A stretch of 32,143 nt of DNA. Source: Actinomycetes bacterium (lineage in GTDB: Bacteria > Actinomycetota > Coriobacteriia > Anaerosomatales > Anaerosomataceae). The DNA is taken from assembly GCA_021372825.1 (NCBI GenBank), contig JAJFTR010000089.1, positions 1 through 32,143 of the forward strand, in the 5' to 3' direction. Below are positions 1-32,143 of this stretch, in pieces (position 1 is the stretch's first letter; every line of letters begins with the position of its first letter). The notes under the pieces are model-generated. The model made no database searches and had not been told where the DNA came from. It was given only the letters and a program-made list of their open reading frames with translations. The position numbers and the translations under genes are program-made.

Positions 1-1272
1 AGCCCCAAGAGCTCTTCCCTCCACCGTGTGTCGCCGGACCTGCCGGGGATGCGGTCGTCGTTCTCGGTGAACGGCGCCACATACACGTGGCCGCTGCCGA
101 CCGCCTCGACGTTCCTGAAGAGCGGGTGGGCCACAGACTCCGTCATGTCGTGTGACGCCTGCCATACCTACACGGGTTCGACCGGGCCGCACGGGTCGGC
201 GATGACGGTGAACATCGATCCGGCGTACCCGACGTGGTGGAAGACGGCCTACTTGAGCGGAAGTGCCAACGGCATGAACTCGACGACGGTCATCTGCGCC
301 AAGTGTCATGATCTGAACGGTGCGAGCAGTTCAAGCGCCTGGAGCAACCAGGTCCACGGTGAGAGCGACCATCACGGATCATCAGACGGCAAGTGCGTCC
401 TGTGCCACTCGCAGCTCCCGCACGGCTGGAAGCGTCCGCGCATGCTTGCCTACACGAGCGACGGCGCGCCATACGCCAGCACCGGCTTGCGTGCGATCCG
501 GCTTGCCAACCACACTGCGAGCGGGTGGAGCGAGCACGACTGCCAGACCTCGTGCGGCGAGCACGACAGCTCGGTGTCTCCGGTGTGGCCGCTCGTGCTC
601 GACCCGGATGCGCCCACGACTGGAGGAGTCGCGGGCAAAGTCACCGACTCCGCGACGGGCGCGGCGGTGAGCGGCGCTACTGTGAGTGTCGCTGGGAAGA
701 CCGCGACCACTGCGAGTGACGGCGCGTACGCCATCAGCGGGATCGCGGGCGGTACCTACACGATGACGGTCTCCAAGACGGGCTACACCACCTGGTCGCA
801 ACCGGTGACGATCACCAACGGGGTGACGCTCACCCAGAATGTCGCCCTTGTCGCGGGAACCGGCGGCACGAACCTCGCACTCGGCAAGTCCTTCACTGCC
901 TCGCACTATGAGAGCTCGGCCTACGCGCCGGGCAAGGCCGGTGACGGAAGCGACTCCACGTTCTGGTGGTCGAACAACACAGGCGGCGCGAGCACGACCG
1001 AGTGGCTGCGCGTCGACCTTGGGACGACGTACAAGATCAAAGAGACCGATATCGCCTGGTACGGCGACTACTGGGCCAAGGAGTTCCGCGTGTACACGTC
1101 GCTCAACGGGTCCACGTGGAACCAGGTGTACTCCACGACGACTGCGCCCAAGGGCACGTCTGTGGTGACCTTCACCGCCCGCGATGCACGCTATGTCAAG
1201 GTGGAGTGCCGCAGGACAGGGACGGGGCGCTCCACCGGTTATGGCATCGCGGAACTCAAAGTCTTCCAGTAG
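1..1272 (+). CDS. Multiheme cytochrome c-like surface protein with discoidin domain (5' partial)
   Basis: The frame is open from base 1, so the gene starts upstream; the GTG at 28 has no reason to be the true start. Three CXXCH heme-binding motifs are visible (CDACH near 151, CAKCH near 295, CVLCH near 394), followed by a DC-x3-CGEH cysteine pair near 541-564. From about 620 to 855 is a carboxypeptidase-regulatory-like beta-sandwich (G-x-V-x-D..G..V.GA.V ... DG.Y...G...G.YT). From about 874 to 1269 is an F5/8-type C (discoidin/CBM32-like) domain with the typical N-L-A-L-G-K start and W-L-R-V-D-L-G core. No membrane segment or sorting motif is seen in the visible part. The heme part resembles the C-terminal end of the 19-heme cytochrome at 5397. 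Likely role: an extracellular electron carrier that also binds a glycan or surface. The domain calls are firm, the function is inferred. Confidence 0.85.
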   Translation, partial: SPKSSSLHRVSPDLPGMRSSFSVNGATYTWPLPTASTFLKSGWATDSVMSCDACHTYTGSTGPHGSAMTVNIDPAYPTWWKTAYLSGSANGMNSTTVICAKCHDLNGASSSSAWSNQVHGESDHHGSSDGKCVLCHSQLPHGWKRPRMLAYTSDGAPYASTGLRAIRLANHTASGWSEHDCQTSCGEHDSSVSPVWPLVLDPDAPTTGGVAGKVTDSATGAAVSGATVSVAGKTATTASDGAYAISGIAGGTYTMTVSKTGYTTWSQPVTITNGVTLTQNVALVAGTGGTNLALGKSFTASHYESSAYAPGKAGDGSDSTFWWSNNTGGASTTEWLRVDLGTTYKIKETDIAWYGDYWAKEFRVYTSLNGSTWNQVYSTTTAPKGTSVVTFTARDARYVKVECRRTGTGRSTGYGIAELKVFQ

Positions 1273-1296
1273 CCACACATGAGTCGTGCGGTGAGA

Positions 1297-1321
1297 GGTG
1301 GGCGCCCTCGCGGCGCCCACC
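1297..1321 (+). terminator. Perfect 10-bp hairpin after the multiheme gene
   Basis: The arms 1297-1306 and 1312-1321 are perfectly complementary with a 5-nt loop, 25 bases after the stop codon. The stem is very GC-rich but no T tract follows, so it is either a T-poor terminator or an mRNA 3'-end stabilising hairpin. The position at the end of an operon supports termination. Confidence 0.5.
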
Positions 1322-1380
1322 GGCGCGCTCGAGTGCGTGTCGCAGTCCTGGTGTCGGCGTTTCCTCGTCATCTGACGCCC

Positions 1381-1389
1381 TGTTACGAT
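1381..1389 (+). promoter_or_regulatory. Candidate extended -10 promoter (TGT-TACGAT)
   Basis: TG-N-TACGAT lies in the 165-base gap before the lipoprotein gene. No good -35 box is found at 16-18 bases upstream, as expected for an extended -10 promoter. The predicted start of transcription is near 1396, giving a leader of about 40 bases. Confidence 0.35.
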
Positions 1390-1437
1390 TGTCTCCGGAA
1401 GACCCTGACGAGGTGTGTGCTCTGTGGGGAGTCTAGG

Positions 1438-2046
1438 ATGCGAAGAAATCCGAGAGTGCCGAACATGGCACGTCAGGTCGCGAGTGTGGCGGCTGTGGTG
1501 GCCCTGTCGGTTGCGTTCGCCGTCCTGACCGGCTGCACACATGAGAACCGGCCTTCTGCCGGATCCGGGAGCGGAGAATCCACCGCGGCCATCGGTGCCG
1601 CGGATGCAGGACAGGTGCCCGCAGCCCGTCCGTCACCGACACCGGAGAAAGCGGTCGAGGCGTTCCTGACGATCGCCGCACGCAGCTACTACAGTCTGGA
1701 TTCGACGATGGTGGCGCCGTACGTCACGCCGGACCAATGGGTGCGCGAGGATGCGTACATCCAGCTGAACCTGATGCAGAACCAGGCCATCGAGATGAAG
1801 CTCGAAGATTTCTCGGCCACGCAGGGAGCACCATCTTCCGCCGAGGCTACCACCGCCACCGTCAGGACACGCGAGGTCTGGCGGTGGCGTTACTGGGACC
1901 TTGTGACGCGCAAACCCAAGACGGAATGGGCGAAGACGGGGTACTCGATGCTCTACACACTTGAGCGGGTAGGCAGCGGATGGCTGGTCGCCTCGACCAA
2001 GGTGCTCGAGCAGTCGGGCGATACGTCGCCCACCGTGCTCGAATGA
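1438..2046 (+). CDS. Small lipoprotein, NTF2/IMS-like fold suspected
   Basis: The predicted protein has 202 residues. The ATG at 1438 is chosen because it leaves a compact signal peptide ending in a lipobox (L-T-G-C, Cys about 33) and has a purine-rich GGGGAG stretch upstream; longer in-frame starts add implausible Arg/Cys-rich sequence. After a Gly/Ser/Pro linker, residues about 70-190 have the pattern of a small alpha/beta cone domain: 'EKAVEAFLTIAARSYYSLD' at the start and Y-W-D-L ... Y-x-L-E-R-V-G-S-G-W-L-V at the end. This resembles IMS/NTF2-like domains, but I do not recognise a named family. It sits 10 bases before a ResB gene and is probably cotranscribed, so a role near cytochrome assembly at the outer face of the membrane is possible. 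Two comparable proteins follow the second ResB-CcsA pair. Confidence 0.7.
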   Translation: MRRNPRVPNMARQVASVAAVVALSVAFAVLTGCTHENRPSAGSGSGESTAAIGAADAGQVPAARPSPTPEKAVEAFLTIAARSYYSLDSTMVAPYVTPDQWVREDAYIQLNLMQNQAIEMKLEDFSATQGAPSSAEATTATVRTREVWRWRYWDLVTRKPKTEWAKTGYSMLYTLERVGSGWLVASTKVLEQSGDTSPTVLE

Positions 2047-2056
2047 GGGCGCACCC

Positions 2057-3373
2057 ATGAAGGCAGCCGCGCGCGTGTACACGCTTCTGAGGTCACGGCG
2101 TCTCGCTGTGTGGCTGATCATCGCCTTCATCGTATACGCCGCCTTGGCTACGACACTTTCCGGAGATGACTACAGCCGACCCTATGGCAGTTCGGTGTTC
2201 ATCGCGCTCGCCGCGTTACTCGGGGCGAGCACGGCGGCATGCGCGTGGGAGCGCACAAGGGCAGCGGTCCGGATGCGCGGAAGGCAGGGCGTCACACAAG
2301 GCGCGGTCCGGCGCCTTCGCGAGCATCCGCGCGCGGTGATCGATGTGCAAGTGGGCGTGGAGGACGTTCCCGTGCGCGTGAGCAAGGCACTGCGGAGCCT
2401 GCATCTTCGCGTGCAACGGTACGGAGAAGTGATAGACGCCCGGTCAGGAATCGGAGCGACTATCGGAAGCCCGCTCTTCCACTGCTCGCTCGCCTTGCTC
2501 TTCGTGGTGATCGCACTCGGACAACTCACGAGGACCGAAGGGCTGATGGGCGTCGTCGCAGGTGGCGCCAAGCCCGACATCAGGGAGTCCTACGGCGTGC
2601 TTGAAGCTGGGCCGCTCGCGGGGGAACTCAGCGGCCGCATCATCGCGGTGCCGAGGATAGAGCGGTCGTTCGTGGCGAACGGGGTCCAGCAGGGCGTCAC
2701 CCCATACGTGGAGATCCGCTCACCTGACGGGGCCGTTCTAGCCAGCGGGTACGCCTATGCGAACCACCCCGTGCGCTACCGGTCGATGCTCGTGCACGCG
2801 AACGACCATGGCTTGGCCGCGGTCGTCTCGGTCGTCTCGCCGGGCGGCTCACTCGAGCAAGAAGTGCTTCTGGACTACACGGCGAGCGGGTCGCAGGTGA
2901 CGCCGAACGGCTTCGCAGTGACGGGGCCTAGTGGCGAGACGCTTGCGACGGTGCTGTTGGACTTGCCGGAGTCAGGCGATGCCAGCGGCAGTGTGCCATC
3001 GGTTCGTGTGCGCGCGAACTCAGGTGCGTCCTCTCCTTCGCAACATGCGTCCATCGAAGCGGTCGTGCAGCAGGGCGATAGCGTCGATCTTGGCCAGGGG
3101 CTGGTTCTTACGGTCGGCCAGCTCACCACCTATGCGCGGCTCTCGGTTGTGGATGACGGCTCGGTGTACTACATCTATGCGCTGTTCGCCATTGCGGTGG
3201 CCGGCCTTTCGATCGCACTCCTCTCACCACCGCGAGAGGCGCGTGTGCTTCTTGTCGGCGAGGGGACCCCGCGGTTGCACGTCGATGTGCGACACAGCCG
3301 AGGAGACCCGCATTTCCCTGCTAGAGTAGTGGAGGCGCTTGAGCGCGCGGCAGGGGCGAAGGAGGACGCATGA
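2057..3373 (+). CDS. resB: ResB-like cytochrome c biogenesis protein (System II), copy 1
   Basis: A 438-residue membrane protein with the ResB/Ccs1 layout: two N-terminal membrane segments (about 17-34 and 46-63), a third at about 132-156 containing H142 in the F-H-C-S-L-A-L-L-F stretch, a large extracytoplasmic domain, and a last membrane segment at about 370-392. In the family, ResB with CcsA forms the synthase that carries heme across the membrane and attaches it to CXXCH cysteines of apocytochromes. The extracytoplasmic part is smaller and more divergent than in textbook ResB, typical of versions found beside multiheme cytochromes. The start follows the lipoprotein stop by 10 bases. It overlaps the next gene (ccsA) by 4 bases, so the two are translationally coupled. 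A second ResB at 8561 is only distantly similar. Confidence 0.85.
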   Translation: MKAAARVYTLLRSRRLAVWLIIAFIVYAALATTLSGDDYSRPYGSSVFIALAALLGASTAACAWERTRAAVRMRGRQGVTQGAVRRLREHPRAVIDVQVGVEDVPVRVSKALRSLHLRVQRYGEVIDARSGIGATIGSPLFHCSLALLFVVIALGQLTRTEGLMGVVAGGAKPDIRESYGVLEAGPLAGELSGRIIAVPRIERSFVANGVQQGVTPYVEIRSPDGAVLASGYAYANHPVRYRSMLVHANDHGLAAVVSVVSPGGSLEQEVLLDYTASGSQVTPNGFAVTGPSGETLATVLLDLPESGDASGSVPSVRVRANSGASSPSQHASIEAVVQQGDSVDLGQGLVLTVGQLTTYARLSVVDDGSVYYIYALFAIAVAGLSIALLSPPREARVLLVGEGTPRLHVDVRHSRGDPHFPARVVEALERAAGAKEDA

Positions 3374-4209
3374 CGCAGACCACCGAGATCGTCTTCATGT
3401 GGGTGACGGTGAGTCTCTACGCACTCGCCTCGGCCCTGTTCATCATCGGGTTCGTGTTCCGCAAGGAGCGCGTATCTTCCGTGGCCCTGGCAGTGACTGT
3501 GGTAGGACTGGTGCCTCACCTGGCCGCTATCGCTGGACGGTGGGTGCGTGTCGGTCATGGGCCGTTCATCGGCTTTTACGAGGTCGTGTCGAGCTACGCG
3601 TTCGTCGGTGTGGTCGCCTTTTGTCTGCTGTTGTGGCGTTACCGCTCCCTTCGGGCGACAGGGATCGTGTTGATGCCGCTCGCGTTCCTCGCTGTCGGGG
3701 GAGCGATGCTTGCGCCGAAAAGCGAGCTCCAGGTGACGGCGACGCTCGCCAGTTACTGGCTCGCTGTGCACGTCGCGTTCGCGAAACTCTCGTATGGCTC
3801 GTTCATCACCGCGTTCGGTCTCGCGGTGATACACATCATCCGCGATCGCAGGCCGGACGGCCCGATGGCGGCGCGCTTGGCGAAGCTTCCTCCCCAGGAC
3901 GTCATCGACGATCTCACATTCAAGTTCGTGGCGGCCGGCTTCATCTTCCTGGGTGTCATGATCGCCGCTGGCGCGATCTGGGCGAACGAGGCATGGGGTC
4001 GCTACTGGGGTTGGGACCCCATCGAGACGTGGTCGCTCATCTCATGGCTGTGCTACGCGGTGGTGCTGCACCTTCGACTGACGATGGGGTGGAAGGGCAG
4101 CCGCTTCTCGTGGGCAGCGATCGCTGCGCTGCCGGTGATGCTTTTCGCCGCAGTGGGTGTCGCTGTCGTCTACAACACCATCCACGGTGCGTATCTTACG
4201 GGCTACTGA
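3370..4209 (+). CDS. ccsA: CcsA/ResC heme-handling protein of cytochrome c synthase, copy 1
   Basis: A 279-residue polytopic protein. It carries the tryptophan-rich WWD motif (W-G-R-Y-W-G-W-D-P-I-E-T-W-S-L-I-S-W-L) near residues 209-227, the heme-presenting loop of the CcsA/CcmC/CcmF superfamily. Conserved histidines are seen before it (W-L-A-V-H-V near 133) and after it (V-L-H-L-R, and T-I-H-G-A-Y near the C terminus), matching the expected membrane and periplasmic heme ligands. The ATG overlaps the resB stop as ATGA and has a strong AAGGAGG site 5-6 bases upstream. Together with the preceding ResB it should form a complete System II synthase. The C-terminal I-H-G-A-Y differs from the more usual H-S-Y. 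Confidence 0.92.
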   Translation: MTQTTEIVFMWVTVSLYALASALFIIGFVFRKERVSSVALAVTVVGLVPHLAAIAGRWVRVGHGPFIGFYEVVSSYAFVGVVAFCLLLWRYRSLRATGIVLMPLAFLAVGGAMLAPKSELQVTATLASYWLAVHVAFAKLSYGSFITAFGLAVIHIIRDRRPDGPMAARLAKLPPQDVIDDLTFKFVAAGFIFLGVMIAAGAIWANEAWGRYWGWDPIETWSLISWLCYAVVLHLRLTMGWKGSRFSWAAIAALPVMLFAAVGVAVVYNTIHGAYLTGY

Positions 4210-4221
4210 GGAGCGACGCGT

Positions 4222-5238
4222 GTGGCAGAGAACGAGTCGGCTCCGGCAGCGCCGGAGAAGCGCCGAGGAGTGAGGCCTCGGGAGCTTGCGACCCTGATGG
4301 CGCTGGTGATCGTCGTCGCACTTGCGGGTGTCTGGTGGTTCGTATCGCGCGAAGACGGCGCCGCCGATCTGCTGCCGCCACCAGTGAACAGCGAATCACC
4401 GGTGAGCTATGCCGGGCAGTTCCCCTCGCCGGACCGGCCGCGGCTCCTCAATCCCTTAGGTCTTGCGCTGGGCGAAGACCGCCTATACGTAGCTGAATCC
4501 GACGCCAGCCGCATCGCGGTCTTCCGCCTGGACGGGAAGGAGCTGGGAACCATCGCGGTTCCTGTGGCTTCCGGTGCTGCGACCGCGTACCCGGTCGACG
4601 TGAGCATAGTGGACACGAGCACGATCGCCGTGGTGGATACCGCGGGCCAGCGAGTGCTGCTGCTTCCTGCCGATCCGGGCGCATCGGCACATGCCGTGGT
4701 GGTCGGTGACTCGACTGCACGAACTGCGCCCATACAACCCACGGCGGTGACTGCGCACGGCGATGAGGTCTTCGTGGCCGACGGCGTGTCACACGACATC
4801 AAGGTCTATGACTCTACTGGCGCGTACCTCCGCACGATAGGCCGCGCGCTTCGGCCCGCGCTCACTTTCGTCGGAGGCATGTGTGTTCTCGGCGATGCAC
4901 TCTATGTGACCGATTCGAATTCGGGACGCGTGCTGGTGCTCGACCGTGTTTCCGGCGTCAGACGCTCCTCTTTCCCCGATGAGCGGGCTCTTCCGAGAGG
5001 CATCGCGCCAGGGCCGTACGACGGACTGCTGGTCGTGGACACGTTCGGACGGACGATCGACATAGTCGCGCGCAGTGGCGCCGGGATCGTCTCCATCACC
5101 GATGAGTCGGCTGCGCAGGGAGGTGGCCTGAAGAGTCCGAGGGATGTCGCGTGGGACCCAGCTGTCGGCCGCGCGTACGTGACCGACGCGAGCCGCGGTC
5201 TTGTCGTCGTGTTCAACATCGTGGAGTCCGCGCCCTGA
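4222..5238 (+). CDS. Membrane-anchored NHL-repeat beta-propeller protein
   Basis: A 338-residue protein starting at GTG with GAGGAG about 8 bases upstream and 12 bases after the ccsA stop. It has a short Lys/Arg-rich cytoplasmic N terminus, one membrane segment at about 24-41, and then an extracytoplasmic domain with repeated NHL-like blades (patterns such as L-N-P-L-G-L-A-L..D-R-L-Y-V-A-E-S-D-A-S-R-I-A-V-F and D-A-L-Y-V-T-D-S-N-S-G-R-V-L-V-L, then R-A-Y-V-T-D-A-S-R-G-L-V-V-V-F). Five to six blades are discernible. NHL propellers are frequent companions of multiheme cytochrome clusters and usually act as scaffolds. No catalytic residues are evident. Position between ccsA and the 19-heme cytochrome suggests a scaffold or docking role (inference). 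Confidence 0.85.
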   Translation: MAENESAPAAPEKRRGVRPRELATLMALVIVVALAGVWWFVSREDGAADLLPPPVNSESPVSYAGQFPSPDRPRLLNPLGLALGEDRLYVAESDASRIAVFRLDGKELGTIAVPVASGAATAYPVDVSIVDTSTIAVVDTAGQRVLLLPADPGASAHAVVVGDSTARTAPIQPTAVTAHGDEVFVADGVSHDIKVYDSTGAYLRTIGRALRPALTFVGGMCVLGDALYVTDSNSGRVLVLDRVSGVRRSSFPDERALPRGIAPGPYDGLLVVDTFGRTIDIVARSGAGIVSITDESAAQGGGLKSPRDVAWDPAVGRAYVTDASRGLVVVFNIVESAP

Positions 5239-5283
5239 GGTGCGTGCGAGACGTGCTTACGGGCACACAGCCGTGCTAACGTG

Positions 5284-5292
5284 TGCAATAAT
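5284..5292 (+). promoter_or_regulatory. Candidate extended -10 promoter (TGC-AATAAT) for the 19-heme cytochrome
   Basis: TG-C-AATAAT matches the -10 consensus at five of six positions with the extended TGN element, and no -35 box is obvious. It would give a leader of nearly 100 bases. Two small inverted repeats flank it: GCACAC at 5263-5268 with GTGTGC at 5281-5286 (which overlaps the -10 and could be an operator or a weak terminator), and GCGCTC at 5313-5318 with GAGCGC at 5331-5336 in the leader. The rest of the 158-base gap holds nothing else I can identify. Confidence 0.4.
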
Positions 5293-5396
5293 AGCGAGCA
5301 GAACAGGCAGTTGCGCTCTGGGCGTGATGCGAGCGCTCTTAGACGAGCCGTTCGGGTCAGCGGATCGCGGGGGGATGTGAAACGGCGCTGGAAGCG

Positions 5397-8300
5397 ATGA
5401 CACGTCGGCTAGCCAGCACCAGAGTCCGGTTGGTCGCCGTGGTTTTCTCCGTAACCGTCGGGTTGTCCGGAGGCAAGATCGGTGTTGCTTGTGCCACCAC
5501 CGTTCCCCACGGCGGGTTCGATGCGTCCGCCGCTATCTGCTACGACTGTCACAAGCCTCATGTCGCGGCGAGTGACCGTTACCTGTTCAGGGTCTTGCCA
5601 GCGGACGGCGACTCGGGCGAGATCGCGCTTTGCTACTCATGCCACGACGGCTCAGGCGCGAGCACCAATGTGAAGACGGGGGGCGCGAACTCCTTTGTTC
5701 TCACGAGTGGACACAGGGTCGAGAACTTGCCCGAGGCGGCGATCGATCTCGATCTGACGAACCGGTGTTCGTCGTGTCACTCGCCGCACTCCTCGTACGC
5801 GACAAACCGCCGACTTCCGAAGAGGTCGATAGTCACCAGTAGTGGTAGCTACGCAGTGACCGGCGCCGACACGTCATGGTGTCTGGCATGTCACAACGAT
5901 TCGAACGACTGGTACGTCTCGACGACCTCGACCCCCTATCCCTCGACCTCGAACCCCACGAAAGACTCCACGGGATACCCTGTATGGGGGACCTTCCCCG
6001 GCCGGACAGTGTACCTTGATCCGGCCAAGAACGGACACATGCGCATCCCTGCGGGCTTGCCGCCGGACCCGATGGCGCCGAGCCAGACGGCGACTCGTGT
6101 CGCGGGCGACTGCCTGTGGTGTCACAGCGCACACCGCGGCGCCAACGCCTACGACGGTCTGCCCGCCACGTTCACGGTACCTGTCGCGTCCAGTGTCGTA
6201 ACCGACCGCACGCGTGGTGACTACGCGGCTGCGTGCTTCGCGTGCCACGGCGGCGGCTCATGGGAGGAGTCGGGAGCTGTCGACATCCAGCGTTATGCGG
6301 TGAAGTCCCCTGACGACACGTCAGCGACCAACGGCCATCGCATCAAGACCACAGGAGCCGCATTGCCTGTGAATGCGCCTCTTCCCTGTTTCGAGTGTCA
6401 CAACCCGCATGGCTCGGCTCGCGGGAACAAGATGCTTCTTGCCGACACTCTGGGCAAAGACCTCGAGGCGACCACGAGCGCCGGTGTGGCGATCACGGCG
6501 GCTGCGGATGTGCGGAAGTTCTGCTTCACCTGCCACTCCACCTCGGACGCGACGCCCAAGGTATGGGATTCTGTGGCAGGCGTCTACGCAGACTGCACGG
6601 CCGGCATGATGTTCGAAGGCCTCCGCCGAGACGGCACGCTTCTCACGGGTCAGACGAAGCCTTCGGGATACGGCCTTGACCAGAACTACCTAAGGCTCAA
6701 GGCGCTCGGCGGTGCGGAAGACAAGCACGCGCAGGCATCTACGAAGAGCTGTTATGACTGTCACGGCAAGAGCTATGCAGGGGCGGGATCGCCGAACGTG
6801 CATGCGCCGACTCTGGGGGTGTCCAATGGCGCAACGGCATGCTATGGGTGTCATTCCGAGTACCTCGCCATGGAGGACAACCTCCTTTCGGCCACGGGTG
6901 GCGCGAGCAGACTCAACAGCTATCACCATGTGCTCGGCAGCACGGCGTTGGATGGAGACCATGCTCCCGCGACGCAATCGTCATACCCCACGTCGACGAG
7001 CGATGTGTTCTGTGTCTCGTGCCACGGCGACCACGACACGTTCAATTCCGACAAGGGCGCGAACTTGAGGATGACGATCTCCGCAAGCAGCGTTTCTGCA
7101 ACGAACACCGACTTCATCAACCCCGGGACCACTGGCGCGCCCGGCATCTGCGTGTCGTGCCATTCCAGTTCACTCACCAAGCAGAATGGTGATCAGCGAA
7201 GTAGTGGCACCACGTACACCGTGAGTGTCGACGCCACTGGTTTTGCCGCATCTGCGCACCAGTACAAGGTCACGGCGACCTTCACGGCATCACCTTTCCG
7301 CGGTGACTGCGTGAAGTGCCATAACGATGAGATGACCAAGTCGTACCAGTCGAGTTCGAGCCTGATGGCGACGATGACGACCTTCGGCGTGCACTCGAGC
7401 CCTGAGTCAAGGATCCTCGCGAGGCTTGGTGGTACACTGAACGACCCCTACGAGGAGGCGTTCTGCTTCAAGTGTCACAGCAAGGCGAGCGACAGCCAGG
7501 GTTCGACGTGGACGGTCAGCTACGCGCGCGACCGCTATGGTGTAGCCTCGATGAGTGCGACATCGGTCGCGATCTACGGGCAGGTGGTTCTGGGAAGCGG
7601 CGCCTTTTTCGCCCATGACCCTCGTGACTACTCGAACAAGCACAAAGCGTCGCACTCGGACGAGACGACCGGCTATATCGGACAGGTGGCGGCCGCCAAC
7701 AAGCACGTCGAGTGCGCTGATTGTCATGATCCCCACGACGCGGGCGCAGGGGCTCGGACGATTGGCGGCGCCAACGGCAACAAGGTGGGACCTGCGCAGT
7801 ACGGGGTGCAGGCCTTGAGCGTCACGCTACCCTCGACCGCGTGGAGTACTCCCACCGCCAGCGCCTACTCATGGGTCGAGACAGCAACGTACGAGTATCA
7901 GACATGTCTCAAGTGCCACACTCGTGGAGCAAACGCCGCGCTCGAAAGCTGGGGTGGCGCCGGGGCGGATGCGTGGACGGACGTCGCGCTCGAGTTCAAT
8001 CCCAAGAACACCTCGTATCACCCCGTGATGGGAGTGACGAGCAACGACTCGAGCGTGTACACGGCTTGGATGAAGGATCCATGGAAGTCCGTCGCAACTC
8101 AGACGATGGCATGCTCCGACTGTCACGGAGATGTGAGCGCAGCTGCACTCGGGCCCCATGGGTCCAGCATCAAGCACATCCTCAAAGGCTACTGGCCCCT
8201 CGACTCGAGCGGGACCCCCTATACCCTTTCGGCAGTTTCGGAAGACACGAGGGGCTTGCTGTGCGCGCAGTGCCATGTGGTCGACACTTCGACGGGACCG

Positions 8301-8561
8301 AGAGCTCACCTGAACACCAACCATCGCAGTGAGTACTGTTACCGGTGCCACATCATCGTGCCTCACGGCGGAATGCTCCAAGGGCTGATCGGCGACGCAG
8401 ACAGCACGATGCCATCCCGCTATGCCTACAACAACGTCAAGGGCAACTTGTGGGTGGCGGCGTATAAGGGTGATGGTGACAGCAGCCGAACGGACTGTTT
8501 CGTCACCGGCAGCAGTGGTTGCGGCTCGCATTCGACGACCTCTACGACCGGTAACTGGTAG
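5397..8561 (+). CDS. Exported multiheme c-type cytochrome with 19 CXXCH motifs
   Basis: A 1054-residue protein with a Sec-type signal peptide (basic N terminus, hydrophobic residues about 11-30, small residues A-C-A before the likely cleavage). I count 19 CXXCH motifs spread over the whole mature chain, from C-Y-D-C-H near residue 48 to C-Y-R-C-H near 985. Several have the C-x-x-C-H-x-P-H or C-H-N-P-H-G-S form of doubled-CXXCH cytochromes of metal-reducing and syntrophic bacteria. There is no C-terminal membrane anchor or LPXTG signal; the protein ends in a DC-x7-CGSH motif and a Ser/Thr/Gly tail ending in W. Between heme clusters are low-complexity Ser/Thr-rich stretches. Likely role: electron transport across or beyond the cell envelope. 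It lies between two ResB-CcsA sets, the obvious maturation machinery. A GGAAG site precedes the ATG. Confidence 0.93.
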   Translation: MTRRLASTRVRLVAVVFSVTVGLSGGKIGVACATTVPHGGFDASAAICYDCHKPHVAASDRYLFRVLPADGDSGEIALCYSCHDGSGASTNVKTGGANSFVLTSGHRVENLPEAAIDLDLTNRCSSCHSPHSSYATNRRLPKRSIVTSSGSYAVTGADTSWCLACHNDSNDWYVSTTSTPYPSTSNPTKDSTGYPVWGTFPGRTVYLDPAKNGHMRIPAGLPPDPMAPSQTATRVAGDCLWCHSAHRGANAYDGLPATFTVPVASSVVTDRTRGDYAAACFACHGGGSWEESGAVDIQRYAVKSPDDTSATNGHRIKTTGAALPVNAPLPCFECHNPHGSARGNKMLLADTLGKDLEATTSAGVAITAAADVRKFCFTCHSTSDATPKVWDSVAGVYADCTAGMMFEGLRRDGTLLTGQTKPSGYGLDQNYLRLKALGGAEDKHAQASTKSCYDCHGKSYAGAGSPNVHAPTLGVSNGATACYGCHSEYLAMEDNLLSATGGASRLNSYHHVLGSTALDGDHAPATQSSYPTSTSDVFCVSCHGDHDTFNSDKGANLRMTISASSVSATNTDFINPGTTGAPGICVSCHSSSLTKQNGDQRSSGTTYTVSVDATGFAASAHQYKVTATFTASPFRGDCVKCHNDEMTKSYQSSSSLMATMTTFGVHSSPESRILARLGGTLNDPYEEAFCFKCHSKASDSQGSTWTVSYARDRYGVASMSATSVAIYGQVVLGSGAFFAHDPRDYSNKHKASHSDETTGYIGQVAAANKHVECADCHDPHDAGAGARTIGGANGNKVGPAQYGVQALSVTLPSTAWSTPTASAYSWVETATYEYQTCLKCHTRGANAALESWGGAGADAWTDVALEFNPKNTSYHPVMGVTSNDSSVYTAWMKDPWKSVATQTMACSDCHGDVSAAALGPHGSSIKHILKGYWPLDSSGTPYTLSAVSEDTRGLLCAQCHVVDTSTGPRAHLNTNHRSEYCYRCHIIVPHGGMLQGLIGDADSTMPSRYAYNNVKGNLWVAAYKGDGDSSRTDCFVTGSSGCGSHSTTSTTGNW

Positions 8562-9862
8562 TGGCGCACAGGCGGCCTTCTTCTCGCATGACCAGGCATC
8601 TCGCGCGATTCGCACGGCTACTCCGGAACCGCCGGGTGACGCTCGTCACCACGCTTGCGGCCGTCGCTTCTTTGTCGTGCGTCGCTCTCGTTCCTCAGCG
8701 GCCCTCCGTCGGGTCCGTGGCGCTTCCCGGCGTCGTCGTCGCGCTCGGCCTGGACCGTGTGGTCACCACCTGGTGGTTCAGGGTCCTGGTGACTCTTGCG
8801 ACGGCGCAGCTCGCCTCGGTGGTGGCATATGTGGCGCCGCGCGATGCTCGTCGCGTTGTCAGGTCACGTGGGCCGGCGTCCCACGATCCGTTCGTCGTGG
8901 ATGATGAGCAGGCTCTTGTGCGCGTCCTCCGGCACCAGGGTTACAGGCCTGTCGGCCGCGGCGAGCCGAAGAGACGCTATCTCAAGAACGGACTGGGGTA
9001 TCTTGGCCCCACCCTGCTTCACACAGGCATGCTGCTCGCCATGTTGGGTGTGCTTGTCGTGACCCTCACGCGCAGCGTCGGTCTGGTGACCATGGTGGAG
9101 GGGCAGACGCTCCCGCAGGGCGCGGTGCTCGAGGACGCTGTGCGCGGTCCTCTCGGGGCGCCAGCCGTGTTGCCTTATACGCTCACGCTCGCGGGCATGT
9201 ATGCGGAGTTCTGGGACAACGGGGAGCCCAAGACCTATGTCGGCACGTATGTCGTAGATGACGGTTTGCACGCGGAAAGGGTCGACGTCCAGACGAATCA
9301 CCCAGCGGTCCTGCAGCGGATGCGCCTCCATCAGGAGCAGCGCATAGGGTACGCTTTCTTCGTGACGCTCGAAGGGTCACCGACGCCGCAACGGCTGCGT
9401 CTGGACCTTCCGCAGCCCCTTTCCCCCGAGCAAGCGACGTACAAGGACCGCGTGCTCGAAAGTGGGGAGACGATCCGGGCGAAGTGCACCGTCGACGAGC
9501 GCAGGCGGGAGCCGCCGGTTCTCACCTTGAGGCTGGCGCGAGGCGGCCAGACGGTGGGAGAGGCGCGTTTTGAAAGGAGCGCTCGCGAGGAGTTGGGAAC
9601 CTACACCGCCACCGTAGACGGCATCAGACGATGGTCTATCGTGACTGTCGAGCAAAGCAGAGGTTACGGGCTTCTGTTCTCGAGCTTCTTCGTGGTGTTC
9701 GTCGGGGCGGTGGCGCTCTATGCCCTTGTGCCGCGCGAGATCACGCTCAGCCGTTCGAGTGACGGACGCATGGTGGCGTCGTGGTATGCGCCTCGGTTTG
9801 CGTCTTTGTACAGCCATGAGCGGGAGTCCTTGCGCGCCGCAGCACAGGGCGAAAGGAGCTGA
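8561..9862 (+). CDS. resB: ResB-like cytochrome c biogenesis protein (System II), copy 2
   Basis: A 433-residue membrane protein with the same order of elements as copy 1: N-terminal membrane segments (about 26-44 and 71-91), a segment at about 147-169 containing H154 (T-L-L-H-T-G-M-L-L), a long extracytoplasmic region and a C-terminal segment near 379-398 (L-L-F-S-S-F-F-V-V-F-V-G-A-V-A-L). GTG at 8561 shares its first base with the cytochrome stop codon, implying coupling; ATG at 8588 is an alternative start, and neither has a strong ribosome binding site. Sequence similarity to copy 1 is low by eye, so this is an old or separately acquired paralogue rather than a recent duplicate. It is followed 5 bases later by ccsA copy 2. 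Confidence 0.8.
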   Translation: MAHRRPSSRMTRHLARFARLLRNRRVTLVTTLAAVASLSCVALVPQRPSVGSVALPGVVVALGLDRVVTTWWFRVLVTLATAQLASVVAYVAPRDARRVVRSRGPASHDPFVVDDEQALVRVLRHQGYRPVGRGEPKRRYLKNGLGYLGPTLLHTGMLLAMLGVLVVTLTRSVGLVTMVEGQTLPQGAVLEDAVRGPLGAPAVLPYTLTLAGMYAEFWDNGEPKTYVGTYVVDDGLHAERVDVQTNHPAVLQRMRLHQEQRIGYAFFVTLEGSPTPQRLRLDLPQPLSPEQATYKDRVLESGETIRAKCTVDERRREPPVLTLRLARGGQTVGEARFERSAREELGTYTATVDGIRRWSIVTVEQSRGYGLLFSSFFVVFVGAVALYALVPREITLSRSSDGRMVASWYAPRFASLYSHERESLRAAAQGERS

Positions 9863-9867
9863 GAGCG

Positions 9868-10689
9868 ATGAGCGGGCTGCTGGAAGTGCTCGATCCAGGC
9901 GCGCACCTCGTAGCTGCGGTGCTTTACGCCCTCGCATTCGTTCTGGCGCTGTTCAGCCGGCAGACCGGCGACGTGCCGGATCGCGGTTCGAAGATCGCAG
10001 GAGCCGCTGGCCTTCTCGTTCACCTGACCGCTATCGCCGGTCGCTGGTTCGCTGTGGGACACGGCCCTTTCGTCACCATGTACGAGGACCTTTCGGCCTA
10101 CTCGGCGGTAGTCGGCGCGATCGCCCTGTACTTAGCGATGCGTGGTGACCAAGTCGCGCGCGCGCGTGTGCCCATGTACCCCGTCGCCTTCCTCATGCTC
10201 GGCGTCGCTTTGTACTCGGGGCCGCAAACCTCCAATCTCCCTCCGACCTTCTCGGGTATGTGGCTTGTCTTGCACGTGTGTTTCTACTTCCTCGCTTTTG
10301 GAACGGCGGTCACCGCGGGCGCTTCCTCGGTGTTGGTCTTGCGCGCCGCGAGCGGGCCGGCCGATGCTGACGCGGCGTCCTGGGAGAGGTTCGACGCGCT
10401 CGCGTACCGGTACGCGGGGCTTGCTTTCGCGTTCTGGGGCGTAGGGATGTTGAGCGGCGCTGTGTGGGCTTTCAATGCCTGGGGACGATACTGGGGCTGG
10501 GATCCAGTGGAGACGTGGTCGCTCATCACTTGGCTCATGTTCGGCGTGTACCTGCACTTGCGGCGGTTCTTCGGATGGCAGGGGAGGCGCGCCGCAGTGC
10601 TCTTGGCGGTGTGCCTCGGACTGGCGGTGATGTCGCTGTTCGGAACGACGGCGCTCTCCGATTCGTTGCATTCGGTGTACTTCCAATGA
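9868..10689 (+). CDS. ccsA: CcsA/ResC heme-handling protein of cytochrome c synthase, copy 2
   Basis: A 273-residue polytopic protein with the WWD motif (W-G-R-Y-W-G-W-D-P-V-E-T-W-S-L-I-T-W-L) near residues 204-222, the W-L-V-L-H-V motif near 132-137, Y-L-H-L-R after the WWD loop, and a C-terminal L-H-S-V-Y close to the canonical H-S-Y. The region L-x-V-H-L-T-A-I-A-G-R-W...G-H-G-P-F in the N-terminal half is nearly the same in copy 1, so these two CcsA proteins are clearly paralogous. AAAGGAG lies upstream. With resB copy 2 it should form a second heme-attachment synthase, either redundant or specialised for a different apocytochrome. Confidence 0.92.
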   Translation: MSGLLEVLDPGAHLVAAVLYALAFVLALFSRQTGDVPDRGSKIAGAAGLLVHLTAIAGRWFAVGHGPFVTMYEDLSAYSAVVGAIALYLAMRGDQVARARVPMYPVAFLMLGVALYSGPQTSNLPPTFSGMWLVLHVCFYFLAFGTAVTAGASSVLVLRAASGPADADAASWERFDALAYRYAGLAFAFWGVGMLSGAVWAFNAWGRYWGWDPVETWSLITWLMFGVYLHLRRFFGWQGRRAAVLLAVCLGLAVMSLFGTTALSDSLHSVYFQ

Positions 10690-11174
10690 GACGCCCACAC
10701 ATCATCATGGCGCTCTTGGTGGTCGCGCTGTGCGCCGCCTGCTCGCAGGCGCCGGATGTTTCGACCGATCCAAGCGCGGTGACAGCGGCGGTCACGCGCT
10801 ACAACCGCGCGCTTGTCCGGGCGTTTGCCGAGCAAGACATGAACGAGCTCGATCAGGTTGCGACAAGAGACCAAACGTACACGGAGTACCAACTGATGGC
10901 GGCACTCGGCGAATCGCGTGCACGAATGCTCGCATCCCTTCGCCACATCACCTTCGGGGACGTCGCATTCTCGTCGGACTCCTCGGCCACGGTCGCTACC
11001 ACCGAGACGTGGGACTACATCCACCAGAGCATGGACACGAGCGAGACGCTGCGGGAGGAGAAGGGTATCGTCTACCATCTGCGATACGATCTGGTCCAGG
11101 TCGGCGATCGCTGGCTCGTGGACCGCGTCACCTCGCTCGACGACACGTCGAGCGCTCCGGCAACAGGGCAGTAG
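10686..11174 (+). CDS. Small lipoprotein of the cytochrome cluster
   Basis: The predicted protein has 162 residues. The ATG at 10686 overlaps the ccsA stop (ATGA) and gives a short signal peptide with lipobox L-C-A-A-C (Cys 19). The mature part begins with a helix (A-V-T-R-Y-N-R-A-L-V-R-A-F-A-E-Q-D) and ends in strands such as Y-H-L-R-Y-D-L-V-Q-V-G-D-R-W-L-V-D-R-V, the pattern of small NTF2/IMS-like domains, as in the lipoprotein at 1438. No catalytic motif is visible and I do not recognise a family. Lipidation would place it on the outer face of the membrane next to the cytochrome synthase. Confidence 0.7.
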   Translation: MRRPHIIMALLVVALCAACSQAPDVSTDPSAVTAAVTRYNRALVRAFAEQDMNELDQVATRDQTYTEYQLMAALGESRARMLASLRHITFGDVAFSSDSSATVATTETWDYIHQSMDTSETLREEKGIVYHLRYDLVQVGDRWLVDRVTSLDDTSSAPATGQ

Positions 11175-11175
11175 C

Positions 11176-11709
11176 ATGGTGCATGGGACGACACCCGCCA
11201 CGCGCACGGCCGGCCGAGCGGATCCCCGAGGCCGCTCACGGCATCAGGCCGATGTTCTCGGGGCGATGGTACTCGTGGTCGTGATCGCAGGCATTGCGCT
11301 AGGCGTTTCGAGTTGCGGCCCCAAGGACTCTGGCCCCGCTTTTGAGCACCCGGGTGCAACGACCGTGGAAGAGCTGCTGACGTTACGCGCCAAAGCGGTG
11401 CGCGAAAGATCGGCCTACGCGAAGTTCTTCGAGGACCCGAAGCTCGCGGATGCTCTCGCGCAAGGCACGTCGGTAGCCGGTGGTGCTGCGGCGATACCGG
11501 ACTGGAAGCCGCCGTACGTGAGTGCGATCGAGGGGGACAAGGCCGAGGTGGTCGTACGCTGGGTCGCCTCCGAGCGGTTTCCTGGGTGGCCCGAGGCCAC
11601 GGTCTTCGTCGTTCGCCACGTTGATGGCCGGTGGGTGGTCGTCGACGCTCTGGATGACACGGCGCCCTTTCCTAAGCCGGCTTCATCCGCAGAACTCGAA
11701 GGTCGCTGA
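11176..11709 (+). CDS. Membrane-anchored or lipoprotein-like small protein
   Basis: The predicted protein has 177 residues from the ATG at 11176, directly after the previous stop. It has a basic N-terminal stretch (residues 1-30), a hydrophobic segment (about 31-45) and V-S-S-C (about 46-49), so it is either a single-pass protein or a lipoprotein. ATG 11266 would give a conventional short signal peptide, and which start is used is uncertain. The remaining part has a helical region rich in E/A/K and a C-terminal E-A-T-V-F-V-V-R-H-V-D-G-R-W-V-V-V-D pattern, again like the end of an NTF2-type domain. It is the last gene of the cytochrome island and has no assigned function. Confidence 0.6.
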   Translation: MVHGTTPATRTAGRADPRGRSRHQADVLGAMVLVVVIAGIALGVSSCGPKDSGPAFEHPGATTVEELLTLRAKAVRERSAYAKFFEDPKLADALAQGTSVAGGAAAIPDWKPPYVSAIEGDKAEVVVRWVASERFPGWPEATVFVVRHVDGRWVVVDALDDTAPFPKPASSAELEGR

Positions 11710-11787
11710 TGCACCATCGTTCATGAATCACGGTTCCTCTCTCCGTACCCAGTGACTTCGCGCAGGTATGAGAGGCGAATCGTTACT

Positions 11788-11805
11788 TCACACTCGAACT
11801 TGTGA
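11788..11805 (+). promoter_or_regulatory. Inverted repeat TCACA-N8-TGTGA upstream of the Rex-like gene
   Basis: TCACA (11788-11792) and TGTGA (11801-11805) form an inverted repeat about 50 bases before the Rex-like start codon. The half-sites are those of Rex operators (TGTGA...TCACA) but in the opposite order. It may be an autoregulatory operator. No convincing -10/-35 pair is visible in the 145-base gap, although an AT-richer TTAATA lies at 11814-11819. Confidence 0.3.
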
Positions 11806-11854
11806 TAGCCTGCTTAATAGGTATTCAGAGCAGCTACTCACGTGGAGGTCTGTG

Positions 11855-12514
11855 ATGTCCGAAGGACGCGGTGCGCCAGAGGCCACCTTGTACCGCTTGT
11901 CCTTGTACCACTGCTACCTTGGAGAGTTGCTGCGTGTGGGTGCGCCTGACCGGATCACCTCTCGGCAGCTTGCCGAGGAGCTCGGCATCAAAGAGGAGAC
12001 GGTCCGCCGTGACATCTCGTTTGTCGGCGACATCGGGCGTCCTGGAGCGGGGTATGAGCCCGAGGTGCTCTACCGGGAGTTCACGGACTTCCTCGGACTG
12101 ACTGACGAGTACCCGATCGCGATGATCGGAAGCGCTCGTATGCTTGAGGCTCTGCAGGTCGTCTTTCCCTCGGAGCGCTATGGCGTGCAACCTGTCGCGT
12201 TGTTCTCGGAAATCCCCGAAGATGCCGGCACGACGGTGGGCGGTGTCAGCGTCCAACATCTCACCGACATCGCGCGGATCGATCCTGACCTGGGCGTCAA
12301 GGTAGCGCTCGTGGCGTGCTCGCCGGGGTGGGTGCAGATCACCCTGGATCTGCTTATCGGCGCCGGGGTCACTGGTGTGCTGTTGCTGACTCCGGTCATC
12401 CGTATCCGCAAGCCAGAGGGCATGGTCGTGACCCAAATACGCATGCCGTGTGACATTAAGTCGCTCGCATGCCGGTGCCAGGCCCCTGCAGGCATGTTCG
12501 GCACCGCGCAGTAG
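11855..12514 (+). CDS. Rex-like redox-sensing transcriptional regulator, atypical nucleotide site
   Basis: A 219-residue protein; ATG 11855 has GGAGG 6 bases upstream, and the longer in-frame start at 11768 lacks this. Residues about 9-70 match the Rex winged-helix domain: P-E-A-T-L-Y-R-L-S-L-Y, then I-T-S-R-Q-L-A-E-E-L-G-I, then V-R-R-D-I-S-F-V-G and G-x-P-G-A-G-Y. The second half has the expected Rossmann-like order, but the glycine-rich loop that binds NAD(H) in Rex (G-x-G-x-x-G) reads G-S-A-R-M-L (92-97). The C-terminal region has C199, C206 and C208, unusual for Rex. In the family, Rex represses anaerobic respiration genes until NADH releases it. Here the ligand may differ. It sits between the cytochrome island and the quinone-related genes. 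Confidence 0.8.
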   Translation: MSEGRGAPEATLYRLSLYHCYLGELLRVGAPDRITSRQLAEELGIKEETVRRDISFVGDIGRPGAGYEPEVLYREFTDFLGLTDEYPIAMIGSARMLEALQVVFPSERYGVQPVALFSEIPEDAGTTVGGVSVQHLTDIARIDPDLGVKVALVACSPGWVQITLDLLIGAGVTGVLLLTPVIRIRKPEGMVVTQIRMPCDIKSLACRCQAPAGMFGTAQ

Positions 12515-12556
12515 CCCGAACGAACGCGCCGGCCACGGCTAGCGGTCCATCGAGCG

Positions 12557-12565
12557 TGATATACT
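12557..12565 (+). promoter_or_regulatory. Candidate extended -10 promoter (TGA-TATACT)
   Basis: TGA-TATACT matches an extended -10 with five of six consensus bases. No -35 box is evident. Predicted transcription start is near 12572, which leaves only about 10 bases before the ATG at 12582 and about 64 before the TTG at 12636; this favours the downstream start of the radical SAM gene. Confidence 0.45.
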
Positions 12566-12635
12566 ACGGTGTCCAGCTTGTATGCCGGCAAGCCGTGTCC
12601 CCGACGGCTCCTCTGCGCAAGGAGGCGCACCGTCG

Positions 12636-14414
12636 TTGCCGCACCCTGATCTTGTGTTACTGCACGCTCCCTCAGTCTATGACTTCAGGGAGCGCTCTAT
12701 CATGTTCGGACCTGTTTCGGACCTGGTGCCGTCGAGTCCCATATTCGAGATGTACCCGCTCGGCTTCACCACGATGGCCGAGTACATGGAGCGTCACGGC
12801 CTGACGGTGCGCATCGTGAATTTGGCGATGCATATGCTCGCCAAGCCGACATTCGATGTCGAGAAGGCCATCCGGGAGATGGATCCGCTTGCGTTCGGTA
12901 TCGACCTTCACTGGCTGCCCCACGCCCACGGATCCATCGAGATCGCACGCATCTGCAAGAAGTACCACCCCGACACACCGGTCATCTTCGGGGGACTGTC
13001 GGCCACGTACTTCCACGAAGAACTCGTGCAGTACCACTGCGTCGACTATGTCGTTCGTGGGGACTCCACAGAAGAACCGTTCACACAATTGATGTACACG
13101 CTTCGGCGAGGCGGTTCGGTGTGCGACATCCCGAACGTCACGTACAAGACGTCCGATGGCAGCATCGTCGTGAACGACCTGTCGTGGGTACCCGACACGT
13201 TCGACCACGTGAAGCTCGACTACAGCTTCAGCATGCGCTCCGTGATTCGCGACCGTGACATGACGTCGGCGTTGCCCTTCAAGGGTTGGCTTGGGTATCC
13301 GGTGACGGCGTCTCTCACGTGTAGAGGTTGCACGAACCAGTGCCCTACGTGCGGCGGTTCCGCGTACGCGTTCGCACGGCACTTCGGCCGCAAGCGTCCT
13401 GCGTTCCGCGATCCCGAGCGACTGGTCGCCGACATCGCACACGTCGCTAAGCACATCCCCGGCCCCGTCTTCGTTCTCAACGACTTCCAGCAGGCGGGGC
13501 GCGCATATGTCGAAGAGTTCATCCGGGGGCTCCGACGCATCAACTTCAAGAACCCCATCGGGTTCGAGTTCTTCACGCCTCCCAGTGAGGAGTTCTGCGC
13601 GTTCCTCGGCGAGAACCTCAACGACTGGTCTATGGAGGTCTCGTGTGAAAGTCATGACGACTCCGTGCGGGCGGCGTTCGGCAAGCACTATACGTTCGGG
13701 GACGTGGCGACGTCCATCGAATACGCGTTCAAGCACAACTGCACCCGCTTCGACCTGTACTTCATGACGGGCATCCCTCGGCAGACGGCGCAGTCAGTGC
13801 TGGACACGGTGCCTGCGGTGCGTGAGTTGTACACACACGTCGGTAACGACGGTCGGCTGCTCGCTTTCATCTCACCGATGGCCCCGTTCCTCGATCCCGG
13901 GTCGATGGTGTTCGACAACCCCGAGGCCTACGGCTACACATTGCGAGCGCGCACTCTCGAAGAGCACCGTCAGCTGCTTCTGCAGCCCTCCTGGGAGCAT
14001 ATCCTCAACTACGAACCCGACGCGATGACGCGTCTTGAGATGGTGCAGGCGACGTACGAGGCAGCCATCGGTTTCAACCGCATAAAGGCGGAGGTGGGCA
14101 TCGCTGACAGCGCTACGGCTGCCAAGACCGAGTCTCGCATCAGCGCGGCGCGTGACGTCATGGCGCGCATCGACGAGATCATCGAGGCTTCCGATGGCGC
14201 TTCCCGCAACGCGCGGCTCGAGGATCTCCGTCATGAGATAGATGAGCTCAACGAGAACACCGTCTGTCAGAAGTCCGAGCTCAACTGGCCTGCCTCTGTG
14301 CGGCCGATACACATTTTCTCCAACATCGCGCTATGGTTCCGCGTGACGCTCGAGACTCTGTTTCCGAGACTTCGGAAGTACGATCCTCGCCCTGGCCACT
14401 CGGAGGCTTCGTGA
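12636..14414 (+). CDS. B12-binding domain / radical SAM protein (Ta0216-like)
   Basis: A 592-residue protein from TTG 12636, preceded by AAGGAGG at 12619-12625. ATG 12582 would add 18 residues but has no ribosome binding site and lies almost at the predicted transcription start. The N-terminal part (D-L-V-L-L-H-A-P ... G-I-D-L-H-W-L-P-H ... V-I-F-G-G-L-S-A-T-Y-F) has the layout of a cobalamin-binding domain, without the classic D-x-H-x-x-G. The radical SAM motif C-x3-C-x2-C is seen as C-T-N-Q-C-P-T-C near 13330-13353, with an extra Cys three residues earlier. The F-E-M-Y-P-L-G-F and R-G-D-S-T-E-E-P signatures recall the Ta0216-like family of uncharacterised B12/radical SAM proteins. Residues past about 480 are helical and Glu/Arg-rich. 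The substrate is unknown. Its end overlaps menG by 4 bases. Confidence 0.85.
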   Translation: MPHPDLVLLHAPSVYDFRERSIMFGPVSDLVPSSPIFEMYPLGFTTMAEYMERHGLTVRIVNLAMHMLAKPTFDVEKAIREMDPLAFGIDLHWLPHAHGSIEIARICKKYHPDTPVIFGGLSATYFHEELVQYHCVDYVVRGDSTEEPFTQLMYTLRRGGSVCDIPNVTYKTSDGSIVVNDLSWVPDTFDHVKLDYSFSMRSVIRDRDMTSALPFKGWLGYPVTASLTCRGCTNQCPTCGGSAYAFARHFGRKRPAFRDPERLVADIAHVAKHIPGPVFVLNDFQQAGRAYVEEFIRGLRRINFKNPIGFEFFTPPSEEFCAFLGENLNDWSMEVSCESHDDSVRAAFGKHYTFGDVATSIEYAFKHNCTRFDLYFMTGIPRQTAQSVLDTVPAVRELYTHVGNDGRLLAFISPMAPFLDPGSMVFDNPEAYGYTLRARTLEEHRQLLLQPSWEHILNYEPDAMTRLEMVQATYEAAIGFNRIKAEVGIADSATAAKTESRISAARDVMARIDEIIEASDGASRNARLEDLRHEIDELNENTVCQKSELNWPASVRPIHIFSNIALWFRVTLETLFPRLRKYDPRPGHSEAS

Positions 14415-15136
14415 CGCCGATGCATGACCCCGCAGCCGGTCGCCCGACGACCGAGGGTGTGAGGCGTACCTTCTCCACCATCGCGTCGCGCTACGATCTT
14501 TTCAACTCTGTCTCGAGTCTTGGCCTGGACCGCTATTGGCGGAGTGTTGCTGTACGGCATGCGGAGCTCACGCCACGAAGCGTGGTGCTCGACGTCGCCG
14601 CGGGCACGGGCGATCTTACGATGGCCATCGCACGCCAAGGCAGGCCGAAATCCGTGATGTCGACCGACTTCGTTGCCGAGATGCTTGACGTCGCCCGCAA
14701 GAAGGCCCAAGACTACCAGGGTCCGACCGCTATCGAGTTCGAGGTCGCCGATGCGCAGGCGCTTCCTTTCGATGACGCCTCGTTCGACGTGGTCACGGTC
14801 GCTTTCGGCGTCCGGAACATGCCGGATCGAGCCGCGAACTTCCGCGAGGCCAAGCGGGTCCTCAAGCCGGGCGGCCGCTATGTGGTCCTCGAGTTCAGCC
14901 GCCCGCCGTTCGTGCCCTTCCGGTCTATGTACTACGCGTATCTGAAGACGGTGATCCCCGTGCTAGGAACACTTCTTACGGGCGATCGCCCTTCGTTCTT
15001 GTATCTGGGCGAATCGATACGCGCCTTCCCATCGCAGATGAGCTTGGCGCGCGAACTGTACGCAGCCGGTTTCAAGAAGGTTTCGTGGCACAACCTCACC
15101 TTGGGTATCGTCGCGATCCACGTCGCACAGGTGTGA
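14411..15136 (+). CDS. menG: Demethylmenaquinone methyltransferase (MenG/UbiE family)
   Basis: A 241-residue protein from GTG 14411, which overlaps the preceding stop as GTGA with GGAGG 4 bases upstream; ATG 14420 is a possible alternative. It has the UbiE/MenG signatures: F-S-T-I-A-S-R-Y-D-L-F-N near 21-32, G-L-D-R-Y-W-R, the SAM-binding motif D-V-A-A-G-T-G-D-L-T at 61-70, F-G-V-R-N-M-P-D-R and E-A-K-R-V-L-K-P-G-G-R. It should add the final C-methyl group of menaquinone, using S-adenosylmethionine. This indicates a menaquinone-based electron chain, the expected donor for multiheme cytochromes. It is coupled to the radical SAM gene, so the latter may also act in quinone chemistry (inference). 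Confidence 0.93.
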   Translation: MTPMHDPAAGRPTTEGVRRTFSTIASRYDLFNSVSSLGLDRYWRSVAVRHAELTPRSVVLDVAAGTGDLTMAIARQGRPKSVMSTDFVAEMLDVARKKAQDYQGPTAIEFEVADAQALPFDDASFDVVTVAFGVRNMPDRAANFREAKRVLKPGGRYVVLEFSRPPFVPFRSMYYAYLKTVIPVLGTLLTGDRPSFLYLGESIRAFPSQMSLARELYAAGFKKVSWHNLTLGIVAIHVAQV

Positions 15137-15200
15137 GCACGCACTACCTCTGCGTGTTGTACCATGTGTGGACGGTTCCCGTTCGGCGCGGAGGCTTGTC

Positions 15201-16556
15201 ATGCTGTTGCTAGCGCGCTATGTCCTGCCCGTGAGCGCGCCACACATCGAAGATGGTGGCGTGCTGGTCGAAGATGGTGCGATCGCAGCAGTAGGAAGGC
15301 GCGATGACCTTGTGGCCGCATATCCCGCCGAAGAGGTGCGCGACTTCGGTCAAGCGGCGCTCATGCCCGGCTTCGTGGACTTGCATACACATCTGGAATA
15401 CAGCGTCTTCCGTGGAGTGGTGAACGATCTGCCCTATGCGCGGTGGAAGATGCAGGTGATGAGTAAGGAGGCCGCGCTCGCCGACGAGGACTGGCGCGTC
15501 TCGGCACTGATCGGCGCCATGGAGACCGTCCGGTCGGGCATCACGAGCATCGCGGACATCACGAACTCTGGCGCGTGCTTGGAGCACGTGGCAGCTGCAG
15601 GACTGCGTGGCGTGGTCTATCGCGAAGTGTCGACGATGAGCAAGCGTGAAGTTCCCGCTGTGATGGAGTCCGCTCTGGCCGACGTGGACAGCTGGCAGTC
15701 ACATGTCGACCCCGGTCTTGTCACCATCGGCATCGCGCCGCACTCACCCTACTCTTGTCATCCGGCGTTGTTCCGGGCGGTTGCGGACAGCGTGTCCGAC
15801 TCTCGTCTACCTGTTGCTCTGCACCTGGCAGGATCGCGTGAGGAGTTCGAGTTCGTGAAGTACGGATCTTCACCGCTTGGGCAAGAGTACCGCGACCGGT
15901 CGGGATGGGCGGATGTCGCGTGGTTGCCCACGGGCGTGAGCCCAGTAAGGTACGTGTACCAGTGGGGCATCCTCGATGCGCCTCGGGTGCTGGCCGTGCA
16001 CTGCGTGCACCTGGATGACGGCGATGTCGAGATCCTTTCCAAGTCGGGTGTGGCGGTGGCCTATTGTGCGCGATGCAATCTCAAGCTCGGCATGGGGATC
16101 GCGCCGCTCGAAGACATGCTCGATCGTGGGATCGTCGTAGGCATCGGCACCGATTCGCCCGCCTCCAACAGCACTATCGACTTCTTTGACGAGATGCGCA
16201 TCGGCCTACTGGTCCGGCGCGGAGTCGTCGGAGGAGCGTCGTTCTACCCGTCTGAGCGCTTCATCCGGATGGCGACCCTTGACGGCGCCCGAGCGCTGGG
16301 GATCGACCATCTGGTCGGCAGCTTGGACGTGGGAAAGCGCGCCGATGTCATCGCGATCGACCTTTCTCGCAGTCATCAGCTCCCGACGCAGGACCCGTAT
16401 AGCGCTATCGTCCACACCACGAACCAAGAAGACGTGGTGATGACGATGATCGACGGGGTCGTCCGTTTCGATCGCGGCACCTATCCGACACTTGACACAG
16501 AGGGTCTTTCGGACCGTATCGAGTCGATCGAGTACAAACTGAGGACGGACTCTTAG
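15201..16556 (+). CDS. Amidohydrolase, aminofutalosine/SAH deaminase-like, with altered HxxE motif
   Basis: A 451-residue metal-dependent hydrolase; ATG 15201 has GGAGG 6 bases upstream. Seen are D-L-H-T-H (H62, H64; metal), A-P-H-S-P-Y-S, the third-strand histidine in L-H-L-A-G-S-R-E-E, H-C-V-H-L-D-D, and G-T-D-S-P-A-S-N with the metal/catalytic Asp. In deaminases of this group the third-strand motif is H-x-x-E, whose Glu shuttles a proton; here it reads H-L-A-G. The closest families are 5-methylthioadenosine/S-adenosylhomocysteine deaminase (MtaD) and 6-amino-6-deoxyfutalosine deaminase (MqnX). The menG neighbour fits MqnX of the futalosine menaquinone pathway, but no other mqn gene is in the window. 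The missing Glu makes the exact reaction uncertain. Confidence 0.8.
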   Translation: MLLLARYVLPVSAPHIEDGGVLVEDGAIAAVGRRDDLVAAYPAEEVRDFGQAALMPGFVDLHTHLEYSVFRGVVNDLPYARWKMQVMSKEAALADEDWRVSALIGAMETVRSGITSIADITNSGACLEHVAAAGLRGVVYREVSTMSKREVPAVMESALADVDSWQSHVDPGLVTIGIAPHSPYSCHPALFRAVADSVSDSRLPVALHLAGSREEFEFVKYGSSPLGQEYRDRSGWADVAWLPTGVSPVRYVYQWGILDAPRVLAVHCVHLDDGDVEILSKSGVAVAYCARCNLKLGMGIAPLEDMLDRGIVVGIGTDSPASNSTIDFFDEMRIGLLVRRGVVGGASFYPSERFIRMATLDGARALGIDHLVGSLDVGKRADVIAIDLSRSHQLPTQDPYSAIVHTTNQEDVVMTMIDGVVRFDRGTYPTLDTEGLSDRIESIEYKLRTDS

Positions 16557-16558
16557 AG

Positions 16559-16999
16559 ATGATCGAGGTCGGCACGGTCGTCGCGGTACGCGGCGACAAG
16601 GTGGATGTGTCCGTGGGCGCCTCGCCGAGCTGTGCGGGGTGCAACGCGTGCTCGATGGGCTCCTCTGCCGAGGAGATGTTGCTACGCGATGTCGTCGACC
16701 CGCTGGGCGTCGCCCTGGGCGATCGCGTCGAGGTGGTGATCTCGGAGCAGCTGCGGATGCAGGCTGCGCTGGCCATCTATGTGGTCCCGCTCGGGGCGTT
16801 GTTCGTGGGATACGTCGTCGGCTCGGCGCTGGGTGAGCACCTCGACGTCGACGCAGACTTGATCGGAGCTCTCCTAGGTATCGCGGCTGCGACAGCGGCG
16901 TTCATGGGTGCGCAGGTGCGCGAGCGCATGCTCTCCCGCAAGGGCAGGTTCGCTCCACGCGTGCGTGCTATAATCGCGCCTGGTCCTGAACAGGGATGA
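16559..16999 (+). CDS. RseC/MucC-like SoxR-reducing-system family membrane protein
   Basis: A 146-residue protein beginning 3 bases after the amidohydrolase stop. An N-terminal soluble part with I-E-V-G-T-V-V-A-V-x-G-D-K-V-D-V and a cysteine cluster C25-A-G-C28-N-A-C31 is followed by two membrane segments (about 69-90 and 100-117) and a basic tail. This is the architecture of the RseC/MucC family, whose members are linked to Rnf/Rsx electron transport and to envelope stress regulation. The Cys cluster may bind an Fe-S cluster or another metal (inference). No Rnf gene is present here. A strong promoter for the next gene lies inside its 3' end. Confidence 0.8.
   Translation: MIEVGTVVAVRGDKVDVSVGASPSCAGCNACSMGSSAEEMLLRDVVDPLGVALGDRVEVVISEQLRMQAALAIYVVPLGALFVGYVVGSALGEHLDVDADLIGALLGIAAATAAFMGAQVRERMLSRKGRFAPRVRAIIAPGPEQG
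16966..16974 (+). promoter_or_regulatory. Extended -10 promoter with perfect TATAAT (TGC-TATAAT)
   Basis: A full-consensus TATAAT preceded by TGC lies within the last codons of the RseC-like gene, with no clear -35 element. The predicted transcription start is near 16981, giving a leader of about 65 bases for the gene at 17046. It is the best promoter sequence in the window. Confidence 0.6.
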
Positions 17000-17023
17000 C
17001 TCCGCCAACGTCATGAGTCATCC
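16994..17023 (+). promoter_or_regulatory. Leader hairpin, 8-bp perfect stem
   Basis: GGATGACT (16994-17001) pairs with AGTCATCC (17016-17023) around a 14-nt loop. The stem overlaps the stop codon of the RseC-like gene and ends 7 bases before the AGGAGG at 17031-17036. There is no T tract, so it is more likely a leader structure influencing ribosome access or stability of the downstream mRNA than a terminator. Confidence 0.45.
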
Positions 17024-17045
17024 AGTCTGTAGGAGGTAACAACCC

Positions 17046-17453
17046 GTGAGTGAGAAGGACAGCTTCTTCGACGAGGAAGAAGACGCCAAGCCGAAGACCG
17101 AAGCGAAGCGGCCGTCTAAACCCAAGACCTCCGGCGGGAGCAAGACTTCCGCGGGGTCAGCACCACGCGGGTCGTTCTTCGCGCAGAACGTGAGCATGAC
17201 GGTCGCATCTCTGATCGCGGTCATCGCGTTGCTTCTCGGCGTCATCATCGGGATCGTCATCCCGACAGGGAGCTCATCCACCTCCGAGGTCCCTGCCCCG
17301 GCGACGAACGTCGTGGCGCCATCGCTCACTCAAGAGGAGCTTCAGTCCGGGCAGCTCCCTCCCGGTCACCCCGACATCGGCGGCGCGAGCGGCTCGACGA
17401 GCGCGAGCGGCTCGGCGAGCGCGAGCGATTCTGCGGAGACAACCGCGAAGTAA
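17046..17453 (+). CDS. Small single-pass membrane protein with LPPGHP motif
   Basis: A 135-residue protein starting at GTG with a strong TAGGAGG site. The N terminus (1-50) is charged and rich in Lys, Asp/Glu and Pro, and presumably cytoplasmic. One hydrophobic segment spans about 56-75 (V-A-S-L-I-A-V-I-A-L-L-L-G-V-I-I-G-I-V-I). The outer part contains S-G-Q-L-P-P-G-H-P-D-I (about 105-115), a motif I have seen in membrane-linked TPR proteins of anaerobes, followed by an Ala/Ser/Gly repeat tail. No enzyme motif is present. The next gene is a membrane-anchored TPR protein of similar design, so the two probably work together. Confidence 0.75.
   Translation: MSEKDSFFDEEEDAKPKTEAKRPSKPKTSGGSKTSAGSAPRGSFFAQNVSMTVASLIAVIALLLGVIIGIVIPTGSSSTSEVPAPATNVVAPSLTQEELQSGQLPPGHPDIGGASGSTSASGSASASDSAETTAK
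17385..17438 (+). repeat. 18-bp tandem repeat in the tail of the LPPGHP protein
   Basis: Two near-identical 18-base units (17385-17402 and 17403-17420, one mismatch) and a decayed third (17421-17438) encode A-S-G-S-T-S / A-S-G-S-A-S / A-S-D-S-A-E. It is a flexible Ser/Gly tail grown by slippage and may vary in copy number between strains. Confidence 0.8.
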
Positions 17454-17518
17454 GTCCACCTGTCCGCGCTGGAGCGTGAGGTCACGCGCGCGATCATCTG
17501 CAAACAGGAAGGTACCGC

Positions 17519-18097
17519 ATGGCAATCGACAAGTCGTCCACGCCGCCGTGGGTCAAGGCGGTCATCATCGCTGTTGTCGTCACGTTCCTAGCGTCTGTAG
17601 CCGGTATCGCGGTACTGGGCGCAGGCGGGGGTTCCTCGAAGCAGTCGAGCAGTGCGAGCACCCCGGACGCGACGTCGATCGCATCACAGCACCAGCCGGT
17701 CATCGACGCTCTTAGCGCTGCGTTGCAAGCCGACCCCGAGAATCCCGATCTGCTCCTGCAGCTCGGGCACGCATACTACGATTATGCTGCAGATCTCACC
17801 AACGGAGGCTTGGGCGAGGCGGCGGTCCCGCTGTGGTCTACCGCTATCTCATACTATGACCGCGTACTAGCCGTGCGTCCCAACGATGCGGCGGTTCTGG
17901 GAGATAAGGCCTTCGCAGCGTACTACTCGGGGAGCCCTGGAGCGCGGGAGGCCCTCTCGGCCTTCATCGCGACGAACGACCCCGCACTCGCCGATCAGAT
18001 CGCCACAGCCCAGCAGCTCCTCGCCGACCTCGGGCCGGCATCCACGTCGACGACAGGCAGCACAGCCGCCACCGGAAGCGCTCCGGCCACTCAGTGA
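17519..18097 (+). CDS. Membrane-anchored TPR protein
   Basis: A 192-residue protein; the ATG follows AGGAAGG. Residues about 11-34 form one membrane segment. Residues about 55-155 contain tetratricopeptide-type helices: A-L-Q-A-D-P-E-N-P-D-L-L-L-Q-L-G-H-A-Y-Y-D-Y-A, then Y-Y-D-R-V-L-A-V-R-P-N-D-A-A-V-L-G-D-K-A-F-A-A-Y. The end is a Ser/Thr/Ala/Gly tail. This resembles the extracytoplasmic TPR domain of CcmH/NrfG-type factors that hold apocytochromes, but such TPRs also serve other complexes. It lies 65 bases after the LPPGHP gene and is likely cotranscribed. A cytochrome-assembly role is inference only. Confidence 0.75.
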   Translation: MAIDKSSTPPWVKAVIIAVVVTFLASVAGIAVLGAGGGSSKQSSSASTPDATSIASQHQPVIDALSAALQADPENPDLLLQLGHAYYDYAADLTNGGLGEAAVPLWSTAISYYDRVLAVRPNDAAVLGDKAFAAYYSGSPGAREALSAFIATNDPALADQIATAQQLLADLGPASTSTTGSTAATGSAPATQ

Positions 18098-18129
18098 GTA
18101 TCGGATAATGCATCGAGATCTTGTCGAGA

Positions 18130-18156
18130 AAGGCCGGCGCGAACTGGGCCGGCCTT
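18130..18156 (+). terminator. Hairpin between convergent genes, probably bidirectional
   Basis: AAGGCCGGC (18130-18138) pairs perfectly with GCCGGCCTT (18148-18156), extended by flanking GAGA/TCTC. It lies between the stop of the TPR gene and the stop of the minus-strand STAS gene. The T tract is short in both directions. Confidence 0.6.
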
Positions 18157-18181
18157 CTCGCGTGCCGAGCACGGATAGTGT

Positions 18182-18535
18182 TCAGCCCACAGACGTATCT
18201 GCCAACATCTGTTGTGCTTCTTCAAGGGACGAAACCGTCGAGAAGATGCCCGACAGCCGAGTGAGGTCCAAGATGTTGTCGACAGCGTCGTTGGTGACCA
18301 GGACAAGCCGTCCCCCACTCGCCCCGTACTCTTTGGAAAGCGATAGCAAGAGTCCCAGTCCTGAGCTGTCAAGGTAATCCAGGCGCGACAAGTCCACGAT
18401 CGTGCTCTTTGGCGAGCTCTTGAGTATCCTGTCGATCGTCATCCGGAAAGAAGCACACTCGCTGTAGTCGAGTTCTCCCGACAATACGAGTGTCCACTGG
18501 CCATCTTGCGGCTCGAGTTGGATATCCAGTGCCAC
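18182..18535 (-). CDS. STAS-domain anti-anti-sigma factor-like protein
   Basis: The only minus-strand gene. It encodes 117 residues from a GTG (complement of 18533-18535) preceded by AAGGAG about 6 bases upstream; longer in-frame readings upstream are antisense to the neighbouring gene. It shows the STAS fold: G-Q-W-T-L-V-L-S-G-E-L-D-Y-S-E, then I-V-D-L-S-R-L-D-Y-L-D-S-S-G-L-G-L-L-L-S with the phosphorylatable Ser in D-S-S-G-L-G. In SpoIIAA/RsbV-type partner switches this Ser is phosphorylated by an anti-sigma kinase. No kinase or sigma factor gene is nearby. It is divergent from a second STAS gene at 18660. Confidence 0.88.
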   Translation of the reverse strand: MALDIQLEPQDGQWTLVLSGELDYSECASFRMTIDRILKSSPKSTIVDLSRLDYLDSSGLGLLLSLSKEYGASGGRLVLVTNDAVDNILDLTRLSGIFSTVSSLEEAQQMLADTSVG

Positions 18536-18613
18536 TCTATCTCCTTCATCTCGGATGACGGTAGGTAATCTACCCGAAAGGATGCGTGTTCTCACCGCAG
18601 CTGACGAGTGCGG

Positions 18614-18619
18614 TACAAT
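18614..18619 (+). promoter_or_regulatory. Candidate -10 box (TACAAT) for the plus-strand STAS gene
   Basis: TACAAT matches five of six bases of the -10 consensus, about 40 bases before the ATG at 18660. The -35 region is weak. It lies in the 124-base divergent gap between the two STAS genes. Confidence 0.4.
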
Positions 18620-18659
18620 CGTGTGTGATGGGCACCGACCGAAAGCGAGACATACCCGC

Positions 18660-18995
18660 ATGGACCTGGATATCTCCGTCGATCGCGACGGCGCCACATG
18701 CCGGATGCAGGTTTCCGGTGAGGTCGACGTGTACACGTCGCCGATGCTGAAAGCGCGCATCATCGATGCCATCGAGGATGGGTGCACGGATCTTGTCATC
18801 GACCTCGAAGGAGTCGGGTTCATCGACAGCTCGGGGCTGGGGGTCCTCGTGAGCGGTCTGCGACGGGTCAAAGAGCGCTCTGGGTCGATGCGCCTGGTCT
18901 GCACGAAGGACAACATCCTCAAGATCTTCCGCATCACGGGGCTCGATAAGGTGTTCCCCGTGTTCTCGACGCTCGAAGAGGCCACGGACCACTAG
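18660..18995 (+). CDS. STAS-domain anti-sigma factor antagonist
   Basis: A 111-residue protein from ATG 18660; the longer in-frame reading from 18555 would cover the divergent promoter region. It shows M-Q-V-S-G-E-V-D-V-Y-T-S-P, L-V-I-D-L-E-G-V-G-F-I-D-S-S-G-L-G-V-L-V, and K-I-F-R-I-T-G-L-D-K-V-F-P-V-F-S-T-L-E-E-A, a complete RsbV/SpoIIAA-like STAS domain with the phosphorylatable Ser. It would bind and release an anti-sigma factor kinase. It is more canonical than the minus-strand paralogue. No cognate RsbW-like kinase is visible in the window. Confidence 0.9.
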   Translation: MDLDISVDRDGATCRMQVSGEVDVYTSPMLKARIIDAIEDGCTDLVIDLEGVGFIDSSGLGVLVSGLRRVKERSGSMRLVCTKDNILKIFRITGLDKVFPVFSTLEEATDH

Positions 18996-18999
18996 CTGC

Positions 19000-19028
19000 T
19001 TGCAGTAGCGCTCCGCTCACCCTAGACT
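19000..19028 (+). promoter_or_regulatory. Candidate -35/-10 promoter for the tat-hyp operon
   Basis: TTGCAG (19000-19005) and TAGACT (19023-19028) are 17 bases apart, the only conventional spacing I found in the window. The leader before the TTG start at 19089 would be about 54 bases. Confidence 0.4.
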
Positions 19029-19088
19029 CGTGCGAGTGACCGCATCGGCGGTACGCGTGCTTGTCGGCTGGCAAAGGAGACCACTGTT

Positions 19089-19574
19089 TTGTTCGGCATC
19101 GGTGGAACCGAGTTCATGGTCATCGCCATCGTGGCGGTGCTGCTCTTCGGGCCTGATAAGATACCCGAGATCGCACGCACGATAGGCAGGTTCACGCGTG
19201 AGTTCAAGAGGTATCAGGCGATGATGGAGTCGGTCGTCAAGGCCGAGATGTACGGCATCGACGCCGATCCTGCCAAGGATCGAGAGAAGGAAGCTCGCGA
19301 GTACCGCAAGAAAGCGGGCATCTCCGCGCCTGGAGAAGAGACTCCCGGCGGGCTGCCTGTGGACGAGGACGCTCCCGCGCAGGGCCCTGAAACGCCGGGT
19401 GTGGAAGACGACTCCAGTGCCGAAGGCGATGCCGTGGCATCGTTTGCGGCTGCTGAGTATGCCGAGTATGACCCAGAGCTTCTCGCCCCCGAATTCGCGG
19501 ACGAAGAATGGAAGCCTGGCTTCTTGGATGAGCCTGACAGTGAGGGGCGAGAGGAGGCAGGCGAGGCCTCCTAG
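19089..19574 (+). CDS. tatA: Sec-independent translocase subunit TatA/TatB
   Basis: A 161-residue protein starting at TTG with AAAGGAG upstream. The N-terminal membrane helix M-F-G-I-G-G-T-E-F-M-V-I-A-I-V-A-V-L-L is followed by F-G-P-D-K-I-P, the hinge motif of TatA/TatB, and an amphipathic helix (A-R-T-I-G-R-F-T-R-E-F-K-R). The acidic tail of about 110 residues, rich in Glu, Gly and Pro, is long for TatA and nearer TatB in length. Gram-positive bacteria often use a single bifunctional TatA with TatC. tatC follows 16 bases downstream, so this is a complete minimal Tat system. Confidence 0.9.
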   Translation: MFGIGGTEFMVIAIVAVLLFGPDKIPEIARTIGRFTREFKRYQAMMESVVKAEMYGIDADPAKDREKEAREYRKKAGISAPGEETPGGLPVDEDAPAQGPETPGVEDDSSAEGDAVASFAAAEYAEYDPELLAPEFADEEWKPGFLDEPDSEGREEAGEAS

Positions 19575-19590
19575 CGGCCCGCTCACGACC

Positions 19591-20361
19591 ATGCCCGTGA
19601 CTCCTAAGCGCATGCCCTTCATGGGCCATATCGCCGAGCTTCGCAGGCGGCTGACCGTGACGATCATCGTCGTGGCGGTCTTCGCCGTCGCGGGCTACTT
19701 CTTCGCGGATCAGATGTATGGCTTCCTCGTGAAGCCCCTGCGCACCGTCCTCGGCGATTCGCCTGCGGTGACGCTCAAACTGCTCGAAGCGATGGGGATC
19801 CGTTTCAAGCTGGGACTGTGGGGAGGGATCATCGCCGCAAGTCCCGTGATCATCTGGGAAGCGCTCGCGTTCTTCTTGCCGGCGCTCAAACCCAAGGAAC
19901 GCGTCTGGTTCCTCTGGACGTTCGTTGCCGCGGTCGTCTTGTTCCTCGCAGGGGCGGCGTTCTGCTACTTCCTGGTCCTGGAGCCGAGTGCGGCATGGCT
20001 TGCAGGGCAGAACGGCGAGATGCTCCGGTACGTGCCGACAGGGGCGGACCTCATCACTGTGGCGATGTACTTCATCTTGGGTTTCGGCGCCGCATTTGAA
20101 GTGCCCGTCGTCGTCTTCTACCTCGTGTATTTCGAGGTGATCCCATATGACAAGCTGCACAAGAACTGGCGCGTCGTGTGGGTCGTGCTGGCGACTGTCG
20201 CTGCCATGATCACGCCTGACTGGTCGCCCGTGACCATGGGCGCGCTGGCCGCCGCGATGATCGCGCTTTTCGAGGGGAGCATGGTCCTCGTTCGGGTGAT
20301 GCTGTCTCGGAAGATCAAGAACCAGCGCGAGGTTCTGGAGTTGGACGAGGAAGAAGCCTGA
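19591..20361 (+). CDS. tatC: Sec-independent translocase subunit TatC
   Basis: A 256-residue, six-helix membrane protein. Near the N terminus is M-G-H-I-A-E-L-R-R-R-L (the E-L-R twin-arginine docking motif, E15), followed by F-L-V-K-P-L, and F-G-A-A-F-E-V-P-V-V-V with the conserved Glu at 160 that contacts the signal peptide. The C-terminal half has I-T-P-D-W-S-P-V-T as in the T-P-D region of TatC. ATG 19591 was chosen because it leaves the normal short N terminus; the ribosome binding site is weak and ATG 19612 is possible. It should recognise twin-arginine signal peptides of folded cofactor proteins such as hydrogenase small subunits. Confidence 0.95.
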   Translation: MPVTPKRMPFMGHIAELRRRLTVTIIVVAVFAVAGYFFADQMYGFLVKPLRTVLGDSPAVTLKLLEAMGIRFKLGLWGGIIAASPVIIWEALAFFLPALKPKERVWFLWTFVAAVVLFLAGAAFCYFLVLEPSAAWLAGQNGEMLRYVPTGADLITVAMYFILGFGAAFEVPVVVFYLVYFEVIPYDKLHKNWRVVWVVLATVAAMITPDWSPVTMGALAAAMIALFEGSMVLVRVMLSRKIKNQREVLELDEEEA

Positions 20362-20374
20362 AAGGCGTGTTCGC

Positions 20375-20716
20375 GTGCATGAGATGGGGATCTGTGACGG
20401 CATCCTCTCAGCGGCGATCGACGCCGCTGAGCGTTCTGGTGCGAAGCGCATCAACTCGATCGAGGTGTCGATCGGCGAGCTCACCGAAGTCATCGAGGAC
20501 CCGCTGCAGTTCGCCTTCGACGTGCTGCGCAGGGGAACGATAGCGAGCGACGCGACGCTCGATGTCACGTTCCTTCCTGCACGGTCGGTCTGCGTTGATT
20601 GCGGTAAGGAGTTCGACCACGGTCGCTTCGACGCCAAGTGTCCGTCGTGCGGATCGCTCGTCGCACGACTGATCCAAGGGCGAGAGCTGCGCATCGATGC
20701 GATCGATATCGACTGA
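20375..20716 (+). CDS. hypA: Hydrogenase/urease nickel chaperone HypA
   Basis: A 113-residue protein starting at GTG 20375 so that the second residue is His (M-H-E-M), the essential Ni ligand of HypA; this decides the start. The zinc site is present as C73-V-D-C76 and C89-P-S-C92. The length is normal. HypA hands nickel to the [NiFe] hydrogenase large subunit together with HypB, encoded next. It follows tatC by 13 bases. Confidence 0.96.
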   Translation: MHEMGICDGILSAAIDAAERSGAKRINSIEVSIGELTEVIEDPLQFAFDVLRRGTIASDATLDVTFLPARSVCVDCGKEFDHGRFDAKCPSCGSLVARLIQGRELRIDAIDID

Positions 20717-20733
20717 CGGGAGGTCGGGTCCCC

Positions 20734-21399
20734 ATGCGGGTCGACATCGCCAAAGGTATCCTGGAGAAGAACGACACGCTGGCCGAGGAGAACAGGGCGC
20801 TCTTCGCCGCCAACGACGTCTTCGTCGTCGATCTCATGGCGAGCCCGGGCGCGGGCAAGACGTCGACCATCTTGGCGACCATCGCCGCTCTGCGCAACCG
20901 TTATTCGATCGGCGTCATCGAGGGTGATATCGCGTCTCGTGTCGACGCCGAGAAGATCGCCTCGCACGGGGTTCCGGCCGTGCAGATAAACACAGGCGGC
21001 GCGTGCCACCTGGAGTCCGATATGATCAGGCGAGCCGTCGACACCCTCGACTTGGCCGCGCTCGACCTGCTCATCATCGAGAACGTCGGGAACCTGGTCT
21101 GCCCGACCGACTTCGACCTCGGCGAACACGCCAAGGTCATGATCCTCTCCGTCCCGGAAGGCCATGACAAGCCTCGCAAGTACCCGGGCATCTTCCAGGT
21201 CGCGGAGGCGGTGATCCTCAACAAGTACGACACCATGGGGGTCTTCGATTTCGACGAAGACGAGTTTCGCGAAGATGTGCGGCGTCTCAACCTTCACGCG
21301 CCGGTGTTCCCGATATCGGCCAGGACGGGTGACGGTGTTGAGGCGTGGGCGGAGTGGCTGGTCTCGCGGATCGAGGATGAGAAGGGAAAGCGGGCATGA
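20734..21399 (+). CDS. hypB: Hydrogenase nickel incorporation GTPase HypB
   Basis: A 221-residue GTPase; ATG 20734 has GGGAGG upstream. It has Walker A S-P-G-A-G-K-T-S (37-44), I-E-G-D-I-A-S-R-V-D-A, N-T-G-G-A-C-H-L (C91, H92) and E-N-V-G-N-L-V-C-P (C123), the residues of the dimer-interface metal site. The N terminus lacks both the CXXCGC high-affinity nickel motif and a His-rich stretch, so it is the short form that depends on HypA for nickel. GTP hydrolysis drives Ni release to HypA and the apo-hydrogenase. Confidence 0.96.
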   Translation: MRVDIAKGILEKNDTLAEENRALFAANDVFVVDLMASPGAGKTSTILATIAALRNRYSIGVIEGDIASRVDAEKIASHGVPAVQINTGGACHLESDMIRRAVDTLDLAALDLLIIENVGNLVCPTDFDLGEHAKVMILSVPEGHDKPRKYPGIFQVAEAVILNKYDTMGVFDFDEDEFREDVRRLNLHAPVFPISARTGDGVEAWAEWLVSRIEDEKGKRA

Positions 21400-21950
21400 T
21401 CACACGCCAAGAGGCTCTCGCGTGCGTGCGCGAACGGATCCCTAACCAGAACCTGGTGAATCACTGCCTTGCAGCGGAGTTCATCATGGGCGCTCTTGCC
21501 CGGCGGCTGGGGCTCGAAGCCGCCGATGTCGAGCGGTGGGAGCTCACGGGGCTCCTGCATGATCTTGATTATGCGGAGACCGCCTCGGACTTCGAGCGGC
21601 ACGGCGTCGTCACGGTGGAGCTTCTCGGCGACAAGATCGATGAGGAGATGGCCCATGCCATCCTCGCGCACGCGGAGAAGGCGCCGAGGTCCTCGGTGAT
21701 GGACAAGGCCCTTTATGCGGCCGACCCCACCACGGGGTTCATCGTGGCGGCAGCGCTCGTGCGGCCCGACAAGTCGCTTGCAGGCGTGCAGCTCTCAAGC
21801 CTCAAGAAGCGCTGGAAGGAGAAGGCGTTCGCGCGGGGCGCGAACCGCGACCAGATGGCGACATGTTCCGAGATCGGGCTCGCGCGCGACGAGTTCCTCG
21901 CGCTTGCGCTCGAGGCGATGCAGACGCACGCCTCTGAGCTGGGGCTGTGA
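21396..21950 (+). CDS. HD-domain phosphohydrolase-like protein
   Basis: A 184-residue protein overlapping the hypB stop (ATGA). It has an HD-domain pattern: N-H-C-L-A-A-E (H23), L-T-G-L-L-H-D-L-D-Y (H55-D56), a later H in A-I-L-A-H, and L-Y-A-A-D with the distal Asp. These would bind a metal and hydrolyse a phosphomonoester or nucleotide. It resembles small HDIG-type proteins of clostridia and actinobacteria with no known substrate. Coupling to hypB may be only positional. Confidence 0.85.
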   Translation: MITRQEALACVRERIPNQNLVNHCLAAEFIMGALARRLGLEAADVERWELTGLLHDLDYAETASDFERHGVVTVELLGDKIDEEMAHAILAHAEKAPRSSVMDKALYAADPTTGFIVAAALVRPDKSLAGVQLSSLKKRWKEKAFARGANRDQMATCSEIGLARDEFLALALEAMQTHASELGL

Positions 21951-21994
21951 AGTCCGCGCTGCAAAGCCGTTCGATTCACGGTTGACAGGCCATA

Positions 21995-22000
21995 TATACT
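21995..22000 (+). promoter_or_regulatory. Candidate -10 box (TATACT) upstream of the topoisomerase gene
   Basis: TATACT lies 45 bases before the ATG at 22045 in the AT-richest part of the gap. A TTGACA at 21982-21987 is only 7 bases away and cannot be its -35; TTCGAT at 21970-21975 (19-base spacing) is a weak alternative. Confidence 0.4.
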
Positions 22001-22044
22001 CGCATGGATCGCTTCGCCACCGAGCGGAAGGCCGGGCCGCGTCC

Positions 22045-24555
22045 ATGCGACTCATCGTTTCTGAGAAGAACATCGCCGCACGACGGATCGCCGAGATCCT
22101 CGCTGTGGGCAAGCCCAAGACCGACAAGGTCTACGCGACGCCTGTCTACACTTTCCGGCGGGATGGTGAGGACTGGGTCAGCATCGGGTTGAAGGGCCAT
22201 GTGCTCGCCGTCGACTTCCCACAAGCGCTTTCCTACGCCGATGGTGCGTGGGTCGCCCAGTGGGCGGACGGCCGAGTCACCCCCGCGCAGTTGCCGGCGA
22301 CTCTCCCGGCGCCCCCTTGGCCGGTGCGCTCAAGACCGTACACGCCCGACGGCATCGACCTCAAGACATGGAAGCTGCAGTCTCTGCGTCACCTTGTGTG
22401 GGCGCCAGTGGGCAAGTACGTCGCCGAGAAGGACATCGTGCGTTCACTGATGAGCCTTGCGAAGAAGGCGGACGAAGTCATCATCGCCACCGACTTCGAT
22501 CGAGAGGGGGAGCTCATCGGAGCCGACGCCCGCAGTCTCATCCACGATGCTGCTCCTGACGTCCCGGTGTCTCGAGTGCGGTTCTCGGCGATCACCAAAG
22601 ACGAGATAGAAAGAGCCTTCGCCGAGGCGGGTACAGTCTCAGACGAACTCGCGCAGGCCGGCGAGACCCGTCAGGACATCGACCTCATCTGGGGCGCCGT
22701 GCTCACGCGCTACCTCACGAAGGTCAAGTTCTCTGGATTCGGACGCCCCAGAAGCGCGGGCAGGGTGCAGACACCGACGTTGAAGCTCATCGTCGATCGT
22801 GAGTTGGAGCGAGAAGCCTTCATCCCTGAGACGTACTGGGTGGTGAAGGCCGCCTTCGCGACCTCGACCGAAACCGGGCCGCAGGAATTCGAAGCCACTC
22901 ACAGCACCGAGCGGTTCGGCTCAGCGGAGGCCGCGCAGGCGGTGCTCGACGCGGTCACCGGGGCGACGTCCGGGACAGTGGCGGAGGTGGTCACTACTCG
23001 GCGTACAGTGAAGCCACCCACGCCGTTCAACACCACCGCTCTACAGGCCGCCGCTGCTGCGGAGGGCCTGTCTCCTGCCCGAGCCATGCGCATCGCCGAG
23101 ACCTTGTACATGAACGGCCTGATCTCGTATCCGAGAGTGGATAACACCGTCTACCCCGCGAGTCTCGATCTGCGCGGGACCCTCGATGTCCTGGCCGAAG
23201 TGCCTGCGTATCACGAGCATGCGAGTGCCCTTCTCCGCAGGCGATCCCTTCAGGCCACTCGTGGAGCCAAGGAGACCACGGACCACCCGCCTATCCATCC
23301 TACGGGGGCGGCAACGGCCGAGGCGCTCAAGCCCGAAGAGTGGAAGCTTTACAACCTTGTGGCCCGCCGGTTCATGGCGACACTCTCGGATCCTGCGGTG
23401 ATCGAGGCCACCAAGGTGACCGTCGATGTGAACGGCGAGCGGTTCGTCGCGCGTGGAGATGTCGTCGTCGCCCCGGGATTCCGCGCTGTGTACCCGTATG
23501 GCCTCAAGAAGGACGAGCACCTGCCTGCGCTCGGCGAAGGCGACAGAGTCGTCTTCGGCGGCGCTTCGATGGACGAAAAGCAGACCCAGCCTCCCAAGCG
23601 GTACACGCAGGGCGGACTGATACAGGAGATGGAGAAGCGCGGACTGGGTACGAAGGCGACTCGCCACGACATCATCCAGACGCTTTACGATCGGGGCTTC
23701 GTCGTGAACGATCCGGCTGAGCCGACAAGTCTTGGGCGTGCGGTCATCGCCGCTCTCTCGGAATTCGCCGGACGCATCACCTCACCCGAGATGACGGCGG
23801 AACTCGAAGCCGAGATGGACGCCATCGCGAACGGACGCGCTCAGAAGGACGCTGTGGTGGCGCACTCACGAGCGCTTCTCGACGAGATAATGGTCGTATT
23901 GCTCGAGCATTCTGAAGACGTGGGAGAGATGCTCAAAGATGCGGCTGCTGCGGATGCCAAGGTCGGCGTGTGCCCGAAGTGTGGTCACGATCTACTGGTG
24001 AAGTCGTCGCCGAAGACGAAGGGCCAGTTCGTCGGGTGTTCAGCGTGGCCGGATTGCGACGTCACCTATCCGCTTCCGCAGGGCAAGATCGAGCCGGTGG
24101 CCGAGCAATGTCCTGTGTGTGGAACACCGCAGATCAAGGTCATCCAGTTCCGCCAGGCGCCCAAGACGCGCTGTCTCGATCCTGCGTGCCCCACGAATCT
24201 CGAGGCGTCTGTGGACGTCGGGGCCTGTCCGGTATGCGCCAGAGAAGGTCGAGCCGACGGCCGGCTCATGTCCCAACGATCGCCCCGTACGCTCAAGCGG
24301 TTCGCGAGATGCACGAACTACGCGATCTGCGGGACGAGCTACCCTCTTCCCCAAAGTGGCGAGCTGGAACCCACCGGTGAGGCATGCGAGTGCGGCGCAC
24401 CCATCGTGGTCGCACATACGAAGAAGGGCCCGTGGCGCGTGTGCATCGATCCGCAGTGCCCTTCCAAGGCCGAGACGGATTCGAGGAACGAAGCCGGATC
24501 TCGTCGGTCCAAGCGTGGTTCGAGAACGCGGGAGTCACGCGGCGCGAGTATGTGA
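22045..24555 (+). CDS. topA: DNA topoisomerase I (type IA), archaeal-type
   Basis: An 836-residue protein from ATG 22045 (GGAAGG 14 bases upstream; no better in-frame start). Seen in order: TOPRIM start L-I-V-S-E-K-N-I-A-A-R-R-I-A (E7), I-G-L-K-G-H-V-L-A-V-D-F-P, acidic motif T-D-F-D-R-E-G-E-L-I-G (D150, D152, E154), catalytic Tyr at about 362 in G-L-I-S-Y-P-R-V-D-N-T, and three or four C-terminal zinc ribbons from about residue 643 to 815. Typical bacterial TopA has E-S-P-A-K-A-K-T-I, A-S-D-P-D-R-E-G-E-A-I-A-W and Y-M-R-T-D-S instead. The E-K-N-x-A-A-R-R-I, G-L-x-G-H-V-L-x-V-D-F-P and Y-P-R-x-D-N-T forms are those of archaeal topoisomerase I. It relaxes negative supercoils by single-strand passage. 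Whether a bacterial-type TopA exists elsewhere cannot be seen. Confidence 0.93.
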   Translation: MRLIVSEKNIAARRIAEILAVGKPKTDKVYATPVYTFRRDGEDWVSIGLKGHVLAVDFPQALSYADGAWVAQWADGRVTPAQLPATLPAPPWPVRSRPYTPDGIDLKTWKLQSLRHLVWAPVGKYVAEKDIVRSLMSLAKKADEVIIATDFDREGELIGADARSLIHDAAPDVPVSRVRFSAITKDEIERAFAEAGTVSDELAQAGETRQDIDLIWGAVLTRYLTKVKFSGFGRPRSAGRVQTPTLKLIVDRELEREAFIPETYWVVKAAFATSTETGPQEFEATHSTERFGSAEAAQAVLDAVTGATSGTVAEVVTTRRTVKPPTPFNTTALQAAAAAEGLSPARAMRIAETLYMNGLISYPRVDNTVYPASLDLRGTLDVLAEVPAYHEHASALLRRRSLQATRGAKETTDHPPIHPTGAATAEALKPEEWKLYNLVARRFMATLSDPAVIEATKVTVDVNGERFVARGDVVVAPGFRAVYPYGLKKDEHLPALGEGDRVVFGGASMDEKQTQPPKRYTQGGLIQEMEKRGLGTKATRHDIIQTLYDRGFVVNDPAEPTSLGRAVIAALSEFAGRITSPEMTAELEAEMDAIANGRAQKDAVVAHSRALLDEIMVVLLEHSEDVGEMLKDAAAADAKVGVCPKCGHDLLVKSSPKTKGQFVGCSAWPDCDVTYPLPQGKIEPVAEQCPVCGTPQIKVIQFRQAPKTRCLDPACPTNLEASVDVGACPVCAREGRADGRLMSQRSPRTLKRFARCTNYAICGTSYPLPQSGELEPTGEACECGAPIVVAHTKKGPWRVCIDPQCPSKAETDSRNEAGSRRSKRGSRTRESRGASM

Positions 24556-24610
24556 TGTCGGCCAGGCCGAGGGGCATCTACTACTCGCAGACACGAGCGG
24601 GAGGATGCCA

Positions 24611-25201
24611 ATGAGGATCGCGGTGCTGCAGGTAGCGCTCCGGCCAGATCGAGACGATCAAGTCAGGGCTCTGGCCGAGGCGAACGCGCGGGCGATCGCC
24701 CAGGGAGCCGAGGCGGTCTTCAGTGCCGCCATCCCGGATGCCGGGATCGTTGCGACCGCCGATGGCTCCTCCGCGATCGGGAGCCTCGTTCGGTTGGAGG
24801 GCGATGCCGCTCTCGATCACGCGGAGCATGCGAGGGCGCTTTCTGAGCGGCCCGATGTGCTCGTTCTGTCACCGGGCGCCGAGTCCGACCTGCAAGCGGA
24901 AGCGGTACTCGAGCTTGCGCTCGGCTTGTCGACCTCGGTCGCTGGCCTCGTTCTGGTGACTGAGCATGCGGGCGCTCCAGCAGGCGAGCCGGGTCATGGT
25001 GACAGCGCCATCGTCTTGCTCGGCGAGGTGGTTGCCGAAGCCGTGAACGAAGACGATGTGATCACCGCCGAGATCCCGGTACCAGTACCCGCCCCGAAGC
25101 CGCGGTCGCCACTGCCGGCTGTCGCTCCCATACTGGAGCAGAGGCTTGCGCATCATCGAGGACGTCGGCTGGATCCGGACTACCTCGCAGACCTCTCGTG
25201 A
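24611..25201 (+). CDS. Truncated nitrilase/CN-hydrolase-like protein
   Basis: A 196-residue protein from ATG 24611 with GGGAGGA about 5-6 bases upstream (ATG 24605 is also possible). The first residues M-R-I-A-V-L-Q-V-A-L and the later order V-L-V-L-S-P-G-A-E-S-D ... S-A-I-V-L-L-G-E-V-V-A-E-A ... V-I-T-A-E-I recall the first and last strands of the nitrilase fold. Nitrilases are usually about 260-300 residues with a Glu-Lys-Cys triad; here the middle is missing, the first Glu position reads A-I-P-D, and the mature protein has no Cys at all. It is therefore a degenerate, probably non-catalytic member, or a different family with a similar start. The frame is intact, so it appears to be expressed. 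Confidence 0.6.
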   Translation: MRIAVLQVALRPDRDDQVRALAEANARAIAQGAEAVFSAAIPDAGIVATADGSSAIGSLVRLEGDAALDHAEHARALSERPDVLVLSPGAESDLQAEAVLELALGLSTSVAGLVLVTEHAGAPAGEPGHGDSAIVLLGEVVAEAVNEDDVITAEIPVPVPAPKPRSPLPAVAPILEQRLAHHRGRRLDPDYLADLS

Positions 25202-25221
25202 AGCGGTTCACATGCTCTGGA

Positions 25222-25230
25222 TGCTAGAAT
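25222..25230 (+). promoter_or_regulatory. Candidate extended -10 promoter (TGC-TAGAAT) for the mdh-fum operon
   Basis: TG-C-TAGAAT matches five of six -10 bases with the TGN extension. No -35 box is evident. The leader would be about 75 bases and contains the hairpin at 25244-25283. Confidence 0.5.
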
Positions 25231-25243
25231 GCTGTGCGGCCGC

Positions 25244-25283
25244 CTACGCGCCACACCGTCGTTGACAGGGTGTCTTCGCGTAG
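25244..25283 (+). promoter_or_regulatory. Structured 5' leader hairpin of the mdh operon
   Basis: CTACGCG (25244-25250) pairs with CGCGTAG (25277-25283), and inside it ACACC (25253-25257) pairs with GGTGT (25269-25273), with a further GTC/GAC near the loop. The stacked, interrupted hairpin lies entirely in the predicted leader, upstream of the AAGGGA ribosome binding site. There is no T tract. It does not match a riboswitch class I know. Confidence 0.45.
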
Positions 25284-25310
25284 TCCATCTGCAAAGAAGA
25301 AGGGACCTTC

Positions 25311-26252
25311 ATGCCGGATGTCAAGGTGACCGTTGTGGGCGCAGGCCAGGTCGGGGCCACCGCGGCCTTCGTTCTTGCGCTCCACAAGACGGCAGACGTC
25401 GTGCTTGTCGACATAGACGAGAGTGTCGCCCAGGGCAAGGCTCTCGACATGATGCACGCCCGCTCCGTCGAGCGCTTCGGAGTCACGCTCATCGGATCTG
25501 CCGACTACCACGCGACATCCGGCTCGGACGTGGTCGTGATCACGGCCGGGCTGCCCCGAAAGCCGGGGATGACACGCGAGGACCTGCTACGGGTGAACGG
25601 CGAGATAATGCGGTCGGTGATCACGCAGGCCGCGGCAGCCTCCCCCGAGGCGGTGTTCATGTGCGTGACGAATCCGCTCGACGTGATGACGTACCTCGCG
25701 TGGAAGGTCTCGGGTCTGGATGCATCGCACGTCCTCGGGATGGGCGGAGTCCTCGACTCGGCCCGTTTCGCCTATTTCATCTCACAGGCCACAGGAACAC
25801 CTGTCGAGGAGGTCGATGCGCTGGTGATCGGAGCGCACGGCGACACGATGGTGCCGCTGCCCCGCCTTGCCAAGGCGGGCGGCCGCCCACTGGCCGAGCT
25901 GCTCTCGCCCGAGAGGATCGAAGAGGTCGTGCAACGCACCGTTTTCGGCGGTGCCGAAGTGGTCCGGCTCCTGAAGACGGGGAGCGCGTTTTATGCGCCC
26001 GCTGTTGCTGTGGCTTCGATGGTGCGTGCCGTGGTCGATGATGCGCGCGCCGCGATGCCTTCATGTGTCTTGCTCACCGGGCAGTACGGACTCTCTGATC
26101 TTTACCTCACTGTGCCAGCGGTGCTTGGCCGGCAGGGCGTCGTCGATGTTCCCGAGATCGATCTTACCGATCAGGAGCTCCACGCATTGCATGCTTCCGC
26201 GGCGGGGGTGCGTGAGGGTATCCACGCGCTTGAACGCGGAGACCGGGGATGA
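25311..26252 (+). CDS. mdh: Malate dehydrogenase, LDH-like type
   Basis: A 313-residue NAD-dependent dehydrogenase. It has G10-x-G12-x-x-G15 in V-V-G-A-G-Q-V-G, D34 at the end of the second strand (binds NAD ribose), G-L-P-R-K-P-G-M-T-R (R83, R89; the Arg in place of Gln marks malate over lactate), V-T-N-P-L-D-V, R152, and G-A-H-G-D-T-M-V-P with catalytic H176. It interconverts malate and oxaloacetate. The ATG is preceded by an AAGAAGAAGGGA stretch. It is the first gene of a run that continues with fumarase subunits, consistent with either the oxidative or the reductive branch of the TCA cycle; an anaerobe would use the reductive direction to fumarate (inference). Confidence 0.96.
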   Translation: MPDVKVTVVGAGQVGATAAFVLALHKTADVVLVDIDESVAQGKALDMMHARSVERFGVTLIGSADYHATSGSDVVVITAGLPRKPGMTREDLLRVNGEIMRSVITQAAAASPEAVFMCVTNPLDVMTYLAWKVSGLDASHVLGMGGVLDSARFAYFISQATGTPVEEVDALVIGAHGDTMVPLPRLAKAGGRPLAELLSPERIEEVVQRTVFGGAEVVRLLKTGSAFYAPAVAVASMVRAVVDDARAAMPSCVLLTGQYGLSDLYLTVPAVLGRQGVVDVPEIDLTDQELHALHASAAGVREGIHALERGDRG

Positions 26253-27094
26253 TCCCGGCGGCTCGGATCGCCGATGAAGTCGAGCGGACGGTGCCGCTCA
26301 TCGCGACTTCGCTTCGCGATGACGTGCTCGAAGCTCTCCAAGCCGCCTACGCTGACGAACCATCTGAGCGAGGTCGCGAAGTGATCCGGCAGCTCCTCGA
26401 CAACGCCGCGGCGGCCTGTGAACGTAGAGTGCCCCTGTGCCAGGACACAGGGACCGTGTGGGTCTGGGTGGAGCTGGGCCAGTTCGAGTGCATCGAGGGG
26501 GACCTTCAAGGCGCAGTGGACGACGCGGTCGCCCGCGCGTACGAGCACGCGGGTCTGCGCATGAGCGTGGTCGCCGATGCGCTTTTCGACCGCAGGAACA
26601 CCACCACCAACACCCCGGCCTTCGTGGATGTCACTTCTCGGCCGGGCAAGGGCGCCACGGTGCACATGATGCTGAAGGGCGGCGGCTCGGACAACGCATC
26701 GGCGCTGTTCATGCTGGAACCGTCCTTGGGTGAGCAAGGTGTCTTCGACGCGGTCGTTTCGCATGTGTGTGCGAAGGCCACGACGGCGTGTCCGCCGCTT
26801 CTTGTGGGCGTAGGGGTCGGTGGCACGTTCGACACGGTCCCCAAGCTTTCGAAGAAGGCCCTCTTGCGTCCGATCGGCACGCGGGCGGCGAACCAACGCG
26901 TCACAGCGTTCGAGCAGCGGGTCTTGCACGCGGTCAATCGTTCTGGGATCGGCCCTGCGGGACTTGGCGGCCGTACCACTGCGCTCGCGGTGCATGTGCT
27001 CACAGCGCCCTGCCACATCGCGGCATTGCCTGTGGCAGTCAACGTTGGCTGCATCGCCATGCGCTCTGCAATGATCGAGGTCGAACCGTCATGA
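26249..27094 (+). CDS. fumA: Fumarate hydratase class I, alpha subunit
   Basis: A 281-residue protein overlapping the mdh stop (ATGA). The three cysteines expected to hold the oxygen-sensitive [4Fe-4S] cluster are seen at C64 (P-L-C-Q-D-T-G-T), C181 (A-C-P-P-L-L-V-G-V-G) and C268 (V-N-V-G-C). G-G-G-S-D-N-A-S and G-G-T-F-D-T-V are also typical of the two-subunit class I hydro-lyase. L-tartrate dehydratase alpha is the alternative in this family, but mdh next door supports fumarase. The beta subunit is not adjacent but comes after an MFS gene at 28544. Confidence 0.93.
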   Translation: MIPAARIADEVERTVPLIATSLRDDVLEALQAAYADEPSERGREVIRQLLDNAAAACERRVPLCQDTGTVWVWVELGQFECIEGDLQGAVDDAVARAYEHAGLRMSVVADALFDRRNTTTNTPAFVDVTSRPGKGATVHMMLKGGGSDNASALFMLEPSLGEQGVFDAVVSHVCAKATTACPPLLVGVGVGGTFDTVPKLSKKALLRPIGTRAANQRVTAFEQRVLHAVNRSGIGPAGLGGRTTALAVHVLTAPCHIAALPVAVNVGCIAMRSAMIEVEPS

Positions 27095-28551
27095 CAGGAC
27101 GCAAGACCACCGACGAGGGCAAGGTGACCTACCGGGCGCTTCTTGGCAACGGCTCCTTCAGGAAGCTGTGGATCGGGCAGTTCGTGAGCGGCGTGGGCGA
27201 CTGGCTCGTCGTCGGCCTGTTGATACCGCTCGTGACCACCTTGAGCGGAGGGTCGGCGTTCGCTGTCGCAGGTATCATGATCGTCAAGATCCTGCCCGCG
27301 TTGCTCCTCACGTCGGTCATCGGTGTCTTCGTGGACCGCTTCGACAGACGCCGCCTCATGATCGCATGCGACCTAGTGCGGGCTGTGCTGACGCTGGGTC
27401 TGCTCTTCACGAACTCGCTCGCACTCATCTACCTCATCGTGTTCCTCATGGAGGCGGCGTCGTTGTTCTTCGCGCCGGCGAAGAACTCGCTCATCCCACA
27501 TCTGGTCGATGAGAACGAGCTCGCCGCCGCCAATGGACTGTCCTACACGACGCAGCAGGCGAGCATGCTCATCGGCCTGACGATGTCGGGCGCCATCCTC
27601 GCGGGATTCGAGGCGATCGTCCGGTGGCTTCTCACATCAGGGTTCGTCGTGGTGGACAAGCTCGTGGGCCCGCTTGCTCCTGCGCTGCTCGGGCCTCGTG
27701 GCGGCGTCTTCGTGAACGCTTTCAGTTTCATCGTCTCGGCGATCACGCTGGCCAGCATCCACGTCTCTGCGAAGGTGAGCTCCGGCGGCCGCTTCACTCT
27801 GTCGCTGCTCGGCAAGGACACGGTCGAGTCCTTCCGGTTCCTCGCGGAGCACAAGGAACTCCGAGGGTTGCTCGTCACCGTGGGGACTGCCATCCTCGGC
27901 GGGGGTGCGATCATCACGGTCGGGCTTGTGCATGTGCAACGCAACCTGTCTGGCGGAGTACCCTTCCTCGACCGGGTGGAGGTCCTGCGAAAGCTCATCG
28001 CCGCACCCCAGACGTTCATGCTCGTCTTCATCGCACTCGGCATGGCTGCGGGCGCGTTGATCGTCCCACGGCTCTCTGAGCGTGTGCCTTTGCAGGCGCT
28101 GTTCTTGGGGGCGGTCGCCACGTTCGGGATAGGCATGCTGGTCTTCGCGTTCAGCAGCCAGTACTGGGTGGGCGCGGTGTTCGCACTGATCGCGGGTTTC
28201 ACGGTGGCGTGCCTCACCGTGTCGGGCAACACGTATGTCGTGCGTACGGTGGCTGATGAGATCAGAGGCCGTGTCTTCACTGCCATGGAGTCGGTGATCA
28301 GGGTCTCTTTGTTACTTTCGATGGTGGTGGTGTCTCCGGCAGCAGACCTTATCGGCAAGGGAGCGCTCGCCATTGCGAAGGCCAGAGGCATCGCGCCTCA
28401 AGACGTGTGGTTCTCGGGTACACGGGTGACCCTCGTGCTCGCCTCGCTCATCGTCCTTGGGGCCGCCTGGTATGCGTACCGGACGCTCAACTGGCGAGGC
28501 GGCGACACGGATGGCGCTCCTTCGCCAGCGGGAGGCGCACCAGATGCGTGA
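27091..28551 (+). CDS. Major facilitator superfamily transporter
   Basis: A 486-residue polytopic protein whose ATG overlaps the fumA stop (ATGA) and whose end overlaps fumB by 8 bases. It has the MFS layout: a conserved D-R-F-D-R-R-R-L loop after the second segment, F-F-A-P-A-K-N-S-L-I-P near segment 5, and about 12 segments in all. It carries extra hydrophobic sequence in the middle (about residues 173-212). It resembles efflux-type MFS_3/enterobactin exporter-like proteins rather than known dicarboxylate carriers. The substrate is unknown; lying inside a fumarase operon raises but does not prove a link with C4-dicarboxylates. Confidence 0.85.
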   Translation: MTGRKTTDEGKVTYRALLGNGSFRKLWIGQFVSGVGDWLVVGLLIPLVTTLSGGSAFAVAGIMIVKILPALLLTSVIGVFVDRFDRRRLMIACDLVRAVLTLGLLFTNSLALIYLIVFLMEAASLFFAPAKNSLIPHLVDENELAAANGLSYTTQQASMLIGLTMSGAILAGFEAIVRWLLTSGFVVVDKLVGPLAPALLGPRGGVFVNAFSFIVSAITLASIHVSAKVSSGGRFTLSLLGKDTVESFRFLAEHKELRGLLVTVGTAILGGGAIITVGLVHVQRNLSGGVPFLDRVEVLRKLIAAPQTFMLVFIALGMAAGALIVPRLSERVPLQALFLGAVATFGIGMLVFAFSSQYWVGAVFALIAGFTVACLTVSGNTYVVRTVADEIRGRVFTAMESVIRVSLLLSMVVVSPAADLIGKGALAIAKARGIAPQDVWFSGTRVTLVLASLIVLGAAWYAYRTLNWRGGDTDGAPSPAGGAPDA

Positions 28552-29110
28552 ACCGATCAGAGTGGCTCTACCCGCCGAGAAGACGGTCTTGGAGGCTCTG
28601 CGCGCGGGAGACGAGGTGCGCCTTTGGGGTGTCGTCTACACGGCTCGTGACGCGACGCATGAGCGGATAGTGGCCGAGCTGCGCCGAAGCGGCGTCCTGC
28701 CCTACGGATTACAGGGCCAGGTGCTCTTCTATGCCGGGCCCACTCCCGCACGTCCCGGGTTGCCGGCGGGAGCCATCGGTCCCACGACGGCGCGGCGCAT
28801 GGACGCATGGACCCCCGCGCTTCTCGATGCGGGCGTCACCGCCACTATCGGTAAGGGTGCGCGGAGCGAGGAGGTACGGCGCGCGTGCGTGAGAAACGGC
28901 GCGGTGTACTTCGCTGCGGTGGGAGGCGCCGCTGCTCTGCTGGGTTCTTGTGTAGTCGCCGCGGAAGTCGTCGCGTGGCCTGAACTGGGTACCGAGGCTC
29001 TCATGCGTCTGACACTGGAGGGGTTGCCCGCGTTCGTCGCGCTCGATAGCGTCGGAGGAGACCTGTACGCGTCGGCGCCGCGTGAGTGGCAGATGGAGGT
29101 CGACGAGTGA
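28544..29110 (+). CDS. fumB: Fumarate hydratase class I, beta subunit
   Basis: A 188-residue protein; ATG 28544 has GGGAGG 8 bases upstream, inside the end of the MFS gene. It shows the swivel-domain signatures L-W-G-V-V-Y-T-A-R-D-A-T-H-E-R-I, Y-A-G-P-T-P, G-A-I-G-P-T-T-A-R-R-M-D and I-G-K-G-A-R. It should combine with the alpha subunit at 26249 to form the fumarase active site. Separate alpha and beta genes are normal in this type, but an intervening transporter is not. Confidence 0.92.
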   Translation: MREPIRVALPAEKTVLEALRAGDEVRLWGVVYTARDATHERIVAELRRSGVLPYGLQGQVLFYAGPTPARPGLPAGAIGPTTARRMDAWTPALLDAGVTATIGKGARSEEVRRACVRNGAVYFAAVGGAAALLGSCVVAAEVVAWPELGTEALMRLTLEGLPAFVALDSVGGDLYASAPREWQMEVDE

Positions 29111-29748
29111 GGGGCGTGTTCATCACTTTCGAAGGTGGCGACGGCTCCGGCAAGTCGACGCAAGTCCGCCGCCTGGCGGCTGCGCTCGAGGCGGCCGGCG
29201 CCGACGTGCTGGTGCTCCGCGAGCCTGGCGGGACACCTGTAGGCGAGAGCGTACGCGAGATCCTCCTCGGTCCGTCTCACGAGACGATGACGCCCGAAGC
29301 GGAGTTCCTTCTCTTTGCGGCAAGTCGTGCCGAGCTCACCTTGTCGGTCATCGCGCCCGCGCTCGAGGCGGGCCGTGTGGTGATCGATGACCGGCACGCC
29401 GATTCATCCCTGGCGTATCAAGGATACGGCCGTGGACTTCCGTTGGAGACAGTGCGTGCGATCAACGCGTTCGCCACCGGCGGGCTCGTTCCCGACTGCA
29501 CCATCGTTCTCGACATCGAGCCAGCCGTTGGGATCGCGGCGGCTACCGGCACGGCGGCGGACCGCCTCGAACGTGAGGACATCGCCTTTCATGAGCGCGT
29601 GAGAGCAGGTTTCCTTGCCATCGCTGAAGCAGAACCCGAGAGGGTGAAGGTCGTTCCTCGCGGCGATGTGGACACCGTGTGGCGAGACGTGGTCACGGCG
29701 CTCGCACCTGTGCTCAGTAGAGCAGGTATAGAGTTGGAGTCTCGATGA
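29107..29748 (+). CDS. tmk: Thymidylate kinase
   Basis: A 213-residue kinase. GTG 29107 overlaps the fumB stop (GTGA) and has GGAGG 7 bases upstream, so it is preferred over ATG 29086. It has the P-loop E-G-G-D-G-S-G-K-S-T (about 9-18), R-E-P-G-G-T-P-V-G-E, D-D-R-H-A-D-S-S-L-A-Y-Q-G-Y-G-R-G (dTMP-binding), and the LID region D-R-L-E-R-E-D-I-A-F. It converts dTMP to dTDP. Its partnership with holB downstream is a common bacterial arrangement. Confidence 0.96.
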   Translation: MRGVFITFEGGDGSGKSTQVRRLAAALEAAGADVLVLREPGGTPVGESVREILLGPSHETMTPEAEFLLFAASRAELTLSVIAPALEAGRVVIDDRHADSSLAYQGYGRGLPLETVRAINAFATGGLVPDCTIVLDIEPAVGIAAATGTAADRLEREDIAFHERVRAGFLAIAEAEPERVKVVPRGDVDTVWRDVVTALAPVLSRAGIELESR

Positions 29749-30875
29749 CGACGCCCCGCATCTGGGATGCCGTCGCCACACAGCGCAGGATAGCGTCGTT
29801 CCTATCCAAAGCGGTGACATCAGGCGCGGTGGCGCACGCCTATCTGTTCGTGGGCCCCACGGGAACCGGCAAGATGACGGCGGCGCGTGCCCTGGCGTGC
29901 GCACTGCTATGCGACGACGGGGGCTGCGGAGAGTGCCCCGTGTGTTATCGGATACTCAACGGCTCTCATCCGGACGTGCATGTGTTCACCCCCGAAGGGG
30001 CAGCGACCTACGTCATCGATCAGGTACGTCAGATCATACGGGACGTGCACCTCAAGCCAGTGCAGGCACGCCGCAAGGTGTACGTCATCGATGAAGCGGA
30101 CCGGCTGAACCAAGAGTCCGCCAATGCCTTCCTGAAGACTCTTGAGGAGCCTCCGGGTGATGTGGTGATGATCCTCCTCGCTCAGTCCTACGACGCGGTC
30201 CTGCCGACGATCGCCTCTCGGTGTCAGGTCGTGCGTTTCCGCCCGGTGGCGCCCTCTGTCGCCGAGGCGCTGCTCGTGCAACGCACTGGCGCTGATCGCG
30301 CTGAAGCTCGAGCAGCACTCGCCGCAGCTGGCGGGGTGGTTTCACGAGCCGAGGAGATCGTCCGGTCTCCGGCTCGGATGGCGGCCCGGACGGTCGTACT
30401 CGACGTCCTCAAGCGTCTTCCGATCATGGACGCGCATGACGTTATCGTCTCGGCGCGTGAACTTCTCAGCGCAGTCAAGGCGCCACTGGATGAACTCAAG
30501 GGCGTTCAGGTGGCCGAGCGAGAAGAACGGCGTGAATTGCTCGGAACGAAGGCGTCCATGAAGTCGCTGGAGGAGCGCCACAAGCGGGAGCTCACCGCCA
30601 AAGAGCGCGACGGGATACGAGAGGTCCTGAACGTGGCGGCGAGCTGGCTCAGAGATTGCATGTTGCTTTCTCAAGATCCCGATGCGCCGCTCTTCAACAC
30701 CGATACGGAAGACGCGATCGAAGAGGTCGCCCGGGTGATGACACCGTCTGCTGCCCTGACGGCACTTGGCGCCGTTGAGGCGGCCCGGCGGCGTATCTCG
30801 TATAATGTAAGCCCCCAGCTGGCGATAGAAGCCATGCTGTTCGACATACAGGAGGTTCTCAAGTGCCCACGGTAG
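29745..30875 (+). CDS. holB: DNA polymerase III delta' subunit (clamp loader)
   Basis: A 376-residue AAA+ protein overlapping the tmk stop (ATGA). It has the P-loop-like G-P-T-G-T-G-K-M-T (37-45), the zinc module C56..C61-x2-C64-x2-C67, Y-V-I-D-E-A-D-R-L-N, N-A-F-L-K-T-L-E-E-P-P and the sensor S-R-C. The C-terminal part is rich in charged helices (about 250-290). The fairly complete P-loop could also suit a short DnaX-like subunit, but the length and tmk neighbour favour HolB. Its last 13 bases overlap the next gene. Confidence 0.92.
   Translation: MTTPRIWDAVATQRRIASFLSKAVTSGAVAHAYLFVGPTGTGKMTAARALACALLCDDGGCGECPVCYRILNGSHPDVHVFTPEGAATYVIDQVRQIIRDVHLKPVQARRKVYVIDEADRLNQESANAFLKTLEEPPGDVVMILLAQSYDAVLPTIASRCQVVRFRPVAPSVAEALLVQRTGADRAEARAALAAAGGVVSRAEEIVRSPARMAARTVVLDVLKRLPIMDAHDVIVSARELLSAVKAPLDELKGVQVAEREERRELLGTKASMKSLEERHKRELTAKERDGIREVLNVAASWLRDCMLLSQDPDAPLFNTDTEDAIEEVARVMTPSAALTALGAVEAARRRISYNVSPQLAIEAMLFDIQEVLKCPR
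30801..30806 (+). promoter_or_regulatory. Candidate internal promoter (perfect TATAAT) before the PSP1 gene
   Basis: A consensus TATAAT lies near the end of holB, 57 bases before the GTG at 30863. The -35 is weak (TTGAGG at 30775-30780 is 20 bases away). It could drive the PSP1 gene and the tRNA independently of the operon. Confidence 0.4.
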
Positions 30876-31984
30876 TGGGAGTACGTCTGCGCTATGCAGG
30901 CAAGACTCTGTACTTCGACCCTGCCGGAACAGAGCCGGGTCACGGTGATCACGTCATCGTCGAGACCGAGCGTGGCAAGGAGTTCGGCGAGGTCGTTCTA
31001 CCTCCACACGAGATCGCCGAGCAAGACGTGCCGCCGGGACTCAAACCGGTTGTGCGCATTGCCGACGAGAGCGATATCGAAAAAGCGCGTGAGCTTGCAG
31101 CAAGCGAAGCCGAGGCGATGGAAACGTTCCGCCGCCTTGTGAACAAGCACGGGCTGGACATGAAACCCATAGGAGTGGAGACCCTCTTCGATGAATCGAA
31201 GATGATCTTCTACTTCGTTGCGGAAGAGCGCGTCGACTTCCGCGAGCTGGTGCGTGATCTCGCGTCGACTTTCAAATCGCGGGTCGACATGCGTCAGATC
31301 GGCGTGCGCGATGAGGCGCGGCTCGTGGGCGGTCTCGGTCACTGTGGCGAGCAACTGTGCTGCGTGCGTTTCGGGGGCGACTTCCAACCTGTGTCCATCA
31401 GGATGGCCAAGGAGCAGGACCTGCCGCTGAATCCGTTGAAAATCAGTGGGCTGTGTGGCAGACTCATGTGCTGTCTGCGCTACGAGTACGAGGCCTACAA
31501 GGACTTCAAACAGCGGGCGCCGCGATGTGGTGCGCCGGTGGAGATGCCTTCCGGCAAGGGAAAGGTCATCTCGCTCAACACGCCTCGCGAGCTCGTCACG
31601 ATCAAGGTCGAAGACGGTAGCCAGATGACGGTGCCTTTGACAGCTCTGGATTGTAGCGGTGGCTCCGGCTGCCCCTGCATGCTCCGTCAACAAGCGACGG
31701 AGGTGGAAGAGGGGCGTCACGTGGGCGGGTATGCCGCGGAGGTCAGCGATGGCAGTCCCGCGGCCGCCTCAGGTGAGGCAGGTCCGGGGGGCGCCGAGGC
31801 AAAGCGTCCGGCTCGCCGCAGACGGAAGCGCAAGCCCGCCGGCGTGGGCGAGAACGCGGCTGTAGCTCCCGCTCCACAGGTCGCGCCGCGCACGCAGCAG
31901 GCCAGCGCGCCTCCGGCTGCACAGCGCAAGAGGCGTCGCCGTCGGCCGGCAGGTGGTACGCAGAGCAGCAGCGATGCCGGGTGA
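30863..31984 (+). CDS. PSP1 domain protein, RicT/YaaT-like
   Basis: A 373-residue protein starting at GTG 30863 with AGGAGG at 30848-30853; it overlaps the end of holB by 13 bases. Residues about 1-230 form the PSP1/YaaT core: V-V-G-V-R-L-R-Y-A-G-K, F-D-E-S-K-M-I-F-Y-F, V-D-F-R-E-L-V-R-D-L-A, R-Q-I-G-V-R-D-E-A. Three cysteine clusters follow, as in RicT: H-C-G-E-Q-L-C-C, L-C-G-R-L-M-C-C and C-S-G-G-S-G-C-P-C. In Bacillus, RicT with RicA and RicF carries [4Fe-4S] clusters and assists RNA processing by RNase Y. Residues about 300-373 are a disordered Ala/Pro tail with two Arg/Lys blocks (R-R-R-R-K-R-K and R-K-R-R-R-R-R), not part of the standard family and possibly RNA-binding. Confidence 0.92.
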   Translation: MPTVVGVRLRYAGKTLYFDPAGTEPGHGDHVIVETERGKEFGEVVLPPHEIAEQDVPPGLKPVVRIADESDIEKARELAASEAEAMETFRRLVNKHGLDMKPIGVETLFDESKMIFYFVAEERVDFRELVRDLASTFKSRVDMRQIGVRDEARLVGGLGHCGEQLCCVRFGGDFQPVSIRMAKEQDLPLNPLKISGLCGRLMCCLRYEYEAYKDFKQRAPRCGAPVEMPSGKGKVISLNTPRELVTIKVEDGSQMTVPLTALDCSGGSGCPCMLRQQATEVEEGRHVGGYAAEVSDGSPAAASGEAGPGGAEAKRPARRRRKRKPAGVGENAAVAPAPQVAPRTQQASAPPAAQRKRRRRRPAGGTQSSSDAG

Positions 31985-31998
31985 CCGGTGATAAGCAC

Positions 31999-32074
31999 GC
32001 CGACGTAGCTCAGTTGGTAGAGCAGCGCACTCGTAATGCGCAGGTCTGGGGTTCGAGTCCCCACGTCGGCTCCA
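31999..32074 (+). tRNA. tRNA-Thr (anticodon CGU)
   Basis: A full cloverleaf: acceptor arms 31999-32005 and 32064-32070 (7 bp), D arm with A-G-C-T-C-A-G-T-T-G-G-T-A-G-A-G-C, anticodon stem GCGCA/TGCGC around loop CTCGTAA (anticodon CGT in DNA), and T arm TGGGG-TTCGAGT-CCCCA. The CCA end is encoded (32072-32074). It reads ACG codons. It begins 14 bases after the PSP1 stop, with no promoter in between, so it is probably cotranscribed and processed out. Confidence 0.97.
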
Positions 32075-32084
32075 CGATCCACGA

Positions 32085-32112
32085 GCGAGGACTTCGGTCC
32101 TCGCTTTTTTTC
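32085..32112 (+). terminator. Intrinsic terminator after tRNA-Thr
   Basis: GCGAGGAC (32085-32092) pairs with GTCCTCGC (32097-32104) around a stable TTCG tetraloop, followed by eight T (32105-32112). It is a textbook Rho-independent terminator, ending the mdh-to-tRNA transcription run. Confidence 0.95.
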
Positions 32113-32143
32113 ATCGCGCGCATGTTCGGGTAGGTTAACGAAC

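Follow-up and report, generated by a model that had tools for sequence, protein, structure and literature searches.

The window, a 32,143-nucleotide stretch of an Anaerosomatales bacterium genome, contains nine genes between positions 1438 and 11709, all on the + strand and in the order lipo1-ResB1-CcsA1-NHL-cyt19-ResB2-CcsA2-lipo2-lipo3. This gene list and order, like the 19 haems of the central cytochrome, agree with the preliminary description of the locus. The lipoprotein lipo1 (1438-2046; lipobox LTGC) is followed by ResB1, also called CcsB (2057-3373; PF05140, 1.7e-16), CcsA1, also called ResC (3370-4209; PF01578, 1e-35), and a membrane-anchored NHL-repeat beta-propeller protein (4222-5238; PF01436, 4.7e-13). 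The 19-haem cytochrome, cyt19 (5397-8561), contains exactly 19 CxxCH motifs and ends in a tail domain (8337-8558) with the pattern last CxxCH-x3-PHGG, C-x7-C-x2-H and W, in which the Cys-Cys-His motif occupies 8496-8531. In relatives, the NHL protein gene is usually directly 5' of the gene for a 17-19-haem cytochrome. ResB2 (CcsB; 8561-9862; PF05140, 5.4e-15), CcsA2 (ResC; 9868-10689; PF01578, 6.1e-33), lipo2 (10686-11174; lipobox CAAC) and lipo3 (11266-11709; lipobox VSSC) complete the island, and a Rex-type redox-sensing repressor gene (11768-12514, + strand; PF06971, PF02629) is its conserved neighbor by synteny. Lipo3 belongs to a separate family, unrelated to lipo1 and lipo2, and its position between CcsA2/lipo2 and the Rex gene is conserved. 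It can start at 11176 or 11266; since the later start yields a clean lipoprotein signal, lipo3 is probably a plain lipoprotein and the earlier label of "anchored protein" is probably unneeded.

Directly upstream of lipo1 is a feature that the preliminary description overlooked, namely the 3' part of a gene for a giant multihaem cytochrome (1-1272, + strand). Three CxxCH motifs are left in it, along with CarboxypepD_reg and F5/8C domains, and its tail domain lies at about 367-588 with the motif CQTSCGEH at 541-564. Intact orthologues carry 33 CxxCH motifs (L113, L119, L122, L127), and lipo1-ResB1-CcsA1 is found 3' of the 33-haem orthologues in L113, L122 and L127, and also in L119. By gene content and synteny, the island is two tandem cytochrome-to-synthase cassettes placed side by side. 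Cassette 1 comprises, on this basis, the truncated cytochrome (the presumed client of pair 1) and lipo1-ResB1-CcsA1, and cassette 2 the NHL protein, the 19-haem cytochrome and ResB2-CcsA2-lipo2-lipo3. On synteny we reject the symmetric island first proposed, with one cytochrome flanked by two synthases, as the 33-haem orthologues place pair 1 with the cytochrome at 1-1272. A third lipo1-ResB1-CcsA1 trio, on contig C30 of the same genome, follows a tail cytochrome with 15 haems (L067). As for conservation of the gene order in relatives, just two other sampled genera (L045, L052) retain both cassettes in the full order, whereas in G002 and G017 the 33-haem-lipo1-ResB1-CcsA1 and cyt19-ResB2-CcsA2 groups are at separate chromosomal places. 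In most members of the family, cassette 2 alone is complete.

The two CcsA copies are paralogues (37.5% identity, 1e-50), whereas ResB1 and ResB2 can hardly be aligned (30% over 46 aa, E=0.004), bearing out the contrast drawn initially between related CcsAs and strongly diverged ResBs. Both pairs score above the curated cut-offs of PF05140 and PF01578; matches of CcsA1 and CcsA2 to NCBIfam TIGR03144 fall below the cut-off of that model. In an alignment of both pairs with the C30 copy, the catalytic residues are intact: the WGxYWxWDPxETW motif and the shared histidines are kept in both CcsAs, and the transmembrane histidine in both ResBs. The roles of the WWD motif and of the periplasmic and transmembrane histidines in System II have been described (PMC10663686). 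ResB1 and ResB2 fall into two deep clades of the ResB tree, clade 1 and clade 2, respectively (support 100/98). With client labels that derive from the very loci used to define the cassettes, a PHGG-type cytochrome precedes ResB in 42 of the 43 rows of the ResB2 clade and a PHGW type never does, and the 11 PHGW-type partners all belong to the ResB1 clade. This association of ResB clade with cytochrome tail type supports the early suggestion that the two pairs may have different clients, and we infer client specificity for each ResB-CcsA pair. No ResB2 relative was found in the plasmid records searched.

The small lipoproteins are closely tied to ResB. Among 248 Coriobacteriia genomes, 55 have both a lipoprotein and ResB, three have ResB only, and the sole genome with a lipoprotein and without ResB (G034) is 65% complete. 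Within Anaerosomatales the corresponding counts are 54 with both, 1 with the lipoprotein only, 3 with ResB only and 11 with neither (Fisher 2e-9), although genomes of one order are not independent and such co-occurrence P values overstate the evidence. Across the 248 genomes, 73 of 84 lipoprotein copies are within 4.5 kb of a ResB; in a set of 34 genomes, 48/53 copies are on the same strand and within 4.5 kb, 34 of them directly adjacent, where about 0.2% would be expected by chance. Chance proximity is ruled out by these counts. Lipo1 is immediately 5' of ResB1 and lipo2 immediately 3' of CcsA2; the same lipoprotein family is also encoded 3' of CcsA in Desulfobulbaceae, Desulfuromonadales, Nitrospirota and Geobacter argillaceus, while two Verrucomicrobia contigs have lipoprotein and ResB fused in one ORF. 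Because genomes without ResB almost never have it and some bacteria carry it as a fusion with ResB, the lipoprotein (lipo1/lipo2) looks like an unrecognised partner of ResB-CcsA. Searches of open-access papers turned up no account of a lipoprotein accessory of ResB. The preliminary description had proposed all three small lipoproteins as possible unrecognised accessory factors; linkage and fusion strongly support this for lipo1 and lipo2, and the unrelated lipo3 drops out. Nor are the lipoproteins widespread without ResB-CcsA, as 55 of the 56 genomes that carry one also have ResB. The limitation of the system to "very large cytochromes" was too narrow, because cytochromes with 5-7 haems and the same tail precede ResB in Desulfobacterota.

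Structure prediction gives lipo1/lipo2 an ARC6/PARC6-IMS-like fold. The AlphaFold model of lipo2, made with lipo1 included in the alignment, has a mean pLDDT of 88.6, and its best PDB match is the ARC6 intermembrane-space domain 5d9r (Z 17.9, rmsd 2.3 over 129 residues). The ARC6/PARC6 domains (5d9r, 5had, 6jzn) have the fold in common with the lipoprotein at Z 16-18, but only 11-15% identity, and act in plastid division without a link to haem. Attached to a membrane, the ARC6/PARC6 domain binds its partner protein, PDV1/PDV2, in an intermembrane space (PMC5877594). In profile searches, Pfam ARC6-like_IMS (PF13355) matched 5/15 members (best E 0.0035) and NTF2_YvbJ (PF25155) matched 6/15 (best E 0.001), with lipo2 of the window scoring 18.9 bits against a curated cut-off of 25 for PF25155. 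A common fold is by itself no demonstration of function.

The cassette cytochromes have in common a C-terminal domain that ends in Cys-x(2-21)-Cys-x(1-6)-His. The domain has no match in Pfam or the PDB, PDB searches returned no usable solved structure of the tail or the cytochrome, and when the last 295 residues were modelled with AlphaFold (pLDDT 69), a search for similar folds found no match. Tail and ResB occur together in 53 genomes, the tail alone in one (G071, E 4e-5) and ResB alone in five; within Anaerosomatales there are 52 genomes with both, none with the tail only, 5 with ResB only and 12 with neither (Fisher 7e-10, subject to the same non-independence). An earlier tally, in which 30/30 ResB-adjacent cytochromes had the tail, was biased by the choice of loci. 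The unbiased count is 58/132 tail cytochromes with a ResB within 5 kb downstream, which rules out a strict tie between the motif and an adjacent ResB; the remaining 74/132 tail cytochromes, and the 42/100 ResB loci without a tail cytochrome within 5 kb upstream, indicate that pairing is not one-to-one and that synthases may work in trans. We claim, from co-occurrence, a dependence of tail cytochromes on ResB at the genome level only.

Possible readings of the tail motif are a non-canonical haem site and a recognition or ligand hairpin. The latter, in which Cys-Cys-His forms a disulfide hairpin with a distal His ligand or serves as a recognition or sorting tag, has somewhat less than an even chance of being correct. 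The Cys-Cys spacing of 2 to 21 and Cys-His spacing of 1 to 6 are natural for a hairpin, and we know of no haem c motif with such variable spacing. Conserved non-CxxCH histidines are also already numerous: a 16-sequence alignment contains about 22 conserved distal histidines for 19 haems, a number compatible with either 19 or 20 haems. The hairpin is opposed by close homologues with CxnCH at the same place (L211 CLGGPCH, L182 CSGAICH, L226 CDTASTECH; compare CYAGCHSH in L220 with CFAGCDDH in L231) and by Geobacterales versions that keep one Cys only and cannot form it (L168, L170, L173, L196, L208). CxnCH, in which His immediately follows the second Cys, is absent from the cytochrome tails of the window and of most relatives. 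It is rather doubtful that the tail is an undescribed covalent haem c site whose His need not be adjacent, and that a dedicated ResB-CcsA with an IMS-like lipoprotein evolved for its loading while System I could serve ordinary CxxCH motifs. The hairpin or tag covers the tail alone and is compatible with the two-cassette explanation.

We consider it fairly probable that the locus encodes a specialised System II arranged as two maturation cassettes in tandem; the same bacterium has a complete System I besides. Each cassette would provide a giant, presumably exported multihaem cytochrome with a C-terminal tail, its own ResB-CcsA and an IMS/NTF2-like lipoprotein. CcsA-ResB would move haem across the membrane and attach it to the neighboring cytochrome, for which an extracellular role is presumed. 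The lipoprotein, tethered on the membrane's outer face beside ResB, would bind the apocytochrome, plausibly by its C-terminal tail, and hand it to the synthase. Tail recognition is suggested by analogy to System I, in which NrfG and CcmI bind the C-terminus of apo-NrfA (PMC12285233); those are TPR proteins, unlike the IMS/NTF2-like lipoprotein beside System II here. The cassettes have in common with System II (ResB/CcsB-ResC/CcsA) the PF05140-PF01578 pairs, the WWD motif, the conserved histidines and a DsbD/CcdA-type electron-donor protein in the genome (PF02683 at G000:C20, 7.5e-15), but differ from the usual system in that a genome carries several such pairs, all of them next to a multihaem cytochrome and to an IMS-like lipoprotein, and has System I as well. 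Dedicated System II isoenzymes for clients with unusual sites are found in Wolinella succinogenes, namely CcsA1 (MccA, CX15CH) and NrfI (NrfA, CXXCK) (PMC12285233, PMC10663686), although these are fused CcsBA proteins with no lipoprotein known and adjacent client Cys-His (or Cys-Lys), unlike the tail motif. OmcZ, whose haem 1 has a 14-residue loop separating its two Cys (PMC9473688), and other extracellular cytochromes are likewise multihaem with one site of non-standard spacing, but OmcZ keeps Cys-His adjacent; PDB sequence searches gave no match to it.

It is unlikely, though worth weighing, that lipoprotein, tail and ResB-CcsA co-occur simply as an extracellular electron transfer set in which the lipoprotein is part of the conduit rather than of haem attachment. 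Lipoproteins co-occur with tail cytochromes about as often as with ResB, and eleven copies are not within 4.5 kb of a ResB; four of those inspected retain lipo1 in the same cytochrome locus without ResB (L213-L216), and in L217 a tail cytochrome adjoins lipo2, again without ResB. The Verrucomicrobia fusions speak against a conduit role, as do the direct adjacency of lipoproteins to ResB-CcsA rather than to cytochromes and the lack of such a partner for other cytochromes of the same clusters (c14, c7, c11). Ordinary redundancy, whereby extra System II copies came with cytochrome islands and do nothing beyond the capability of System I, is improbable. System I is indeed complete in the same genome, an observation that the preliminary description overlooked (CcmA, B, C, E and F on contig C79, with CPSKY, a CxxxY motif, in CcmE), but no Anaerosomatales genome has tail cytochromes without ResB, despite 12 genomes that lack ResB. 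That both synthases act on the single 19-haem cytochrome between them fits the physical order in the window, L045 and L052, and is very improbable given that pair 1 follows another cytochrome in most relatives and at separate loci, that most family members have cassette 2 alone in complete form and that tail types differ between the ResB clades.

Usual accounts of System II include only CcsA, CcsB and thiol-redox proteins. If the two-cassette explanation is true, the lipoprotein, with its class-wide tie to ResB, its recurrence beside ResB-CcsA in several phyla and its fusions, would be a new component of the system and might account for the selection by System II of a single giant client from many. 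The tail domain offers a sequence handle for finding giant cytochromes that depend on System II, and makes haem c attachment without adjacent Cys-His directly testable. Both questions concern organisms of the iron-reducing subsurface and of communities on electrodes.

The nine genes of the island were recovered in the window in the order and at the positions first described, and the middle cytochrome (cyt19, 5397-8561) has exactly 19 CxxCH motifs. CcsA1 and CcsA2 are clear paralogues (37.5% identity, 1e-50), and ResB1 and ResB2 are strongly diverged, being alignable over a short stretch only. Alignment shows that neither pair has lost the CcsA WWD motif, the shared histidines or the transmembrane histidine of ResB, so both look catalytically competent. 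The symmetry seen in the preliminary description, with two synthases flanking one cytochrome, is wrong; the island consists of two tandem cassettes, each with a cytochrome and a synthase. The window opens (1-1272) with the 3' end of a second multihaem cytochrome carrying CarboxypepD_reg and F5/8C domains, whose intact orthologues in relatives have 33 CxxCH and precede lipo1-ResB1-CcsA1 (L113, L122, L127; likewise L119, with lipo1 at the corresponding position). In two of these genomes, G002 and G017, the 33-haem cassette and the cyt19-ResB2-CcsA2 cassette occupy separate sites on the chromosome. The complete two-cassette order recurs at two loci (L045, L052). Most of the remaining family members have cassette 2 (NHL-cytochrome-ResB2-CcsA2-small proteins-Rex) by itself. 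These relatives, found by cytochrome, are Coriobacteriia, several named Anaerosomatales, with EMTCatB1 closest; most of their assemblies are draft, and genes were called using purpose-written ORF scripts.

The assembly containing the window (G000; 1.94 Mb, 99.5% complete) has a third lipo1-ResB1-CcsA1 trio on contig C30, downstream of a 15-haem cytochrome (L067). Window positions 1-743 match the end of contig C14 of G000 (L099, 17492-18234; 94.75% identity), which terminates in a 45-CxxCH cytochrome; C14 and the window's contig (C75) may thus be adjacent, with the assembly broken by tandem paralogues or strain variants. Cassette 2 is doubled in G011 and G013 (L049, L059), with cytochrome-ResB2-CcsA2 occurring twice in tandem.

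Downstream of the cassette, most family members have a Rex-type repressor, a B12-binding radical SAM protein and a UbiE methyltransferase (11768-15136 in the window), which suggests redox-controlled expression linked to quinone metabolism. Several relatives conserve a putative membrane protein of 123-127 aa (RTIFF.R.EWDPAVV motif) between CcsA2/lipo2 and Rex (L042, 8351-8722; L045, 13168-13551; L048, 8068-8439; L052, 7618-7989; L054, 11840-12211).

The proposal that the small lipoproteins are accessory factors was strengthened for lipo1 and lipo2, which are homologous; lipo3 belongs to a different family. Whole-genome profile searches, with the genomes selected independently of the lipoprotein, returned 53 copies across 34 genomes; 34 copies directly adjoin ResB, and another 14 lie no more than 4.5 kb from it. 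Among 248 genomes of Coriobacteriia, 56 had the lipoprotein and 55 of these also ResB, the exception being 65% complete; three had ResB alone. Within the order, 54 genomes had both, one the lipoprotein only, three ResB only and 11 neither. Eleven of 84 copies had no ResB within 4.5 kb, and four of those inspected lay in cytochrome loci of the same kind, with ResB absent there. Outside the class, the same lipoprotein is encoded immediately after CcsA in Desulfobulbaceae, Desulfuromonadales, Nitrospirota and Geobacter argillaceus. Two Verrucomicrobia contigs encode it together with ResB in one uninterrupted ORF (L194, ResB residues 37-443, lipoprotein 512-627; L210, 14-368 and 447-567). The AlphaFold model of the lipoprotein is a confident helix-plus-sheet domain (pLDDT 88.6). 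Its best match (Z 17.9) is the intermembrane-space domain of ARC6/PARC6, which in these plastid division proteins is membrane-attached and binds protein.

Cyt19, the 1-1272 cytochrome and relatives share a C-terminal tail without coverage in Pfam or PDB: the last CxxCH is followed a few residues on by PHG(G/W) and then, beyond a variable region, by Cys, Cys, His and usually a terminal Trp. The 33-haem type has further domains C-terminal to it. Five G000 cytochromes carry the tail; it is missing from the small cytochromes encoded in these clusters and from most of the genome's other multihaem cytochromes. Very large examples have 48 CxxCH in 2649 aa (L055, 10808-18757) or 75 in one ORF (L161, L167). 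The variable spacing (Cys-Cys gap 2 to 21; second Cys to His 1 to 6) favours a ligand or disulfide hairpin. Against this, His immediately follows the second Cys in a few homologues, giving CxnCH (L182, L211, L220, L223, L226, L229, L233), and some Geobacterales have a single Cys; both favour a haem site, a reading that we consider less likely than not. Five such Geobacterales cytochromes (SCxxH...EAW; L168, L170, L173, L196, L208) have no ResB directly 3', and a radical SAM gene follows three of them directly or nearly so.

Tail and ResB co-occur in 53 of the 248 genomes (tail only in one, a weak match; ResB only in five) and, within the order, in 52 (0 tail only, five ResB only, 12 neither). 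The locus-level link is looser: of 132 tail cytochromes, 58 have a ResB no more than 5 kb downstream, which means that some clients must rely on a synthase acting in trans. A tree of 85 ResB rows has two deep clades (support 100/98). One holds 43 ResB2-type rows, 42 behind PHGG-tail cytochromes and none behind the PHGW type; the other contains all 11 ResBs with a PHGW-type partner. Lack of System I does not account for the dependence of tail cytochromes on ResB, since CcmA, B, C, E and F are present in G000, and nearly all family genomes have CcmF-sized ResB-like matches alongside ResB. The complete System I locus (L068 on contig C79, 9243-16116; CcmE with CxxxY) lies beside genes for haem biosynthesis and a CcsA paralogue resembling HemX; three ResB-CcsA pairs are encoded in the same genome.

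CcsA-ResB exports haem as far as its WWD site and then couples it to CXXCH (PMC10663686). In Wolinella, CX15CH and CXXCK clients each have their own System II enzyme; the apo-NrfA C-terminus is bound by NrfG/CcmI (PMC12285233). The lipoprotein would act as the client holder in a specialised System II, and the tail would be either the handle or a haem site of unusual type. The earlier interpretation was partly right: its most speculative point, the lipoprotein role, was strengthened, and its symmetry was wrong. The cassettes probably represent a new form of System II, and the novel feature at the C-terminal end of the cytochromes is testable.
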